Positions 1-64,000 of a stretch of 64,000 nucleotides of DNA are shown one piece after another. Position 1 is the first letter of the stretch. Each line of letters opens with the position of its first letter. The translations under genes and the position numbers were made by a program. Under the pieces are notes generated by a model. The model ran no database searches. It saw only the letters and a program-made list of their open reading frames with translations, and was not told the DNA's origin. Origin of the DNA: Olivibacter sp. SDN3 (GTDB lineage Bacteria > Bacteroidota > Bacteroidia > Sphingobacteriales > Sphingobacteriaceae). The stretch is taken from assembly GCF_014334135.1 (NCBI RefSeq), contig NZ_CP060497.1:1240001-1304000 (forward strand). Direction: 5' to 3'.

Positions 1-80
1 AATGATTTAGCATCCCATACTCGTTAGCTGTTCAGAAAAGGCATTTTTTTGTGTGGCAATAAACTTGTGCAAGGCTTTGT

Positions 81-2498
81 ATGATAAAGAATTATCTCAA
101 AATAGCTTGGAGAAACTTAATGAAGAATAAGGTTTATTCCTTCATTAACTTATCAGGTCTCACGATAGGGTTAACCTGCTGCCTCATAATAAGTATTTAT
201 TTGATAAATGAGCTTAGTTATGATCGATACAACAAAAACGCTGATAATATCTATCGCGTTGAAAGAACCTTTCTGAATGCAGAAAGCAAAAGTGTTTCTT
301 TAGCTTTGGGTGCCGTAGCCCCGACAATCGCCCCCTTACTTAAAAACGACTTCAGGGAAATTGCCTCTATCACAACCCTTTTGCCTATAGGTGAAGGAAC
401 GGTTCAATATGAAGATAAAATCTTTAAAGAGCCGGAAATCTATTTTGCAGATGAACAACTGTTCGATCTTTTCGATATTCAGCTCCGCAGTGGCGACGTC
501 AAAGAAGCTTTAACAGAACCTTATTCTATCCTGCTTACAGAAGAAATGGCCAAAAAGTATTTTGGCAACCAAGATCCGGTTAATAAAATGATCAAGCTCA
601 ACCAACAGCTACTTTTTAAAGTAACCGGCGTATACGACGCTTTACCTCAAAATGCACACTGGCATCCGAATATGCTGCTGTCCTTTGCTTCCCTAAAAGA
701 CACCCTGATCTATGGAGAAGAACAGCTCCGGACGAACTGGGGGAATAACGCATTTTATACCTATTTAAAACTCCCAAACGATGGCGTTGCAAAAAAGCTG
801 GAAGCACAGTTGCCTGATTTTCTAAACAGGCACGTCCCAGGTGCAGATAACAAAGCTTCTGAATGGACGTCATTGTCACTTCGGAAACTGACGGATATCC
901 ATTTGTATTCGCATAAGGACTCCGAGCTGGAAGAAAACGGCGACATCAAAAGGGTGTACATTTTTTCCGTTATCGGCTTTTTTATTTTGCTCATTGCCTG
1001 TATCAATTATATGAACTTATCTACCGCACGCTCCTCTTTAAGAGCCCGGGAGATCGGTGTGAGAAAAGTAGTAGGCGCCAGCAAAAAAGAACTGATCGCC
1101 CAATTCCTCAGCGAGAGTGTAGTAATCGGTTGGTTAGCGGCTATCCTTGCCTGTATGATAACGTGGTTGGCTCTGCCTGGACTTAACTACGTGTCCGGAC
1201 AATCCCTATCATTGTCCATGTTATGGGAACCACATTTTATCATCCCCCTTTGCTTGTTGCCCTTTGTCGTTGGTATACTGTCCGGAATTTATCCTGCACT
1301 TTTCCTTTCTACTTTTCGACCTGTGACGGTATTAAAAGGTATCTTTAAAAACAGTGAGAAAGCCTTCTCAGCAAGAAAGGTTTTGGTTGTCGTACAATTT
1401 TCAATATCAATCATACTGATCATCAGCACTGTAGTTGTTTTTCAACAATTACAGTATATTCAAAATAAGTCCCTGGGCTTTAAGAAGGAACAAATAGTTG
1501 TTTTAAACAATAATAGCGGATTTCAGCATGCCTTCCAAGCTTTCAGAACATCCTTGCTTGCTAATTCATCAATAGTGGAAGTCGGCCGGTCAAGTCGCAT
1601 TCCCTCTGGTAGATTATTGGATGCGGATGGGTCGCAGATTACTCTCGGAAATTCGCTGGCCCCATCAAAAGCGGATATTAAATATGTAAGGGTAGATGAC
1701 GGTTTTATTCCAACTTACAATATCCCCATTTTGAATGGTAGAAATTTCATGCGGACAAATGGTTCTGACACTTCTTCTTTTATCCTCAACCAAGCAGCGG
1801 TACGCGCTTTGGGGATACAATCGAATGAAGAGGCGATCGGCAAACAATTTAAATATGGCGTCCGCAACGGACAGATTGTGGGTATCATGAACGACTTTAA
1901 CTTCGAATCCTTGCATCAGCGAATCTTACCGCTGGTTTTATTCGTTTCCAAGGAGGAGAATGACTATGGTAGCATTTCCGTTAACATAACGGGCAGCACA
2001 CAGCAGGCTCTTCAGCATATCGAAACAATATGGAAGAAGTATCTACCTGAGGTACCTTTTGACTATATATTTTTAGACAATCGCTTTGCCGATCTCTATA
2101 AGGCGGAACAACAACAGCAGTTGATTTTTTCTACCTTTGCGGGTATCGCCATCTTCATCGCTTGCTTGGGATTGTTTGGTTTATCTGCCTTTACTATTAC
2201 CCAGCGGGTAAAAGAAATAGGCATTCGAAAAGTACTGGGGGCAAGTACCGGCAGTATCGTAGGTTTACTATCAAAAGATTTTCTCCTATTAGTTGCCTTG
2301 TCTGCTATTATTGCTTTCCCAATAACTTGGTTCGCGATGCAAAACTGGCTAAGCGATTTTGCTTACCGCATCGACATCTCTTGGCTGGTATTTGTTATCG
2401 CCGCGGTTATCGCGCTACTGATTGCTTTTATTACCATCAGTGTACAAACGATCAGAGCGGCACTCGCAAACCCAACGAAGTCATTAAGGAGCGAATAA
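81..2498 (+). CDS. ABC3-type (FtsX/MacB-like) permease, 805 aa
   Basis: Inner-membrane subunit of an ABC transporter of the MacB/LolCE class. Such permeases carry no ATPase and work by transmitting ATP-driven movement to large periplasmic domains. A first membrane helix lies at about residues 20-44, followed by periplasmic domain 1 (about 45-285), a membrane block (about 288-405), a second N-terminal-type helix near 430-450, periplasmic domain 2, and a final membrane block from about 685. The coupling-helix motif occurs twice, as EIGVRKVVGAS near 322 and EIGIRKVLGAS near 710, so the protein is an internal duplication with about eight helices. Its tail (ANPTKSLRSE) departs from the ANPVDSLRDE seen in most paralogues here. 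It is the first gene in the window, so its promoter and upstream operon partners are mostly out of view. The substrate is unknown. Confidence 0.93.
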   Translation: MIKNYLKIAWRNLMKNKVYSFINLSGLTIGLTCCLIISIYLINELSYDRYNKNADNIYRVERTFLNAESKSVSLALGAVAPTIAPLLKNDFREIASITTLLPIGEGTVQYEDKIFKEPEIYFADEQLFDLFDIQLRSGDVKEALTEPYSILLTEEMAKKYFGNQDPVNKMIKLNQQLLFKVTGVYDALPQNAHWHPNMLLSFASLKDTLIYGEEQLRTNWGNNAFYTYLKLPNDGVAKKLEAQLPDFLNRHVPGADNKASEWTSLSLRKLTDIHLYSHKDSELEENGDIKRVYIFSVIGFFILLIACINYMNLSTARSSLRAREIGVRKVVGASKKELIAQFLSESVVIGWLAAILACMITWLALPGLNYVSGQSLSLSMLWEPHFIIPLCLLPFVVGILSGIYPALFLSTFRPVTVLKGIFKNSEKAFSARKVLVVVQFSISIILIISTVVVFQQLQYIQNKSLGFKKEQIVVLNNNSGFQHAFQAFRTSLLANSSIVEVGRSSRIPSGRLLDADGSQITLGNSLAPSKADIKYVRVDDGFIPTYNIPILNGRNFMRTNGSDTSSFILNQAAVRALGIQSNEEAIGKQFKYGVRNGQIVGIMNDFNFESLHQRILPLVLFVSKEENDYGSISVNITGSTQQALQHIETIWKKYLPEVPFDYIFLDNRFADLYKAEQQQQLIFSTFAGIAIFIACLGLFGLSAFTITQRVKEIGIRKVLGASTGSIVGLLSKDFLLLVALSAIIAFPITWFAMQNWLSDFAYRIDISWLVFVIAAVIALLIAFITISVQTIRAALANPTKSLRSE

Positions 2499-2533
2499 GG
2501 TTGGTTATGAAGCGTGTATTTATTACTTGGACT

Positions 2534-2560
2534 AACCGCGTATTTTGATAGCGGTTTCTT
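2534..2560 (+). terminator. Possible intrinsic terminator after the first permease
   Basis: A 6-bp stem (AACCGC at 2534-2539, GCGGTT at 2551-2556) with an 11-nt loop is followed by a short T-rich run (TTTCTT). It sits 36 bp past the permease stop and before the convergent helicase end. The stem is short, so this is only a moderate candidate. Confidence 0.4.
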
Positions 2561-2629
2561 ACCTCAGTGGTATTAACAATCATCATCCTTTTGGTTTTTA
2601 ATCAAAAGAGGTGATGAACAAAAGTCAAA

Positions 2630-5600
2630 TTAGCCCAACAGCCTTAACAAATCTTCCTTCGAAAGGTGCAGGGAAGATTGATCATCAGCTATCAACTCTT
2701 CTGACAAAGCTCTTTTCTTTTCCTGCAATTTCATCATCTTTTCCTCTACGGTATCCTTGCATACCAGTCGAACAGCGACTACATGCTTTGTTTGACCGAT
2801 ACGATGCACCCGGTCAATGGCCTGGTTCTCAACCGCTGGGTTCCACCAGGGATCCACCAAGTACACATAATCTGCGGCAGTGAGGTTCAAGCCTGTGCCA
2901 CCAGCTTTTAGGCTGATCAGAAAAACACGTTTTTGTGGTTCTGACTGGAATGTATCTACTACCTGTCCCCTGTTCCGGATACTTCCTGTAAGGTAGGCGT
3001 AACCAATATGACGGACGTCCAAACTTTTCTTGATGAGATCAAGCATGGTCACAAACTGGGAAAACACCAAGATCTTATGTTCGGGAGCCTTTTCCTCTAT
3101 TTGCGTCAGCAACGTATCAATCTTAGCCGATGAGTCCCCAGGTAGTCGTCCCTCCCCTAGCAAGATAGGAGAATCGCATATTTGACGCAAGCGCGTTAGC
3201 CCACGCAACACATTCATCGGACTTTTATCCAGCTCTTCATTGGTTGTCGCCGAAATATATTCGCGGAACTCTCTTTCATATGCTTTATAGATTCGTCTTT
3301 GCGTTGCATCCATTTCACAGTATAAAAGTACTTCCGTCTTCTCTGGCAACTCTTCGGCCACCTCACCTTTTCTTCGTCGAAGAATAAAAGGTTTAATCTT
3401 TCGCTGTAGCATATCCAGACGCTTCTTATCGTGAAACTGATCGATCGGCATCAGGTACACGTCCTTGAAATATTTTTTACTTCCGAGAAGACCCGGGCAA
3501 GCAAAAGAAAGCTGCCCATACAAATCAAACACATTGTTTTCCAAAGGCGTTCCCGTAATTGTCACCCTGTTTCGGGCCTTCAGCAATCTTGCCGCCCTAT
3601 AACGTTGCGATTCGGGGTTTTTAATTAGTTGTGATTCATCTAAAAAGACATAATCAAAGATAAATTCTTTCAGAAAAGCGATATCTGAAACCAAGGTACC
3701 ATAGGTGGTAAGCACAATATCCATGCTATTGAATCGCTTAGTCTGTTTATTCCTTTCCGTTCCATGGTGCATAAGTAAGTGAAGCGATGGCGCGAATTTA
3801 GTAAGTTCCTGTTTCCAGTGTGAAAGGAGCGTTGTCGGCACTACCAATAGGTGCGTTCTTTGTGCGTATTTCTCCTTTAGCCCCAAGATAAAGGCAATAA
3901 TCTGCAGTGATTTCCCCAAGCCCATATCATCTGCCAAACAGCCTCCAAAATTAAGGTCGTCCAAAAAGTTAAGCCACGCAAGCCCTTTCCGCTGGTAAGA
4001 TCGTAATGATGCTTTTAATGCCTTTGGCACAGCCACGTTCCAAGTGGTATCGAAATTTGCCAACCGCAGCTCATAAGCTTTTAAATCAATTTTCACTGTC
4101 TCATCCAACTGTTCTTCTTCAAATAATTCTTTGATAACAGCGAAATTGGTTTTTGCAATGCCTATCGCATCATCGTCCAATAGTTCCCCTATATTAAAAT
4201 ACGTATTGAACTTATTGATCCACTCTTGCGGTAACACACCTAAACTACCGTCATCTAGACGAACAAATTTCCGCTTATCGCGTATCGCCGTATGTAAATG
4301 CTTGAGGGAAGCCTTCGTTTTACCGTAACTCACCCCTACTTTCACATTAAACCAGTTCATCCCACTCAACACCCGGATGTTAATTTTTGCTTTATGTGGA
4401 TTGTAACGGTTACCTTCCAGCTCTTCGAAACCATAAATGGTTATCCCTTCGGCGAATAGCGTTTCGAACACCTCCAAGAACCAATCTTCATCCAAAAAGC
4501 GCTTTCGGTGCAGATAGAGGTAGTCCAGATCATTGGCTAGTTGCTCCTCGAAGTAAGCGTGCTGCCGAACAAGGCAAGCCATGAAGTCCGTCTCAAGTGC
4601 GTCGTTTCTTTTAATAAGAAACACTTCTCCATCATCATCCTCTCCGTGAATCTGCCTTCTACTACGCACAGCCACTTCCGCCTCTCCGTAACGCGCCACC
4701 GGTGTGATCGTTACATAATTGCCAAAGTCAGCAAGATAAATAATCTTTTCTACCGAAGTTCCAAACTTTGCTAATTGACGAGTTGTGGCTACTCGCGCAT
4801 ATTCGTACTGCAGCGTAATACGCTCTTCCAGCTTCTCTAGCAACTGTTTTCTAAAATCCAGATATTTGTTTTGATGGATCAACAGGTTTCCCGGCCTATT
4901 GGCGAAAAGCTTCAGCAGACCCAATATCCTCGGTTCGTCAACTAGATATAAGGTGTTTTCTACCCTCAGGAAATAATCAAAACACCATTCTAGCTCGTTA
5001 AGCATATAAGGTGTCCCGTCTATCATAATCGTAACTTCTAGCTCATAGAACACCCCTTTTCGGGCAATATTAAGCGTTATTTCTTTCGGCAACACCCTTG
5101 CCGTTACGGGTATAATAGAAGAGGCGTTTACTTTCTCAGAGAGACCTGAGTCGTGGTAATAAAAAGCATATTCCAAAGGATTCTGCACAAGGGCCCGCAG
5201 AGCATTCCCATCTATATGAGGCTCCTTTTTAGCTACAGGGTTTTGAAACTTATGAATTGCGGCAAAAAACTTCACCTGTTGCTGTCCTTCCATCGTCCAT
5301 ATTTCTTCCAAAGGATGGATGGGCCGAAAAGGGTTCTTTACTTTTCCTGTCTTTGTAGTCGGTGCTCGATAGAGCTCTACGATGAGATGGCGATAATATT
5401 TATGCCGTTTTAGGAGAATGATTGTCTGTTGATCAGCCATCGCTTTCGAAGAAAGATCTAGCTCAGTTGACGTCGGTTCCAGCCAAGATGTCCATTCTCG
5501 CAAGTTTTTTTCTGTAACAGGCACTAAAGACGATAGCGTTGGCACGATACGCAATTCACCTGCAGTATAATCTAGCTGAAAGAATCGGTCGAGCTGGTTT

Positions 5601-6016
5601 TCCTGTTCCAAACCATAATCAACAGCCTTTTCCCGCAATAGTTTCATCCTAAGTTGTTCATCAAAAAAGACACGGAAGGTCACCTTCTTAAGAACGGCGA
5701 AGAGCACTAAGAGCTCCTGCTCCGTCAGTTTTCCGTTTTCAGCATCATCGTAGCTACTAACCAGCAGCCCCTCCGCTGTTTGCTCGACGGATATCTCTGG
5801 AAAGTACACTCCATCTAATTTGCTTCCAAAAACACCAGATCCCAGCTTCAGGTTATTTGCTTGAACTTGCTGATCATCCGAGGGGTGCAGATATAACCCT
5901 GGAACAGCCAATTGAAATAACATCGTTTCCGAGAGTTGAGCGATCTGTAAGCCCTTCAGTTGCACTTTATGCCGTTTATGCACAGCTTCTTTCCGAACGT
6001 TAAGCTTATTATCCAT
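2630..6016 (-). CDS. SNF2-family DEAD/DEAH-box helicase, 1128 aa
   Basis: Superfamily 2 ATPase of the SNF2/RapA-like group, expected to translocate on double-stranded DNA and remodel protein-DNA complexes in the cytoplasm. The C-terminal half carries the motor: motif I ADDMGLGKS near residue 690, motif II DESQ near 794, motif III TGTPLENN shortly after, and motifs V-VI (GGTGLNLT, then QAIDRVHRIGQ) near 1042-1065. The N-terminal ~650 residues are the long beta-rich region usual for bacterial SNF2 proteins. I find no CxC...CxH SWIM finger in it, unlike the paralogue at 24657-28136. It stands alone between permeases and is convergent with the upstream one. The exact biological role is not deducible from the sequence. 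Confidence 0.92.
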   Translation of the reverse strand: MDNKLNVRKEAVHKRHKVQLKGLQIAQLSETMLFQLAVPGLYLHPSDDQQVQANNLKLGSGVFGSKLDGVYFPEISVEQTAEGLLVSSYDDAENGKLTEQELLVLFAVLKKVTFRVFFDEQLRMKLLREKAVDYGLEQENQLDRFFQLDYTAGELRIVPTLSSLVPVTEKNLREWTSWLEPTSTELDLSSKAMADQQTIILLKRHKYYRHLIVELYRAPTTKTGKVKNPFRPIHPLEEIWTMEGQQQVKFFAAIHKFQNPVAKKEPHIDGNALRALVQNPLEYAFYYHDSGLSEKVNASSIIPVTARVLPKEITLNIARKGVFYELEVTIMIDGTPYMLNELEWCFDYFLRVENTLYLVDEPRILGLLKLFANRPGNLLIHQNKYLDFRKQLLEKLEERITLQYEYARVATTRQLAKFGTSVEKIIYLADFGNYVTITPVARYGEAEVAVRSRRQIHGEDDDGEVFLIKRNDALETDFMACLVRQHAYFEEQLANDLDYLYLHRKRFLDEDWFLEVFETLFAEGITIYGFEELEGNRYNPHKAKINIRVLSGMNWFNVKVGVSYGKTKASLKHLHTAIRDKRKFVRLDDGSLGVLPQEWINKFNTYFNIGELLDDDAIGIAKTNFAVIKELFEEEQLDETVKIDLKAYELRLANFDTTWNVAVPKALKASLRSYQRKGLAWLNFLDDLNFGGCLADDMGLGKSLQIIAFILGLKEKYAQRTHLLVVPTTLLSHWKQELTKFAPSLHLLMHHGTERNKQTKRFNSMDIVLTTYGTLVSDIAFLKEFIFDYVFLDESQLIKNPESQRYRAARLLKARNRVTITGTPLENNVFDLYGQLSFACPGLLGSKKYFKDVYLMPIDQFHDKKRLDMLQRKIKPFILRRRKGEVAEELPEKTEVLLYCEMDATQRRIYKAYEREFREYISATTNEELDKSPMNVLRGLTRLRQICDSPILLGEGRLPGDSSAKIDTLLTQIEEKAPEHKILVFSQFVTMLDLIKKSLDVRHIGYAYLTGSIRNRGQVVDTFQSEPQKRVFLISLKAGGTGLNLTAADYVYLVDPWWNPAVENQAIDRVHRIGQTKHVVAVRLVCKDTVEEKMMKLQEKKRALSEELIADDQSSLHLSKEDLLRLLG

Positions 6017-6197
6017 TTCAAGACAGGTTACCTGTCAAAGGTATAAGATTTAGGTGGAATACACTATCGGCAATTGATGGTATTAGTTATTTGTCACGAA
6101 TTATTATATTGACAAGACGGTTCCTGAATATGAGTGGGTTGATTTTGTTCGAATTACCTTAGCAGACAATAACCGGTGTTACCAATTTACCTTCTAC
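6017..6197. other. Intergenic stretch between helicase and permease run A
   Basis: The whole gap between the two divergent starts is 332 bp (6017-6348). The part up to 6197 should hold the helicase promoter on the - strand, but I see no clear TAnnTTTG element. The rest is described under the paired palindromes and the candidate -24/-12 site. Confidence 0.5.
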
Positions 6198-6234
6198 TGT
6201 TCGGAATCGGACAAGTTGTGTTCGATTCCGAACA
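6198..6234. promoter_or_regulatory. Paired 16-bp palindromes, copy A (permease regulon operator)
   Basis: Two sites of the form TGTTCG-N4-CGAACA lie in tandem. The first, TGTTCGGAATCGGACA, is at 6198-6213 (11 of 12 arm bases match). The second, TGTTCGATTCCGAACA, is at 6219-6234 (perfect). Starts are 21 bp apart, two helical turns, so both sites face the same side of the DNA. The pair ends 115 bp before the permease start at 6349. The same 37-bp architecture recurs at four other permease runs in the window. Binding by a dimeric activator is inferred from this architecture. Confidence 0.75.
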
Positions 6235-6289
6235 TAATCGCACACCATAAAAACGATAAACCACTTATATACAATCAATTAAAAACAAA

Positions 6290-6302
6290 GGATGTTTTTT
6301 GA
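6290..6302 (+). promoter_or_regulatory. Weak candidate -24/-12 promoter for permease run A
   Basis: A GG at 6290-6291 lies 56 bp downstream of operator copy A, the same offset as in the other copies. It is followed by TTTTTTGATAG, but the G of the -12 element is one base closer than the sigma-54 rule requires, and the C is missing. It is supported by position only. Confidence 0.25.
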
Positions 6303-6348
6303 TAGATGAAAGGATAATTTTTGGTTTTTATTCCACAACACGTTTCTT

Positions 6349-8784
6349 ATGCTGAAGAACAACCTACTGTTAGCATTACGCCATTTCTGGAAGAATAAGG
6401 TTTCTGGCATTATTAATATCCTCGGCCTAGCCATAGGTGTCAGTGCAGCTTTGGTCATCTACCTTATCATTCAATACGAGTATAGCTACGAAAAAGATCT
6501 TGTACATAGCGATCGGATATATCGGGTTGTCACCAACAGTGAATGGAAGAACAGCGGCGTCCGTGCACCATTGCCTCGTTTAATAAAAAGTCAGGTAAGT
6601 GGCGTCGAAGCGGTAGCACATTATATTCAGGATGATTGGCAAAACACCATCAAAATACCCAGCAATGATGGTAAACAACATAAACTATTTAAAAAAGAAA
6701 GCGGCATTATCTTTTCTGATGCGGACTATTTCAAAGTCGTTCCCCATCAATGGTTAGCAGGCAATGCACAACAGGCATTGGCCGCACCTTTACAATTGGT
6801 GTTATCGGAAAGCAAAATTCAAACTTTTTTCCCCGGTCTTCATCCTGATGAAGTTATCGGTAAAACCGTTATTTTCAAAGACAGTCTCTATACCACGATT
6901 GCCGGTGTTGTTAAAGACCGGGAAGCCAACACTGATTTTAACAACCAACTATTTATTTCCCTAGCTACCGTAACTAGTAATACTGGGCTCAAGGAACTTT
7001 TCAATTACGATGCCTGGAATAACGTCAATGATAATTCCCAGTGTCTGCTATTATTAAATCCTACGGCAGAAGCAAGTCGGGTCAACCAACAGATAGACGA
7101 TATTTATGCTCGGGTAGCTCAAGCGGAAAAAGACGAATCCAAAGACGCCCACTGGTTACAGCCCTTGGCAGATATTCATTTTAACAAAGCCTTTTCCGGC
7201 GGAGGGAGATATATCGAAAAATCTACCTTGCTGAATCTGTTCCTTTTGGCTATCTTCCTGATTTTACTGGGAGCCATCAATTTCATCAACTTATCCACCG
7301 CCCAATCCATCGAAAGGGCGAAGGAGGTGGGCATACGCAAAACACTGGGCAGCGGCAAAAAGACGCTTATTATCCAATTTCTACTGGAAACATTTACGCT
7401 TACGATAACCGCCTGCATCATTTCCGTGATCATCGCCCCATTACTTTTTAGAGCATTTTCCGGTTTTATTCCGGCAAGCATGTCTTTTGGAGATATCTTT
7501 CAGGTAGACATTTTTTTATTTCTAATCCTTTTATCTTTCGGCATTACTTTTTTGGCCGGTTTTTACCCCGCTTGGGTATTAACGGCATACAAACCCGTTT
7601 CGGCTATTAAAAACCAGGTCAGTGATCATAGTAAGCAAACGCGATCGGCGTGGGTACGTAAAATGCTCATTACCTCGCAGTTCGTCATCGCGCAGGTTTT
7701 TCTGATCTGTGTGCTCATCGTAAGTAAGCAGATAAACTTTGCCAAAGACAAGGATATGGGCTTTCGAAAAGAGGCGATTATCAATTTTTACATACCCGAC
7801 TTTTCGAACCGCCAAAATAGTCAAAAATTCGTTTTGCTGAACGAGTTAAAAAATATCGCCGAAATTGAAGCGGTTAGCCTAGGAAATCACAGTCCTGCTT
7901 TTAGCGGCAATATGTCCAATGGTCTTAGTTATATGGTGGGCGATGAGAAAGTCGAAGTCTCCATCGATTCAAGATATGGTGATACCAGTTATTTACAGGT
8001 TTATAACATCCCGCTTTTGGCAGGTCGGAATATCCGATTGGCGGATTCTACATACGAAGTACTCATTAACGAATCCATGATGAAACAGATGGGTTTTCAG
8101 CGCCCTGAGGAGGCCCTCGGGCACACCTTAGATTTTTACGATGAGGATTCGCCTATTGTGGGGGTAATGAGAGACTTCAATATAGCCTCGGTCAGAACGC
8201 CTGTAAAACCGCTGATCTACTGGGGAGAAAAAAATGACGGCTATGTAATGCATGTTGCCTTACAGGCAAATAATCCTTCTTCCTGGAAAAAAGCGCTGGA
8301 CAAGCTGCAAGCTTCCTGGAATAAAGTATACCCTGACTATGAGCTGGACTATACCTTTCTAGATAAGACCATCGAAAATTTTTACCAAAACGACGTCCGT
8401 TTATCCAACCTGCTCAACTGGGCAATGGGACTTTCCATCGGTATTGCCGCAATGGGTCTGTTCGGGTTAGGCGTTTTCACGGCCAATCAGCGAACGAAGG
8501 AGATCGGCATAAGGAAAGTTTTGGGAGCCCATGTCGGTCAGATCGTCTTTTTATTGTTGAAAAACTTACTTGCCTTGGTCGTGCTGGCCTGTTTGATTGC
8601 TTTTCCTATTGCCGGTTATTTCATGCATCAATGGTTGGAAAATTTCCACTTCCGGACAGCTATAAGTTGGTGGATCTTTGCGGTGTCAGCAATAGGCATG
8701 TTAAGCTTTGCAGCAGTTGTTTTAGGGATAAAAGCTTTTCGGGCGGCATCGGCCAATCCGGTGGATTCGCTAAGGGATGAGTGA
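6349..8784 (+). CDS. ABC3-type permease, 811 aa (first gene of run A)
   Basis: Eight-helix double FtsX/MacB permease without its own ATPase. Coupling motifs are EVGIRKTLGSG near residue 321 and EIGIRKVLGAH near 713. The tail ANPVDSLRDE ends the protein. It begins MLKNNLLLALRHFWKNK, which lacks the WRN signature of most paralogues (LRHFW instead). This start shape is shared with the gene at 13859 (LRHLWRN), and both are the first genes after a palindrome pair. It is followed after 70 bp by the next permease, so 6349, 8855 and 11319 probably form one transcript under operator copy A. Substrate unknown. Confidence 0.93.
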   Translation: MLKNNLLLALRHFWKNKVSGIINILGLAIGVSAALVIYLIIQYEYSYEKDLVHSDRIYRVVTNSEWKNSGVRAPLPRLIKSQVSGVEAVAHYIQDDWQNTIKIPSNDGKQHKLFKKESGIIFSDADYFKVVPHQWLAGNAQQALAAPLQLVLSESKIQTFFPGLHPDEVIGKTVIFKDSLYTTIAGVVKDREANTDFNNQLFISLATVTSNTGLKELFNYDAWNNVNDNSQCLLLLNPTAEASRVNQQIDDIYARVAQAEKDESKDAHWLQPLADIHFNKAFSGGGRYIEKSTLLNLFLLAIFLILLGAINFINLSTAQSIERAKEVGIRKTLGSGKKTLIIQFLLETFTLTITACIISVIIAPLLFRAFSGFIPASMSFGDIFQVDIFLFLILLSFGITFLAGFYPAWVLTAYKPVSAIKNQVSDHSKQTRSAWVRKMLITSQFVIAQVFLICVLIVSKQINFAKDKDMGFRKEAIINFYIPDFSNRQNSQKFVLLNELKNIAEIEAVSLGNHSPAFSGNMSNGLSYMVGDEKVEVSIDSRYGDTSYLQVYNIPLLAGRNIRLADSTYEVLINESMMKQMGFQRPEEALGHTLDFYDEDSPIVGVMRDFNIASVRTPVKPLIYWGEKNDGYVMHVALQANNPSSWKKALDKLQASWNKVYPDYELDYTFLDKTIENFYQNDVRLSNLLNWAMGLSIGIAAMGLFGLGVFTANQRTKEIGIRKVLGAHVGQIVFLLLKNLLALVVLACLIAFPIAGYFMHQWLENFHFRTAISWWIFAVSAIGMLSFAAVVLGIKAFRAASANPVDSLRDE

Positions 8785-8854
8785 TAATCATTTGTTTTTG
8801 CGTTGCCTGCATATGTAGATTCAGCTCGTACACAAGGCTTATAATTTAACAAAA

Positions 8855-11278
8855 ATGATAAAGAACTATTTCAAAATCGCCTGGCGGAATATGCGCAAGC
8901 ATAAAACACATACCATTATCAATATACTGGGCTTAGCCATTGCTTTCATCTGCAGTATCCTTTTACTGCTATCGGTATACCATGAATTTTCATTTGATAA
9001 TTTTCATCAACATAAAGACCGTGTGTTTAAGCTTTATCAATTCGATAACTTATTAAAAGGTACAGACCTAAGCCCTGCCATGGGCTACCCGGTTGCCACT
9101 TATCTAGCCAAGGAGGATATCGGTATAGAAAAAGTTACACGCATAAAATCGGGAGGCCGCGAAATCCGCTATAAAGCGAAGTCGCTCGACGTGGGCACCA
9201 CCTTGGTAGATCCGGATTTCTTCGACATCTTCTCTTTTAACATAACAGCCGGCCAAGGTCAATCGCCTTTAGGGAAGCTAGAAGATGTTGTAATCAATCA
9301 ACAAACTGCCAATAGCTTGTTTGCTAAGGAAAACCCGATCGGTAAGGCCGTCGAAATTAAAATAGCGGGCGAATGGAAACGCCTCATTGTATCGGCTGTT
9401 ATGGCGGATGCACCAACAAATTCCACTTTTAAATTTTCGGCTTTAGCGCGAACGGAGATAGACCCAAATTGGGTCAGAACCAAAGCAGAATGGTATGAGC
9501 GACATCACAATATTTATGTACGGCTCGCTCCTCATGTAAGCCAAGTACAGGTAGAAAAACAGTTAAGACTATTTTTCCAAAAGCACGTACATCCTGATGC
9601 TGAATCTTTAAAAAGAGACGGCTATCTAGCGGATGCCAATGGCGATTATTTGGGTATGCGATTACTTTCACTTAAAGATTTACATTTTAACAGTGAGCTG
9701 GGATCTGGTGACACGGTTAGCAAAACGTATTTGTTTATTCTCTTCCTCGTTAGTGTCATTATTTTGTTTATCGCATGCTTCAACTATATCAACATACAGA
9801 TCAGTTTATCCTTTACGCGTAATAAAGAATTAGGCGTTAGGAAATGTTTAGGCGCTGCTTCACATCAAGTATGGGGACAGTTGTTTTCGGAAAATTTTCT
9901 ACAAATTTTCATTGCGCTGTGTTTAGGCTTGATAGGTACGTTCACTTTAATCAAAATACTGGTACTTCACAACCTTCTGCAGTTGGATAGTCAATCACTT
10001 TACCATCCGCAGACGCTCATTAGCTTATTCGCTATCCTAATCTTCATTTCGCTCGCGTCCTCCAGTTATCCCTTTTTCGTTTTAAATAAGCTAAAAACCA
10101 CCGAAATATTTAAAGGGAAATTCAGCCTCATCAAATCTGGAATCGGTAGAAATACGCTCATCACTTTACAATTTATTACCGCAATTATCCTGATCTGCTC
10201 AACACTTGTCTGTTATCTGCAGTTTCAGCATTTGCGAACAGCCCAATTGGGATATAACACCGCTTCGATCATCAGCATTCCCATAAAAGATGCAGTGAAT
10301 GGCCGGTCTATCAGTGCCAAACTACGCACTCGCTTGACTTCTAATCCGGCTGTCATAAGCGTATCGGGAGGCGATGTGAACCTCGGAATCGGAGAAGATG
10401 GAGGTACTTCCAGGTCGCAGGTTGGTTTTAAACACGAAGGCAGAAATATACAGACCTCTTTTATTTCGGCCGACTATGATTTTCTAAAAACGCTTTCTAT
10501 TACACCCTTGGAAGGTCGGGATTTTTCAACCGCTTTTGTTTCGGATAGTACATATGCAGTCGTTATTACCCAAAGCATGGCGAAACAACTGGGCAAACCA
10601 CCTCTACTTGGGCGCCTTATTAACACGGATTCAACAGGCCGTTATGGCTGGCAAATCATCGGCATCATTCCCGATTTTCACCTCTACTCGATGCACGAAG
10701 AGACCAAACCGCTTACCATTGTACTGGAACAGGACACCCCTATTGATTATATTTTTGTGAAGGTAAATACGCAAAATCCGCAGGTGACTATGGAGCAGAT
10801 AAAAAGGACATATACAAGCTTGGAGCCTGATGCGGAATTTAAAGGAACCTATGTAGATGAAAATGTCGAGCGTTGGTATAAAAATGAAAAACGTTTAGCC
10901 ACACTTTTTTCTGTAGCTGCCGGAATTGCCATTTTGCTATCTTGCATGGGGTTATTTGGTTTAGCACTCACTATCATCAATCAGCAAGTAAAAGAGATCG
11001 GCATCCGGAAAGTGTTAGGCGCGTCCATTGCCCAAATTGCAAATAAAGTCATTCAGGAATTTCTTAAACCAGTTTTTGTTGCTTTTCTAATTGCAGGCCC
11101 AATTGCCTGGTGGATCATGAATAGCTGGTTGGAAGATTTTATATATCGGATCACTATACCCCTTTGGATTTTTCCTTTATCGGGCTTAATTGCGCTGTTA
11201 ATAGCCTTGCTGACAGTGGGCATTCAATCATTGAAAGCGGCGAGGGCCAACCCAGTAGATAGCTTGAGGAGTGAATGA
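8855..11278 (+). CDS. ABC3-type permease, 807 aa (second gene of run A)
   Basis: Double FtsX/MacB permease with N-terminus MIKNYFKIAWRNMRKHK. The coupling motifs are ELGVRKCLGAA near residue 322 and EIGIRKVLGAS near 708. The stretch after the second motif (QIANKVIQEFLK) lacks the LLSKDF sequence found in most paralogues, so the end that contacts the ATPase is divergent. The tail is ANPVDSLRSE. It is flanked by permeases at gaps of 70 and 40 bp, consistent with co-transcription. Periplasmic domain 1 is glycine-poor and about 240 residues long. No substrate can be read from the sequence. Confidence 0.93.
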   Translation: MIKNYFKIAWRNMRKHKTHTIINILGLAIAFICSILLLLSVYHEFSFDNFHQHKDRVFKLYQFDNLLKGTDLSPAMGYPVATYLAKEDIGIEKVTRIKSGGREIRYKAKSLDVGTTLVDPDFFDIFSFNITAGQGQSPLGKLEDVVINQQTANSLFAKENPIGKAVEIKIAGEWKRLIVSAVMADAPTNSTFKFSALARTEIDPNWVRTKAEWYERHHNIYVRLAPHVSQVQVEKQLRLFFQKHVHPDAESLKRDGYLADANGDYLGMRLLSLKDLHFNSELGSGDTVSKTYLFILFLVSVIILFIACFNYINIQISLSFTRNKELGVRKCLGAASHQVWGQLFSENFLQIFIALCLGLIGTFTLIKILVLHNLLQLDSQSLYHPQTLISLFAILIFISLASSSYPFFVLNKLKTTEIFKGKFSLIKSGIGRNTLITLQFITAIILICSTLVCYLQFQHLRTAQLGYNTASIISIPIKDAVNGRSISAKLRTRLTSNPAVISVSGGDVNLGIGEDGGTSRSQVGFKHEGRNIQTSFISADYDFLKTLSITPLEGRDFSTAFVSDSTYAVVITQSMAKQLGKPPLLGRLINTDSTGRYGWQIIGIIPDFHLYSMHEETKPLTIVLEQDTPIDYIFVKVNTQNPQVTMEQIKRTYTSLEPDAEFKGTYVDENVERWYKNEKRLATLFSVAAGIAILLSCMGLFGLALTIINQQVKEIGIRKVLGASIAQIANKVIQEFLKPVFVAFLIAGPIAWWIMNSWLEDFIYRITIPLWIFPLSGLIALLIALLTVGIQSLKAARANPVDSLRSE

Positions 11279-11318
11279 TGAATGCGGATAGCTTAAACAC
11301 CAATGAAAAACAAACACA

Positions 11319-13703
11319 ATGTTTAAAAATTATCTTAAAATCGCTTGGCGGAATCTCTTAAAGCAAAAAAAATCATCTGCGATCAATATTATCGGTCTAG
11401 CCCTGGGTATGGCGGTTTTTATACTTATCGCTTTATGGGTTTGGGATGAACTGACATTTAACCGATTTCATGAAAATGATGATCGTGTTGGCCAGATTGT
11501 GCAAAATCAAACATGGAACGGACAAACAGGCACGTCATTAGCACAACCTGTCCCACTGGGAAATGAATTGCGTACCACCTACGGAGAATACTTCAAGTAT
11601 GTTGCGATGGCATCTTGGATGATTCCACAGGTTTTGTCCTATGATGACAAACATCTTTATCAAAACGGCGTCTTCACTGAAAAAGACGGCCCTCATATCC
11701 TGTCCTTAAAAATGCTTCGCGGCAACCGAAATGCGTTACAAGATCCGAAAAGCATAATGCTCTCTGAATCCACGGCAAAAGCTTTTTTCGGCGACACCGA
11801 TCCGATCGACAAACCAATGAAGATCAAGAAGTCACTCGATGTTAAGGTTGCTGCCGTTTATGAAGATTTACCTTACAACACGTCATTCAGGGAACTTGAC
11901 TTTATCGCCCCTTGGGAGTTATACCTCATCTCAGAACCTTGGATCAAGCAGGTGGAGACCGCTTGGGATGATAACTCCTTCCAAACATTTGTGCAAATAA
12001 GTGACCATACCAATTTTGAAACCGTTAACAAGGCCATCGTAAATGCAAAATTTAATCGCGTCTCAGCAGCTGATAAACGGTTTAAGGCACAGATCATCGT
12101 ACACCCAATGCAGGACTGGCACCTATGGAACGACTGGAAAGACGGCAAGGTAGTGGGCGGCTTAATTTCATATGTTAAACTTTTTGCGCTGATCGGCTTT
12201 TTTGTCTTGTTGCTTGCCTGCATCAACTTCATGAACTTGAGTACTGCCCGATCTGAAAAAAGAGCGAAGGAGGTGGGCGTAAGAAAAACGGTAGGTTCGT
12301 CCAAAAAGAGCCTCGTTTATCAATTTCTAACGGAGTCGATACTCGTTTCCGTTATCGGCTTCGGCTTCTCCATACTGTTGGTCGTCCTATCACTTCCTTG
12401 GTTTAACGAAATTTCAAATAAACAAATCGTATTTCCTTGGAATTCCTTGATGTTCTGGGCTATAGCCACTCTCATCACCGGAACCACCGGCATTGTTGCC
12501 GGTAGTTATCCTGCTTTCTATCTTTCCTCATTCAAGCCTTTAAAAGTGTTAAAGGGTACATTCAAAGTTGGAAGGCTGTCAACCCTACCCCGAAAAATAC
12601 TGGTAACCGTACAGTTTTCAATCTCCATTGCACTTATCATCGGAACCATTATTGTTTACAAACAAATACACTATACTAAAGATCGACCCATTGGATACGA
12701 TCGCGGCGGTTTGGTAACGATCAGAATGGCCACGGCGGATTTCTACGGAAAATATGACGTTTTAAGAGAAAAACTCAAGAATTTACGCGCGATCGAAGAA
12801 TTGTCTGAATCGTCCAGCCCATTAACAAGCGTCCAATCCAACCGTAGTGGCTTTGAGTGGGACGGAAAAGACCCCGATCTCGCCACTGATTTTGCTACCA
12901 TCTGGGTGACTCATGAATTTGGGAAAACCGTGAATTGGGAAGTAAAAAAAGGTAGGGATTTTTCGAGAGACTTTGCTACAGACACCAATGCCATGATCAT
13001 CAACCAAGCTGCTGTCAAGTACATGAATATAGATGAACCTGTTGGCAAAACAGTTCATTTCAACGACAAGCAATACCAGATTGTCGGCGTCATACAGGAC
13101 GTTATCATGGATTCGCCCTACGAGGCAGCGAAACAAACGGTTTACTGCATTGATTACGAAAATGTCAATTGGATCAACCTAAAACTAAATCCGGAAAGAG
13201 GCACGCATGCCAGCATGCAGGATATCGAATCGGTTTTCAAATCAGTGATTCCTGACGCACCTTTCGAGTATAAATTTGTTGACGACGAGTATGAGGCGAA
13301 GTTCAGAGAGGAAGTTCGTATCGGAAAGCTCGCCTCTGTGTTCTCTGGTTTAGCCATCGTCATCAGTTGCCTAGGTGTATTTGGCTTAGCTTCCTTTGTT
13401 GCAGAAAAACGTGCTAAAGAGATCGGCATCCGAAAAATAATTGGCGCTAGCTTATATCAACTCTGGGGTTTACTCTCCAAAGAGTTTGTCTTTTTGGTGA
13501 TTCTTTCCTGCTTCATTGCCATGCCTATCGCCTATTACATACTGCATGACTGGCTTCAGAAATACAGCTACCGCGCATCAATACCTTGGTGGGTTTTCGC
13601 TGTTTCCGCCATCGGAAGCCTGCTGTTGACGATCATTATTGTAAGTTTCCAAACGATGAAAGCCGCGAGAGCCAATCCGGTGGATTCGCTCAGGGACGAG
13701 TAA
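11319..13703 (+). CDS. ABC3-type permease, 794 aa (third gene of run A)
   Basis: Double FtsX/MacB permease of a distinct subtype. It shares with the genes at 37724 and 55619 an N-terminus ending WVWDELTFNRF or similar, a periplasmic domain 1 with LYQNGVF followed by the LSLKMLRG-type segment, and a second domain with the motif DSPYEAAKQTVY (SPY in all three). The coupling motifs are EVGVRKTVGSS near residue 313 and EIGIRKIIGAS near 694. The tail is ANPVDSLRDE. It ends run A and is followed directly by operator copy B. The recurrence of this subtype at the end of runs A, C and E suggests a fixed pairing between two permease types, which is an inference. Confidence 0.93.
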   Translation: MFKNYLKIAWRNLLKQKKSSAINIIGLALGMAVFILIALWVWDELTFNRFHENDDRVGQIVQNQTWNGQTGTSLAQPVPLGNELRTTYGEYFKYVAMASWMIPQVLSYDDKHLYQNGVFTEKDGPHILSLKMLRGNRNALQDPKSIMLSESTAKAFFGDTDPIDKPMKIKKSLDVKVAAVYEDLPYNTSFRELDFIAPWELYLISEPWIKQVETAWDDNSFQTFVQISDHTNFETVNKAIVNAKFNRVSAADKRFKAQIIVHPMQDWHLWNDWKDGKVVGGLISYVKLFALIGFFVLLLACINFMNLSTARSEKRAKEVGVRKTVGSSKKSLVYQFLTESILVSVIGFGFSILLVVLSLPWFNEISNKQIVFPWNSLMFWAIATLITGTTGIVAGSYPAFYLSSFKPLKVLKGTFKVGRLSTLPRKILVTVQFSISIALIIGTIIVYKQIHYTKDRPIGYDRGGLVTIRMATADFYGKYDVLREKLKNLRAIEELSESSSPLTSVQSNRSGFEWDGKDPDLATDFATIWVTHEFGKTVNWEVKKGRDFSRDFATDTNAMIINQAAVKYMNIDEPVGKTVHFNDKQYQIVGVIQDVIMDSPYEAAKQTVYCIDYENVNWINLKLNPERGTHASMQDIESVFKSVIPDAPFEYKFVDDEYEAKFREEVRIGKLASVFSGLAIVISCLGVFGLASFVAEKRAKEIGIRKIIGASLYQLWGLLSKEFVFLVILSCFIAMPIAYYILHDWLQKYSYRASIPWWVFAVSAIGSLLLTIIIVSFQTMKAARANPVDSLRDE

Positions 13704-13711
13704 ATTATGCC

Positions 13712-13748
13712 TGTCCGCAATTGAACGGTTGGTGTCCGATTCCGAACA
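13712..13748. promoter_or_regulatory. Paired 16-bp palindromes, copy B
   Basis: The first site, TGTCCGCAATTGAACG at 13712-13727, matches 9 of 12 arm bases. The second, TGTCCGATTCCGAACA at 13733-13748, matches 11 of 12. Starts are 21 bp apart, as in the other copies. The pair begins only 9 bp after the stop of the previous permease and ends 111 bp before the next start (13859). A separate promoter therefore seems to divide runs A and B although both read the same way. Confidence 0.7.
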
Positions 13749-13801
13749 CTGTCATTGGAAGCAAAAACATAACAAACAGTTAATCAGCGCTATAAGTTTC
13801 T

Positions 13802-13814
13802 GGCGCATTTGCTG
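13802..13814 (+). promoter_or_regulatory. Candidate -24/-12 promoter for permease run B
   Basis: TGGCGC has its GG at 13802-13803, 54 bp past operator copy B. The -24 half is close to the sigma-54 consensus. At the -12 position there is GT instead of GC. Use would start transcription near 13827, giving a leader of about 32 nt. Confidence 0.35.
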
Positions 13815-13858
13815 TTAAGCGTCATACGTGACATAGTCAAGAATAAATACCTATCTTA

Positions 13859-16267
13859 ATGAAACAGTTTTACATCACCTTACGTCACCTATGGCGGAAC
13901 CGATTATTTACCGGACTAAACATTTTAGGTTTAGCCATCGGTATTAGCGCCTCGTGGATTATTTACCAGATGGTTAGCTTTGAATTTAGCTATGATCAAC
14001 ACCAACCTGATCGTGATCGGATATTCCAGTTCTATGCGCATATGAAGAGGGGTGACGGTGAAAGTCGGGAGGAGATCTTCATTCCCAAAGCCATTCTTCC
14101 CCATGTGCTGCATGACATTAGCGGCATCGAAAAAACCGCTCCTTTATATTACCGGAATTATTCCAGTGCTAAAACAAGTGATGGCCGTACGTTAGACCAA
14201 CTCGACGAGCAGGTGGCGACCCTACCGGACTATTTTGAGATGATCGGCTATCAATGGTTGGCGGGAAACCCACGGCAAGCCATCGCTTCCGATAAGGTGG
14301 TGTTAACAGCTAAACGGGCGCAACGTTACTTCCCCGGAAAAAGTCCGGAGACCATGATCGGGCAGACCATTACCTATAATGACACCGTGCAGAAAACCGT
14401 CAGTGGCATTTTAGTCGATCTGGATTACTTGAACAGTTTTCCCCCACAGGAATTTTTTGCGCTCAACCAGGAAGAGCTAACAAATACGAACTGGCAACAC
14501 GTTTCATCCGAAGAATTGCTATATGTCAAATTGGAAAAGGGCGTGAGCACCAAGACCGTCCTCGATCAATTGAATCGAATCAATAGCGCCGTTAATCGGG
14601 AGATTTTTCAACAGTATAATTTTACTTCCAGTTTTAAACTGCTCCCCTTGGCCGATAAACATTTTGCTACGCATTTGAGTCTCCGTGCCCGAACAGCCAG
14701 CAAGCCGATATTATTTGGCTTATTGGGCATTGCGGCTTTCCTTTTGGTCTTGGCCTGCATTAACTATATTAACCTCACTACCGCGCAATTGCCCCAACGC
14801 GCCAAAGAAATCGGTATTCGTAAAACCTTAGGTGGAAAAGCTTCAGCTCTTATTTGGGCTTACCTGAAAGAAACCCTCGTCCTCTGTATCTTAGCTGTTA
14901 TTTTATCCTTTCTGATCACGGCAGTTGCCCTACGTGTCTTTGCCGAATACCTACCCGAAGGCATGAACGATTTCAACAATTATATGGAGATGCTACTCTT
15001 TACGGTATTGTTGATTAGCGGAATCACCCTAATAGCAGGGCTTTATCCGAGTTGGCTGGCCACGCGTGTACAGACCGTACGCGTATTGAAAGGCCAAGTA
15101 AGCCAATCGGTCGGTGCTTACCAACTGAATTTGCGCAAGGGACTTATTATCTTTCAGTTTGTAATCGCACAAGTGTTCGTGGTATGCGCCATCATCATTG
15201 GTCAGCAACTAAGATATACGTTAGATAAAGATTTAGGCTTTCAGCATGAAGCGATTGTGACGGTGGATATTCCCTACAAAGTACAAACAGACAGCAGCTA
15301 TCAGGGGAAACAATTTGTTTTAAAACGTATGCTTGAACAGCATCCTGAAATTGACGGTGTAGCATTGGGCGACATCCCGATGAGCAATTGGATGAACGGA
15401 TGGATGATGGATTATCGTAGCGATACGGGCACCGTGGAGAAGCAGCTCTTATTCAAAAATATTGATGCCAACTATCTGAAGGTGTATCAAATTCCGTTGC
15501 TCGCCGGTCGGAATATACTGGAAACAGACACCATTCGGGAGCTATTGATTAATGAGACGGCACTGAAAAATTTTGGTTTTAGCAGGCCAGAGGATGCTAT
15601 TGGACAAACCCTTTATCAAAATGACAATCCACGCATCATCGTAGGTGTATTCAAAGATTTTCATCAATTTAGTTTAAGAAATGAGATTCCAGCGCTCGGT
15701 TTTACCGCTGTTAAGCCCGAGCTGGAATCATTTAACGTCAAGCTGGCCAGTAAAAGACTTTCATCTTGGGCAAGCACCATTGCCCTTGTGGAAAAGGAAT
15801 GGAAACGCGTGTATCCAGGCGTTGATTTTCAATATCAGTTTTACGATGAGACTATTCGCGATCTTTACCAACAGGAACGCCGTACTGCCAAATTGGTAAC
15901 GACCGCCACAATGATCACCTTATTGATCAGTTGCCTAGGCCTATACGGCTTAGCTACCTTAACGGCTTTCCAACGAACGAAGGAAATAGGTATCCGAAAA
16001 GTATTGGGCGCTACGATAAGCAGTGTTATTGCGCTATTATCAAAGGATTTTGTTAAGCTAGTGCTGTTAGCATTGCTTATAGCCGCACCGATTGCCTGGT
16101 GGGCGATGAACAAATGGTTGGAAAATTTCGCCTATAAAATTGAAATCCAGTGGTGGATGTTTACGTTGGCCGGCTTTGGGGCCGTTATGATTGCCTTACT
16201 AACTGTTGGCTTCCAAGCAGTCAAAGCGGCCATTGCAAATCCAGTGGATTCGTTGCGGGATGAGTAA
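13859..16267 (+). CDS. ABC3-type permease, 802 aa (first gene of run B)
   Basis: Double FtsX/MacB permease with N-terminus MKQFYITLRHLWRN. The coupling motifs are EIGIRKTLGGK near residue 309 and EIGIRKVLGAT near 704. The segment after the second motif (LLSKDFVKLVLLA) is nearly the same as in the gene at 16304, and the last ~100 residues of these two neighbours are strongly alike. That points to a shared recent origin or gene conversion at the 3' ends. The tail is ANPVDSLRDE. It is followed by the next permease after 36 bp, so the two are likely co-transcribed from the operator copy B promoter. Confidence 0.93.
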   Translation: MKQFYITLRHLWRNRLFTGLNILGLAIGISASWIIYQMVSFEFSYDQHQPDRDRIFQFYAHMKRGDGESREEIFIPKAILPHVLHDISGIEKTAPLYYRNYSSAKTSDGRTLDQLDEQVATLPDYFEMIGYQWLAGNPRQAIASDKVVLTAKRAQRYFPGKSPETMIGQTITYNDTVQKTVSGILVDLDYLNSFPPQEFFALNQEELTNTNWQHVSSEELLYVKLEKGVSTKTVLDQLNRINSAVNREIFQQYNFTSSFKLLPLADKHFATHLSLRARTASKPILFGLLGIAAFLLVLACINYINLTTAQLPQRAKEIGIRKTLGGKASALIWAYLKETLVLCILAVILSFLITAVALRVFAEYLPEGMNDFNNYMEMLLFTVLLISGITLIAGLYPSWLATRVQTVRVLKGQVSQSVGAYQLNLRKGLIIFQFVIAQVFVVCAIIIGQQLRYTLDKDLGFQHEAIVTVDIPYKVQTDSSYQGKQFVLKRMLEQHPEIDGVALGDIPMSNWMNGWMMDYRSDTGTVEKQLLFKNIDANYLKVYQIPLLAGRNILETDTIRELLINETALKNFGFSRPEDAIGQTLYQNDNPRIIVGVFKDFHQFSLRNEIPALGFTAVKPELESFNVKLASKRLSSWASTIALVEKEWKRVYPGVDFQYQFYDETIRDLYQQERRTAKLVTTATMITLLISCLGLYGLATLTAFQRTKEIGIRKVLGATISSVIALLSKDFVKLVLLALLIAAPIAWWAMNKWLENFAYKIEIQWWMFTLAGFGAVMIALLTVGFQAVKAAIANPVDSLRDE

Positions 16268-16303
16268 AATTAATAGAGGATCTTTGACCAGAAATTAATA
16301 GCC

Positions 16304-18736
16304 ATGTTAGTAACCCACTTCAAAACAGCTCTTCGCTCCTTGCAAAAAAATCGACTGTTCAGTTTCATTAACATAATGGGGCTTACCGTAGGATTATGCG
16401 CTTGCCTGCTCGTTTCCACTGTAGCACTGGACGACCTGTCATACGACGATTTTTGGAAACGAAGTGACGACCTCTATCGTGTTTTTTCTTCCAATAAAAT
16501 GGGTGATGACCTCTATGTAGAAGAAGCCTACACACCCATAGGTTTAGGAACCGAACTCAAAGAACGTTTTCCAGAAGTAGAAAACTTTTCAAAAGTTCAC
16601 ACATCCGAATTACAGCTCAAACCAAGTGACAATGCGTCTAATGGTATAAAGACTAGTATAATCGCCTTGGATTCCAATGCTGTAAGGATGTTTGATTTCG
16701 ATCGCTTATCCGGACAATTGGATCGCTATGTACCCGGTCAACAAAATCTATTGATCACGGAAAGTTTTGCTAAACGGTTCTTTAAAGAAGAAGACCCCAT
16801 TGGCAAAGTCATCTACGACGTACCAACTTGGCAGGACCAACCAACACCCTATCTGGTTACCGCTGTTATCCGAGATCTTCCCCAAAATACACACTTAAGA
16901 GCCGATGCCATTGTGCTTATGGAGCCTAGGGTAGAAAGAATTGAAAAGAACCGAGGGACTAGCAACTCACAGGTTTATTACCTCCTGAAACCCGGCGCAA
17001 ATCGTCAGCAATTCGAAGCAAAAGTAAACAATTGGTACGCTAAACACCTCGACCTCGAAGAAGGCAAGGTCATATTTTCCTTCCAGCCCATGCGCGATAT
17101 CTATTTGCATTCGGCTTTTAATAACCATCAGGAAATCAAATCGAGTATTCGGTCTGTATATATTTTCGGCAGTGTTGGTATTTTTCTCTTGCTGATTGCC
17201 TGCATCAATTTTATCAATATGAGCACCGCTCGCGCGACGCAACGCCTTAAGGAAAGCGGCATTCGAAAAATTCTTGGCGCGGAAAGAAGGCAGCTCATGG
17301 GACAGTTTTTAACAGAATCCTTACTCTTTTTTTCACTTTCTACACTACTTGCACTGCTCCTTTACGCGCTGTCCTTACCTATACTGGAACGGTTTTTAGA
17401 TCATGGACTCACCAAAACCGTTTTCGCCAATTGGCCCTTCTTCCTTAGTACCTTGCTTTTTATCTTCTTGTTGAGCCTGCTCACGGGGGCCTACCCTGCG
17501 ATACTCCTATCCGGATTCAAGCCATCGAACAGTCTACGGGGTCGTTTTGTCAATTCCTCCTTAACATCGTCGGCCGCATTTCGAAGAATATTAGTCGTCA
17601 CCCAGTTTTCCATAGCTATCATCACTTTGGTAGCCTTATTAGCTGTTCAATCGCAACTGCGTTTTATCAATCAAAAAGATCTCGGTTTTAACAAGGAGGG
17701 TTTATTGTACATTGATATGGTTTCCTGGGAAGGAAAGGGAGAGACCATTAAGGAAAAATTAAAACAATTACCGGGTGTATTACAAGCTAGTATTACAAGC
17801 TGGGTACCTCAAAGCGGAATGACTTCCGGAAATATGAGCTTCGAGCATCCTGTAAAAAAAGGGCAACAAACACAGGTCAACTTTATTTTTGGAGATCTCG
17901 ACTTTGGACAAACCATCGGATTAAAGCTAAAAAGCGGCCGTATGTTCGACCGGAATTTTGGAACTGATTTGCAAAACACCTTACAAAGGGAGTCGGATTC
18001 TACAAAAAAAGAAGATCGTGCGAAGTTACGGCCAATAATGATATCCGAATCTACTGCCAAAGAGTACGGTATTGATGAGGCCGGTGGTCGTATTACTTCA
18101 ACAGATTATCATGTTGTTGGAATTATTCAAGACTTTCATTACGAATCGTTACATCACAGCCTTACTCCTGCCATTATCGAAGCTGGAGGAGCTGCTGGTT
18201 TCGGTGGAATGTTCATTCGGATAAACTCAGGCCAAGAACAACAGGTATCGATCGCTTTACACAAAATATGGAGGTCTATTTATCAGGATAAATTACTGAA
18301 CACCAACTGGATGAGTGATATTCTTGAGAAACAATATGCTAAAGAGCAAAAGCAACAGACCTTATTTACTTTCTTTAGTGCCCTGATGTTATTCATTTCT
18401 TCCTTAGGCGTTTTCGGACTGGTATTGCATGCAGCAGAACAACGTGTGAAAGAAATCGGCATACGCAAAGTGTTGGGAGCGAGCGTTAGTAGCATTATCA
18501 ACCTGCTATCTAAAGATTTTGTGAAGCTGGTGCTATTGGCTATTGTCCTTGCATCACCGATTGCTTGGTGGGCAATGAATAAATGGCTGGAAGATTTCGC
18601 GTATCGCATTGATTTGCAATGGTGGATGTTTATTACAGCAGGGGGAGCTGCGCTGTTTATCGCCTTAACTACGATAAGTGGGCAAGCCTTCAAAGCCGCT
18701 ACAGCAAATCCTGTCGATAGTTTATGGGATGAATAA
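16304..18736 (+). CDS. ABC3-type permease, 810 aa (second gene of run B)
   Basis: Double FtsX/MacB permease beginning MLVTHFKTALRSLQKN. The coupling motifs are ESGIRKILGAE near residue 312 (G-I-R-K kept, the preceding I replaced by S) and EIGIRKVLGAS near 711. The tail reads ANPVDSLWDE, with W in place of the usual R. Periplasmic domain 2 carries an extra charged insert around the stretch QRESDSTKKEDRAK, which the paralogues lack. It is the last permease before the accessory island, and I see no clear terminator in the 140 bp downstream. Confidence 0.93.
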   Translation: MLVTHFKTALRSLQKNRLFSFINIMGLTVGLCACLLVSTVALDDLSYDDFWKRSDDLYRVFSSNKMGDDLYVEEAYTPIGLGTELKERFPEVENFSKVHTSELQLKPSDNASNGIKTSIIALDSNAVRMFDFDRLSGQLDRYVPGQQNLLITESFAKRFFKEEDPIGKVIYDVPTWQDQPTPYLVTAVIRDLPQNTHLRADAIVLMEPRVERIEKNRGTSNSQVYYLLKPGANRQQFEAKVNNWYAKHLDLEEGKVIFSFQPMRDIYLHSAFNNHQEIKSSIRSVYIFGSVGIFLLLIACINFINMSTARATQRLKESGIRKILGAERRQLMGQFLTESLLFFSLSTLLALLLYALSLPILERFLDHGLTKTVFANWPFFLSTLLFIFLLSLLTGAYPAILLSGFKPSNSLRGRFVNSSLTSSAAFRRILVVTQFSIAIITLVALLAVQSQLRFINQKDLGFNKEGLLYIDMVSWEGKGETIKEKLKQLPGVLQASITSWVPQSGMTSGNMSFEHPVKKGQQTQVNFIFGDLDFGQTIGLKLKSGRMFDRNFGTDLQNTLQRESDSTKKEDRAKLRPIMISESTAKEYGIDEAGGRITSTDYHVVGIIQDFHYESLHHSLTPAIIEAGGAAGFGGMFIRINSGQEQQVSIALHKIWRSIYQDKLLNTNWMSDILEKQYAKEQKQQTLFTFFSALMLFISSLGVFGLVLHAAEQRVKEIGIRKVLGASVSSIINLLSKDFVKLVLLAIVLASPIAWWAMNKWLEDFAYRIDLQWWMFITAGGAALFIALTTISGQAFKAATANPVDSLWDE

Positions 18737-18882
18737 GCTTAATTGAGCTGAAGGTATTCAATTACTTTGCTGCCTAGCGAAAAACATGAGTGACATTTAA
18801 GTTCTGTTGAGAGATGTAAGCTTTGATTCTGTGCTTTATAAAAAATTTTGTGTTTTCGTCATAACGAAGGAGATCATTTTTT

Positions 18883-18993
18883 ATGCGCGACACCTCCATA
18901 CGGGAAAAACTTTACGATTATATCCGCTTTGCGGATGATAAAAAGATAAAGGCCATTTATGCGATTGCTGAAGCTTGTAAAATACGGTTATAA
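18883..18993 (+). CDS. 36-residue antitoxin-like orphan ORF
   Basis: A short reading frame starting MRDTSIREKLYDYI and containing ADDKKIKAIYAI, with AAGGAG 10 bases upstream of the ATG (18867-18872). The text resembles the N-terminus of the small antitoxin-like proteins that often accompany RelE/ParE toxins in Bacteroidota (REKL.DYI..ADDKK..AIY). Those proteins are usually about twice as long, and no RelE/ParE gene follows. It is therefore probably the truncated remnant of a toxin-antitoxin pair. The family assignment is by recall of the pattern only. Confidence 0.45.
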   Translation: MRDTSIREKLYDYIRFADDKKIKAIYAIAEACKIRL

Positions 18994-19000
18994 CTTAACA

Positions 19001-19336
19001 TTAGCTATTCAACGATTTAATATCATCCAACAAGTCAGCTAAACGCAATTGAATGGTTTCCCAAACAATCTCATTATTAATACCGAAGTAATCGTGAATA
19101 ATAAAATTGCGAAAATCCTTTAATATACGCCATTCAATTTGGGGGTTATTTACTTTGAAATCTATTGATACCCGAGATGCTGCTTCACCAATTATTTCAA
19201 AATTACGCTCAACCGCATGTCTTGTCTTGGAGTCGGCTTCAAAGTCTTCAAACGTATAGCCATTGGTATATTCTAGAATTGCCTCAATTGCTTGCTCGAT
19301 GTCAAGCAGTAATAATGTCAAATCCCGTTCAGACAT
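19001..19336 (-). CDS. hepT: HepT-like HEPN toxin (DUF86), 111 aa
   Basis: Small all-helical HEPN-family ribonuclease, the toxin of a HepT/MntA type toxin-antitoxin module. The active-site motif is visible as RNFIIH (R76 to H81, the RX4H form), followed by D-Y at 82-83. This gives the RX4HXY arrangement in which the tyrosine is the residue AMPylated by MntA in the characterised Shewanella system. Length is typical for the family. Its start overlaps the end of the antitoxin gene by 8 bp, so both are translated from one - strand message with the antitoxin first. No residue is obviously missing, so it is probably functional. Confidence 0.88.
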   Translation of the reverse strand: MSERDLTLLLLDIEQAIEAILEYTNGYTFEDFEADSKTRHAVERNFEIIGEAASRVSIDFKVNNPQIEWRILKDFRNFIIHDYFGINNEIVWETIQLRLADLLDDIKSLNS

Positions 19337-19622
19337 GCACCAAATTCTTTTCTACATAGAATAGGTAAGCTGGCTTAATCCCTTTTCGGGATACTACATC
19401 CACTTTTTGGTTGAAAAGATCCTCCAATTCATGGGCGAGGCGGATGTATTGAAATCCATCAATGCGAGAATTAAAATCAACTAAAATATCGATGTCGCTT
19501 TGGTCATTCTGCTCTCCCCGAGCATATGAACCAAAAAGGCCAAGCTCAGAAAGGCTGTACTTCTTTTCCAATTCTTGCTTTTTGGCCTTAAGCATGGTCA
19601 ATATCTGCGCTTTATCATACAT
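19329..19622 (-). CDS. mntA: MntA-like nucleotidyltransferase antitoxin, 97 aa
   Basis: Minimal nucleotidyltransferase that neutralises HepT by adding AMP to it in the known system. The catalytic signature GS-X10-DxD is present: G31-S32, then D43 and D45 in SDIDILVDF. I chose the start at 19622 (MYDKAQ) over the in-frame ATG at 19631, because homologues usually begin just before this helix. In addition, a TATTTTTG element (- strand, 19629-19636) with a TTG 20 bases upstream would start transcription almost at this codon. The gene is followed by hepT with an 8-bp overlap. Confidence 0.87.
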   Translation of the reverse strand: MYDKAQILTMLKAKKQELEKKYSLSELGLFGSYARGEQNDQSDIDILVDFNSRIDGFQYIRLAHELEDLFNQKVDVVSRKGIKPAYLFYVEKNLVHV

Positions 19623-19763
19623 TGATATCAAAAATAATAAATGTCTGCCATTATCACAAGTCCCGATTTCCTACGTGTACATCCAATACTTATTTTGTGG
19701 TATCGACGGAAAAAATATCTGACAGAATTTCCACTTTCTTAGTCAAGCGCAAAGCTCTTTCAG

Positions 19764-20078
19764 TTATATATTATGAATCCCTGCTATTTCAATTTTGCTT
19801 GAATCGGATTCTGCAAATTTCTGCCATAAGTCGAGCAACTTCTTCCAAGCTTCCACCAATTCTTTAAATTGACTTATAAATCTACCAAATTCTACTTTGG
19901 GTCTGTCACTTACGCCACAAATATCATGAGTTCCCGCAACCATCAACTTCCGCAACTTCTCCTTCCAGCTCGTAAGTTTTAATGCACGATAAGTACTTCT
20001 TAAATCACCAAACAAGAAGGCCAGCTGCTTGTCCTCGGTATCGAGGTCTGTAAATTTATAATGAAAATCTGTATTCAT
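19764..20078 (-). CDS. Unknown 104-aa protein downstream of the HEPN gene
   Basis: I do not recognise this protein. It is predicted to be helical, rich in lysine, tryptophan and leucine, with no signal peptide or membrane helix. It starts MNTDFHYKF. Two helical stretches dominate: residues about 25-47 (RSTYRALKLTSWKEKLRKL) and about 66-92 (FISQFKELVEAWKKLLDLW). It begins 22 bp after the stop of the 588-residue HEPN gene on the same strand, so it is likely the second gene of that unit and may be its partner. The function cannot be stated. Confidence 0.65.
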   Translation of the reverse strand: MNTDFHYKFTDLDTEDKQLAFLFGDLRSTYRALKLTSWKEKLRKLMVAGTHDICGVSDRPKVEFGRFISQFKELVEAWKKLLDLWQKFAESDSSKIEIAGIHNI

Positions 20079-20100
20079 TACTCAAAACAATTTATTTTGG

Positions 20101-21867
20101 TTACACATTAGGTTCGGGCTCTTTCGTGTTATCTTCCACCTTCTCCGCCTTATTCTTTAACTCCTCCAATACCTCCTCACACAGCCCGTCAAAAAAACGA
20201 AGTAAATCTTTTGCTTGATCGCAATAAAACGATTGTGAAGTTTTCGATAAGCCGATCGTTGCGTTTTCCCACCAAATACTTTCAGGTCTAAACATCAGGT
20301 GCAAGCGTGCCCTGTCCGTTTCGCTTTTAGGGTAAATGAAGTCCAACACTCTCCTGCCGGTTATTCCACTCCAATCGATCAGTTCAGTTAAATGCACCTG
20401 TCTCGGCAAATAGCCTACCGCACATTGCAAATAAGTATGGACACCCATTTCCAATAAATCCTTCAACAATAACATGCCGGTATCGAGCATCAAATTTGGC
20501 GTTTGTACCACCACTTCTTTCAGGTTGCTCATACAGCCCCTTGCGTTTTCCCACAGGTTTTTTACCCGCTCATATTCCGCCTTCCAGTCCACTTCGGTCA
20601 CCGTAAATGAAGGGGTAAAAATCGATTTCCTACGCAAAACCCGGCCTTTTGTCCAAAGCGTATGCACAAAACGATCGCCTTCGGAGAGCTTCTTCTTCAC
20701 GTATTCCACATTCAGGTACACTACTAGGGCACTGGCGACTCCCGCCTGTACACGTTTAAAGCGGAAGGGTCCTTTATTCTTCATCAGAACCACTAAGTAA
20801 AGCTCGACTTTGGCGCCTTGCTCTTTATTCCCATCTGGTTGCTGAAACAGGTTGCTCCCAGAAAAACCCCCGGTATGGTAGTTCAACATCATAATCTGCT
20901 CAGGATTGTGCTTTTGGCGAAAAGAGTTCAATAAGCTATTGACATCCTGCTTATAGGAATCCGGCCATGGGAAACCGGAAAAATCTTCGCATACTAGCTG
21001 CGAAGGCGACGGGTTAGTGTCTATCGCCAGTACAGGTGCCTTCTCTCCTTTCACATCCCCGCTCAGCTTAACCTCATCCGCCAGCTGCTCCCGATAAGCT
21101 GCAATCCGCTCCATCATGGTCGCCACCATGCTGTCGAGCATCGCACTTGCTTGCTCACACTTTTCCAAAAGGAGACTAAATTGATCTGTCGTAATCTCCA
21201 CTATATCCATCTTTTTTCCCTTCACATAGCTTTCGTCCAAAAGGCGAAATAGATCAACCGATGGACTGTCATAGGGGAAAATGGACAATATTTGCGGAGC
21301 CAAAGCCCTGAGCGATTTCATCAGGTATTCCACGTTATGCGATTTACCTCCATTTACACCGGCAGTAGCTTGAAAACCTTTCAATCGGACCGCTAAGAAT
21401 TGATGCAGCATAAAGGTTGCTTGTCCATAGTCCCTTTTGATGACGAAGTTGTTCACCGCCTCCCTGAATTCGTCGGAAGTTTTCCGACATTTCCCATAGT
21501 TCAGTTGGGAAAGTTCCAGCAAACCCGTGATGGTCTTATGTGATAAGAGCGGACTTTTTTTCTTCGATGCCGCAAACAGTTCATGTTGGGGCAAGGAAGC
21601 ATAGGTGTAGTACAAACTGCCTTGCTTCAATTGATTTTGCCATTCCCCCGCCAGTATCATATCAAAGGGAACCTCCGTCGTATCCGACATACACAGGGAT
21701 ACAATAGGCGCCATAGCCTTGGGTGACAGCCCCTTGACTGGATTGATCACCAATAAAAGATGATGCTGTTCTTCTTCTAAAAAGGGATAAGAAAAAAGAA
21801 AAACACGATGTAAGTCCATGCGCTGAACCAAGCGTCCAACAAGCGTTTGTGTAGCTAATGTTTTCAT
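20101..21867 (-). CDS. HEPN-domain protein with degenerate N-terminal nucleotidyltransferase-like domain, 588 aa
   Basis: A large cytoplasmic protein with a HEPN-like four-helix domain at about residues 140-235. Its pattern there (FMLHQFLAVRL, then SHNVEYLM, then DLFRLLDESYVKGK) is the usual one for HEPN proteins of Bacteroidota. The first ~110 residues have the alternating strand/helix look of a minimal nucleotidyltransferase but lack the GS-X10-DxD motif. The C-terminal ~120 residues (about 455-570) again look helical and HEPN-like (LLLKDLLEMGVHTYLQ). No clear RX4-6H RNase motif is visible, so a binding or regulatory role is as likely as RNA cleavage. An inverted repeat overlaps its promoter, suggesting autoregulation. 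The domain calls rest on visual pattern matching. Confidence 0.75.
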   Translation of the reverse strand: MKTLATQTLVGRLVQRMDLHRVFLFSYPFLEEEQHHLLLVINPVKGLSPKAMAPIVSLCMSDTTEVPFDMILAGEWQNQLKQGSLYYTYASLPQHELFAASKKKSPLLSHKTITGLLELSQLNYGKCRKTSDEFREAVNNFVIKRDYGQATFMLHQFLAVRLKGFQATAGVNGGKSHNVEYLMKSLRALAPQILSIFPYDSPSVDLFRLLDESYVKGKKMDIVEITTDQFSLLLEKCEQASAMLDSMVATMMERIAAYREQLADEVKLSGDVKGEKAPVLAIDTNPSPSQLVCEDFSGFPWPDSYKQDVNSLLNSFRQKHNPEQIMMLNYHTGGFSGSNLFQQPDGNKEQGAKVELYLVVLMKNKGPFRFKRVQAGVASALVVYLNVEYVKKKLSEGDRFVHTLWTKGRVLRRKSIFTPSFTVTEVDWKAEYERVKNLWENARGCMSNLKEVVVQTPNLMLDTGMLLLKDLLEMGVHTYLQCAVGYLPRQVHLTELIDWSGITGRRVLDFIYPKSETDRARLHLMFRPESIWWENATIGLSKTSQSFYCDQAKDLLRFFDGLCEEVLEELKNKAEKVEDNTKEPEPNV

Positions 21868-21898
21868 ATAAAGTTAATTAATGTACAGAAAATCTATA

Positions 21899-21929
21899 CA
21901 AACTTAAACGTATTGTTTTGAAAAACAAA
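21899..21929 (-). promoter_or_regulatory. Bacteroidota-type promoter of the HEPN gene
   Basis: Read on the - strand there is TTTG (complement of 21926-21929), then 19 bases, then TAAGTTTG (complement of 21899-21906). This matches the -33/-7 arrangement TTTG-N19-TAnnTTTG known for Bacteroidota housekeeping promoters. It lies 32-62 bp upstream of the start codon at 21867. The -33 element falls inside the inverted repeat at 21924-21964. Confidence 0.6.
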
Positions 21930-21964
21930 ATATTTGTATATTTTTTCTGTACAAATATTTTGTT
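21924..21964. repeat. 15-bp perfect inverted repeat over the HEPN promoter
   Basis: The arm AACAAAATATTTGTA at 21924-21938 is the exact reverse complement of 21950-21964, with an 11-nt spacer. A second, imperfect pairing links 21887-21907 (GTACAGAAAA...ATACAAA) with 21932-21952, so the same half-site recurs three times. It is a probable operator, because it covers the -33 element of the HEPN gene promoter. Confidence 0.6.
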
Positions 21965-22168
21965 AATATGTTCAAATGAATATTTTTTATGATAGCGATC
22001 GGTAAGGTTATGACGAAATGGTAGTGGATAAAATAATGGTTACGAAGAACGGGATTGAACAAAGCCCAGATAAACGAACTAACGCTCGGGCATTGTCGGA
22101 AGGACAGGTCATACGGTAGTAATAAAGGCTTCTGTATCAAATACATTAACTAACAGACCAAGCAAAAT
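21965..22168. other. Intergenic stretch between HEPN and DUF6364 units
   Basis: Part of a 353-bp gap between two divergent units. Apart from the operators at either end I see only a moderately AT-rich stretch with no convincing reading frame, RNA gene or repeat. Confidence 0.4.
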
Positions 22169-22195
22169 ATACGCATAATAAATATTTATGCGTAT
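22169..22195. promoter_or_regulatory. 10-bp inverted repeat operator of the DUF6364/PIN pair
   Basis: The arm ATACGCATAA (22169-22178) and TTATGCGTAT (22186-22195) are exact reverse complements with a 7-nt AT spacer. The right arm overlaps the -7 promoter element TATATTTG (22193-22200) of the following toxin-antitoxin genes. Toxin-antitoxin pairs usually bind such a site as a complex and repress themselves, which is inferred here. Confidence 0.65.
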
Positions 22196-22200
22196 ATTTG
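22193..22200 (+). promoter_or_regulatory. -7 element TATATTTG of the DUF6364/PIN pair
   Basis: TATATTTG fits the Bacteroidota TAnnTTTG consensus. Transcription would begin about 22205, giving a leader of roughly 15 nt before the ATG at 22221. This supports 22221 over the earlier in-frame ATG at 22188, which lies inside the operator. Confidence 0.55.
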
Positions 22201-22220
22201 TATATAAATCAGATTGGCTC

Positions 22221-22463
22221 ATGAAAGCAAAATTGAATTTAAGCATAGACAAACAGCTGCTAACTCAAGCAAAAGCATACGCTGCACAAAAGCATAGTAG
22301 CGTTTCCGAGCTGGTAGAAAATTATTTTAAAACTTTTGTAAATAAGCCTTCAAAGAAGGGGATCGTTCAGCTCATTGAAAGTTTACCTAAACCAGAGATA
22401 GCAGATCAAGAAGACTTGAAAAAAAGATACTTAGAAGATAACGCTAAAAAATATGGCTTTTAA
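22221..22463 (+). CDS. DUF6364-type antitoxin, 80 aa
   Basis: Small protein beginning MKAKLNLSIDKQLL, with the N-terminal beta strand and helix pair typical of ribbon-helix-helix-like DUF6364 antitoxins (LNLSIDKQLLTQAKAYAA, then SVSELVENYF). The C-terminal half is charged and would wrap around the toxin. It is translationally coupled to the PIN gene, overlapping it by 11 bp. An alternative upstream ATG (22188) would add 11 residues (MRIFVYKSDWL) but lies within the operator and promoter, so I prefer the later start. Confidence 0.82.
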   Translation: MKAKLNLSIDKQLLTQAKAYAAQKHSSVSELVENYFKTFVNKPSKKGIVQLIESLPKPEIADQEDLKKRYLEDNAKKYGF

Positions 22464-22884
22464 AGTACTACTAGATGTAAATATTCTTCTAGATTTTACA
22501 CTACAAAGAACCGCATACCAAGAAGCAAAAACGATTATTACCTGGACTGAACAGGGCACTATAAAGGGTTTTATTTCACCTTCAGTTGTACAGATATGTG
22601 CTTATTGGATTGCAAAATCGTATGGTTCAACTAAAGCGAAAGAAATTCTAGGCTTACTGTTGGGCTTTTTAGATAGTCTGGAAATTTCTCATGAACAAGT
22701 GTTAGCTGCCGTTCATTCTTCTATGTCGGATGTAGAAGATGCTTTACTTTACTATACGGCTTTACATCACAAACTCGATATCATTATCAGTCGCGACCAA
22801 CATTTTCAGCAAAGCGGTCTCCCTTCCCTCCCGGTTCTTTCACCAAAAGAATTTATTGCCTTTATTCAGAAAAAATCCTTTTAG
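22453..22884 (+). CDS. PIN-domain toxin (VapC-like), 143 aa
   Basis: PIN-fold ribonuclease expected to be the toxin partner of the DUF6364 protein just upstream. Acidic residues for metal binding are visible at D8 (KVLLDVNILLDF), D93/E95/D96 (SDVEDALLYYTA) and D115 (IISRDQHF). The central glutamate seen in many PIN proteins near residue 45 is not present (ISPSVVQICAYW). Length and domain order are typical. The start overlaps the antitoxin stop by 11 bp. Confidence 0.85.
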   Translation: MAFKVLLDVNILLDFTLQRTAYQEAKTIITWTEQGTIKGFISPSVVQICAYWIAKSYGSTKAKEILGLLLGFLDSLEISHEQVLAAVHSSMSDVEDALLYYTALHHKLDIIISRDQHFQQSGLPSLPVLSPKEFIAFIQKKSF

Positions 22885-22958
22885 AAAGTGCTTGAGCTAA
22901 ATAATGTGCTCATCCATTATTCTCTTTTTTATCTAATTTCGTATGCTGCCAGCAGATA

Positions 22959-22982
22959 CCGTACTTGAGGCCTCAAGTACGG
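22959..22982. repeat. 24-bp perfect palindrome downstream of the PIN gene
   Basis: CCGTACTTGAGG at 22959-22970 is followed directly by its exact reverse complement to 22982, with AGGCCT at the centre. No T-run follows on either side, so it is not a typical intrinsic terminator. It lies between the PIN gene and the convergent Cro/CI-type regulator. Confidence 0.6.
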
Positions 22983-23052
22983 ACAAGTAAATACGCTTCA
23001 TGGTTGTTTCTGGCATAGAACAAACTTATAGGAAATGCCGTTAATCTGCAAA

Positions 23053-23277
23053 CTACCTTTTTTCTTCTTTCAATTCCAAATCCCCATATAATTTCATAAG
23101 CATCTCGCAGGGATCCGTATCGATCGCTTTGGCTATCAGCACCAACTCATCTGCACGCAGTTTGGCGGAGGGGTTAAGGGATAATTCACTGATACGTGGT
23201 TTGCTCAAACCGGTCCGTCTGGCAACCATCGATTTATTCACCGATTTCTTTGCTAAATATTCGCCTAATGGGGTCAT
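23053..23277 (-). CDS. Cro/CI-type (XRE) helix-turn-helix protein, 74 aa
   Basis: Small DNA-binding protein with a single HTH covering most of its length (NKSMVARRTGLSKPRISEL is the helix-turn-helix core, about residues 14-32). There is no C-terminal signal-sensing domain. It stands alone, with no toxin or restriction gene beside it. Two nearly identical 17-bp repeats lie upstream of its start and may be its own operators. It could be the control protein of a lost module. Confidence 0.82.
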   Translation of the reverse strand: MTPLGEYLAKKSVNKSMVARRTGLSKPRISELSLNPSAKLRADELVLIAKAIDTDPCEMLMKLYGDLELKEEKR

Positions 23278-23322
23278 GTTCTAAGTATTGATAGTCATTT
23301 GTTAGGTTAAATATTCAATTTA

Positions 23323-23391
23323 TAAAGAATTTCTTAACATTTTTTTGATAATTGAATATATTTCTTTAATCTTGTAAAGATTTTCTTAACA
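23323..23391. repeat. Two 17-bp direct repeats upstream of the XRE gene
   Basis: TAAAGAATTTCTTAACA at 23323-23339 and TAAAGATTTTCTTAACA at 23375-23391 differ at one base and are 52 bp apart, about five helical turns. Each holds a small palindrome (AAGAATTTCTT in the first). A 10-bp inverted repeat ATATTCAATT/AATTGAATAT encloses the first copy. The position suggests autoregulation of the XRE gene. The remainder of the gap, 23392-23582, shows no gene I can support. Confidence 0.55.
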
Positions 23392-23582
23392 AAAACTAAA
23401 ATTAAATTTAGACAAAGCCCCGTCGTGGTTTACACTTCAACTATGGACAATACCTCAGAAAAAAAACCTTAGGGAAAAAGCCGGTATTCCATCGCGGCTT
23501 GGACTTCCAAGCATTTAGTTCGCGGGCAGTCTTTAATTTTGGAACACACCTCCGTATCATGTGCTCCACATATAGAACGCCT

Positions 23583-24155
23583 TTATTGCTTACGCAAATA
23601 TTTGGTAAGAATAACGATCAGCTGTCCTTCCACCCTACCTTCTATCTGTTCAGGATTATCTTCCACTAAACGGATATTCCGAACAAGCGTACCTAATTTG
23701 GCAGAAAGCGAACTTCCTTTCACATCCAGTGTTTTCGTAAGCACCACCGAATCTCCATTTTGGAGGGTATTGCCGTTAGCATCTTTATGCACTACAGTGC
23801 TCACCACGTCTTCTGCAATTGGAGCTGCTTTCGCCCAGGCTAACGTTTCTTCATCAAGATAAAGGATATCCAGTGCATCTGCCGCCCAACTTTCACCCTT
23901 TAGGCGATTAAGCACACGCCAGGCCAATACCTGTACCGCTGGCACCTGGCTCCACATGACATCAGGCAGAAAGCGCCAATCCTCCGAAGAGAAGGCTACC
24001 GCTCCCTCTAATTGATCTGCTAGATCTTTTAATACAAGCACTTCATTGTCCGAGTAACTGTCAGCCGCTACATTGTAAACTACCACATCACCCGCCTTAC
24101 CACTTAATTCACATTTACCTCCGCTACGGGCTTTTAAGGTATCATTTATTATCAT
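23583..24155 (-). CDS. PhnA-family protein, 190 aa
   Basis: Cytoplasmic protein of the PhnA/YjdM family. The C-terminal third (VHKDANGNTLQNGDSVVLTKTL, then KLGTLVRNIRLV, then VEGQLIVILTKYLRKQ) is the diagnostic PhnA domain. The N-terminus keeps only part of the zinc ribbon (SGGKCELSG). The family name derives from the E. coli phn locus, but the protein is not required for phosphonate breakdown and its biochemical role is unclear. I chose the start at 24155 (MIINDTLKARSGG) because the 17 residues of the longer frame do not resemble the family. Confidence 0.85.
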   Translation of the reverse strand: MIINDTLKARSGGKCELSGKAGDVVVYNVAADSYSDNEVLVLKDLADQLEGAVAFSSEDWRFLPDVMWSQVPAVQVLAWRVLNRLKGESWAADALDILYLDEETLAWAKAAPIAEDVVSTVVHKDANGNTLQNGDSVVLTKTLDVKGSSLSAKLGTLVRNIRLVEDNPEQIEGRVEGQLIVILTKYLRKQ

Positions 24156-24367
24156 TGCTGTAATTTTAGTTGAGGCTGCAAAGATAAGCTTTTCTAATGA
24201 CAGCATTTATCGCTCATAGCGAATGATGGTTTCGGAATCTATTTCAATAGATGGTTGAAAAAATATGACCCTCCTCAATTTAGGAGAATCTTTTTCAGGG
24301 AAAGTAAAAAAGAAATATTCGGTAACTTTGTTCATATGACAGTGCAGCTAGAAGAAAACCCACTTCC

Positions 24368-24586
24368 ATGAAAGCGATGGCATTGGAAAGCCCCGGAGCA
24401 CCTCTCCGGCTTAAAGGGATGCCCGTTCCGGAAGCCTTACAGGATATCGATAAAGGCGGCGCAGTTATCTGCGGAGGCATCCACATGAGTACTATTCCTT
24501 CTTTTCCCTATGCGCTCTTATGGGAAGAAAGGAGCCTTCAATCGCTGGCAAACCTGACACGCCAAGAATTCGGTAATTTATTTTAG
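24368..24586 (+). pseudogene. Zinc-dependent alcohol dehydrogenase fossil with large internal deletion
   Basis: A 72-residue frame joins the first ~20 residues of a zinc alcohol dehydrogenase (MKAMALESPGAPLRLKGMPVP) to a segment from its C-terminal third (GGAVICGGIHMS, IPSFPYALLWEERSLQSLANLTRQ). In complete enzymes of this family, roughly 230 residues with the zinc ligands and most of the Rossmann fold separate the two parts. The deletion keeps the frame, and the C-terminus is cut short. A -7 element TAACTTTG remains at 24323-24330. The product cannot be an active enzyme. Confidence 0.78.
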
Positions 24587-24656
24587 AAATGGTACGTTGT
24601 AAGTTCCACTCAAGCTGATTACGGTTACTTTCTTCCTCTTTGAGGCGTTGTTATCT

Positions 24657-27600
24657 TTATTCAAATAATTTCAACAGTTGTTCTCTATTCAAGGATTTCA
24701 GCACACTGCTGTCTGCTTGCACAAGCGATTCCGCCAATGCTTTCTTGTTGTTTTGCATCGCTATAATTCTTTCCTCAATGCTATCTTTACAGACCATACG
24801 GTATGCCATCACATGCTTGTCCTGCCCAATACGATAACAGCGGTCGATTGCCTGCGCCTCTGCTGCCGGGTTCCACCAAGGATCTAAAATATACACATAA
24901 TCCGCTGCAGTCAGGTTCAATCCTGTTCCACCAGCCCTTAAGCTGATCAAAAACACCCGGCAATCATCTTCTTCCTGAAAGCGACTCACGGCTTGTTGTC
25001 GGTAATCACCACTTGTTTTTCCATCTAGGTAGGCATAGTCAACATTCATACTTTTCAATTCTTCCCCTACCAACGCCAACATTTTCGTAAAGGAAGAAAA
25101 AATGAGCAGCTTATGTCCTTGCGTTTTCTCTATAATATGTTCACGAATTTCTTCAAGTTTAGCCGACAAATTGGAGTAATCTTTATCAGGAATCAATGCC
25201 GGTGAGTTACAGATCTGCCGCAGTCGCATCAATGCTTCCAGCACGAACATCGTTGCCTGATCTTTGCGTTCTTCCATTTTGTCTTCCAATTCACTACGAA
25301 AACGCTTTCGGTACTGCTCATATAACTTACGCTGTTCGGGTAGCATTTCACAATAAAGCACCATTTCCGTTTTTTCCGGCAAATCTTTGGCCACCTGCGC
25401 TTTCGTTCTCCGTAACATAAAAGGCGCTATCAATTGTTGTAAGGATTCTTTCGTTTCCAAACTTGCTGAACCATCCGCTATACCAGGAAAGTTCCGTTTA
25501 AACTGACCGTAAGTTCCCAAGAATCCCGGATTTACAAAATCGAGCTGGGCAAAAATATCGGATATACCGTTCTCAATGGGCGTGCCTGTCAATGCCAAAC
25601 GATAGTCAGACCGAACGGTCTGTACACATTCGAACCGTTTGGATTGCGGATTTTTGATGGCTTGGGATTCATCTAGGATCAGGTAACTGAAATGGTATTT
25701 ACGGAACACCTCGATGTCGGCCATTAACGTACCATAGGTGGTGAGCAAAAGTTCTCCGTTAGCTGCAGAAATTTCGGTTATTGAACGGTTTGTGCCATGG
25801 TGTACCCTTACCATTCTATGTGGAACAAATTTGCTAGCTTCCTGTTGCCAATTGAAGAGCAAGGAATTGGGCAATACGATGAGCGACGCAGGAGCTGTTG
25901 AGTCTAGCTCATAACTATATTCCAGCAGCGTCAACACTTGTAGAGTTTTTCCAAGCCCCATATCATCCGCCAGTATTCCGCCCCAACCAAATTCGTGTAA
26001 AAAGCCCATCCAGCTAAAGCCTATCTCCTGATAAGGGCGAAGAATCGCTTTTACCTGCTCTGGTTTGGCTATCGGTTGAATCTTGTCGAACGCTTGCAGC
26101 TTCTTTCGTTGCAATTTTAATTGCTCATGCAACTGCTTATCATTGATTTTATTAGCGAATGACCGGATGGCGGTGAAGTGCTTTGCAGAAAGATGGACCT
26201 TATTCTTTTTAATTTTCCCAACGGATAGGATGGGACGCAGCTTATGCTGCAACTTTCTGGGAAAATGCCCCACAGAGCCATCGGGTAACATCAACATTTC
26301 CCGTTCTTTTTGTATCGCTGCTTGAAGTAGCTCTAAGTCTATCACTTGCTTATTAAATTGAACGTTTAGATCAACATTCAAGGTATCACCATCTTTATTG
26401 ATTACCATTGTCCAGTCCATTTCATGGGGCAAAAAAGGTAATCCTTTTAAGTTTTCTATACCTTTTAGCTTAACTTGATCCCCCTGAAGTCTAGCAATTG
26501 TCTCTGCTAACCATGTTGTTTTACGGACAAAAGATAAGGGGATCGACAATATTCCAGAATCCGCCTGTTCGGCAAACGAGCTATGCAATGATAAAAGTAA
26601 ATTTCGGTAATCACATTCAACTACTTTATCTCTGTCATAAATAAGCAACGTTTCTTTTTCTATGCGAAAGGCAATGCTTCCGTCGTAAACAGGGTTTGCA
26701 ACCAAAGAATTTCCGTAAACTATTTGTGGCTCGATATAGAGATGTTGCTCGCGAATGCAAAAACACACCACTTTGGAAATGATTTTTAGCTTGCCTTTCA
26801 AGGCAAAATTTAGATAACTATTTTTGGGTTCGTAACTTAGAGGATAGCGCTCTGCCAGAGGAAACAATATATTATCCATGAATTGTTCAACGTCGTTCGG
26901 CAACACCGTTAAACAAAAATCACATTCTCTGAAACGTTGAATCATCTCTTCATCATGAGCCTGTTGAACAAGTATATAGTTGTGACTATCTTTTAAGAAA
27001 AACGAAAATCTATCGGACATGAACTGTGGTTCATCTACAAGCTTACCTTCCAGATAGATTTCCAATTTCAGCTGCAAACAACCATTGTTTTCAATTAATA
27101 AAAAGCGGAGGGCGATTTCCTGCAGTGAAAAATTAGGGATTTCGTAAATCCCATGCGTTGGCTTTACGTGTTCACGCCGGCTTCGCCACACATTAAAAAC
27201 TATGATCGGGTACTTATTTAAAACCGGTATAATCTTTTTCCAAAGCCGTAATAAAAGTCTCCTTTTTACAGCGTCAATGTACCCTTTTGTATCCAGTAGC
27301 TCAACGTCATAGTTAAGGTTTATCAATGTATCTTTGTTCAAAAGATCAATACGTAACATATGATGACAAATCGACTGAAGCATCTCTTCTTCAGCGTCTA
27401 TGTCTAGGAAAGAATGATTCAGATCGAAGATGTAGCTGCGCTCAAAATTCACATATTTCGTCCCGTCTTTATTTTTTTTTGCTAAAAAAGGCAAAAGAAG
27501 TGGCATATTGTATCCATGATGAATGGGTATTCCTAATAATAAATCCTTTTCCTTTACCTCTCCAAGCTTTGAGGACGGAAAAAAACTAATTTTTTCACTA

Positions 27601-28136
27601 TAGCATTCTGCTTTATTACCATAGTTAAAAACTCTACCATATCCCTCTCTCGCTATAAACTTAGGCTTGTGCCCATAATGGTAAACGTAGTAGTCATCCA
27701 CTTCAAAACGAAACATCGGATAAAACTTTTCATCCAAGGTGATGATTTCAGAAGAATAGAGCTGTTTGAAAAGTGAATCATTATATCTAATCCGATCCAA
27801 CACTCCATAAAAAGCATGTTTACATATATCTTTTACGCTTTTATTACAGGAACAAGCAATCGCTATGTGTGCTTCACTTAAATGAATCGTAAGCTTGAAC
27901 TTCCCGTCCATATCTTTTCCTCTCAGCCCCACCTTCAGCTCGTTACCCTGTAAGTCTTCAAAAAAACTATAGATGTGTTTCTTCACTTTTCCAAAATGTT
28001 CAAACATGTTTTGAAAATAGGTTTCCGACAACATAAAAGCCTCCCCATCCTCCCACGGAATAACGTAACATTCGGATGACTTTCGCCTCGATTTTTTTTC
28101 CTGTTTGATCTGCTGGTTCTCTGTAATTTTCTTCAT
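24657..28136 (-). CDS. SNF2-family helicase with SWIM zinc finger, 1159 aa
   Basis: Superfamily 2 ATPase with the SNF2 motor in its C-terminal half: ADDMGLGKT near residue 724, DESQ near 821, TGTPIENG, and near 1070 GGTGLNLT followed by QAIDRCYRIGQ. Near residues 88-100 there is a SWIM zinc finger, CSC-X7-CKH (CxC...CxH), absent from the first helicase of this window. The region between is the long SNF2-associated domain. The two proteins are alike in the motor (DPWWNPA, ESQ.IKNP) but differ N-terminally, so they are distant paralogues. It stands alone between the accessory island and the LysR locus. Confidence 0.93.
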   Translation of the reverse strand: MKKITENQQIKQEKKSRRKSSECYVIPWEDGEAFMLSETYFQNMFEHFGKVKKHIYSFFEDLQGNELKVGLRGKDMDGKFKLTIHLSEAHIAIACSCNKSVKDICKHAFYGVLDRIRYNDSLFKQLYSSEIITLDEKFYPMFRFEVDDYYVYHYGHKPKFIAREGYGRVFNYGNKAECYSEKISFFPSSKLGEVKEKDLLLGIPIHHGYNMPLLLPFLAKKNKDGTKYVNFERSYIFDLNHSFLDIDAEEEMLQSICHHMLRIDLLNKDTLINLNYDVELLDTKGYIDAVKRRLLLRLWKKIIPVLNKYPIIVFNVWRSRREHVKPTHGIYEIPNFSLQEIALRFLLIENNGCLQLKLEIYLEGKLVDEPQFMSDRFSFFLKDSHNYILVQQAHDEEMIQRFRECDFCLTVLPNDVEQFMDNILFPLAERYPLSYEPKNSYLNFALKGKLKIISKVVCFCIREQHLYIEPQIVYGNSLVANPVYDGSIAFRIEKETLLIYDRDKVVECDYRNLLLSLHSSFAEQADSGILSIPLSFVRKTTWLAETIARLQGDQVKLKGIENLKGLPFLPHEMDWTMVINKDGDTLNVDLNVQFNKQVIDLELLQAAIQKEREMLMLPDGSVGHFPRKLQHKLRPILSVGKIKKNKVHLSAKHFTAIRSFANKINDKQLHEQLKLQRKKLQAFDKIQPIAKPEQVKAILRPYQEIGFSWMGFLHEFGWGGILADDMGLGKTLQVLTLLEYSYELDSTAPASLIVLPNSLLFNWQQEASKFVPHRMVRVHHGTNRSITEISAANGELLLTTYGTLMADIEVFRKYHFSYLILDESQAIKNPQSKRFECVQTVRSDYRLALTGTPIENGISDIFAQLDFVNPGFLGTYGQFKRNFPGIADGSASLETKESLQQLIAPFMLRRTKAQVAKDLPEKTEMVLYCEMLPEQRKLYEQYRKRFRSELEDKMEERKDQATMFVLEALMRLRQICNSPALIPDKDYSNLSAKLEEIREHIIEKTQGHKLLIFSSFTKMLALVGEELKSMNVDYAYLDGKTSGDYRQQAVSRFQEEDDCRVFLISLRAGGTGLNLTAADYVYILDPWWNPAAEAQAIDRCYRIGQDKHVMAYRMVCKDSIEERIIAMQNNKKALAESLVQADSSVLKSLNREQLLKLFE

Positions 28137-28419
28137 AAAGATTGGTTTAGATTTTCTATAGTCTCGCCTTCCTGCGTAGTGGCCAACGAAATTGATTTAA
28201 ATTCGAAAGCACAAATATAATAATATTATTTTAAAGCATATTAATAATATATAAAATAATTTTTAAACTGCTTAAAATACAAATTAGACTATCCCGATTT
28301 TACGATAACCCATACAGCATAAAAAGGGATATTGCGCAAATGGAAGTTAGGAAACAGGCGATCAAATCAGAAATGGCAAACATACAACAACAGAAGATCG
28401 AAAAACGCAGGAGCATATC
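28137..28419. other. AT-rich intergenic stretch upstream of the SWIM helicase
   Basis: The 404-bp gap to the LysR gene begins with a very AT-rich segment (28205-28260, mainly A, T and TAATAT repeats), likely the helicase promoter region. No reading frame here looks like a gene. Confidence 0.4.
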
Positions 28420-28453
28420 AAAAAAGGCTTCAACCGGGGAGATTGAAGCCTTT
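28420..28453 (-). terminator. Intrinsic terminator of the LysR gene
   Basis: The 11-bp perfect stem AAAGGCTTCAA (28423-28433) / TTGAAGCCTTT (28443-28453) has a 9-nt loop. Read on the - strand it ends in a run of six T, so it forms a textbook terminator about 90 bp after the LysR stop. On the + strand the same hairpin is followed by CTAACC...AAACCTAAATTATG, a pattern that recalls leaders of SusC-type genes, but no such gene follows. Confidence 0.65.
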
Positions 28454-28540
28454 AACTAACCAATTATAAACCTAAATTATGAATGACACAAAGTTAGTGT
28501 ACAAAACACACTATCACAAACTTTATTTTCGATCTGATGA

Positions 28541-29476
28541 TTAGATGACAATTTCTCCACTATTAAAATTATGTTTCAGTTCACGTTGTAATAAATCAAT
28601 GAATAGCTCTTGCTCTTTAGTGGCATCCTTGTGACTCACTGCGTACCACTTACGGCTCACCCGAGCGCCAGGAAGTTTAATAGCCTTCACCTTCCCCTGT
28701 TTTAGGTACGGCGACGCCATCCAGCAAGGCATGATCGTTACTCCCAATCCTGCAGCCACCATCTCGATCAAACCCTCCGTCAATTGCATTTTAGTCACGG
28801 CCGCCAGCTCAATACCATTGGGGCGAATAAATTGCGTAAAGGCCGTGCTCATATCCTCCTGCATCTCGTAAATAAATAGCACTTCGCCGTTCAGCAATCC
28901 CGCGGTAAAAGGTTCCGATCTTAAATAAGGACTATTCTTTGCTACCAGTAACAGAAACACATCTTCGAACAAAAAGTCCGTTCTATAACGCGAGGGTACG
29001 AGCGGCTTGCTATCGGTAATTGCAATATCAAGCTTGCCGTTTTCCAAGTAGGATAAGGGCTTTTGGGTCGCCTCAATTACTATATCAATCATAACTTCAG
29101 GTGTTTTTTCCCTGAATAATTTCACTACAGCAGGCAACCAATGATAAGACGTGTAACAAGCGGTACTGATCTTGATCCGCTCCGCTTTAGCGTCTTTGAA
29201 GTTTGCAACAGCTTTTTCCAGCTCCGAAAATTCTGAAAGCACTTTTTCTGCATGGAAAAGTATGGTATTCCCCTGATCAGTCAAATGCAATTTTTTTCCC
29301 CTCCTAGCAAAGATCTTCACTCCGAGATTCTCTTCAAATTCCCGAAGCATATGACTCAAAGCCGATTGTGTCAGGAACATCTTATGCGTGGCATTTGACA
29401 TGGATCCCCCGTCTACAATATGTTTGATCAAGCGTAAATGTTTCAGTTCAACATTCTTCATATGAATAAATTTCAT
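28541..29476 (-). CDS. LysR-family transcriptional regulator, 311 aa
   Basis: DNA-binding activator or repressor with an N-terminal winged helix-turn-helix (LRLIKHIVDGGSMSNATHKMFLTQSALSHML, about residues 14-48) and a periplasmic-binding-protein-like effector domain to the end. The length fits the family. An in-frame ATG at 29461 (MKNVELKHLRLI) is an equally good start. It is divergent from the alpha/beta hydrolase, with 66 bp between starts, the classic arrangement in which LysR proteins control the neighbouring gene. The likely target is therefore the hydrolase/SDR pair. The effector is unknown. Confidence 0.9.
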   Translation of the reverse strand: MKFIHMKNVELKHLRLIKHIVDGGSMSNATHKMFLTQSALSHMLREFEENLGVKIFARRGKKLHLTDQGNTILFHAEKVLSEFSELEKAVANFKDAKAERIKISTACYTSYHWLPAVVKLFREKTPEVMIDIVIEATQKPLSYLENGKLDIAITDSKPLVPSRYRTDFLFEDVFLLLVAKNSPYLRSEPFTAGLLNGEVLFIYEMQEDMSTAFTQFIRPNGIELAAVTKMQLTEGLIEMVAAGLGVTIMPCWMASPYLKQGKVKAIKLPGARVSRKWYAVSHKDATKEQELFIDLLQRELKHNFNSGEIVI

Positions 29477-29542
29477 TAAAAACTACAAATTAATTCATTT
29501 TTATCATATTAAACAATTCTCGTTATTTGTAAAACAAAAAAG

Positions 29543-30424
29543 ATGGACACTATACTTTCTAATTTTACACATGGCATGGCGGACATCAATCCGTCTTTAA
29601 GACTTCATTACGTGAGTGCCGGTGAAGGCAACCGGGTGATTGTGCTTCTTCATGGATTCCCGCAAACCTGGTGGGAGTGGCGGCATATCATCCCAGGACT
29701 TACAGAAGCAGGCTTTCGGGTGATCGTTCCCGACTATCGCGGTGCGGGCGATTCTTGGAAACCACAGGATGGTTATGATAAAAAAACGATGGCCCGCGAT
29801 ATTCACACCTTATTGAAATCACATCTGCGTATCGATACGCCAGTTATCATCGGGGGGCACGATATCGGATTGATGGTTGCCTATGCTTTCGCACAGCAGT
29901 ACCGCAATGACACGTCACACCTGATCGTGATGGACGCCCCTTTGCCCGGTACAACCATATTCAACACACTCCGCTCCGATCAACGCGTTTGGCATTTTGC
30001 CTTCCATCAAGTGCTTGACCTACCCGAAGCGCTCGTCAATGGTCGCGAACATCTATATCTACAGTTTTTTTTCAATGCCAGGATTTACAATCCGGCAGCC
30101 ATCAGCCAAGAAGATCTACAAATCTATATAGAAGCTTATAAAGCTCCAGGAGCTATGCGTGCAGGTTTCGAGCTATACCGCAACTTCGATCAAGATGAAG
30201 CAGATAACCGGCAACTGCTGAAGCGTCATGGCAAACTGAACATACCCGTGCTCGCCGTCGGAGGCGAAACAAGTACCAGTGGCCCTTTGATGGATACCAT
30301 GATGCGCGAAGTGGCCGAAGACGTTACTGGCCTGCGTATCCCCCGTTCGGCTCATTGGGTTGCAGAAGAAAACCCAACTGCACTACTCCGTGGAACCCTG
30401 CAATTTCTCCAAGATATTTTATGA
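29543..30424 (+). CDS. Alpha/beta hydrolase, epoxide-hydrolase/haloalkane-dehalogenase-like, 293 aa
   Basis: Soluble hydrolase of the branch that uses an aspartate nucleophile. The oxyanion motif HGFP is at 37-40, the nucleophile elbow GGHDIG has D107, and the catalytic histidine is H271 (SAHWVAEENP). The cap region around 140-215 is rich in aromatic residues. Epoxide hydrolases, fluoroacetate dehalogenases and haloalkane dehalogenases share this layout, and I cannot choose among them. It is divergent from a LysR gene, and its stop overlaps the following SDR gene by 4 bp (ATGA), which indicates translational coupling. Confidence 0.88.
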   Translation: MDTILSNFTHGMADINPSLRLHYVSAGEGNRVIVLLHGFPQTWWEWRHIIPGLTEAGFRVIVPDYRGAGDSWKPQDGYDKKTMARDIHTLLKSHLRIDTPVIIGGHDIGLMVAYAFAQQYRNDTSHLIVMDAPLPGTTIFNTLRSDQRVWHFAFHQVLDLPEALVNGREHLYLQFFFNARIYNPAAISQEDLQIYIEAYKAPGAMRAGFELYRNFDQDEADNRQLLKRHGKLNIPVLAVGGETSTSGPLMDTMMREVAEDVTGLRIPRSAHWVAEENPTALLRGTLQFLQDIL

Positions 30425-31083
30425 TAAAAGGATATAAGTCAACAAAAACGATCGCCATTGTTGGAGCCGGTGGCGGCATCGGTTTCTCAACCGCCAAAAT
30501 ATTCGCTAAACAGGGCTTTAATGTAGCTTTGATCAGTAGGGATATGCACAAATTGTCTCAACAAATCGAAGCCCTTGAACTAAAAGAAAATGTCATTTTA
30601 CCCCTTTTTGGTAACGTCGCCAAGCCCTCCACATTAAAACCTGCTTTCACTCATATAATCGAACGATTCGAGCGGTTAGATATATTACATTATAATGTCG
30701 CCAATATTTACAGCACCAATATCCTCGAAGAAACTCCTGAAAGCTTAATGGAGGATTATCCGGTTTATGCGCCGGCCTTGCAAGCCAGTGTTCTGTTAGC
30801 CATAGAATCTCTGAGAACGACAAAAGGAGCAATATTGGTTACGGGTGGCGCAATTGCCTATACCCCAAATCCTGATTATGGCGCGCTTTCGATTGGTAAA
30901 GCTGCCATAGCAAATCTCACGAGAAGCCTAAGCCATGAACTTTCAAACCATGGCATTTATACCGGTTTACTCAGTATTCAAAGCCATGTTTCACCGAAAT
31001 TTCACCTGCACCATCCCGACAATATTGCCCAGCAATTATGGAATATGTATGCTGATCGAGCCGTATTCGAAGTCGTTTTGTAA
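30421..31083 (+). CDS. Atypical SDR-fold protein, 220 aa
   Basis: Rossmann-fold protein of the short-chain dehydrogenase/reductase superfamily. The cofactor loop GAGGGIG is intact at 15-21. The catalytic centre is not: the tyrosine expected four residues before K160 is L156 (YGALSIGKAA), the serine position reads TGG (141-143), and the NNAG motif is YNVA (91-94). It is thus unlikely to be a standard oxidoreductase and may bind NAD(P) for another purpose. I chose the ATG at 30421, which overlaps the hydrolase stop, over an earlier in-frame ATG at 30355. The length of 220 residues is slightly short for classical SDRs. Confidence 0.82.
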   Translation: MIKGYKSTKTIAIVGAGGGIGFSTAKIFAKQGFNVALISRDMHKLSQQIEALELKENVILPLFGNVAKPSTLKPAFTHIIERFERLDILHYNVANIYSTNILEETPESLMEDYPVYAPALQASVLLAIESLRTTKGAILVTGGAIAYTPNPDYGALSIGKAAIANLTRSLSHELSNHGIYTGLLSIQSHVSPKFHLHHPDNIAQQLWNMYADRAVFEVVL

Positions 31084-31110
31084 TGCCTCTCCTTAACGGA
31101 TTAATGAAAC

Positions 31111-31147
31111 CGCCCGAAAATGAACAATGAATGTTCATTTTCGAACG
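31111..31147. promoter_or_regulatory. Paired 16-bp palindromes, copy E
   Basis: The most degraded copy. CGCCCGAAAATGAACA at 31111-31126 matches 8 of 12 arm bases, and TGTTCATTTTCGAACG at 31132-31147 matches 10 of 12. The 21-bp spacing is exact. It ends 277 bp before the split permease start at 31424. Confidence 0.6.
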
Positions 31148-31201
31148 TAAGCGAGTGCACACAAATACATAACCTACTGACTAAAAAACACATAGCGGTT
31201 A

Positions 31202-31214
31202 GGCCTCGTTTTTG
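31202..31214 (+). promoter_or_regulatory. Candidate -24/-12 promoter for permease run E
   Basis: GG at 31202-31203 lies 55 bp past operator copy E, with TTGA at the -12 position (31212-31215), so G is present but C is replaced by A. The bases TTTTTGATAG resemble those of copy A. Confidence 0.3.
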
Positions 31215-31224
31215 ATAGCGAAAA

Positions 31225-31241
31225 ATGCATATGATATGCAT
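31225..31241. repeat. 17-bp palindrome near the run E start site
   Basis: ATGCATAT-G-ATATGCAT is a perfect palindrome with a single central base. It falls where transcription would start from the candidate promoter at 31202-31214, so it could be a repressor site or a hairpin at the mRNA 5' end. Confidence 0.5.
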
Positions 31242-31256
31242 CTATTTTTAAAACGC

Positions 31257-31274
31257 TGGGCGCACATTATGCAG
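31257..31274 (+). promoter_or_regulatory. Second candidate sigma-54 promoter in the run E leader
   Basis: GGCGC at 31259 and GCA at 31271 give the exact GG-N10-GC spacing of a sigma-54 promoter, with C at two further consensus positions. It is 112 bp past operator copy E, further than in the other copies, so it may be fortuitous. Confidence 0.4.
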
Positions 31275-31289
31275 AAACAAGTTTTTTAG

Positions 31290-31340
31290 GCAACTAAAGC
31301 GGCATTAGCCAATCCTGTGGATTCATTAAGGGATGAATAA
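31290..31340 (+). pseudogene. C-terminal tail fossil of a lost permease
   Basis: Sixteen codons read ATKAALANPVDSLRDE and stop at 31338-31340. This is the conserved end of the permease family. An in-frame stop (31287-31289) lies directly before it, and no further permease sequence is recognisable upstream. It marks a permease that once preceded the split gene and was deleted, apart from its last codons. Confidence 0.8.
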
Positions 31341-31423
31341 GAAATGTTGAACAGAAAGGAGGAAATTGAGACATTGTTAAAACAAGCTTGAAGCGAAAAG
31401 CCATCTGTCAAAAACCGATAATT

Positions 31424-31806
31424 ATGATCAGAAACTATTTAAAAATCTCATGGCGAAACTTTGCTAGAAAGAGAAAATCTGACTATATCAATATCGTTGG
31501 ATTAGCCCTATCCCTATCTACCGTTATATTGATCGGTCTGTGGATACAAAACGAACTACGTTATGATAATTATCACCCGCAATTAAAAGACAAATTTCTT
31601 ATAAAAAACGCCTATCAATATGATAATGGCAACTCAAATGTAGAGATTTATAGTCCTCATAACGCCATAGCGCATCTACAGCAGGGTTATCCTGAAATAA
31701 AGCAGGTTGCTTATTGTGCTCGAGGCCATTCTCCATTAAAGATCACCTCTGGGGGGCAGTTATTCTCTGAAGAAAGTAGGTTATATATTTCTAAAAATTG
31801 GTTTAA
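31424..31806 (+). pseudogene. ABC3-type permease, 5' part, split by an IS1380-type element
   Basis: First 127 codons of a double FtsX/MacB permease, starting MIRNYLKISWRNFARK, with membrane helix 1 at about 20-42. The frame runs into the insertion element and stops at 31846 after 13 foreign residues. Joining 31424-31806 to 33203-35228 (one TTTAA copy removed) gives 2409 bp, exactly 803 codons. The junction reads KNWF-NFFHYNY, which fits the family. The gene was intact until the insertion. The earlier in-frame ATG at 31388 adds 12 residues unlike the family and is rejected. Confidence 0.88.
31802..31806. repeat. Target-site duplication, left copy (TTTAA)
   Basis: TTTAA directly precedes the left end of the insertion element and is repeated directly after its right end at 33198-33202. 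A 4-5 bp duplication is usual for the IS1380 family. Confidence 0.8.
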
Positions 31807-31822
31807 CCCGGATTATGCATTA
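31807..31822. repeat. Left terminal inverted repeat of the IS1380-type element
   Basis: CCCGGATTATGCATTA. The last three bases (31820-31822) are also the complement of the transposase stop codon, so the gene ends inside the repeat. Confidence 0.8.
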
Positions 31823-33115
31823 AGAATATTTGAGTTTAGGCGGTAGATTTTCGATTTTAGAGAAAATTCCGTCCATCCAAGCTCTTCTTTTTACAGGTAA
31901 TGCTATTTTCAGCACCTTTCTGTTGGCGTGATTTACGGTCCAGGCTCCTAATGCAAAGCAATAGGATTTGAGTGTGTTGTGCATAGCTTTATTGTGTTCA
32001 TTTAATGCAAAATGACGGAATAAACTAATCAAATTATAAGCTACCATAATGAATCTGAAAGAGGCTTCTGTTGCCCAAAAGTTCTGTAAGCAGAAATTTT
32101 CCAGTCCGAAATCCTGCTTAAGTTCCTTGATTCTATTTTCACAATCGGCTCTACTGTTATAGATATTCCAGATTTGATCCAATGGCATGTCCATATTGGT
32201 CACATAACAGCTATACCTGTAGCCGGGCATCTCATCAAAAAGTTTTCCGCCGCTGTTAGGGCGGTCATCTACTCGCTTTTTGACGATAATGTAACGACGT
32301 TGCTTTCCATTAAGATGTCCGAATGTCATTTCGGATAATTCTATTCCCTTGCTTAACGAGATCCAATTGCGTTCTCCCAAAACTTCCGCTTTGATATTGG
32401 GATACATCCTAACAGCAATCACATAGTTTTTATGTGATTCTTCCAGATAACCTAAAATATCCTCCGTATAAAAGCCGCTATCTGCCCTTACCAACCCCAC
32501 ATTCTTGCTGGACAAACAGCGGTCAAATGTTTCCTGCATGAATGCTATACAGGATGAACTGGCTGCCGTGTCCCCTGGACGAAGCCAGGCATTGGCCACC
32601 ATACGGGTCTGACTTATAAATGCCAGCAAAGGATGGTGAGAATTACGGCCCCGCTTATTCGGGTTATAACCTTTAGCACTTCCCTCTTGGTCTCCATAAC
32701 GGGTAATTACTGTACTATCAAAATCGACTGTGATGCTCCCGATATCAAATTGTTGCATAAACCAGTCTTGAAGAGCAGGAAAAACTTCCGTATTTACCGA
32801 TTGATTGAATTTTCCAAAATACCGACTATAGGTGCTCTGAGAGGGCATCTGATCCAGACCGAAAATATCCTGCAACACCTTGTCATAACGCAACCAATCA
32901 CAGTGGATGTATCGAGAGGCTCCTGTCCAAATTCCTAACCAAAAAGATAAAACCAAATCTTTGGGAGAGTAACCTCTATTTGAACCAGGCATTGGTAAAT
33001 TCAAGGACGAAAGCGCATCTATAACACCTAATTTATCTATCATACGTTTCAACAAACTCATACCCCCAAAGGCGGTAACTGGCTTGTCTGAATATGCTAT
33101 AGGTAAGTTAACCAT
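31820..33115 (-). CDS. IS1380-family DDE transposase, 431 aa
   Basis: Transposase that cuts and joins the element ends. The DDE triad is visible as D131/D133 in TVDFDSTV, D212 in RADSGFY, and E326 in RADCENRIKEL, with the family-typical GYNPNKRGRNSHHPLLAF after the first aspartate. The reading frame is complete and uninterrupted and fills almost the whole element. It runs opposite to the host permease gene. Confidence 0.93.
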   Translation of the reverse strand: MVNLPIAYSDKPVTAFGGMSLLKRMIDKLGVIDALSSLNLPMPGSNRGYSPKDLVLSFWLGIWTGASRYIHCDWLRYDKVLQDIFGLDQMPSQSTYSRYFGKFNQSVNTEVFPALQDWFMQQFDIGSITVDFDSTVITRYGDQEGSAKGYNPNKRGRNSHHPLLAFISQTRMVANAWLRPGDTAASSSCIAFMQETFDRCLSSKNVGLVRADSGFYTEDILGYLEESHKNYVIAVRMYPNIKAEVLGERNWISLSKGIELSEMTFGHLNGKQRRYIIVKKRVDDRPNSGGKLFDEMPGYRYSCYVTNMDMPLDQIWNIYNSRADCENRIKELKQDFGLENFCLQNFWATEASFRFIMVAYNLISLFRHFALNEHNKAMHNTLKSYCFALGAWTVNHANRKVLKIALPVKRRAWMDGIFSKIENLPPKLKYS

Positions 33116-33181
33116 ATGGGTGATTGGGTAAAGCTAATAAAACTACTCAAAAATAAACACTTACACGATTTTTGAAAAGTC

Positions 33182-33197
33182 TAATGCATAATTAAGG
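33182..33197. repeat. Right terminal inverted repeat of the IS1380-type element
   Basis: The reverse complement reads CCTTAATTATGCATTA, which matches the left end at the first two and last eleven bases. Confidence 0.8.
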
Positions 33198-33202
33198 TTT
33201 AA
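33198..33202. repeat. Target-site duplication, right copy (TTTAA)
   Basis: Identical to 31802-31806. Removing one copy together with the element restores the permease reading frame. Confidence 0.8.
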
Positions 33203-35228
33203 TTTCTTTCATTATAATTATGTTGTTTTAGATACTGCATCCTTTAACCATCAACCCCATAGCGTTATACTGACGGAAAAAAAAGCAAAGCAATATTTTG
33301 GCAGCCTCGATATACTAGGCAAAATTTTGCACATCGACTCTAACAACTATACTGTTCAGGGTGTTCTCCAAGATAATCCTTCTAATTCCAGTTTCGATTT
33401 TGACATGCTATTGCCTATTAATGAATCGAAAAATCTGGAGGAGGCCAATAACTGGATGTATTTTAATACCATGATTTTTGTCCAAACTGAAGCAAAAGCA
33501 AAGCTTACACCACTCGTTGGTAAACTCAATCACCTATACAATAAGAACATTCAATGGACACAAAGTGGTATAAAAAATGAGTGTGAGCTTTTGCCCTTAG
33601 CAAACTTACATTTTGATAGCAGTCTGCCACAACTTCCTTTCAGGCCAACCAACGTTCAAATTATCATCATCCTTAGCGTTCTATCCGGCTTTCTACTCCT
33701 AGTAGGTGCTATTAACTTCGTCAACTATACCCTCGCTCAATCCTTTTCAAGAGTTAAAGAATTTGGGACCCGGAAAATCGTTGGGGCCAACAAAAAGCAT
33801 CTTTTTATTCAAATATTAACCGAAGTATTCCTCAGCACGACTTTAGCATTTTTGCTTGCTGTGTTAATTGCATACGGTATGCTGCCCACCTTCAATAGTT
33901 TCTTTTCGCTTAAACTACAATTAGATGCCAGTGGCCATATCATTCAATTCCTCCTCCTTCTTTGGGTAGTACTGATCATCCTTTCTGGCATCTATCCCGC
34001 TGCACATCTATCGTCTATTCAAGCCATGTCATTATTTCGAGGTGCTGACACCTTAAAGTTCGGCAGTAAAAAGGTTCGGCAAGGACTGCTTGTGGTACAG
34101 ACCACCCTCTCGCTGGGTATGATTATCGCAACTTTAGTGATGTATCATCAGCTAAAATTTATCCAAAATTCAGCTGACAGTTACAACCATGAACAAACAT
34201 TTGCAGTAGATATGCCGTCTATTGACTTGAACAGTGATTCCAGTGGATGGCAACAGCATGAGGCTGCCGTCAAAAAAACCTTGAAAAATCAATTGTTGAT
34301 GTCACCAAATATTGAAGAAGTCTCTACTTTTATGGGAAAGAGCTTTTTGAACGAAAACTACTTAATGGTTGGTAATTTAGAGTGGCGCGGTAAGAGTCCC
34401 TCCTTTCAGGCACAGTATGGAAACTGGCCAGTAGATGAGGATTTCGACAAAACGCTTAACCTTCAGCTGCGGGAAGGCAGATGGTTTTACTCAGGAGATT
34501 CCACAGACCAAAATGCTTTAATCCTAAATGAAACGGCGGTAAAAGATTTTCAATTAGCGGAACCGGTTATCGGTACGAACATGTATAACAACGGTCTGGA
34601 CGGGGTCATTATAGGCATCGTGAAAGATTTTCATTTCCAAAACCTGAGAGAAAAAATACGGCCGATGGTCATATATAAAAAAAATAACTGGGGATCAAGT
34701 TTCATTATAAAGACCAGACCCAACGCTGTGCTCCCTGCGCTGAGGGATGTAAAGCAGGTAATGAAGAATAGATTTCCAAATGATATCCTTACCTACCGGT
34801 TTATTGATGACGAATTCAACACCTTATATAAAAGAGATCAGCAAATGTTAGCCCTTACGTTAAGTCTTGCTATCATCAGTATTACCTTATGTGTGATCGG
34901 TTTATGGGGAATGATTTTGTTTGAAAGTAACCAGCGCATAAAAGAGATCGGCATACGGAAAGTGCTTGGTGCCACCGCACTGCATATTATGTCTCTTTTA
35001 TCTAAAGATTTCATAAAGCTTATTCTACTTGCTGTAATCCTTGCCTCCCCCATCGCGTGGTGGATAATGCATAAATGGTTGGAAAATTTTGCTTATAAAA
35101 TTGCAATACAGTGGTGGATGTTTGCATTGGCAGGATTAACCGCAATAGCGATCGCCTTGATTACTGTAAGTTCACAGGTCATTAAGGCCGCGGTGGCCAA
35201 TCCGGTGGATTCATTAAGGGATGAGTAG
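33203..35228 (+). pseudogene. ABC3-type permease, 3' part, split by the IS1380-type element
   Basis: Codons 128 to the end of the split permease. It begins in mid-domain 1 and continues without a break through ILTEKKAKQYFG, both coupling motifs (EFGTRKIVGAN, EIGIRKVLGAT) and the tail ANPVDSLRDE. The longest frame with its own ATG starts at 33327, about 40 codons into this part, and could at most produce a permease lacking its first membrane helix. No other frameshift or stop is present. The first coupling motif has T where the others have I or V. Confidence 0.88.
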
Positions 35229-35251
35229 TTATCACATGAAAAAAAATAAGT

Positions 35252-37648
35252 ATGATCCGTCATTATTTAAAAACATCGGTGAGATTTTTACATGAAAACA
35301 AGTTTTTTTCGGCCATTAATCTTTTCGGCCTGTCGCTAGCTTTATGCATTGTTTACCTTACCTTTATATACCTGCGCTTTGAACTGAGCTACGACCAATT
35401 CAACGAAAAAGTTGATCAGATCTATCGTATCAGTACCGATATCAAGGGTGCGACAGGCACTACCAAGGAAACCAGTTCGGCGCCGCTGGCAAGCGCGCTT
35501 GAGCAGACCTTCCCGGAAGTAGAAAAAGCCGGACATTTCTTATTAGATTACTATATTGTCTCCAAAGATCAGAAGAGCTTCGGCGAAGAGACTATCGCTT
35601 ATGTCGATTCTTCACTGTTCGCTGTATTAACTCTTCCGCTCGTTCGTGGCGATAAGAATACTATTTTAAACGCACCTTTCGAGGCGGTGCTATCGGAAAG
35701 TGCTGCCAAAAAGTACTTTGGTACAACGGATTGCCTTCATCAAACCTTTACGCTCGATGGCAAAACGGAAGCTACCGTTACCGGGGTCATGAAAGACCTC
35801 CCGCAAAATGCCCATTTCCGAACAGATATCCTGCTGTCGATGTCCTCCTTATTCACAACCTCCAGTTATAGTCAGGCAAATCAGGATTGGCAGCGATTCG
35901 GCTTTTCTACATACGTACTTTTGAAAGAAAATGCCGATAAACACGCTTTCGAACATAAATTGAAAGACTTTTCAAAAAATTATCCCGGCAAAGAAAACCT
36001 ACAGTATCAGCTCATCATGGAGTCTCTGAAAGATCTATACCATCATGGCAGTGTACGGGGAAATAAGGCGGGAGCAACGGCCAAAGGCAACTACAACAAT
36101 ATCTATATCTTCTCTTTTGTGGCGTTTTTTGTCTTATGCATTGCCTGCTTTAACTATATCAATTTAACAACTGCCCTATCGATGAAGCGAACAAAAGAAA
36201 TTGGTGTTAGGCAAATGATCGGTGCGACAAAAAAGCAATTAATCGTCCAGTTTCTGGTAGACGCCATACTACTCTCCACACTGGCATTTTTATTTTCCGT
36301 TATGCTCTGCTTCCTCGTCATCCCCTGGTTCAATACCCTTGCCGGAAAAATCGTCGTTCAGAACATTTGGGCAATCCGCCCATATTTACCTTATGCATGG
36401 ATGATTGCACTGTTCACCGGAATGCTCGCAGGCAGCTATCCTGCTTTCTTTCTCTCCGGATTTAAACCCATCAACACCTTGAAAGGCCGGTTTACAACTA
36501 ATCCAAAAGGGCTAATGATCCGCCGAAGCTTAGTCGTCATCCAGTTCGCGGTTTTTATCTTACTGGCTGTAGCTACGATTGTCATTTATCGACAACTGGA
36601 TTTTATGAAGAATGAGGCTTTAGGTTTTCGCAAAGCACACAACTTGGCTATTGATTATCACTATGATGAGCGTATAAACGATCATCTGGAACAGGTAAAA
36701 GCTGATCTCAAGCGTATTCCCGGCGTTGAGCAAGCCGCCTATTCGGCTTATATCCCGGGCAGACCCAATAGACAGTTCGCTACAACGATAGAAGGCAAGG
36801 ACGGCTTCACGGAAGAAATCCAGACCGACACCTATTTCGTGGATTACGATTTTCTTGATCAATATGGCATCGAAATACTTGCTGGAAGGCCTTTTTCGAA
36901 TACCTATACACAAGACCTTCGGCAAAATATGTTAATCAATGAGACCTGCCTTCAACAACTGGGCTATTCGAACCCTCAGGATGCTCTTGGTAAGCGGGTG
37001 ATACAAAGAGGAGGACAGCCTGGTGAGATCATCGGCGTGGTGAAAGACTTTCAATACCATTCCATGCATGAAGCCGTCCGACCGTTGACCCTTCAAGTCG
37101 CCCCAGGTTTTTTCACTTTTTTAACGCTAACAATCAACTCCCGTGATGTTCCAGCCACGATTCAAGCTATTGAAAAAAGATGGAAACAGCTGGTTCCCGG
37201 GCTACCGTTGATTTATTCTTTTACGGATGAAACGCTAAATGCACAATACCAAGCTGAAGAGCGCTTTGGTAAGTTATTCATTTCATTTGCGGCCTGTGCT
37301 CTATTTATTTCCTGCTTAGGCCTATTGGGTTTAGTTTCATTCAGCACCATTCAACGAACGAAAGAAGTCGGGATACGGAAAGTACTCGGTGCCTCCTCAG
37401 CAACGATTTACAAACTACTCACCAAGGAGTACATTTTACTAGTCGGGACGGCCTGTTTAGTCGCTATTCCGCTCTCGTGGCTGTTAATGGATCGTTGGCT
37501 GAACGACTTTGCTTATCGGATTTCCATTCAATGGTGGATGTTTTTTAGTGCCAGCGCAACAGCAGTGATCATCACGCTGTTAAGCGTTAGTACGTTGGCT
37601 ATAAAAACAGCTAAGGCTAATCCGATAGATTCGCTTAGGGATGAGTAG
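35252..37648 (+). CDS. ABC3-type permease, 798 aa (second gene of run E)
   Basis: Double FtsX/MacB permease beginning MIRHYLKTSVRFLHEN, so the WRN signature is replaced by VRF. The first coupling motif, EIGVRQMIGAT (near residue 309), has Q in place of the usual lysine. The second is EVGIRKVLGAS near 698. The segment after it is LLTKEYILL, unlike the common LLSKDF. The tail is ANPIDSLRDE. It starts 23 bp after the split permease, so its expression may depend on a transcript that is now interrupted. Confidence 0.93.
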   Translation: MIRHYLKTSVRFLHENKFFSAINLFGLSLALCIVYLTFIYLRFELSYDQFNEKVDQIYRISTDIKGATGTTKETSSAPLASALEQTFPEVEKAGHFLLDYYIVSKDQKSFGEETIAYVDSSLFAVLTLPLVRGDKNTILNAPFEAVLSESAAKKYFGTTDCLHQTFTLDGKTEATVTGVMKDLPQNAHFRTDILLSMSSLFTTSSYSQANQDWQRFGFSTYVLLKENADKHAFEHKLKDFSKNYPGKENLQYQLIMESLKDLYHHGSVRGNKAGATAKGNYNNIYIFSFVAFFVLCIACFNYINLTTALSMKRTKEIGVRQMIGATKKQLIVQFLVDAILLSTLAFLFSVMLCFLVIPWFNTLAGKIVVQNIWAIRPYLPYAWMIALFTGMLAGSYPAFFLSGFKPINTLKGRFTTNPKGLMIRRSLVVIQFAVFILLAVATIVIYRQLDFMKNEALGFRKAHNLAIDYHYDERINDHLEQVKADLKRIPGVEQAAYSAYIPGRPNRQFATTIEGKDGFTEEIQTDTYFVDYDFLDQYGIEILAGRPFSNTYTQDLRQNMLINETCLQQLGYSNPQDALGKRVIQRGGQPGEIIGVVKDFQYHSMHEAVRPLTLQVAPGFFTFLTLTINSRDVPATIQAIEKRWKQLVPGLPLIYSFTDETLNAQYQAEERFGKLFISFAACALFISCLGLLGLVSFSTIQRTKEVGIRKVLGASSATIYKLLTKEYILLVGTACLVAIPLSWLLMDRWLNDFAYRISIQWWMFFSASATAVIITLLSVSTLAIKTAKANPIDSLRDE

Positions 37649-37723
37649 GAAAATTTGATAAACATTAATAGCTAATAAACAGGCTTAAAAGTTTAATGGA
37701 CATATACTTGAAAACCAAAAATT

Positions 37724-40087
37724 ATGCTCAGGAACTATTTAAAAATCGCTGTTCGTAACCTTGCAAAAGCTAAAGGTTTTGCATTCATCAATATTGCTGG
37801 ATTAGCCATCGGCATGGCGGCAGCTGTGCTCATTATACTATGGATCAAAGATGAATTGACTTACGATAGATTTTATGCGAAAACGGATAGGATCTACGAG
37901 GTGTATAATCGAGGTGATTTTAATGAAGACACCCATCTTTGGCCAAATGCCGCCAATCCGCTAGCACCTTTATTAAAGAAAGATTATCCAGAATTCGAAA
38001 CGGTTGTTCGATATACAGGAGCATCCCTATTGTTATCAGTAAACGAAAATTACCTGAAAAGTGACGGGCTATATGCCGATAGTGATTTTTTTCATGTATT
38101 CGATTTTCCAACATTGCAAGGAAATGTAAAGGAGACCTTTGGTTCAAATGATGGAATTGTGCTCACCGAGTCTTTGGCAAAAAAACTCTACGGTTCGATC
38201 GATATCATTGGTAAAAACGTTCAGGTCGATAGTACGAAAAGCCTCACGATAATCGCCGTTCTTGAAGATCTCCCGGAAAACACGCGATTTAAGCACACGG
38301 AATACTTTCTCTCGTGGGATTATTTTGAAGCGGGCATGGATAAGGAAACAGCCGAGTCATGGATCAATATTAAAGTTCCGACTTTGGCGCTATTGAAATC
38401 GAACACAAAAGTTGAAAACGTGAATGAGAAAATCAAGCACATACTGGAGGATGTACAGGGCATAAAAAGTGAGCTTTTCTTACATCCCGCTACCAAATGG
38501 CATTTATACTCCAAACAGGAACATGGAGCTTTTACCGGTGGGAGGATAGATACTGTGCGCTTATTTTCAGTAATTGCATTTTTCATTTTACTGATTGCCT
38601 GTATAAATTTCATGAACCTTAGTACCGCCCGCAGTGCAAACAGGGCAAAGGAAGTTGGCGTCCGCAAAGTCATGGGCGCACAAAAAAAGATGCTCATGGG
38701 GCAGTTTCTCAGTGAGTCGATCATCCTAGCGCTACTGGCCGGTTTTACTGCCATCCTGCTTGTTTTCATCAGCTTGCCAACCTTTAATACACTTTTAGGG
38801 AAAAAGCTCTTCGTTAACGTCGCCGACCCTCATTTTTGGCTTTGCTCTCTAGGTTTTATCCTGTTCACAGGAGTTTTAGCGGGTAGTTACCCGGCCTTTT
38901 TCCTTTCTTCGTTTAAACCGGTCAACGTTTTAAAAGGTGTTTTCAAATTACCAACAGCTCGATTTTCAGCTCGGAAAATCTTGGTAGTCTTCCAGTTTGT
39001 TTTCGCTATCATATTGATCATTTCCACCTTTATAATTGAAGATCAGATTAACCATGCCCAAAACCGGCAAAATGGCTACAATAAAGAACACCTAATATCC
39101 ATTCCGATGAATAATAATCTCAGGGAACATTATGAGGCTTTCCATCAGGAATTGATTTATGGGGGCGCCGCTACGTCGGTAACCCGGTCTTCGGGTACCC
39201 TCACCAACCATACCTTTGGCTCAACAAATTTCTCCTGGCCGGGAAGTTCTTCGGACGACTTGGACAAGGCTTTTGTTGCATTGACGGCTGATGGCGATTT
39301 CAAAAACACGATGGGCATAAAAATTCTGGAAGGAAGAGATATTGACATCCGCCAATATAAAACCGATTCGTCGGCCATGTTACTGAATGAAGCAGCAGTT
39401 AAAACTATGGGCCTACAAAATCCCATAGGTACGATCATCAAAAATGGTGACCAGCAATGGCAGGTAGTGGGAGTAGTTAACGATTTTATATTTTATTCGC
39501 CTTATCAATCTATTAACCCATTGTTCATATTGGGCTCTGGCGATTGGTTCAATTTTATATATATCAGGTTGAACCCGAACCATTCGACACCTGAAAATCT
39601 TATGCTCGCTGAGGACGTATTCAAGAAGTATAATGCTAACGAACCGTTTACCTATCACTTTACCGACGAACTTTATGCGAAGAGTTTTGAAAACGAGGAG
39701 CGTACTTCCAAACTTACCGGCCTGTTTTCCAGTTTAACCATTTTTATCTCTTGCCTAGGTTTATTTGGATTAGCAGCCTATACGGCTACTCAACGTAGAA
39801 AAGAAATCGGTGTTCGCAAAGTATTAGGCGCAAAGGTCAACAGCATTGTCCATCTTTTATCCAAAGATTTCATCAAACTCGTGCTTATTGCATTTATTAT
39901 TGCGTCACCTATCGCATATTATGTTATGGATACGTGGTTGCAGGATTTCAACTACCGTATCTCGATAACATGGTATACGTTTTTTAGTACAGGTGTATTG
40001 GCAATTATGATAGCGTTATTGACCGTCAGCTTTCAGGCATTGAAAGCAGCGTTGGCCAATCCCGTAAATTCGCTTAGGGATGAGTAG
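37724..40087 (+). CDS. ABC3-type permease, 787 aa (third gene of run E)
   Basis: The shortest intact permease here. It belongs to the same subtype as the genes at 11319 and 55619 (LILWIKDELTYDRF at the N-terminus, SPYQSINP in domain 2). The coupling motifs are EVGVRKVMGAQ near residue 302 and EIGVRKVLGAK near 689. The tail is ANPVNSLRDE. Its last 14 bases overlap the end of the convergent CBM9-like gene, so the two stop codons lie within each other's coding sequence. Confidence 0.93.
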   Translation: MLRNYLKIAVRNLAKAKGFAFINIAGLAIGMAAAVLIILWIKDELTYDRFYAKTDRIYEVYNRGDFNEDTHLWPNAANPLAPLLKKDYPEFETVVRYTGASLLLSVNENYLKSDGLYADSDFFHVFDFPTLQGNVKETFGSNDGIVLTESLAKKLYGSIDIIGKNVQVDSTKSLTIIAVLEDLPENTRFKHTEYFLSWDYFEAGMDKETAESWINIKVPTLALLKSNTKVENVNEKIKHILEDVQGIKSELFLHPATKWHLYSKQEHGAFTGGRIDTVRLFSVIAFFILLIACINFMNLSTARSANRAKEVGVRKVMGAQKKMLMGQFLSESIILALLAGFTAILLVFISLPTFNTLLGKKLFVNVADPHFWLCSLGFILFTGVLAGSYPAFFLSSFKPVNVLKGVFKLPTARFSARKILVVFQFVFAIILIISTFIIEDQINHAQNRQNGYNKEHLISIPMNNNLREHYEAFHQELIYGGAATSVTRSSGTLTNHTFGSTNFSWPGSSSDDLDKAFVALTADGDFKNTMGIKILEGRDIDIRQYKTDSSAMLLNEAAVKTMGLQNPIGTIIKNGDQQWQVVGVVNDFIFYSPYQSINPLFILGSGDWFNFIYIRLNPNHSTPENLMLAEDVFKKYNANEPFTYHFTDELYAKSFENEERTSKLTGLFSSLTIFISCLGLFGLAAYTATQRRKEIGVRKVLGAKVNSIVHLLSKDFIKLVLIAFIIASPIAYYVMDTWLQDFNYRISITWYTFFSTGVLAIMIALLTVSFQALKAALANPVNSLRDE

Positions 40088-40907
40088 CGCTGTTACGCTT
40101 GGTAAATTGCAGCCGTCCCCATTTTTCCGGTTGGTGCATATCTATAACGCCTTGCGGACTCCACACCCAATTGTATTCTGGTAGGAATTCACCGGATTGC
40201 GGATCCTTTTTGCGGACATATCGGCCGTCCTCGATTTCTGTCTCCCAATTTACGCGGGAAAAATTCAGTCGCCATGTTGTACCCTCTTTCGGAACGGGGG
40301 TCACCACCTCTCCATAGCGCAGTGCGCTGAAAGGGATGGCCATCTCTAGGACCCATAGGCTATCCCGATCACTTGGGTCGTTCAAAGTGCCTTTGATAGA
40401 TATCGCCGACCGGAAACCTTCCATATCGTAATCATGATCAGGCTTTCCCCGCTGGCGGTAGGGTTTGGGCAAAAACAGGTCAAAAGTATTATTTACTGCG
40501 TTCACTTCCATTTCAAAATAGTTATAGGTATCACCATCGGGATCAATGAACACTTCAAAATCATTTTCGTAAAAAACGATCTGATCTTTAATGGTTTGAT
40601 AAGCCCATATATCTTCTTCGTAGATGACGGCAGCAATATACAGGCAGCTATCATCCCATAAGAGTTTCGCCTTGGTATCCTGCAATGGCTTAGGTTTAAG
40701 ATCACCTTCAATATCTACAAATAGATCAGTCCAGGGCGCATCTCTCCAATCATCTTCTTCGAGGTGCCCATCAATAAGGATTTCTTGTGCGGTATATTGA
40801 CAACTATACTGTTTAGGCCGCTCATTTTTTTGGCTAAAAGCATTTAGCGAACTACAAATAAAAAAAAGGAATCCATAAATTTTTTGTGAAAGCCTGTGTT
40901 TGCTCAT
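40074..40907 (-). CDS. Secreted CBM9-like carbohydrate-binding protein, 277 aa
   Basis: Extracytoplasmic protein with a signal peptide (MSKHRLSQKIYGFLFFICSS, cleaved near AFSQ) and a single domain of the carbohydrate-binding module family 9-like type. Typical marks are IDGHLEEDDW near the start, LLWDDSCLYIAAVI, FEVFIDPDGDTYNYFEMEVNA, and the C-terminal WRLNFSRVNWE. I chose the ATG at 40907 because the 23 residues of the longer frame would bury the signal peptide. The gene is convergent with the permease and overlaps its 3' end by 14 bp. Proteins of this kind usually bind glycans at the cell surface, and the ligand is unknown. Confidence 0.85.
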   Translation of the reverse strand: MSKHRLSQKIYGFLFFICSSLNAFSQKNERPKQYSCQYTAQEILIDGHLEEDDWRDAPWTDLFVDIEGDLKPKPLQDTKAKLLWDDSCLYIAAVIYEEDIWAYQTIKDQIVFYENDFEVFIDPDGDTYNYFEMEVNAVNNTFDLFLPKPYRQRGKPDHDYDMEGFRSAISIKGTLNDPSDRDSLWVLEMAIPFSALRYGEVVTPVPKEGTTWRLNFSRVNWETEIEDGRYVRKKDPQSGEFLPEYNWVWSPQGVIDMHQPEKWGRLQFTKRNSATHP

Positions 40908-41088
40908 GTTAAAGAAGCCCATATGTCCGTATTCTTTGTTTATCCGCGAAGATATTAAAAATTTAGGACTGCCCATTACTCCATTGAAATCGACAGAGCG
41001 CGTGTGGAATAATAAAAACGTTTCATAAACAAATATCCGGTAATTTTACCCGTCGACGAGGCAAGTTATCGGATAAGGTATTGATAAG

Positions 41089-41736
41089 TCAGCTCACTAA
41101 ATACGACAATAGTCCATTGATATTCTTTACCGCAAGCATCCCTTTTCCGACGAACTCGTAGAGAACTTTCTTCGCATACATTGGTCTTATAGATACATCA
41201 TTAAAGCTTTCCTCTTCTAGCTTCCTAAAAACATCCAAAGGTGACTGCCCATGTTGAAATGTGCCTCGATAGATAAGCTGTTCGATTGATTTTTTCAGCA
41301 TTCCATAGGCTTGCCTCTGCTCATTAAGTTTGATTTTTGGTATCGCTTCTGAAAACCGTATAACTTGGAACTTATTTTCACATTTCCATGGATGGGTAAT
41401 CTTATAATAGATCACCCGCTGATCCGTTTCCGTATGCACCCGTACCAAACGGGGTTCAGTATAACTGCTAAATTCATCTTTACTAAACGGAATGCCCTGA
41501 CTAATGCGGTAGTTGAAAATATTGTTCAATAAGGCCTCATCCGCAACGGTCAGCTTTTCTGCATTATTCATTTCTTCGTAATCGCTATAGTAATAAGGCG
41601 CTTTACCCATTAAGAAAGATAGCTCTTCCTTCGAATATTTAAAAAAGATACGCTGCCGCATAAAGGCATACCATCGATTCATTTCCACTTGTGTTAGCAT
41701 ACCTGCATAGGAGCTGGTTAAGGTTCTTGGTTTCAT
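41089..41736 (-). CDS. Unknown protein with an HTH-like N-terminal segment, 215 aa
   Basis: I do not recognise the family. Residues about 18-48 (RWYAFMRQRIFFKYSKEELSF, then LMGKAPYYYSDYE) look like a Cro/CI-type helix-turn-helix, as in small regulators. The rest is a mixed alpha/beta region with no signal peptide or membrane helix. The start MKPRTLTSS at 41736 is preferred over the ATG at 41811, which would add a hydrophobic AT-rich stretch unlike the rest. It stands alone between two secreted-protein genes. Confidence 0.6.
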   Translation of the reverse strand: MKPRTLTSSYAGMLTQVEMNRWYAFMRQRIFFKYSKEELSFLMGKAPYYYSDYEEMNNAEKLTVADEALLNNIFNYRISQGIPFSKDEFSSYTEPRLVRVHTETDQRVIYYKITHPWKCENKFQVIRFSEAIPKIKLNEQRQAYGMLKKSIEQLIYRGTFQHGQSPLDVFRKLEEESFNDVSIRPMYAKKVLYEFVGKGMLAVKNINGLLSYLVS

Positions 41737-42140
41737 AAATAGCTTTGGTCTTAATGCTTTTTGAAAAATAAAATAATGACCAAATATAAATAAAATATTA
41801 TTTATAAGCATAATAATACCATTAAAAATAATCTATAAACTTCATCATCTAGATTAGTCAGTATTAGACGGAATCTTAACCCTTTTGTTTATTAATGTAA
41901 AACGCATTAATTGATTGGTTAAACTTGTTGTTGCACATCCTTTGAAGTTTTATGTTAGGTGGTGATTCCTAACTATCGTCAGAAAGCAGAACGCAAGCCC
42001 AAGGTGATAAGCAGTATTTATACTTAAATTAAGCACGATTTATGGGTGTCAATCACCTATTTATTATGGTATTTTTGTTTTGTTCGAAAACATGAAAGGA
42101 TCAACATTTCGATTATTGCCCATAGCTCACTTATTACAAT
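41737..42140. other. Divergent intergenic region with a short inverted repeat
   Basis: About 400 bp between divergent genes. ATTAATG (41891-41897) and CATTAAT (41905-41911) form a 7-bp inverted repeat with a 7-nt spacer, a possible operator. Nothing else recognisable is present. Confidence 0.4.
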
Positions 42141-43115
42141 ATGAAGAGAAACTTGTTCATGCTCATCTCCTTATTGTTTACCTTAATAACATTGCGAACA
42201 AACGCGCAGCAGTACACATTTAAGCGATTTGAAAGCAATCCGATCCTTAAAAAGGAACTACTCAAGGAGTCAGATGGCACTAATATCAACGGACCTTCGC
42301 TAATAAAAACTCCTGATTGGCTACCAAATAAACTTGGGAAATATTATTTATATTTTGCTCACCATCAAGGTAAATACATCCGTTTAGCTTATACAGATGA
42401 TTTGAAAAAGAACTGGAAAATATTTGACAAGGGGACATTGCAATTAACAGATTGTGCTGTTTGCCACGGACACGTAGCCTCACCCGATGTATTTGTCGAT
42501 GACACAAACAAACAGATTGTATTATATTTCCATTCTCCTTTAGTTGAAAATCAACAATCAAAGGGACAGTATTCTTATAGGGCGGCCTCTGACGACGGAA
42601 TAAATTTCAAAGTGGATACCACTGCTCTTGGAATTTCTTATTTCCGCGTTTTTGATTGGAATGGAACTCATTATGCAATTGCTAGAACAGGACAGCTGTA
42701 CCGCTCAAAAGATGGCGGATTGACTTTTGAAAGCGGACCCAATCCATTTGACAAGATTCAGCGTAAAACCAATTATTTAAGACACGCGGCAGTTAAAGTA
42801 TCAGGCGATAAATTGTTTGTTTTCTATTCTAATATAGGCGATAAACCAGAACGCATTCTATTATCGACATTGGATCTTAACGATGATTGGCGTACCTGGC
42901 ATCCAAGCAAGCCTATCACAATCGTACAACCCGAAAAAGATTATGAAGGAGTTAATTTACCCCAACTGCCGTCTGAAATTGGAGCAAAATTTGGCGAAGT
43001 CCACCAATTACGAGATCCAGCATTCTTTGAGGAAGACGGCAAATGGTATTTACTGTATTCCACCGCTGGGGAGAGCGGAATTGCAATCGGTGAATTGAAA
43101 ACCCAATACCAATAA
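42141..43115 (+). CDS. Secreted five-bladed beta-propeller protein, GH43-like, 324 aa
   Basis: Extracytoplasmic protein with signal peptide MKRNLFMLISLLFTLITLRTN. The mature part looks like a glycoside-hydrolase family 43/117-type propeller: NINGPSLIKTPDWLP, KYYLYFAHHQGKYIRLAYTDDL, then HGHVASPDVF, and near the end QLRDPAFFEEDGKWYLLYS. Acidic residues suited to catalysis are present (D near 100, E in the final blade) but cannot be assigned with certainty. The substrate is unknown. It lies next to the CBM9-like gene, hinting at surface glycan use, though the two are not in one operon. Confidence 0.78.
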   Translation: MKRNLFMLISLLFTLITLRTNAQQYTFKRFESNPILKKELLKESDGTNINGPSLIKTPDWLPNKLGKYYLYFAHHQGKYIRLAYTDDLKKNWKIFDKGTLQLTDCAVCHGHVASPDVFVDDTNKQIVLYFHSPLVENQQSKGQYSYRAASDDGINFKVDTTALGISYFRVFDWNGTHYAIARTGQLYRSKDGGLTFESGPNPFDKIQRKTNYLRHAAVKVSGDKLFVFYSNIGDKPERILLSTLDLNDDWRTWHPSKPITIVQPEKDYEGVNLPQLPSEIGAKFGEVHQLRDPAFFEEDGKWYLLYSTAGESGIAIGELKTQYQ

Positions 43116-43221
43116 CCTTCTTTTTTTGTATTTCGGGTGATTCTGATGACTCGCTAATGCCTTGTCAAAGTTTACGGCAGATAATGATTATTAAGCGATC
43201 ATGAATACTGGTTCACACCAA

Positions 43222-44625
43222 TCACACTTTCGTCTTTTTCCAACCGCCTCTCGAGAAAAGCCAGAGTGTAAAAATGCCTACCCCAGTTTCCGAGGCAAAA
43301 ATTCCCCAGAAAACACCCGTATGCGAATAGTTGAGCGTAATGGCCAAAAAATAACAAAGTGGGATCTGGATAAGCCAAAAGAAGACGAGGTTAATCAATG
43401 TAGGTGTTCTGGTATCACCCGATCCATTAAATGCCTGTACGGACACCATCCACCAGCCATAAATAAAGTAAGAATAAGAGATAATCCGTAACCATTGGCC
43501 TCCGATGGTGATCACCCTGTCGTCTACACTGAAAATACCCACCAATCTTTCGTTGAAAAAGAAAAATACCAAAGAAATAGCCACCATAAATATCATGTTG
43601 TATCGCCCGATCTTCCAGACGGAAGATTCTGCCCGATCCGGCCGTTCAGCTCCCAGATTTTGTCCAACCAAAGTTGCCGCCGCATTAGCCAGGCCCCAAG
43701 CAGGCATCATGGTAAACATCATAATACGCATCGCTATAGTGGAACCGGCCACCGCCTCACTACCCACTTCGGCCAGAATACGCATCAAAAAAATCCAAGA
43801 TGTCATGGCAACCAACATTTGTCCGATTCCTCCGATGGAAGTACGCAATATCGTGTACATCGCCTTTGCATTCCACATCAGCTGAGCGACGTGTACACGA
43901 ATATGCTTCCCTCCCTTAAAGAGAACCCAGAGCTGCATGGCAACACCCACACCTCGGCCGATATTGCTCACGATAGCAGCGCCTTCGATACCAAGCGCAG
44001 GAATTGGCCCCCAACCAAATATAAATATGGGATCCAGTATGATATTAACTCCATTGGCCACCCACAGCACACGCATGGCGATCGCCGCATCTCCGGCACC
44101 GCGAAATATGGCGTTTATCACAAAAAGTAACATGACCACAACATTCCCACCAAGCATCCATTGCGTATAAACGTAGCCGTGTTGTATAGCCCAATCATCG
44201 GCTCCCATAAGTGCCAACATTTCTTTCGAAAAAAAGATACCGACAAAAGCAAAGGGGATAGCAGCCAATATCCCAATGATTATCGCCTGCACAGCCGAGA
44301 CACCAACAAGTTCTTTTCTTTTCTCACCAATTCTTCGAGCAATAATCGCCGTAACAGCCGTAGAAAGTCCCATCGCAATAGAGTAAAGCAGAAACAGATA
44401 CGTTTCCGTAAGACCTACAGTTGCAACTGCAGAAGCCCCTAGTTTACCGACAAAATAAATGTCAACAACTGCAAAAGTGGATTCCATCAGAAGCTCTAGA
44501 ATCATGGGAACTGCCAAAAGGAAGATTGCTCGCCTTAATCCTATTTTCGTATAATCCACTTCTGTTCCACGAATCGCATTACCAAGTTCTTGCCAGACTG
44601 AGGGACGATTTTGCTTTTTTTCCAT
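43222..44625 (-). CDS. MATE-family efflux transporter, 467 aa
   Basis: Inner-membrane multidrug/toxin exporter with twelve predicted helices, driven by a sodium or proton gradient. The first half has the MATE signature (STFAVVDIYFVGKLGASAVA, then GLSTAVTAIIARRIGE). The pseudo-repeat of the second half is visible around NAAATLVGQNLGA. Length is typical. A hydrophilic N-terminus of about 25 residues precedes the first helix. It is convergent with the propeller gene. Confidence 0.9.
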   Translation of the reverse strand: MEKKQNRPSVWQELGNAIRGTEVDYTKIGLRRAIFLLAVPMILELLMESTFAVVDIYFVGKLGASAVATVGLTETYLFLLYSIAMGLSTAVTAIIARRIGEKRKELVGVSAVQAIIIGILAAIPFAFVGIFFSKEMLALMGADDWAIQHGYVYTQWMLGGNVVVMLLFVINAIFRGAGDAAIAMRVLWVANGVNIILDPIFIFGWGPIPALGIEGAAIVSNIGRGVGVAMQLWVLFKGGKHIRVHVAQLMWNAKAMYTILRTSIGGIGQMLVAMTSWIFLMRILAEVGSEAVAGSTIAMRIMMFTMMPAWGLANAAATLVGQNLGAERPDRAESSVWKIGRYNMIFMVAISLVFFFFNERLVGIFSVDDRVITIGGQWLRIISYSYFIYGWWMVSVQAFNGSGDTRTPTLINLVFFWLIQIPLCYFLAITLNYSHTGVFWGIFASETGVGIFTLWLFSRGGWKKTKV

Positions 44626-44784
44626 AGGAATTGTTTGTTTATACCTTTCTGATAATCGTAACTTTATAAAAATCTTTCTTGCGAGAAATTTTATTTTGTA
44701 AAAATACCGTACAATACTTTTTTATATCATGGCGAAATATGACAATTTAAGGGCAAAATAAGACAAGTACCATTTCCCTTACAT

Positions 44785-45507
44785 CTAGGACAAATCTTGC
44801 TCGTCATCATTTTTGGGTTTTATTAGTTTATCAATAAGGTTATCATTTCTCTTGTTCGTAACATCAAAAAGGGTTTCTTCGATCTGTGCAAATTCCGGAG
44901 GCAGGAAAGTGCGTTGAATACTTCTATTATTCAGATAACTAATGGTATCACAAAAGTTTAGCAGGGATTCTAAAATATGGGAAGTAATGATAATTGTTTT
45001 TCCCGCTGCTTTTAGTTTGTTGATAATGACTTTTACCAGCTGTACGGTTTCCAGGTCGATGCCATTAAATGGCTCATCCAAAATAAGCAAAGGTTTATCA
45101 AAAGATAAAACACTCATAAAAGCCAGTTTTTTCTTCATCCCGGTAGAATAGTCCTCAATAAAATGTTCCAAGGGTAAGGCAAATAACGCGTTCCAAGAAA
45201 ACAGATCAAACATCGGGTTCAGCGTCGCGAATAACTGGAGGTATTCTTTCCCGGTGACCTGTTTATAGAAGAAATTATAGGTTTCTAATAATACTACTTC
45301 TCGCTTTGTTAGTCGTTTGCCCATCCAGTTAATTGTCCCTTCCTGGAAAGGCAGCATGCCACTTAAGCAGTTAAGCAGCGTCGTTTTACCTGAGCCATTC
45401 AACCCAACTAAGCCGTGAATCTTGCCGATCTCCAGTGCCGAACTCAAGTCTTCCAATACGGGTTCGCCCTTTAAATAACGAACAGACAGCTTATTTATTT
45501 CCAGCAT
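44785..45507 (-). CDS. ABC transporter ATP-binding protein, 240 aa
   Basis: Cytoplasmic ATPase of an ABC-2-like exporter. The Walker A motif GLNGSGKT is at 35-42, the signature reads STGMKKK (121-127) instead of LSGGQ, the Walker B is LLILDEP with D144-E145, and the switch histidine is H177. The YSTGMKKKL form of the signature is usual in exporters of the CcmA/NatA type. It follows the membrane subunit on the same strand with a 17-bp overlap, so the two are translationally coupled. Confidence 0.9.
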   Translation of the reverse strand: MLEINKLSVRYLKGEPVLEDLSSALEIGKIHGLVGLNGSGKTTLLNCLSGMLPFQEGTINWMGKRLTKREVVLLETYNFFYKQVTGKEYLQLFATLNPMFDLFSWNALFALPLEHFIEDYSTGMKKKLAFMSVLSFDKPLLILDEPFNGIDLETVQLVKVIINKLKAAGKTIIITSHILESLLNFCDTISYLNNRSIQRTFLPPEFAQIEETLFDVTNKRNDNLIDKLIKPKNDDEQDLS

Positions 45508-46462
45508 AACAATATGGTTTTAAATTGTTTACCGCCTTTCTATAATAGATTACCAGCAACACTAGGGGAACAGGAGCCAGAAAAACAATAAAGAAACAGG
45601 CAATAGCGAGACCGAGCAGCAGATTATTTCTTTTAAGCGCTTCGCCCGGTATGTACATTGCATACTTCAAGCAGATACTCAAGGCTTGAATCATTAAGCC
45701 GATAACATTGACAGCCAATAATACGTACCAATACGGCGCGTGAAACAGCATAAAGGAAAGATTGATGGGCAAAAAGAGAATCAACATAAAGATCAACTGT
45801 GTTAAAAGCTTCCGATTCAAAAAGTTGATCGGTGATCTATTGAATGCTTCCACCATGAGGCTAGCCTCGCAATAGTTATTAAACGATGCCAAAATGATGG
45901 TAAGCAGAAAGATTACCAGCAAAGGCATGAATATAAGTTTTCCGAAAAAGACTCCCAATAAAAGCAATAAAGGGATACTGATATAATTACTTCTTAACCC
46001 AGCTTTCCATTCGAATGCCGTTGATGGTAAGAAATATATCCGTTTAACGCTTCCACGAATTTTTTTTATAGAAAGGTTGAAATAGGGCATAGCACTCAAC
46101 ACCGTTACAAAAATAAGCGTACACCATAGTTGATTTGCGTAAATCAGTAGTGCAGTTGCCGGCAGTGCAAGCAATTGATATTCTACCAGCATGATGTGCC
46201 TCGCATAGGGAACGAAATACCGCTCTAAAAATGGTCGGTCTTTCCTGCTGTGATGCAAAGCATTAATGGCTAGAATAACCGTCGCGCCGGCCAGCCAAGG
46301 TGTGTAGAAAAAGAACTTTGGTATGAGCGCAAGCACATGCAAACAAAATACCAGGAGCAGAAGGATGCGGATAAAACCAACTTCACTTAATATCCTACCC
46401 AACTGTAAACCTCTGAGTTTTAAAAAAGATAGCATAATCGCTTTTAAACTCGTTGATTCCAT
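45491..46462 (-). CDS. ABC exporter membrane subunit, 323 aa
   Basis: Integral membrane protein with about eight predicted helices and short loops (for example ILLLLVFCLHVLALI, ISIPLLLLLGVFFGKL, and FIVFLAPVPLVLLVIYY). No family name comes to mind. Its 17-bp overlap with the ATP-binding gene downstream identifies it as the permease partner. It is divergent from the histidine kinase gene, 99 bp away, which suggests that the kinase/regulator pair controls this transporter. Confidence 0.78.
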   Translation of the reverse strand: MESTSLKAIMLSFLKLRGLQLGRILSEVGFIRILLLLVFCLHVLALIPKFFFYTPWLAGATVILAINALHHSRKDRPFLERYFVPYARHIMLVEYQLLALPATALLIYANQLWCTLIFVTVLSAMPYFNLSIKKIRGSVKRIYFLPSTAFEWKAGLRSNYISIPLLLLLGVFFGKLIFMPLLVIFLLTIILASFNNYCEASLMVEAFNRSPINFLNRKLLTQLIFMLILFLPINLSFMLFHAPYWYVLLAVNVIGLMIQALSICLKYAMYIPGEALKRNNLLLGLAIACFFIVFLAPVPLVLLVIYYRKAVNNLKPYCYAGNK

Positions 46463-46561
46463 AAATTTATCTATTGATCATATATGTGACGTCAATAGGC
46501 GGATAAGGTTACAGCGAATACGTGATAAACTGCTAACGAAGAAAGACATCTTTGTTTCTGA

Positions 46562-47653
46562 ATGCAAAGCATTTTAGCTAAGTTTGATAGCTTTATAGCT
46601 TCAACGTATATGTCCATCCAAACAGCACATAAGAACACCAAGCTGAGTCTGGAACTGGTTTTCATAGCTGTCCACATAACCGTATGGCTAGCTATCCTTA
46701 CATTGCCTTATTATATCGGCAATCCCCCATATTACAACATCGGTCCCTTACCTGGACTGTTTTTCACGCTTACAGGGATCATCCATGCGATCATCTTCTA
46801 CGTCAACGCGTATTTGCTTTATCCCAAACTTTTTAACCGCAGTTATTGGTGGTTATACTTTATAAGCGTACCGCTGCTTTTAATGCTCTCTTTTCAGTTA
46901 AAGCATGCTATATTGGTACATTGGTTTCCAGAGATCACGCCTGGTTTTGCTACTAATAAATTTATTTACCCGCCGTCTATCGGCATTTTCTTAGCCAGTT
47001 TAATTTACAGGAAAATAGTTGACCGAATAAACCGGGAAAGGACACTCAAGGAACAACGGGCTGCACAATTGGATTCAGAATTGAAACTGCTACGCTCTCA
47101 GGTTAACCCTCACTTTTTATTTAATGTATTAACCAGTCTTATTTCACTGGCCAGAAAAAAATCCGACAAATTGGAATCGTCCCTATTGCGCCTTGCCGAT
47201 TTGATGCAATATATGCTGTATGAGTCACAACAGGATAAAGTGCCATTAAAGCAGGAAATCGACTATTTAAATAGCTATATTGCTCTACAGCAATTACGCT
47301 TTGGTGATGATGTGCTTATCGAAATTATCCTACCGGAAGATGAGGAAACGAAAAATCTCTACGTCGAACCCATGTTGCTGGTTCCTTTCGTGGAAAACGC
47401 CTTCAAACATGGCACCGGCTGGATCGATTTGCCTGCCATATCCATCCATTTAGCGATACAAGGTGAAAGTCTGAATTTCGTCGTTACCAATAAATACGAC
47501 CGCTCATTGGATACGAATAAAGACAAACACTCCGGGATCGGATTAATGAATGTCAAATCCCGGTTAGACTTGTTATATAAAAACCAGTACCAGTTAAAAA
47601 TTACAGAAAGAGATACCCTTTTTACCGTAAACCTGCTATTAAAATTGACATGA
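46562..47653 (+). CDS. LytS/YehU-type sensor histidine kinase, 363 aa
   Basis: Inner-membrane sensor kinase with four predicted helices in the first ~150 residues and no large periplasmic domain, followed by a coiled linker and the His_kinase domain. The phosphorylated histidine is H184 in QVNPHFLFN. The N box shows N279 in FVENAFKHG, and the G box is GIGLMNVKSRL near 318. Its stop overlaps the start of the response regulator by 4 bp. Together with the divergent ABC exporter it resembles the peptide/antibiotic-sensing modules common in Bacteroidota. Confidence 0.92.
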   Translation: MQSILAKFDSFIASTYMSIQTAHKNTKLSLELVFIAVHITVWLAILTLPYYIGNPPYYNIGPLPGLFFTLTGIIHAIIFYVNAYLLYPKLFNRSYWWLYFISVPLLLMLSFQLKHAILVHWFPEITPGFATNKFIYPPSIGIFLASLIYRKIVDRINRERTLKEQRAAQLDSELKLLRSQVNPHFLFNVLTSLISLARKKSDKLESSLLRLADLMQYMLYESQQDKVPLKQEIDYLNSYIALQQLRFGDDVLIEIILPEDEETKNLYVEPMLLVPFVENAFKHGTGWIDLPAISIHLAIQGESLNFVVTNKYDRSLDTNKDKHSGIGLMNVKSRLDLLYKNQYQLKITERDTLFTVNLLLKLT

Positions 47654-48357
47654 TGCGCTGTTTAATCATCGACGATGAACAATTGATTCGCGATTTATTG
47701 GAGGATAATATCCGTCAACTACCTTTTCTACAGCTCGTCAAAAGCTGCAAAAATGCTTTAGAAGCATGGGATATTATACAAAAAGAACCGATAGACCTCC
47801 TCTTTCTAGACGTACAAATGCCCCGCATGAGCGGATTACAGTTTCTTTCGTCGCTCGTCAATCCGCCAATGGTTATTCTAGTGACCGCTTATCGGGAGTA
47901 TGCCCTAGAGGGTTTTAATCTGCAGGTGATTGATTACTTGCTCAAACCATTCAGTATGGATCGTTTCATGAAAGCCTGTAGCAGGGCAAATGAATTGTTT
48001 CAATTAAAGCAGCAGCAGACTTCATCGGCAACAGGCTATCCCGATTTCTTCGTTCATGTAGAATACACGCTGGTAAAAATAACTATTGCCGATATCAATT
48101 ATATAGAAGGCTTAAAGGATTATATCAAAATTTACCTTACTAGCCAAGATCGCCCCATTCTAACTCGCATGCCCATGAAGACCATAAAACGGAAATTACC
48201 TCCCAACGATTTCATACGCACGCATAAATCTTTTTTGGTAGCCGTTAAGAAAATTACAACGGTAAAACGGGATGCCGTTTGTATCGGTGAAAAAGAAATT
48301 CCTGTGAGCCCTCTCTATAAAGAAAATGTAACCCGTTTGATCCACCCTTCATCCTGA
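47650..48357 (+). CDS. LytTR-family response regulator, 235 aa
   Basis: Partner of the kinase upstream. The receiver domain spans 1-115, with phosphorylation site D54 (FLDVQMP), acidic pair D8-D9, T79 and K99. The LytTR DNA-binding domain fills about 130-232, including YIEGLKDYIKIY and IRTHKSFLV. The ATG overlaps the kinase stop codon (ATGA). The likely targets are the divergent ABC exporter and the TonB-dependent receptor downstream, which is inferred from position. Confidence 0.92.
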   Translation: MMRCLIIDDEQLIRDLLEDNIRQLPFLQLVKSCKNALEAWDIIQKEPIDLLFLDVQMPRMSGLQFLSSLVNPPMVILVTAYREYALEGFNLQVIDYLLKPFSMDRFMKACSRANELFQLKQQQTSSATGYPDFFVHVEYTLVKITIADINYIEGLKDYIKIYLTSQDRPILTRMPMKTIKRKLPPNDFIRTHKSFLVAVKKITTVKRDAVCIGEKEIPVSPLYKENVTRLIHPSS

Positions 48358-48476
48358 CCCAAAAAAAGTCGTCCCCAGAATTTACCGCTTGGTCTGCACA
48401 TCTTCTTCACTGGTCTACTCTCCAAAAATAACGACAATTAAGCTGCTAGTTTTGAATCGTACAAAACTGGTAGGTC

Positions 48477-50714
48477 ATGAAAAGTACGATATTAATCCTT
48501 ATTTCCGCAACGCTTATCTTAATCCACTTCAACTCCGCAGGTCTCGCACAAACCAAACTTGAAGGAGTTGTAAAAAGCTTAAAGGGCACGCCAATTCCTT
48601 TCGCTTCAGTGCGCATTAAAAGCTTCAAGGGGAGTGCACAGACCGATAGCACTGGATATTTTTCTATATCATCTGTCGCCAGCGATAGCGTTACCCTTGT
48701 CATTTCCTCTGTCAACTATAATACGCTAACGCAAAGCGTAACCGTAACTGATACGACCCCTTTTCTTTCCTTCATTCTTCAACCGAAAGTTCAGGCATTG
48801 AACGAAGTCACGGTCAGTGCGGGAATTTTTGCTGCCACTGACGACGCAAAGGGCGCTTCGCTGTCTCCTATGGAAGCAGTTACAGTAGCAGGCAGCTTTG
48901 CCGATATCAGCCAGGCATTACGGGCGCTTCCGGGCGCACAACAGATTGGTGAACAGGAAGGTCTGTTCGTGCGTGGAGGTACCGGAGATGAAACCAAACA
49001 ATTCATTGATGGTACCCTGAACATCCTTCCAAATTATCCGTCGGTTCCCGGTATTACCCAATATGCCCGTATCAATCCTTTTTTATTTAAGGGGATTTTG
49101 TTTAGTTCGGGTGGATACTCCGCTCTATACGGACAGGCGATGAGCAGTGCGCTGATTCTGGAGAGCGTGGACTTACCGGATGAATCGTCGGCCAGCCTGC
49201 ATGTGTTTCCTTCGAGCATGGGTGTAGGTATCCAGCGGCTGGCGAAAAACGAACGTAGTAGTTTTGGCGCGACACTGGATTACAGCAACCTGAAGTGGTA
49301 TAATAAGGTCATTCCTCAAGAACCAGACTATTTCAATGGTCCCCGGTATGTTCTTGGCGACGCCAACTTTCGGATAAAAATAGGAAAAACCGGCATGCTT
49401 AAGTTCTATACGAATTGGAATAAAAGCAATGTGGGTCTATACCGGCCCGATATCGATAGCTCCTCGCTACGCCTCGGTAACGAAGTAAACGGCTATAATT
49501 GGTACAATAACCTGAGTTTTAAAAGTTCTCTTTCTGATAGCTGGAAATTAGCAGTGGGCGCATCTTATAACTATAGCGATATCTATCGTGGAAACCGCTT
49601 GATTGATCGAACAGAAAATGCAGTATACATAGACGGTGAACCGTTTCCAGACAAACATAGCGATCAACGGATACACTCCCATTTCTTCCAGCCAAGACTG
49701 GTATTGAAGCATCAATTCAGCAGTTTAATATCCTTGAGTTTCGGTGCAGAGCATTTTCATACACAAGATGAAGGGTATATTCGGGACACTTCCGTCGCTT
49801 GGAACAATCAGCTAACAGCTGCTTTTGCGGAGTTTGATATGACCTTAGCTAAGAACCTGGCCGTAAAGGCAGGTGGTCGACTGGAGCATAGCACACGCTT
49901 AGATCAAACGGCTATTGCACCAAGGCTCAGCTTAGCATACCGATTAAATGATGGTGGCCAGCTTAACGCTGCCTATGGTATTTTCTATCAAGAACCCTTA
50001 TCCGAATTTTTGTATGCCGATGCGCCGCTGGACTTTGCCAAGGCAAGTCACTATATACTAAACTATACCAAATCGGCAAATAACCGGATGTTACGTATTG
50101 AGGCGTATTATAAGCGGTATCAGGCATTGGTTAAACAGCGGCCGCAGTTAAATAGTAGTGGACGAGGTTATGCTCGTGGTATGGAACTCTTCTTTCGAGA
50201 CAAACGGACTTTCAAAAATCTCGACTATTGGGTTACATATACTTTCCTTAATACCAAAAGAGATTTTATGGATTATCCCCACTTAATTCAGCCCACATTT
50301 GCTGCTCCTCACACGGCTACTGTTGCGATTAAAAAGTTTTTCACCGCTTTGTCCACGAATGTGAACCTCTCGTATAGCCTTGCCGCTGGGCGACCTTATT
50401 ATGATATCCGCTCTGTGGAAACCGGCTATCATACGGCGATATACGATCAGGGACGAACAAAACCCTATAATGTCATGAACATACATATCGCTTACCTCAC
50501 GTCCTTTTTCAAAAAGTGGAAAAGAAAAGATTTCTCCGGCATTGCGTTCGGTGTAAACAACCTACTGGGAACAGCGCAGATATTTGGTTACAACTATAGT
50601 TTTGATGGACAAAATAAAGAAGCTATCACCCTCCCGGCACCCCGTACAGTATTTCTTGGCGTATTTATGAGTTTCGGTATCAATCGTACCGATAATTTTT
50701 TGGACAATTTATAA
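48477..50714 (+). CDS. TonB-dependent outer-membrane receptor, 745 aa
   Basis: Outer-membrane beta-barrel transporter with signal peptide (MKSTILILISATLILIH, cleaved near GLAQ), an N-terminal carboxypeptidase-regulatory-like beta-sandwich (about 28-108; GTPIPFASVRI, SVNYNTLTQSVTV), a plug domain (about 135-240; QALRALPGAQQIG, VRGGTGDETKQFIDG) and a 22-strand barrel. It ends in F-G-I-N...DNL. With 745 residues it is shorter than SusC proteins and has no SusD partner, so it is more like a siderophore or cofactor receptor. It follows the LytTR regulator by 119 bp. Confidence 0.9.
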   Translation: MKSTILILISATLILIHFNSAGLAQTKLEGVVKSLKGTPIPFASVRIKSFKGSAQTDSTGYFSISSVASDSVTLVISSVNYNTLTQSVTVTDTTPFLSFILQPKVQALNEVTVSAGIFAATDDAKGASLSPMEAVTVAGSFADISQALRALPGAQQIGEQEGLFVRGGTGDETKQFIDGTLNILPNYPSVPGITQYARINPFLFKGILFSSGGYSALYGQAMSSALILESVDLPDESSASLHVFPSSMGVGIQRLAKNERSSFGATLDYSNLKWYNKVIPQEPDYFNGPRYVLGDANFRIKIGKTGMLKFYTNWNKSNVGLYRPDIDSSSLRLGNEVNGYNWYNNLSFKSSLSDSWKLAVGASYNYSDIYRGNRLIDRTENAVYIDGEPFPDKHSDQRIHSHFFQPRLVLKHQFSSLISLSFGAEHFHTQDEGYIRDTSVAWNNQLTAAFAEFDMTLAKNLAVKAGGRLEHSTRLDQTAIAPRLSLAYRLNDGGQLNAAYGIFYQEPLSEFLYADAPLDFAKASHYILNYTKSANNRMLRIEAYYKRYQALVKQRPQLNSSGRGYARGMELFFRDKRTFKNLDYWVTYTFLNTKRDFMDYPHLIQPTFAAPHTATVAIKKFFTALSTNVNLSYSLAAGRPYYDIRSVETGYHTAIYDQGRTKPYNVMNIHIAYLTSFFKKWKRKDFSGIAFGVNNLLGTAQIFGYNYSFDGQNKEAITLPAPRTVFLGVFMSFGINRTDNFLDNL

Positions 50715-50725
50715 AACAACATCGT

Positions 50726-51370
50726 ATGAAAACATTCATCATTATGACACTATTCGTGCATCTGTGCAGTACACGGTTATTGCTGGCACAAGAGGATACA
50801 TCCTTAGAACAAGCCGTATCCCAACTCGATCAGGCACAGTCGGTCACGGACTACGAAGGCCTTGCAACTACTTTTGAGCAGCTTGCCAACAAACAAGATA
50901 GCTGGCTGCCCCCATATTATGCTGCCTTATGCTACGTGAAAATAGGTTTTCTTTATCAGGATGAAGGCGATCGGATCGAGCCCTACAGCACGCGAGGGAA
51001 AGAGCGTATCGATCAAGCTATTGCGTTGATCGATACGGCAACCGGCAAAAAAGACTATGCCGAAGCCTTGGTAGTGCAAAGTTTGGTATATCGCATCAAC
51101 GTTTACATTAACCCCATGACCTATGGGCCTAGATTTGGTCCGCTCTCGGATAAAAGTTTACAGCAGGCACTGGCTTTAAACCCCGATAATCCACGGGCCA
51201 TTTACGTAGCCGCTTGGCTGAAATATCACACGCCTAAGACTTGGGGTGGGGATAAGAACAGAGCTAAAGAGTTAGCAATAAAAAGCTTAGCGCTACTCAA
51301 AAAAAGTCCCCAAAAAGGTATACAGCCTCATTGGGGAAAACAGGAAAATCAAGCCTTATTAAGTCAATAA
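50726..51370 (+). CDS. Secreted helical (TPR-like) protein, 214 aa
   Basis: Periplasmic or surface protein with signal peptide MKTFIIMTLFVHLCSTRLLLAQ. The rest is helical with a repeat-like pattern (AALCYVKIGFLYQDEGD, EALVVQSLVYRI, LNPDNPRAIYVAAWLKY), the last with a TPR look. It starts 11 bp after the TonB-dependent receptor stop, so it is likely its partner in one operon. The specific function is unknown. Confidence 0.72.
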   Translation: MKTFIIMTLFVHLCSTRLLLAQEDTSLEQAVSQLDQAQSVTDYEGLATTFEQLANKQDSWLPPYYAALCYVKIGFLYQDEGDRIEPYSTRGKERIDQAIALIDTATGKKDYAEALVVQSLVYRINVYINPMTYGPRFGPLSDKSLQQALALNPDNPRAIYVAAWLKYHTPKTWGGDKNRAKELAIKSLALLKKSPQKGIQPHWGKQENQALLSQ

Positions 51371-51401
51371 TTTTTTATTCACCAGTAAACTTTTAATCGT
51401 T

Positions 51402-51656
51402 ATGGGATTTATCATTTTTTTTAGAATACTATTCGTTGTTTGTATGGTATTCGTCATCGGCTACATTTTTGGTGGTTTTGCTAAAAACCGCGCATTAAGT
51501 GCCATCAGCAAAACAGCCGCTATACTAGCGATTGTACTGTTTATCTTAACCAATATTTTTCTTACTCGCTTTGCCTTTAGCCATATGCAAAGACAAGATG
51601 CAGGAGATCGTTGCTGGTTTCACAACGAAAAGAACAGCATCGAACGGACGAAGTAA
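51402..51656 (+). CDS. Small membrane protein, 84 aa
   Basis: Two predicted transmembrane helices (IIFFRILFVVCMVFVIGYIF, then AILAIVLFILTNIFL) and a short charged tail. No family is recognised. It lies 31 bp after the TPR-like gene and is probably the last gene of the receptor operon. It may be a scaffold or accessory subunit, but nothing proves this. Confidence 0.6.
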   Translation: MGFIIFFRILFVVCMVFVIGYIFGGFAKNRALSAISKTAAILAIVLFILTNIFLTRFAFSHMQRQDAGDRCWFHNEKNSIERTK

Positions 51657-51763
51657 CCTTTGTTGGGTAAACCAGGCACCCTGAAGAACTTAATATAAAA
51701 AGCTCTCCGGGGTGCTGACCTTAATTCTGGTGAAACAAACGAGCGAATTCACATGGATTAAAC

Positions 51764-52714
51764 TTATCCGACAGCCTCAATCTCTACGCCTATCTTTCCC
51801 GCAAAACCTCCTTTTTCCATCATCTCGTGCGCTTCGGTTAGTTGATCTAATAAAAAAGTCTTGGCGATTTTGATTTTAAGTGCATCTCCCTCAATGATAT
51901 GCTTCAGGTTTAATAAATCTTCTACATTCGGTTTAACCATGACAAATTTCATCCTGTTCTCAAAAACCATATCAACGGTTGTTTTAACAAAACCTTTTAG
52001 ATTATTGGTTTCCCCTCGAGTAGTCACGAAGATACCATGTTCTGTCAAATGGTGCTGAAGATTGCTATATGTATACTTCCCTGCTGCATCGAAAATCAAA
52101 TCAAATTGTGCTCCCGACGGAATTTTCTGCTGTTGATAATCAATCACCACATCACAACCAAGCTCTTTGGCGTAGGGACGATGTTCTTCCCTACAAAGTC
52201 CACTGATATGCGCATCCACTGTTTTCGCCAACTGCACTGCAGCAGATCCCACACCACCTGTACACCCGGTTATTAATATATTCTCGCCCCGTTGCAATCG
52301 CCCAACTTTGAACAGTCCTTGATAAGCAGTAAGGCCAACCAGTGGAATAACACCAGCTTCCAAATAGCTCAGATTATCTGGTTTCAATGCTGCCATATCT
52401 TCATTAATTACGATTTCTTCCGCATAAGCGCCTCCTTTCACAATCGGAAACATGCCATATACATCATCCCCTTCCTTAAAAAGCCGACTCCGACTAGCAA
52501 TCACTTTCCCGCAAAAATCGCATCCTATGATTTGGCTAGAGGCACCCACTACTGCCAACAGGGCCTTCCCTTGGCGAACCAGCACATCTATGGGATTGAC
52601 CGAAGAAGCATAATTTTTAACTAGTAGTTGTCCGTTCCTGATTACAGGCCTCGAAAATTCCTTTATTTTGAATTTTGGTGAAACACCTGTTTTTTCCAAT
52701 ACCGCTGCTTTCAT
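51764..52714 (-). CDS. Medium-chain dehydrogenase/reductase (quinone-oxidoreductase-like), 316 aa
   Basis: Zinc-free member of the medium-chain dehydrogenase/reductase superfamily that reduces a substrate double bond or quinone with NAD(P)H. The nucleotide-binding motif TGCTGGVGSAAVQLAK is present, and upstream lies VNPIDVLVRQG with IGCDFCGKV of the catalytic domain. No structural zinc cysteines are seen. The start MKAAVLEKTG at 52714 fits homologues; a longer frame to 52747 adds 11 AT-rich codons and is rejected. It is a single gene, convergent with the small membrane protein. Confidence 0.87.
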   Translation of the reverse strand: MKAAVLEKTGVSPKFKIKEFSRPVIRNGQLLVKNYASSVNPIDVLVRQGKALLAVVGASSQIIGCDFCGKVIASRSRLFKEGDDVYGMFPIVKGGAYAEEIVINEDMAALKPDNLSYLEAGVIPLVGLTAYQGLFKVGRLQRGENILITGCTGGVGSAAVQLAKTVDAHISGLCREEHRPYAKELGCDVVIDYQQQKIPSGAQFDLIFDAAGKYTYSNLQHHLTEHGIFVTTRGETNNLKGFVKTTVDMVFENRMKFVMVKPNVEDLLNLKHIIEGDALKIKIAKTFLLDQLTEAHEMMEKGGFAGKIGVEIEAVG

Positions 52715-52853
52715 ATTAATTTTACAATGAACCTTAATATTTAACATGCAAATTAACCTTTTGTGCTGGTTTGATTGTTGGCTCTATCTCATTTTGCATA
52801 CATTTTTGTTACACTTTTGTAAAAGTAATTTTCTAGTCATCATCATAAATCGC
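52715..52853. other. Start of the long intergenic region before permease run C
   Basis: The gap from the oxidoreductase start to the next permease (52715-53168) is about 450 bp. Its first part is AT-rich and holds the oxidoreductase promoter, though I cannot point to it precisely. The rest contains operator copy C, a candidate promoter, a permease fossil and a hairpin, all listed separately. Confidence 0.4.
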
Positions 52854-52890
52854 TGTCCATTTCCGAACGCCAATTGTTCGATATCGAACA
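52854..52890. promoter_or_regulatory. Paired 16-bp palindromes, copy C
   Basis: TGTCCATTTCCGAACG at 52854-52869 matches 9 of 12 arm bases. TGTTCGATATCGAACA at 52875-52890 is perfect and fully self-complementary including its centre. The 21-bp spacing is exact. The pair ends 279 bp before the permease start at 53169, the longest leader of the five. Confidence 0.72.
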
Positions 52891-52945
52891 CCTGTCAATT
52901 CCTCCCATACTCATAAACAACTAAGCTACAAGCCGATACACTTTT

Positions 52946-52958
52946 GGAAATATCTTGG
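52946..52958 (+). promoter_or_regulatory. Candidate -24/-12 promoter for permease run C
   Basis: TTGG has its GG at 52946-52947, 56 bp past operator copy C. The -12 position has G at 52958 followed by A instead of C. Transcription from here would begin near 52971, shortly before the permease fossil. Confidence 0.3.
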
Positions 52959-52994
52959 ATAGCTATTAGTAGCTTATCAACTCACATCATTAAG

Positions 52995-53072
52995 ATTAAG
53001 AGTGATGTGCCAGAAGTTGAAGTGGCAACCAAAACGATCTGGCCTCAAGATATGCTCCTGAGAAATGAATAA
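52995..53072 (+). pseudogene. N-terminal-domain fossil of a lost permease
   Basis: The frame reads IKSDVPEVEVATKTIWPQ, then DMLLRNE and a stop at 53070-53072. The first half matches the start of periplasmic domain 1 in the family (compare IKSTIPEVEEMGRI in the gene at 60835). No membrane helix precedes it and no permease sequence follows. It is a leftover of about 25 codons from a permease that once stood between operator copy C and the gene at 53169. Confidence 0.7.
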
Positions 53073-53122
53073 ATAACCATAGTTCCAGTAGGGACCATAA
53101 AGAAACATACGATGATAAAACC

Positions 53123-53140
53123 ATCCCAGCTGGCTGGGAT
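53123..53140 (+). repeat. Hairpin in the leader of the permease at 53169
   Basis: ATCCCAGC at 53123-53130 and GCTGGGAT at 53133-53140 are perfectly complementary with two bases between, ending 28 bp before the start codon. It may influence mRNA stability or translation. No T-run follows, so it is not a typical terminator. Confidence 0.45.
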
Positions 53141-53168
53141 AGCTGAAACACCTTAAAAAGCAAACAAT

Positions 53169-55559
53169 ATGCTCAAAAATTATTTTAAGATCGCTTGGCG
53201 GAACATTCATGGCCATAAAACTTATGCTTTTATCAACATATTCGGTCTCACGCTGGGTATCGCCTGTGCACTGGTGATTTTTGCGGTAGTTCGCTATCAT
53301 TTTAGCTTCGACAATTTTCATCTGAGTAAAGATCGTATCTACCGCGTGGTTACGGAATTAAAGGATGAAAGTACCAGCCGATATGCTTTGGTGCCCCGTC
53401 CTTTGGGAAAAGCTATTCGCGAAGATTTTAGTTTTGTTGGACATAGCGCCCGCCTCGTTACCGCACCGCAGGCAACTGTTTCTTTCCCCGAACTTTCTGA
53501 GGACGAAAAATTCATCGAAGAGACTGGCATCGCCTTTACCGAGCCTGGCTTTTTTTCCATCTTCCATTTCCCCTTTTTGCAAGGTGACCAAAAAGCGGTC
53601 CTTCAACAGCCCAATGAAGTACTCATTACCGAAAGCATTGCTAAAAAATATTTTGGAAGCACCAATCCCATGGGAAAAACCCTCCGGGTGGGTGCAGCGG
53701 CCAATCAAGCAGATTACACGATTAAAGGCATATTAAAGGATTTCCCAGCGAATACAGATATCAAACAGGAGATTTTCCTTTCTTATCATGCGTTAGCAAA
53801 TGGCCCATTGGAGAGCGTTTGGAAGGGTTTACCGGCCGGCAGCGTGTGTTACTTAGCGCTAAAGGAAGGTGTAAATGAATTAACTGCCCAAGAACAACTG
53901 CGGTCGCTCTCCAGCAAATATTATGAAGGTAAGGATGTTGACGTCTGGAACTTCCATCTGCAGCCACTTGCTGATGTACATTTTAATCCGGATTACGACG
54001 GCGTTGTCAATAAAAGCTACCTATACACCTTACTTGCAATAGCGTTCTTACTCCTCGCTACTGCAAGTGTCAATTTTATCAATTTAGCAACGGCTCAAGC
54101 CATTACCCGCTCAAAAGAAATTGGCGTACGTAAAGTGTTGGGAAGTAAACCAAAGCAGCTTTTTTGGCAATTTATTTCCGAAACGGCCATCATTGTTGGC
54201 ATAGCCACATTGTTGGCCATCACCCTCGCCTTTCTCGTCCTCCCGGCCATCAACCAACTCTTGCAAGCCAATATCCCACTGCAATTACTGCACTGGCATT
54301 CTTTACTTTTCCTAGCACTGCTTTTTTTGTTGACCACTTTGCTGTCTGGATTTTATCCCGGACTTGTTCTCGCCGGCTTCCGGCCCATCAAAGCCCTGCA
54401 AGGCAAAATTACACAAAAAGACATTGGAGGTTTTCCCTTACGTCGCCTATTGGTGGTAGGTCAGTTTGCCATCTCACAAATATTAATTATTGGCACCTTG
54501 GTTATTGCCAACCAGATCCGCTATGCACAACAGACCGACTTAGGCTTCAATAAGGAAGCAATCGTTTCGCTTCCTCTTCCTGAAAGTGCTAATCTTAACA
54601 AGAAGAAAGTGCTTCGTGAACGATTAGCATCCATCCCTGGTGTGGAGAGCGCGTCATTGAATTTCCAGGCCCCAGCTTCTGCTGCCAATGGCATCGGCAG
54701 CTTAAAGTACCACAATAACCCGGAGGAAGAAAAATGGAATATCAACATGAAATTTGCGGACGACCAGTATCTGGCTACCTTCGGTATTAAGCTCCTTGCA
54801 GGAAGAAACCTCTTCCCCGCTGATAGCGTCAACGAGTTTTTGGTGAATGAAACCTTCCTTAAAAAGCTAAACATCTCTTCGCCTGACGAAGCCCTGGGAA
54901 AAAAATTAGCGGTTAACGGTCAGAACTCTCGGGGGACAATTGTTGGAGTTGTCAAGGACTTTTATAACTATTCGCTACATACGGCAAAAGATCCGATCTG
55001 CATCATGTCTCTTACCGATTTATATGGTAACTGCTCTGTTAAGCTTAGCGGACAATCCTTTACAAAACAAATGGCGGCCATAGCCGAAATCTGGAAAGAA
55101 ACTTATCCTGACTTTGTTTATTCTTATCAATTTTTTGATGATTCTATCGCAGCGTTTTATGAGACGGAAAATGTGATGCTCAAACTTGTGCAGGGTTTTG
55201 GGCTTATCGCCATATTAATTGGCTGCTTTGGCCTGTATGGACTCATCTCTTTTATGGCCTTACAAAAAACAAAGGAAATCGGCGTACGGAAGGTTTTGGG
55301 TGCAAACCTATTGCGTATTTTATGGATCTTTGGTAAGGAGTTCAGCTTGCTGCTTTTGCTGGCCTTTTTACTGGCGGCGCCACTTGCTTGGTGGGCCATG
55401 AATATGTTTTTGCAGGATTATGCTTACCGTGTCCCAATAGGGGCCGATATCTTCTTATCTGCCATCCTGATTACGCTCTTAATTGCAATTCTTACCGTTG
55501 GCTATCGATCGATAAGTGCCGCATTGGCAAACCCTGTGGATAGTTTAAGAAATGAATGA
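53169..55559 (+). CDS. ABC3-type permease, 796 aa (first gene of run C)
   Basis: Double FtsX/MacB permease with N-terminus MLKNYFKIAWRNIHGHK. The coupling motifs are EIGVRKVLGSK near residue 310 and EIGVRKVLGAN near 699. The segment after the second is ILWIFGKEFSLL, not the LLSKDF of most paralogues. The tail is ANPVDSLRNE. It is followed after 59 bp by the permease at 55619. Upstream lie operator copy C, a permease fossil and a hairpin. Confidence 0.93.
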   Translation: MLKNYFKIAWRNIHGHKTYAFINIFGLTLGIACALVIFAVVRYHFSFDNFHLSKDRIYRVVTELKDESTSRYALVPRPLGKAIREDFSFVGHSARLVTAPQATVSFPELSEDEKFIEETGIAFTEPGFFSIFHFPFLQGDQKAVLQQPNEVLITESIAKKYFGSTNPMGKTLRVGAAANQADYTIKGILKDFPANTDIKQEIFLSYHALANGPLESVWKGLPAGSVCYLALKEGVNELTAQEQLRSLSSKYYEGKDVDVWNFHLQPLADVHFNPDYDGVVNKSYLYTLLAIAFLLLATASVNFINLATAQAITRSKEIGVRKVLGSKPKQLFWQFISETAIIVGIATLLAITLAFLVLPAINQLLQANIPLQLLHWHSLLFLALLFLLTTLLSGFYPGLVLAGFRPIKALQGKITQKDIGGFPLRRLLVVGQFAISQILIIGTLVIANQIRYAQQTDLGFNKEAIVSLPLPESANLNKKKVLRERLASIPGVESASLNFQAPASAANGIGSLKYHNNPEEEKWNINMKFADDQYLATFGIKLLAGRNLFPADSVNEFLVNETFLKKLNISSPDEALGKKLAVNGQNSRGTIVGVVKDFYNYSLHTAKDPICIMSLTDLYGNCSVKLSGQSFTKQMAAIAEIWKETYPDFVYSYQFFDDSIAAFYETENVMLKLVQGFGLIAILIGCFGLYGLISFMALQKTKEIGVRKVLGANLLRILWIFGKEFSLLLLLAFLLAAPLAWWAMNMFLQDYAYRVPIGADIFLSAILITLLIAILTVGYRSISAALANPVDSLRNE

Positions 55560-55618
55560 CGGGTTTGGAAAGTGAAAGAATCATAATAGCCGGAGCGGCC
55601 TTTTAAAAACAGACAACT

Positions 55619-58015
55619 ATGTTTAGGAATTACATCAAGATCGCTTGGCGGAAGCTGCACAGCCAGCAATCACAAACTGTTATCAATATCATTGGTTTAT
55701 CTATCGGCATCGCCACCACTTTACTTATCGGTCTTTGGGTATGGGATGAACTTTCCTTTGATAAGCAAAATTCCAATTATGAGCACATCGCAAAGGTAGT
55801 ACTCCACACCCAACAGCAGAATGAACTTCAGACATCTACCTTGGTTGCTGCACCACTAGCAGAGGGCTTAAGGGCAACTTTTAAGGATGAATTCCAATCG
55901 ATTGCCTTAGCTCGTGTGGCAGGTGAGCATGTGCTGCGTTTTGATGAGCAGATCCTAAGGGCGACAGGTAAATTTATTGAAGCAGATGGAACAACGATCT
56001 TACCATTGGAAATGCGGGACGGCAGTCGCGACGGACTTCGTAGACCAAACAACATTATGCTTTCTGAAAGTATGGCAAGGGCAATGTTTGGCGAAGTAGA
56101 CCCCATCGGAAAGGTAATCAAAATTGACGATGCTATGCTGGCATCCGTCAGTGGTATTTATAAAGACTTTCCCAGTAATTCTAGCTTTCACGACGTCCAA
56201 TACCTCCTTCCATGGAGGCTTCTGACCGCTTCCAACGAAGATTTCAAACGATTGGAAACAAGTTGGGAGTTCAATTGGTTTGAAGTTTTTGTAGCTTTGA
56301 ATCCTTCAACAACTATGGAAAACGCATCAGCCAACATAAAACATTTCCAACAGCATGTGCTGAAAGACAATCTAGATCTTTCCGCTTACAAACCGATCTT
56401 AAGCCTCTATCCTATGGAGCAATGGCACTTGTACAATATGTGGGAAAACGGCAAGCCCGTGAGTGGACTACTCAAATTTGTCCGCCTTTTTGCCATCATT
56501 GGTCTCTTCGTTTTGATCTTAGCCGCTGTCAACTTCATTAACCTGAGCACTGCAGGCGCACAGAAACGGGCAAAAGAGGTAGGTGTAAGGAAAGCTATCG
56601 GTTCTAACCGGAAACAATTGATGCTCCAATTTTTTTGCGAATCCATTCTGGTTACTTGTTTAGCCTATGTGCTTGCATGGGTATTTATTTTCCTGGCATT
56701 ACCTTATTTTAATTCCTTTACCGAAAAGTCATTGAAATTGCCGTTGGATAACTTGAATTTCCATTTGATGGGAATAGCAGTGGTGATGCTCGTAGCTACA
56801 CTGGCAGGGGCCTATCCAGCGGTATTCCTTTCTTCATTTTCACCTATTAACACCTTAAGAAAGGTGCAGCCTCCCAAACGAAATGGATTATCATTACGTC
56901 AAGGTTTAGTTGTTTTTCAATTTACGGTCACAGCTGTGCTCATGATGGCAACCTATGTTATCTATCAGCAAATCAACTATGCTAAAAACCGGCCGGTAGG
57001 ATATCAGCAAAATGACTTGATCAGTTTTCATCTGAACAAATTTAACGGAACAAATGAAGCCTTACATCATGATCTATTGGCTACAGGTGTTCTTACGTCG
57101 ACGTGCCAGGCCACAAGCCCGGCAACAGACGTCTGGTCGCATACCTCCGATTTTCATTGGGAAGGAAAAGATGCAGGCCTCAAAGATGATTTTTCTTTGC
57201 TAGCGGTATCCCCGGGTTATGGCGAAACATTGGGCTGGCAAATAGTGGCGGGTAGAGACTTCTCTAAAGATTTTTTAAGCGACTCCCTGGGAATTATCAT
57301 CAACGAGAGCGCGGTTAAATATATGGGAATCAGAGAGCCCATTGGGAAGACTGTACAATGGAAAGATGAAACTTTTAATAACGGAACCTATACTATTATT
57401 GGCGTGGTAAAAGACATGGTGATGCAATCGCCTTACGAACCTGTAAATCAAACCATTTACTTCATGCAACCCGCAGCTAATTTTCTTATTGCCCGTTTAA
57501 AACCGGGCGTTCCGGTTCGGAACGCCTTGCAAAAAATCAAGACTGTATTCCGTCGGCATTTACCAAATGAAACCTTCGATGTGCGGTTTGTGCAGGAGGA
57601 GTTTGACCATAAATTTTCCTTTGAAGAAAAGGTTGGTAACCTGGCGTTCATTTTTACTTTACTTACATTATTCATCAGCTGTCTAGGTGTCCACGGACTT
57701 ATAACGCTACTTACCCTTCAACGTGCAAAGGAGATTGGTATCCGTAAAGTGTTAGGTGCCACCGTCGCCCAAGTGTTGACCCTACTATCAAAAGATTTCA
57801 TTAAACTTGTGATAATTGCAGTACTTATCGCATCACCCATCGCTTGGTGGGCCATAAAAAAATGGTTAGAAGACTTTACCTATCGTATAGAATTTCAGTG
57901 GTGGGTCTTTGCCTTAACGGGATTTGCGGCGCTGAGCACGACTTTACTGACCATCACCTTTCAAGCCGTTAAAGCAGCGATGAAAAAACCTGTGGATAGT
58001 CTAGGTGATGAATAA
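55619..58015 (+). CDS. ABC3-type permease, 798 aa (second gene of run C)
   Basis: Belongs to the subtype of the genes at 11319 and 37724 (LIGLWVWDELSFDKQ at the N-terminus, QSPYEPVNQTIYF in domain 2). The coupling motifs are EVGVRKAIGSN near residue 314 and EIGIRKVLGAT near 700. Its tail, KKPVDSLGDE, is the most divergent of all, with AN replaced by KK and R by G. It ends run C. Operator copy D begins about 160 bp downstream. Confidence 0.93.
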   Translation: MFRNYIKIAWRKLHSQQSQTVINIIGLSIGIATTLLIGLWVWDELSFDKQNSNYEHIAKVVLHTQQQNELQTSTLVAAPLAEGLRATFKDEFQSIALARVAGEHVLRFDEQILRATGKFIEADGTTILPLEMRDGSRDGLRRPNNIMLSESMARAMFGEVDPIGKVIKIDDAMLASVSGIYKDFPSNSSFHDVQYLLPWRLLTASNEDFKRLETSWEFNWFEVFVALNPSTTMENASANIKHFQQHVLKDNLDLSAYKPILSLYPMEQWHLYNMWENGKPVSGLLKFVRLFAIIGLFVLILAAVNFINLSTAGAQKRAKEVGVRKAIGSNRKQLMLQFFCESILVTCLAYVLAWVFIFLALPYFNSFTEKSLKLPLDNLNFHLMGIAVVMLVATLAGAYPAVFLSSFSPINTLRKVQPPKRNGLSLRQGLVVFQFTVTAVLMMATYVIYQQINYAKNRPVGYQQNDLISFHLNKFNGTNEALHHDLLATGVLTSTCQATSPATDVWSHTSDFHWEGKDAGLKDDFSLLAVSPGYGETLGWQIVAGRDFSKDFLSDSLGIIINESAVKYMGIREPIGKTVQWKDETFNNGTYTIIGVVKDMVMQSPYEPVNQTIYFMQPAANFLIARLKPGVPVRNALQKIKTVFRRHLPNETFDVRFVQEEFDHKFSFEEKVGNLAFIFTLLTLFISCLGVHGLITLLTLQRAKEIGIRKVLGATVAQVLTLLSKDFIKLVIIAVLIASPIAWWAIKKWLEDFTYRIEFQWWVFALTGFAALSTTLLTITFQAVKAAMKKPVDSLGDE

Positions 58016-58173
58016 TGAAGATTTGATTATCCGCCGTAAGGGGATACGTGTATATAAGATACCCCTATTCGAAGCAGATAGAATTCGGATATCGCCTTAA
58101 TGGGATAAGGACTAAATAATTCCGAACACGCTTCACCATGATATTAATAAAATTCGCTAAAGCTTCGCAACAC
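58016..58173. other. Start of the intergenic region before permease run D
   Basis: First part of a 349-bp gap (58016-58364). A weak AGGGG...CCCCT stem at 58039-58066 could be the end of run C but has no T-run. The rest of the gap contains operator copy D and a candidate promoter. Confidence 0.4.
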
Positions 58174-58210
58174 TGTTCGTTTCCGAACACCTGTTGTGCA
58201 CTATCGAACA
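58174..58210. promoter_or_regulatory. Paired 16-bp palindromes, copy D
   Basis: TGTTCGTTTCCGAACA at 58174-58189 is perfect in both arms. TGTGCACTATCGAACA at 58195-58210 matches 10 of 12. Starts are 21 bp apart. The pair ends 155 bp before the permease start at 58365. Confidence 0.75.
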
Positions 58211-58265
58211 TGCACAATAATAGCGCACCGATCAACTAGCTATTTTTCAATAGCTTACATTTTTT

Positions 58266-58279
58266 GGTGTCATTTGTGC
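58266..58279 (+). promoter_or_regulatory. Best candidate sigma-54 promoter (run D)
   Basis: TTGGTGTC (GG at 58266-58267) and TGTGCC (GC at 58278-58279) have the exact GG-N10-GC spacing, 56 bp past operator copy D. It is the only copy with both invariant dinucleotides at the common offset. Transcription would start near 58291, a leader of about 74 nt. Confidence 0.5.
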
Positions 58280-58364
58280 CTAATTTGGCATGATTGGTTA
58301 TAATTGTAGGCTTCGAGCAGGAGGTACCCCTGCTTTTAGCCATTTTATCCAAAGCTACTTTGCT

Positions 58365-60779
58365 ATGTTAAAGAATTATTTCAAAATTGCCTGGCGCAAT
58401 TTGCTTAAATATAAATTCCATACGTTTATCAACGTGCTGGGCCTTGCCTGTGGTATAAGCTTTGCTCTGGCCATTGGTGCTTATATCTGGCAAGAATCAA
58501 CCTTTGATAGAAAACTAAAAAATCTTTCCAATCAATATGTATTACAAAGCGATTGGAAAAGTCCTGAAATGGGCATGCCTATTACGACAATTGGCGCACT
58601 ACCAAAAGCACTCAAAGAAGAATATCCGGATTTAGTCCGCAACTATTATCGTTTTGATGGCATTACTTGTATTTTATCACATGGCGACCAAATTTTTAGC
58701 GAGGGAGCTGCTTTGGGAGACAGCACACTTTTAAGCATGTACAACCTCCCCTTGTTATCCGGAAATGCAGGCACAGCTTTAAAAGATCCTTTTTCCGTAG
58801 TGATAACAGATGATATTGCTTTAAAATATTTCGGGACAACAGATGTACTAGGCCAGCAGCTAGACATCAAAAATTTTAACGGAGAAAAACACCCGTTTAC
58901 GGTAACGGCAGTATTAGATAAAATGCCGGCCAATTCTGTTGCTAATCTCAATGAAGCGTTAAACCATAAAATATTTTTATCTGCTGAGGCCGTTGACTTT
59001 TTTAGCCGGGATTTAGACAATTGGCAAAACGCTTTTATCGTTGGTTACCTAGAGCTACAGCCAGATATAACAGCAGCAATGCTAACACAGCCGATAGTGG
59101 ATTTATTAAAGAAACACACTGATGAAACGATTGTGAGTAACCTTACACCGATATTAAGCCCTTTAGCGAACTACCACCTCAAAAAAGACAATGGCCTTAT
59201 AGAGAAAATGCTGTATACGTTAGGCCTTATTGCTAGTTTTATATTGTTCATGGCCATTATCAATTTTGTGAATATGAGCATTAATAGCTCCACTTCCCGA
59301 TTGAAAGAGATAGGTGTCAGAAAAGTAATGGGCAGTAGCCGGAAGCAACTCAGTATCCAGTTTTTAGGTGAATCCATTTTGATGGTATGCTTCGCTTTTT
59401 TCATTGCTTTATTTTTATACCCTTTTTTATCACCTATTTTTTCTAATGTCTTAGGGCAAGAATTACCAAAAATTTATGCTTTCCCTTCATCGGTATGGTT
59501 ATGTCTCGCCCTTGCATGCCTATTGATTGGACTCTTGTCGGGCCTATATCCGGCGCTTCGCCTATCGGGGCTACAAACCATAAGCTCCGTTAAAGGAAAA
59601 ATTCCACATAATTTAGGAAATGCTACCTTCCTGCGTTCACTAGTGGGCTTTCAATTCGTTATTGCCCTTGGCGTGTTCATGGCGGCGGGAATTATTTCCC
59701 AGCAGGTTTCTTTGTTCTTTAGTAATAATTTAGGCTATGATAAAGAATCTTTGATTACTGTGAAAGTTCCTCGCGACTGGTCGGAAGCTGGTTTAAGCCA
59801 TATGAAATCCATACAGCAATCATTAAACAACCTTCCGCAAATTGAAAACAGCAGTTTATCTTACGATGTACCCGGAGGGCAAGGTTTAATGTCTTCGGGC
59901 GTGCAAAACATTGCAAAACAGACCGGGATTGGCGTTCAGGAAATCTCCACACAATACATTCGTGCCGACACCGTATTTGCAACGACCTATAAAATTCCAA
60001 TGCTGGCCGGGAAATTCCTAGATGAACAGATCAACCCTGATTTAGCAAAAATCGTTATCAATGAAAGTGCTTCAAAACTGTTGGGGTTCCAAAATCCCAC
60101 CGATGCGCTTAACCAAAGGGTATACCTAAAACCCAGTGATTTCCCCGCTGTAATTGTTGGGGTAAGCAAAGATTTTTATGCTTCCTCCATGCGAGATCCT
60201 TTGCGTCCAGTAATATGGACGAACATTAAAGCAGATAATATTTTCCGTTTTTTCAGTATCCGCTTAAGTCCAGGCAATGTAGGGCAAAATCTAACACATT
60301 TAGAAAATGAATGGAAAAAGCTGCTTCCAGACGCTCCTTTTGAGTATCAATTTATGGATGATAATATCAATAATCTTTACACAACGGAGCTACAGTTAAA
60401 AAACGCCGCGTATGTAGCCACTATATTAGCTGCCGTTATTGTGTTTTTAGGCATTGTAGGTTTAGTATCTTTAAATGTACAAAAGCGTAAAAAAGAAATA
60501 GGTATCCGAAAAGTGTTGGGGTCTTCGGTAAGCGGAATTATATCCTTGTTCATGAAAGATCTGCTGGTTACCTTTACAATAGCTATTGTTATCGCTTGCC
60601 CGTTGGTACACCTATTCATTAGTCGATGGCTACAAAATTACAGTATGCAAGTTAAGCTCAATCCCCTATTTTTTATGCTCCCTATTCTGCTTCTAGCGTT
60701 TATTGCCGTTAGTATCGTTAGCTTGCAAACTTTTAAAACAGCTCGTTCGAATCCGGTAAATAGTTTAAGAGATGAATAG
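58365..60779 (+). CDS. ABC3-type permease, 804 aa (first gene of run D)
   Basis: Double FtsX/MacB permease starting MLKNYFKIAWRNLLKYK at 58365. An in-frame ATG at 58290 would add 25 residues unlike the family and falls at the predicted transcription start, so I reject it. The coupling motifs are EIGVRKVMGSS near residue 308 and EIGIRKVLGSS near 704. The segment after the second motif (IISLFMKDLLVT) and the last helices are divergent. The tail is SNPVNSLRDE. It precedes the permease at 60835 by 55 bp. Confidence 0.92.
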   Translation: MLKNYFKIAWRNLLKYKFHTFINVLGLACGISFALAIGAYIWQESTFDRKLKNLSNQYVLQSDWKSPEMGMPITTIGALPKALKEEYPDLVRNYYRFDGITCILSHGDQIFSEGAALGDSTLLSMYNLPLLSGNAGTALKDPFSVVITDDIALKYFGTTDVLGQQLDIKNFNGEKHPFTVTAVLDKMPANSVANLNEALNHKIFLSAEAVDFFSRDLDNWQNAFIVGYLELQPDITAAMLTQPIVDLLKKHTDETIVSNLTPILSPLANYHLKKDNGLIEKMLYTLGLIASFILFMAIINFVNMSINSSTSRLKEIGVRKVMGSSRKQLSIQFLGESILMVCFAFFIALFLYPFLSPIFSNVLGQELPKIYAFPSSVWLCLALACLLIGLLSGLYPALRLSGLQTISSVKGKIPHNLGNATFLRSLVGFQFVIALGVFMAAGIISQQVSLFFSNNLGYDKESLITVKVPRDWSEAGLSHMKSIQQSLNNLPQIENSSLSYDVPGGQGLMSSGVQNIAKQTGIGVQEISTQYIRADTVFATTYKIPMLAGKFLDEQINPDLAKIVINESASKLLGFQNPTDALNQRVYLKPSDFPAVIVGVSKDFYASSMRDPLRPVIWTNIKADNIFRFFSIRLSPGNVGQNLTHLENEWKKLLPDAPFEYQFMDDNINNLYTTELQLKNAAYVATILAAVIVFLGIVGLVSLNVQKRKKEIGIRKVLGSSVSGIISLFMKDLLVTFTIAIVIACPLVHLFISRWLQNYSMQVKLNPLFFMLPILLLAFIAVSIVSLQTFKTARSNPVNSLRDE

Positions 60780-60834
60780 AAGGAAATTGACTTTAAGACT
60801 TAGCAAGAAGTTTTAATCCTGTGAAAAATAAAAT

Positions 60835-63225
60835 ATGAACACCAATAACCTAAAGATCGCCTGGAGAGCAGCTTGGAAAACCAAGCTGTTCACTTCGCTG
60901 AACATTCTTGGTTTGGCCATCGGTTTTGCGGGGTTTATATTAGCCTATGCATATATCAACAGAGAAAACAGCTATGATGCCTGGAATGAGAATTATGAAA
61001 ACATTTACTTGGTAGGCTTGGAGGAACAGGGAAAAGCGACCGATCTTACACCGGCTGCTCTTGGATCGGCCATAAAATCGACAATACCCGAGGTAGAAGA
61101 GATGGGACGCATTGGGAGGGCACCATTTGAAGTCCCTTTTATTTCCAATAACGACGTATTCTATATTAAAAATTGGCTGGGAGCCGACCGCAGTATTGCG
61201 AAAATGTTCGCAATAAGCGTAGATGGTTTATCTATTAGTAAGTCAACAGAAAAAAAACTGGGCATCCTTTCTCCCCAAGCCGGAAAAAAGCTTTTCCCTC
61301 AAGAAAAACAAGCGGCTTTTTCTGCAGCGAAACCACTAGCTTTGATGAATGAGGAAAGCGGCATCTATGAAAACGTTTTTGGCATCAGTAAGGAAAGACC
61401 GCTGTCTAACCTTGAATACGATTATATTGGTTTTGTAGATGACCTTGGTGAAGCACACCGCGACGGGGGCATGAATGCTTTTCAAACCTATATCGTAGTT
61501 AAGCAGGGTACCGACATAGACGCCTTACGCACGAAGATAAATGCGCTTTATCAACAAAACATTGCCAACGAACAAGAGACCATTAATTCTTCTCGCGCGG
61601 TATCCACCATTTACCTCGATCCACTTAAAAACCTACACTTAAAGCCTAAAAATGGCTCGGATACTGGGTATAAAATAACCCTCGCCTTAGGGATACTATC
61701 GTCTGTCATTTTATTATTGGCCTGTATCAATTTCGCTAATCTTATGCTTGTTCAGGCCCAAAGGCGCTCCAAGGAAATTGGCATCAAGAAGGTATTCGGT
61801 ATCAGTAGAAAAAGCCTTACTTATCAATTCCTTATAGAAGTTTTTGTGCAATGTTTAATAGCAGCTTGCATCGCTTGCTTCCTCACCGTACTCAGCTGGA
61901 ATACGATGACGCGTTTTTTCCACTATGACTTGTCATCTTTCGATTTCAACCACACGGTATGGTATCAGCTCGGTGGCGCAATACTGCTAACGACAATCAT
62001 CTCCGGCTTATATCCAGCTATTATATTATCAGGCTACCGCCCTATCTTCATCATTAAAGGGAGTTTACATAAGGGTCAGCAATCGCTGACCTCACGAAAT
62101 GTGCTTTTAGGCTTTCAATTTATTGTTGCATTTGTCTTTATCAGCACCATGCTGATCATTAACCGCCAAACGCAATTTATGAAAGAAAGTGATCGCGGAT
62201 TTGATGCTAGTCACGTTGTTCACATTAAGAATCTGGCGATCTTCAGTGAGTCTTCTCAATTCTCCAATGTTCGGGAGCGAATGAAAGCTATCCCGGGTGT
62301 ACAATCCGTAACTATCACCACGAATATCCCGGGTGGCATCGCACCAAATGACGAAGAATTTTCTTTTAAGGATAAATCTTACGCACTGAACCATTTGGGG
62401 GTAGATTTTGAATATTTCGAAACTTTAGGTATGGATGTAGTGGAAGGCAGAGTCTTTTCAACACAATTCCAATCGGATACCGCGCACGCCATTGTGCTTA
62501 ACGAACGCGCCGCAAAAAGCTTGGGCGTTGCACAACCATTGGGCGAGACGATGCGCATATGTGATCAGAGCTACAAGATAGTGGGAATAGTGAAGGATAG
62601 TAAAATGCTGGGTTTTGAACAATTAGTCAAACCTACGGCCTATACGCTTCAAACGAAATGCAGCTATCCTAATCACCCATTCAAAACTGAAATTTTAGCG
62701 AAACTGGAAGGCAACAAGGTCCGTACAGCCCTAAACGCTTTGGAAAAACAATGGTCAAGCATCAATACGTTAGATGGCAAATTCTTTAATTACGATTTTG
62801 TTGATCAGCGCTACGCCGCTTTATATGCTCAACAGGAACAATTACAACGAGCGTTTATGTCTTTTACGATCTTAATCATGCTGGTAGCGCTAATAGGCTT
62901 ATTTAGTATGTCAGCCTATGCTATTACCGTTCGTGAAAAAGAAGTAGGTATTCGCAAGGTGCTCGGGGCAAATGCGCACCAAATTTTGCTGTTATTGAAC
63001 AAACCTTTTATAAGATTGGTGACGATCGCTATCTTGATTGCAACTCCAATAGCATGGTGGGGAGCGAGCCAATGGTTGGATACCTTTGCTTATCGCATTG
63101 AACTGTCCTGGTGGATTTTTGCAGTCGGCGCCGCGTTAACTTTACTATTAGTTTTTATCACCGTAAGCTATCAAGCTTTTAAGGCAGCAATTGTAAATCC
63201 CGTAGACACATTGAGGAATGAATGA
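60835..63225 (+). CDS. ABC3-type permease, 796 aa (second gene of run D)
   Basis: Double FtsX/MacB permease with an unusual N-terminus, MNTNNLKIAWRAAWKTK (WRA in place of WRN). The first coupling motif, EIGIKKVFGIS (near residue 307), deviates at three positions. The second, EVGIRKVLGAN near 699, is normal but is followed by LLLNKPFIRL in place of LLSKDF. The tail is VNPVDTLRNE. It lies 104 bp upstream of the only LolD-like ATPase of the window, which makes it the most likely direct partner. Confidence 0.93.
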   Translation: MNTNNLKIAWRAAWKTKLFTSLNILGLAIGFAGFILAYAYINRENSYDAWNENYENIYLVGLEEQGKATDLTPAALGSAIKSTIPEVEEMGRIGRAPFEVPFISNNDVFYIKNWLGADRSIAKMFAISVDGLSISKSTEKKLGILSPQAGKKLFPQEKQAAFSAAKPLALMNEESGIYENVFGISKERPLSNLEYDYIGFVDDLGEAHRDGGMNAFQTYIVVKQGTDIDALRTKINALYQQNIANEQETINSSRAVSTIYLDPLKNLHLKPKNGSDTGYKITLALGILSSVILLLACINFANLMLVQAQRRSKEIGIKKVFGISRKSLTYQFLIEVFVQCLIAACIACFLTVLSWNTMTRFFHYDLSSFDFNHTVWYQLGGAILLTTIISGLYPAIILSGYRPIFIIKGSLHKGQQSLTSRNVLLGFQFIVAFVFISTMLIINRQTQFMKESDRGFDASHVVHIKNLAIFSESSQFSNVRERMKAIPGVQSVTITTNIPGGIAPNDEEFSFKDKSYALNHLGVDFEYFETLGMDVVEGRVFSTQFQSDTAHAIVLNERAAKSLGVAQPLGETMRICDQSYKIVGIVKDSKMLGFEQLVKPTAYTLQTKCSYPNHPFKTEILAKLEGNKVRTALNALEKQWSSINTLDGKFFNYDFVDQRYAALYAQQEQLQRAFMSFTILIMLVALIGLFSMSAYAITVREKEVGIRKVLGANAHQILLLLNKPFIRLVTIAILIATPIAWWGASQWLDTFAYRIELSWWIFAVGAALTLLLVFITVSYQAFKAAIVNPVDTLRNE

Positions 63226-63329
63226 TATGACGTGGACACTTCATTGAAGGCCCGCAGCATGCGACTTTGATACTAAAATAACCACAAAAAAACACTATAC
63301 TCGTAAAACAAAAAACACAAAAGAAAAAC

Positions 63330-63995
63330 ATGATTCAGCTGAACAATATTTTCAAATGGTATAATGTAGGAGGTGCCAGAGCTTTTGTACTAAAAGATAT
63401 CAATCTCACTATTAATGAAGGAGAATTTGTTTCCATTATGGGTCCCTCAGGTTCGGGAAAATCGACCTTATTGCATATCCTAGGTCTACTGGATGAGCCC
63501 AATGAAGGAAGTTATCTCTTCCAAGGAGAAGAAGTGCTCCACCTTAAGGAAAAGCAACGCTCTACCCTCTATAAAGAGCATATTGGTTTTGTTTTTCAGG
63601 CCTACCACCTGATCGATGAGCTTACCGTTTATGAAAATATCGAAACCCCCTTGATTTATAAGAATTTAAAAGGAAGTGAGCGAAAAGCGATCGTAGCCGA
63701 TCTGATCGACCGCTTTGGCATTGTGGGTAAAAAGGACCTTTTCCCAGCACAGCTTTCCGGCGGTCAGCAACAACTGGTTGGGATCGCCCGAGCACTGGCG
63801 ACTAAACCAAAACTCCTGCTGGCAGACGAGCCCACGGGCAACCTTAACTCCAAGCAAGGAGAAGAAATCATGAACCTCTTCAAGCAGTTGAATGAAGAAG
63901 ATGGTGTTACCATTATACAGGTTACCCATTCCGAAAAAAATGCCGAATATGGTAGTCGCATTATTGAGCTTTTGGATGGACAGGTAGTAATCTAG
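63330..63995 (+). CDS. LolD/MacB-type ABC transporter ATP-binding protein, 221 aa
   Basis: Cytoplasmic ATPase that would power the permeases. All motifs are present: Walker A GPSGSGKS at 38-45, Q-loop Q90 (VFQAYHL), signature LSGGQQQ at 142-148, Walker B LLLADE with D166-E167, and switch histidine H200. The signature continues LVGIARAL where the family normally has RVAIARAL, so an arginine and an alanine next to the motif are changed. Length fits LolD/FtsE-type proteins. It is the last gene of run D and the only ATPase of its class in the window, so it may serve several or all of the permeases. Confidence 0.93.
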   Translation: MIQLNNIFKWYNVGGARAFVLKDINLTINEGEFVSIMGPSGSGKSTLLHILGLLDEPNEGSYLFQGEEVLHLKEKQRSTLYKEHIGFVFQAYHLIDELTVYENIETPLIYKNLKGSERKAIVADLIDRFGIVGKKDLFPAQLSGGQQQLVGIARALATKPKLLLADEPTGNLNSKQGEEIMNLFKQLNEEDGVTIIQVTHSEKNAEYGSRIIELLDGQVVI

Positions 63996-64000
63996 TTTTA

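Follow-up and report, generated by a model that had tools for sequence, protein, structure and literature searches.

The window analysed here comprises 64,000 nucleotides of Olivibacter sp. SDN3 and corresponds to positions 1240001-1304000 of the one contig (6,118,654 bp) that was scanned as the whole genome; positions up to 64,000 refer to the window, larger ones to the contig. Ten half-sites of the form TGTTCG-N4-CGAACA are combined into five 37-bp pairs in the window, all at the positions reported in an initial annotation. These predicted enhancer pairs, recognised by pattern scans and compared with shuffles, lie on the plus strand, as do the permease genes and the sigma-54-like elements behind them. 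The pair at 6198-6234 heads three permease genes in 6349-13703 (6349-8784, 8855-11278 and 11319-13703; identified from ORFs, Pfam for the first and our own HMM for all). Its sigma-54-like element (6288-6303) is located 53 bp after the pair and is the weakest of 22, with a score of 8.0 out of 14 and an inner spacing one base off. The pair at 13712-13748 heads two permease genes in 13859-18736 (13859-16267 and 16304-18736; Pfam for the first, own HMM for both), with a sigma-54-like element at 13801-13816 (score 10.0). The third pair (31111-31147) and its element (31201-31216, score 9.5) precede a permease run (31388-40087; ORFs, Pfam, own HMM), which consists of one gene in two pieces (31388-31846 and 33327-35228) followed by the genes 35252-37648 and 37724-40087. 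A DDE transposase gene on the minus strand (31820-33115) splits the first permease gene of this run (31388-35228), which still has its pair upstream.

The pair at 52854-52890, with an element at 52945-52960 (score 9.5), heads two permease genes in 53169-58015 (53169-55559 and 55619-58015; Pfam for the first, own HMM for both), and the pair at 58174-58210, with an element at 58265-58280 (score 9.5), heads two further permease genes in 58290-63225 (58290-60779 and 60835-63225) plus an ABC ATPase gene (63330-63995), all in 58290-63995 and assigned with Pfam. A sixth pair spans window positions -35 to +1, so that only its last base was visible to the initial annotation; it lies ahead of the first permease gene (81-2498; Pfam, genome scan, own HMM) and has a sigma-54-like element at 54-69 (score 11.0). 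MacB_PCD and FtsX domains are present according to Pfam searches with eight permease ORFs of the window.

Two long SNF2-type helicase genes (2630-6016 and 24657-28136) are situated amid the permease runs. A HEPN-domain gene (20101-21867, minus strand) and a PIN-domain gene (22453-22884, plus strand) form a stretch at 20101-22884 that is possibly a toxin-antitoxin or defence neighbourhood. The window also contains a second two-component system (46562-48357), composed of a His_kinase and a LytTR response regulator, beside a gene whose product contains CarboxypepD_reg and Plug domains.

Geometry and uniqueness of the pairs

Arm matches to the consensus were re-counted and agree with the initial annotation, with 11 and 12, 9 and 11, 8 and 10, 9 and 12, and 12 and 10 matches out of 12 for the five pairs in order. 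A degenerate pair pattern (at most 3 mismatches) retrieves exactly these five pairs and none elsewhere in the window, as had been noted, and each of the five permease runs beginning in the window is headed by one pair (5/5). A chance origin of the pairs is rejected, as 100 dinucleotide shuffles of the window contain 0 pairs of the degenerate pattern, and shuffles of the relatives' named regulator loci contain 3 pairs in 3.4 Mb versus 60 in 0.69 Mb of the real sequences. A LexA-type box was likewise rejected because its geometry is different.

The distance of 21 bp between the starts of the two sites holds for 23 of the 25 pairs with a matrix score of at least 18 (409 kb scanned); the earlier statement that it is exact does not, with one pair of 20 bp and another of 22 bp. 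The 60 pairs found in 53 named loci of relatives have start distances of 21 bp (39 pairs), 22 bp (20) and 30 bp (one).

Distribution of the pairs in the genome

A strict pair pattern occurs at 8 places in the whole genome and the degenerate pattern at 23, with 0 matches of the reversed-pattern control in either case. The pair matrix, used with a threshold of 18, included 19 of the 22 gene-heading pairs, and the pair at 6198-6234 has the highest matrix score of the genome (43.5). A MacB_PCD search of the whole genome yielded 26 long permease genes, including the one that the transposase interrupts, and five single-unit MacB genes. An HMM of seven window permeases recovers 25 of the 26 long genes; the one missed, and therefore not counted in the transcription units, encodes an 844-aa MacB_PCD protein (3834678-3837212) and has no pair. 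Same-strand permeases not more than 80 bp apart were combined into such units, with the piece behind the transposase counted with its gene, which results in 18 units. All 18 units (25 genes) of this double FtsX/MacB permease subfamily possess an upstream pair, with 60-278 bp between the end of the pair and the called permease start, and 0/5 of the single-unit MacB loci do. The prediction that a genome scan would place the pairs ahead of FtsX/MacB permeases is borne out for the double-length units. Three of the 18 unit pairs fall outside the matrix, namely 2439903 (starts 20 apart), 3241723 and 3660793 (starts 22 apart), and the latter two were detected only by inspection of the DNA upstream of permease genes.

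Four non-permease genes also possess a pair together with the promoter: HlyD (1208740), OEP (1306606), GH95 (3603278-3605506) and DUF2807 (5496908). The resulting 22 gene-heading pairs are found between called ORFs in 21 cases, and one (3587774) overlaps a called ORF of 95 aa on the opposite strand. Of the 23 places from the degenerate scan, 19 precede a gene and show the sigma-54-like element at the fixed distance (15 permease units, HlyD, OEP, GH95 and DUF2807); the other four do not. The place 5014762 is located within an ORF and receives no support from the matrix. Three further matrix hits fall outside these 22 pairs: 2421610 (within a called ORF), 2489094 (preceding a 466-aa AAT/TPR gene) and 3197901 (within an ORF, score 22). 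The pairs at 2421610-2421646 and 2489094-2489130 (L036 and L037) are good ones, agree in an unusual second site, are followed by similar DNA and do not stand ahead of permeases; they represent a duplicated stretch, and by eye no obvious sigma-54 element is present at the expected distance behind either.

A predicted sigma-54 promoter behind the pairs

Sigma-54 promoters possess GG and GC dinucleotides 12 bp apart at -24/-12 (TGGCAC-N5-TTGC). A de novo motif search in the 120 bp that follow each of the 22 pairs, without any position or sequence prior, returned wwTGGCAT-n5-TTG with a log-likelihood ratio of 97.5; the opposite flank of the pairs reached 62.3, and four shuffles reached 48-55 (60 seeds, versus 120 for the real set). 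The best sites of this motif begin 49-53 bp behind the pair in 16 of 22 cases and elsewhere in six. Scored with a sigma-54 consensus (maximum 14), the best fit within 49-56 bp is found at 51-55 bp in all 22 cases, some of them weak, and in 20 of these no position in the 120 bp fits better. The fits average 10.6, against a largest value of 8.2 in 2000 circular shifts. Individual scores range from 8.0 to 13.0, the weakest ones, including 6288 and the HlyD promoter, being one base short inside, and several window promoters are weak (8.0-10.0). RpoN is encoded in the genome (Sigma54_DBD, 6.8e-56, at 357039).

For 29 loci from other genomes, the best sigma-54 fit is located 51-54 bp (4 loci) or 62-64 bp (25 loci) behind the pair. 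The 62-64 bp cluster was noticed post hoc, after the preset range of 47-58 bp had failed with 5/29 loci scoring at least 9.5; a control on the opposite flank, covering 47-58 bp only, gave 2/29. Compared with the 51-55 bp of Olivibacter sp. SDN3, the 62-64 bp of these loci (L108-L114 and L116-L133) amount to a shift of roughly one turn of the helix, as would be expected if the helix face mattered.

A candidate NtrC-type regulator and the adjoining kinase

The initial annotation had proposed a search for an NtrC-like response regulator near the pairs, and one is encoded beside the HlyD pair, approximately 31.6 kb before the window on the minus strand (1207081-1208424). It contains the Pfam domains Response_reg (4.2e-21), Sigma54_activat (7.8e-64) and HTH_8 (2.1e-13). 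HlyD and the regulator gene are divergent, with the HlyD pair between them, and this arrangement recurs in relatives. The adjoining histidine kinase gene (1205762-1207081) shows HATPase_c (3.9e-21) and a PAS_8 match; the two TM-like segments of the kinase, with about six residues between them, suggest that the signal is perceived at or within the membrane. The genome encodes four more full-length sigma-54 activators; none of them has a pair in its vicinity, and their recognition helices differ from that of the regulator family, which reads LTRTALYRR, LTRAALYRR or a close form.

The sigma-54 contact loop is GAFTDA instead of GAFTGA, here and in 69 of the 72 readable members of the family (L048-L133; 7 of 79 loci gave no match to the loop pattern). 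The three GAFTGA members (L064, L066 and L098) all belong to the 13 named loci without a pair.

Conservation in relatives

Judged by the regulator, the closest named relatives are two Olivibacter species (85% identity). A pair is present at 40 of the 53 named regulator loci, and all 59 pairs with a distance of 20-22 bp at these loci are situated within 450 bp of the start of HlyD, OEP, a permease or the regulator. The fetched stretches of the remaining 13 loci, seven from Parapedobacter plus L060, L064, L066, L092, L098 and L099, contain no pair. Two gene orders occur in relatives: the pair separates either the regulator from HlyD or, ahead of the regulator, HlyD from OEP.

In the order, the strict pair is present in 57 of 121 genomes (reversed control 0 in all) and a close regulator also in 57, and both occur together in only 17; 40 genomes possess the pair only and 40 the regulator only. 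One pair locus per genome was fetched for 29 of the 56 other genomes with a strict pair: 24 loci, all of genus g3, have the regulator and HlyD on either side, and five have a permease. The poor coincidence (17/121) is mostly explained by a more distant regulator in g3 and a drifted element in g4, as the 24 pair loci of g3 lie beside a regulator of 45-51% identity, and the stretches before close regulators (L152-L191, mainly g4) have as their best match in 34 of 40 cases a drifted form beginning with GTATC. The drifted element reads GTATC...CCG.ACA / TGTAAC...GCGTACG and keeps distance and promoter, the best sigma-54 fit being located 51-53 bp on in 32 of the 34 stretches; only 1/40 of the stretches clears the matrix threshold of 18. 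In these loci, the regulator may have changed along with its site. Genomes of genus g2 display the strict pair in 14/14 cases with the close regulator and in 0/6 without it.

The congener G016 possesses nine strict pairs, all of them (9/9) just ahead of permease matches; searches for the regulator (best activator 38% identity) and for HlyD found neither gene. Either a stretch is missing from the draft or the regulator is really lost, in which case another regulator would be needed there; G016 remains an exception. In the phylum, 14 of 296 genomes contain the strict pair (control 0). Fourteen loci were fetched, 12 of the 14 from outside the own family; at 13 the pair is flanked by regulator, HlyD, OEP or a permease gene, and none of these was found at L194.

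Interpretation

A single NtrC-type regulator very probably docks at the pairs and, with sigma-54 polymerase, would jointly turn on a whole set of ABC exporter parts here and in many relatives. We regard it as highly probable, and as the best explanation of the sequences, that the pair is an NtrC-family enhancer and that the regulator 1207081-1208424 governs a sigma-54 exporter regulon. Each 37-bp element would then be a pair of upstream activator sites for this regulator. From the observed elements and their places, the fixed-distance sigma-54-like promoter, the regulator gene alongside and the conservation of the arrangement, we infer that upon a signal two regulator dimers would occupy the two palindromes, which are spaced by two turns of the helix, and assemble into an active AAA+ ring, which would touch sigma-54 RNA polymerase about 50 bp on at the TGGCAT-N5-TTG promoter and open it. 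The HlyD adaptor, ABC ATPases, the OEP outer-membrane channel and the 18 dispersed double-permease operons would be turned on as one exporter regulon. The earlier reading of the two-turn spacing as typical of NtrC-like activators is well supported, since a sigma-54 promoter follows the 22 pairs, an NtrC-type regulator is encoded beside one of them and the loci of relatives agree (29/29 in the order, 13/14 in the phylum). The further claim of one regulator for dispersed ABC permeases gains support from the 18/18 units, the adjacent regulator and the promoter, and is too narrow in that HlyD, OEP, GH95 and DUF2807 are not permeases.

Three other explanations were weighed. The window encodes a LytTR response regulator and a LysR protein, and one of these, another regulator or a repressor could bind the pair, the NtrC-type gene being a mere neighbour; the nine strict pairs of G016, where the close regulator was not found, would fit. 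We consider this improbable, because the fixed-distance sigma-54 promoter behind the pair calls for an NtrC-type activator; moreover, the pair tracks the NtrC-type regulator across two gene orders and in 20/20 g2 genomes is either accompanied by it or absent. The same tracking in relatives makes the LytTR and LysR proteins of the window unlikely regulators. That the pairs are leftovers of duplication, carried along with the permeases without regulatory meaning, is the least probable of the three, a very slight chance: the permeases are indeed paralogues, but the flanking DNA has diverged while arms, spacing and promoter element have been kept, and the same layout recurs at the unrelated genes HlyD, OEP, GH95 and DUF2807 and, elsewhere in the phylum, at loci of other families.

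The remaining explanation retains the NtrC-type regulator at the pair and, owing to GAFTDA, has it act other than through sigma-54 in the usual manner, as a repressor or with another form of polymerase. The loop is GAFTDA in nearly all readable family members, and a paper on Dickeya does not decide whether sigma-54 contact is lost with GAFTDA (PMC10714721). Against this stand the sigma-54-like element at fixed distance behind the pairs of the own genome and of relatives, and a Desulfovibrio study, which counts GAFTDA as one of the variants expected to remain active and assigns targets to such a protein (PMC4641369); we judge this explanation slightly less probable still than binding by a different regulator.

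Relation to known systems

Activators of the NtrC/PspF type bind two palindromes on one helix face about 100 bp before the start, near a gene for an AAA+ activator with a Fis-type HTH. The elements described here resemble such sites, with paired palindromes in the same layout and an adjacent activator gene, and differ in their own sequence TGTTCG-N4-CGAACA, in many dispersed targets, mostly permeases, and in the GAFTDA loop. Tripartite exporters of the MacAB-TolC type consist of an HlyD adaptor, an ABC ATPase, a MacB_PCD/FtsX permease and an OEP channel. All four components are found here; in contrast to MacAB-TolC, the permeases are double-length, numerous and scattered, and mostly have no ATPase gene in their unit, as read in the stretches inspected.

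A 2025 paper predicts that sigma-54 controls COG0577/FtsX-like permeases in Bacteroidia and terms this first evidence (PMC12316311); promoter class, permease family and bacterial class are the same as here. The passages of that paper on these permeases name no enhancer, regulator or regulon, for which candidates are given here. Its activator filter, as described there, retains only sequences with GAFTGA, so GAFTDA members may have been dropped. The two-component activators described in the relevant part of the Desulfovibrio vulgaris study are comparable as response regulators with predicted sigma-54 targets including transport, and differ in belonging to other bacteria with other regulons; GAFTDA is reported there for one single-component activator, DVU2106 (PMC4641369). 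No paper naming the enhancer or the regulator was found in our search of the open-licence literature. Mechanisms of this kind are known; regulon, enhancer and regulator appear to be new.

A large and poorly understood class of Bacteroidota ABC permeases thus gains a candidate two-component system, an enhancer sequence and a full regulon, and a common function becomes testable by deletion of one regulator. More tentatively, and with rather less than even confidence, one GAFTDA-class activator may command a modular exporter with a single HlyD, few ATPases, one channel and about 25 interchangeable, scattered double permeases, a growing set which new copies would join through the enhancer-promoter cassette they carry; this would be an envelope response across the phylum Bacteroidota, its regulator missed by GAFTGA-only surveys. 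The regulon proposed here also points to GAFTDA activators as candidate working partners of sigma-54.
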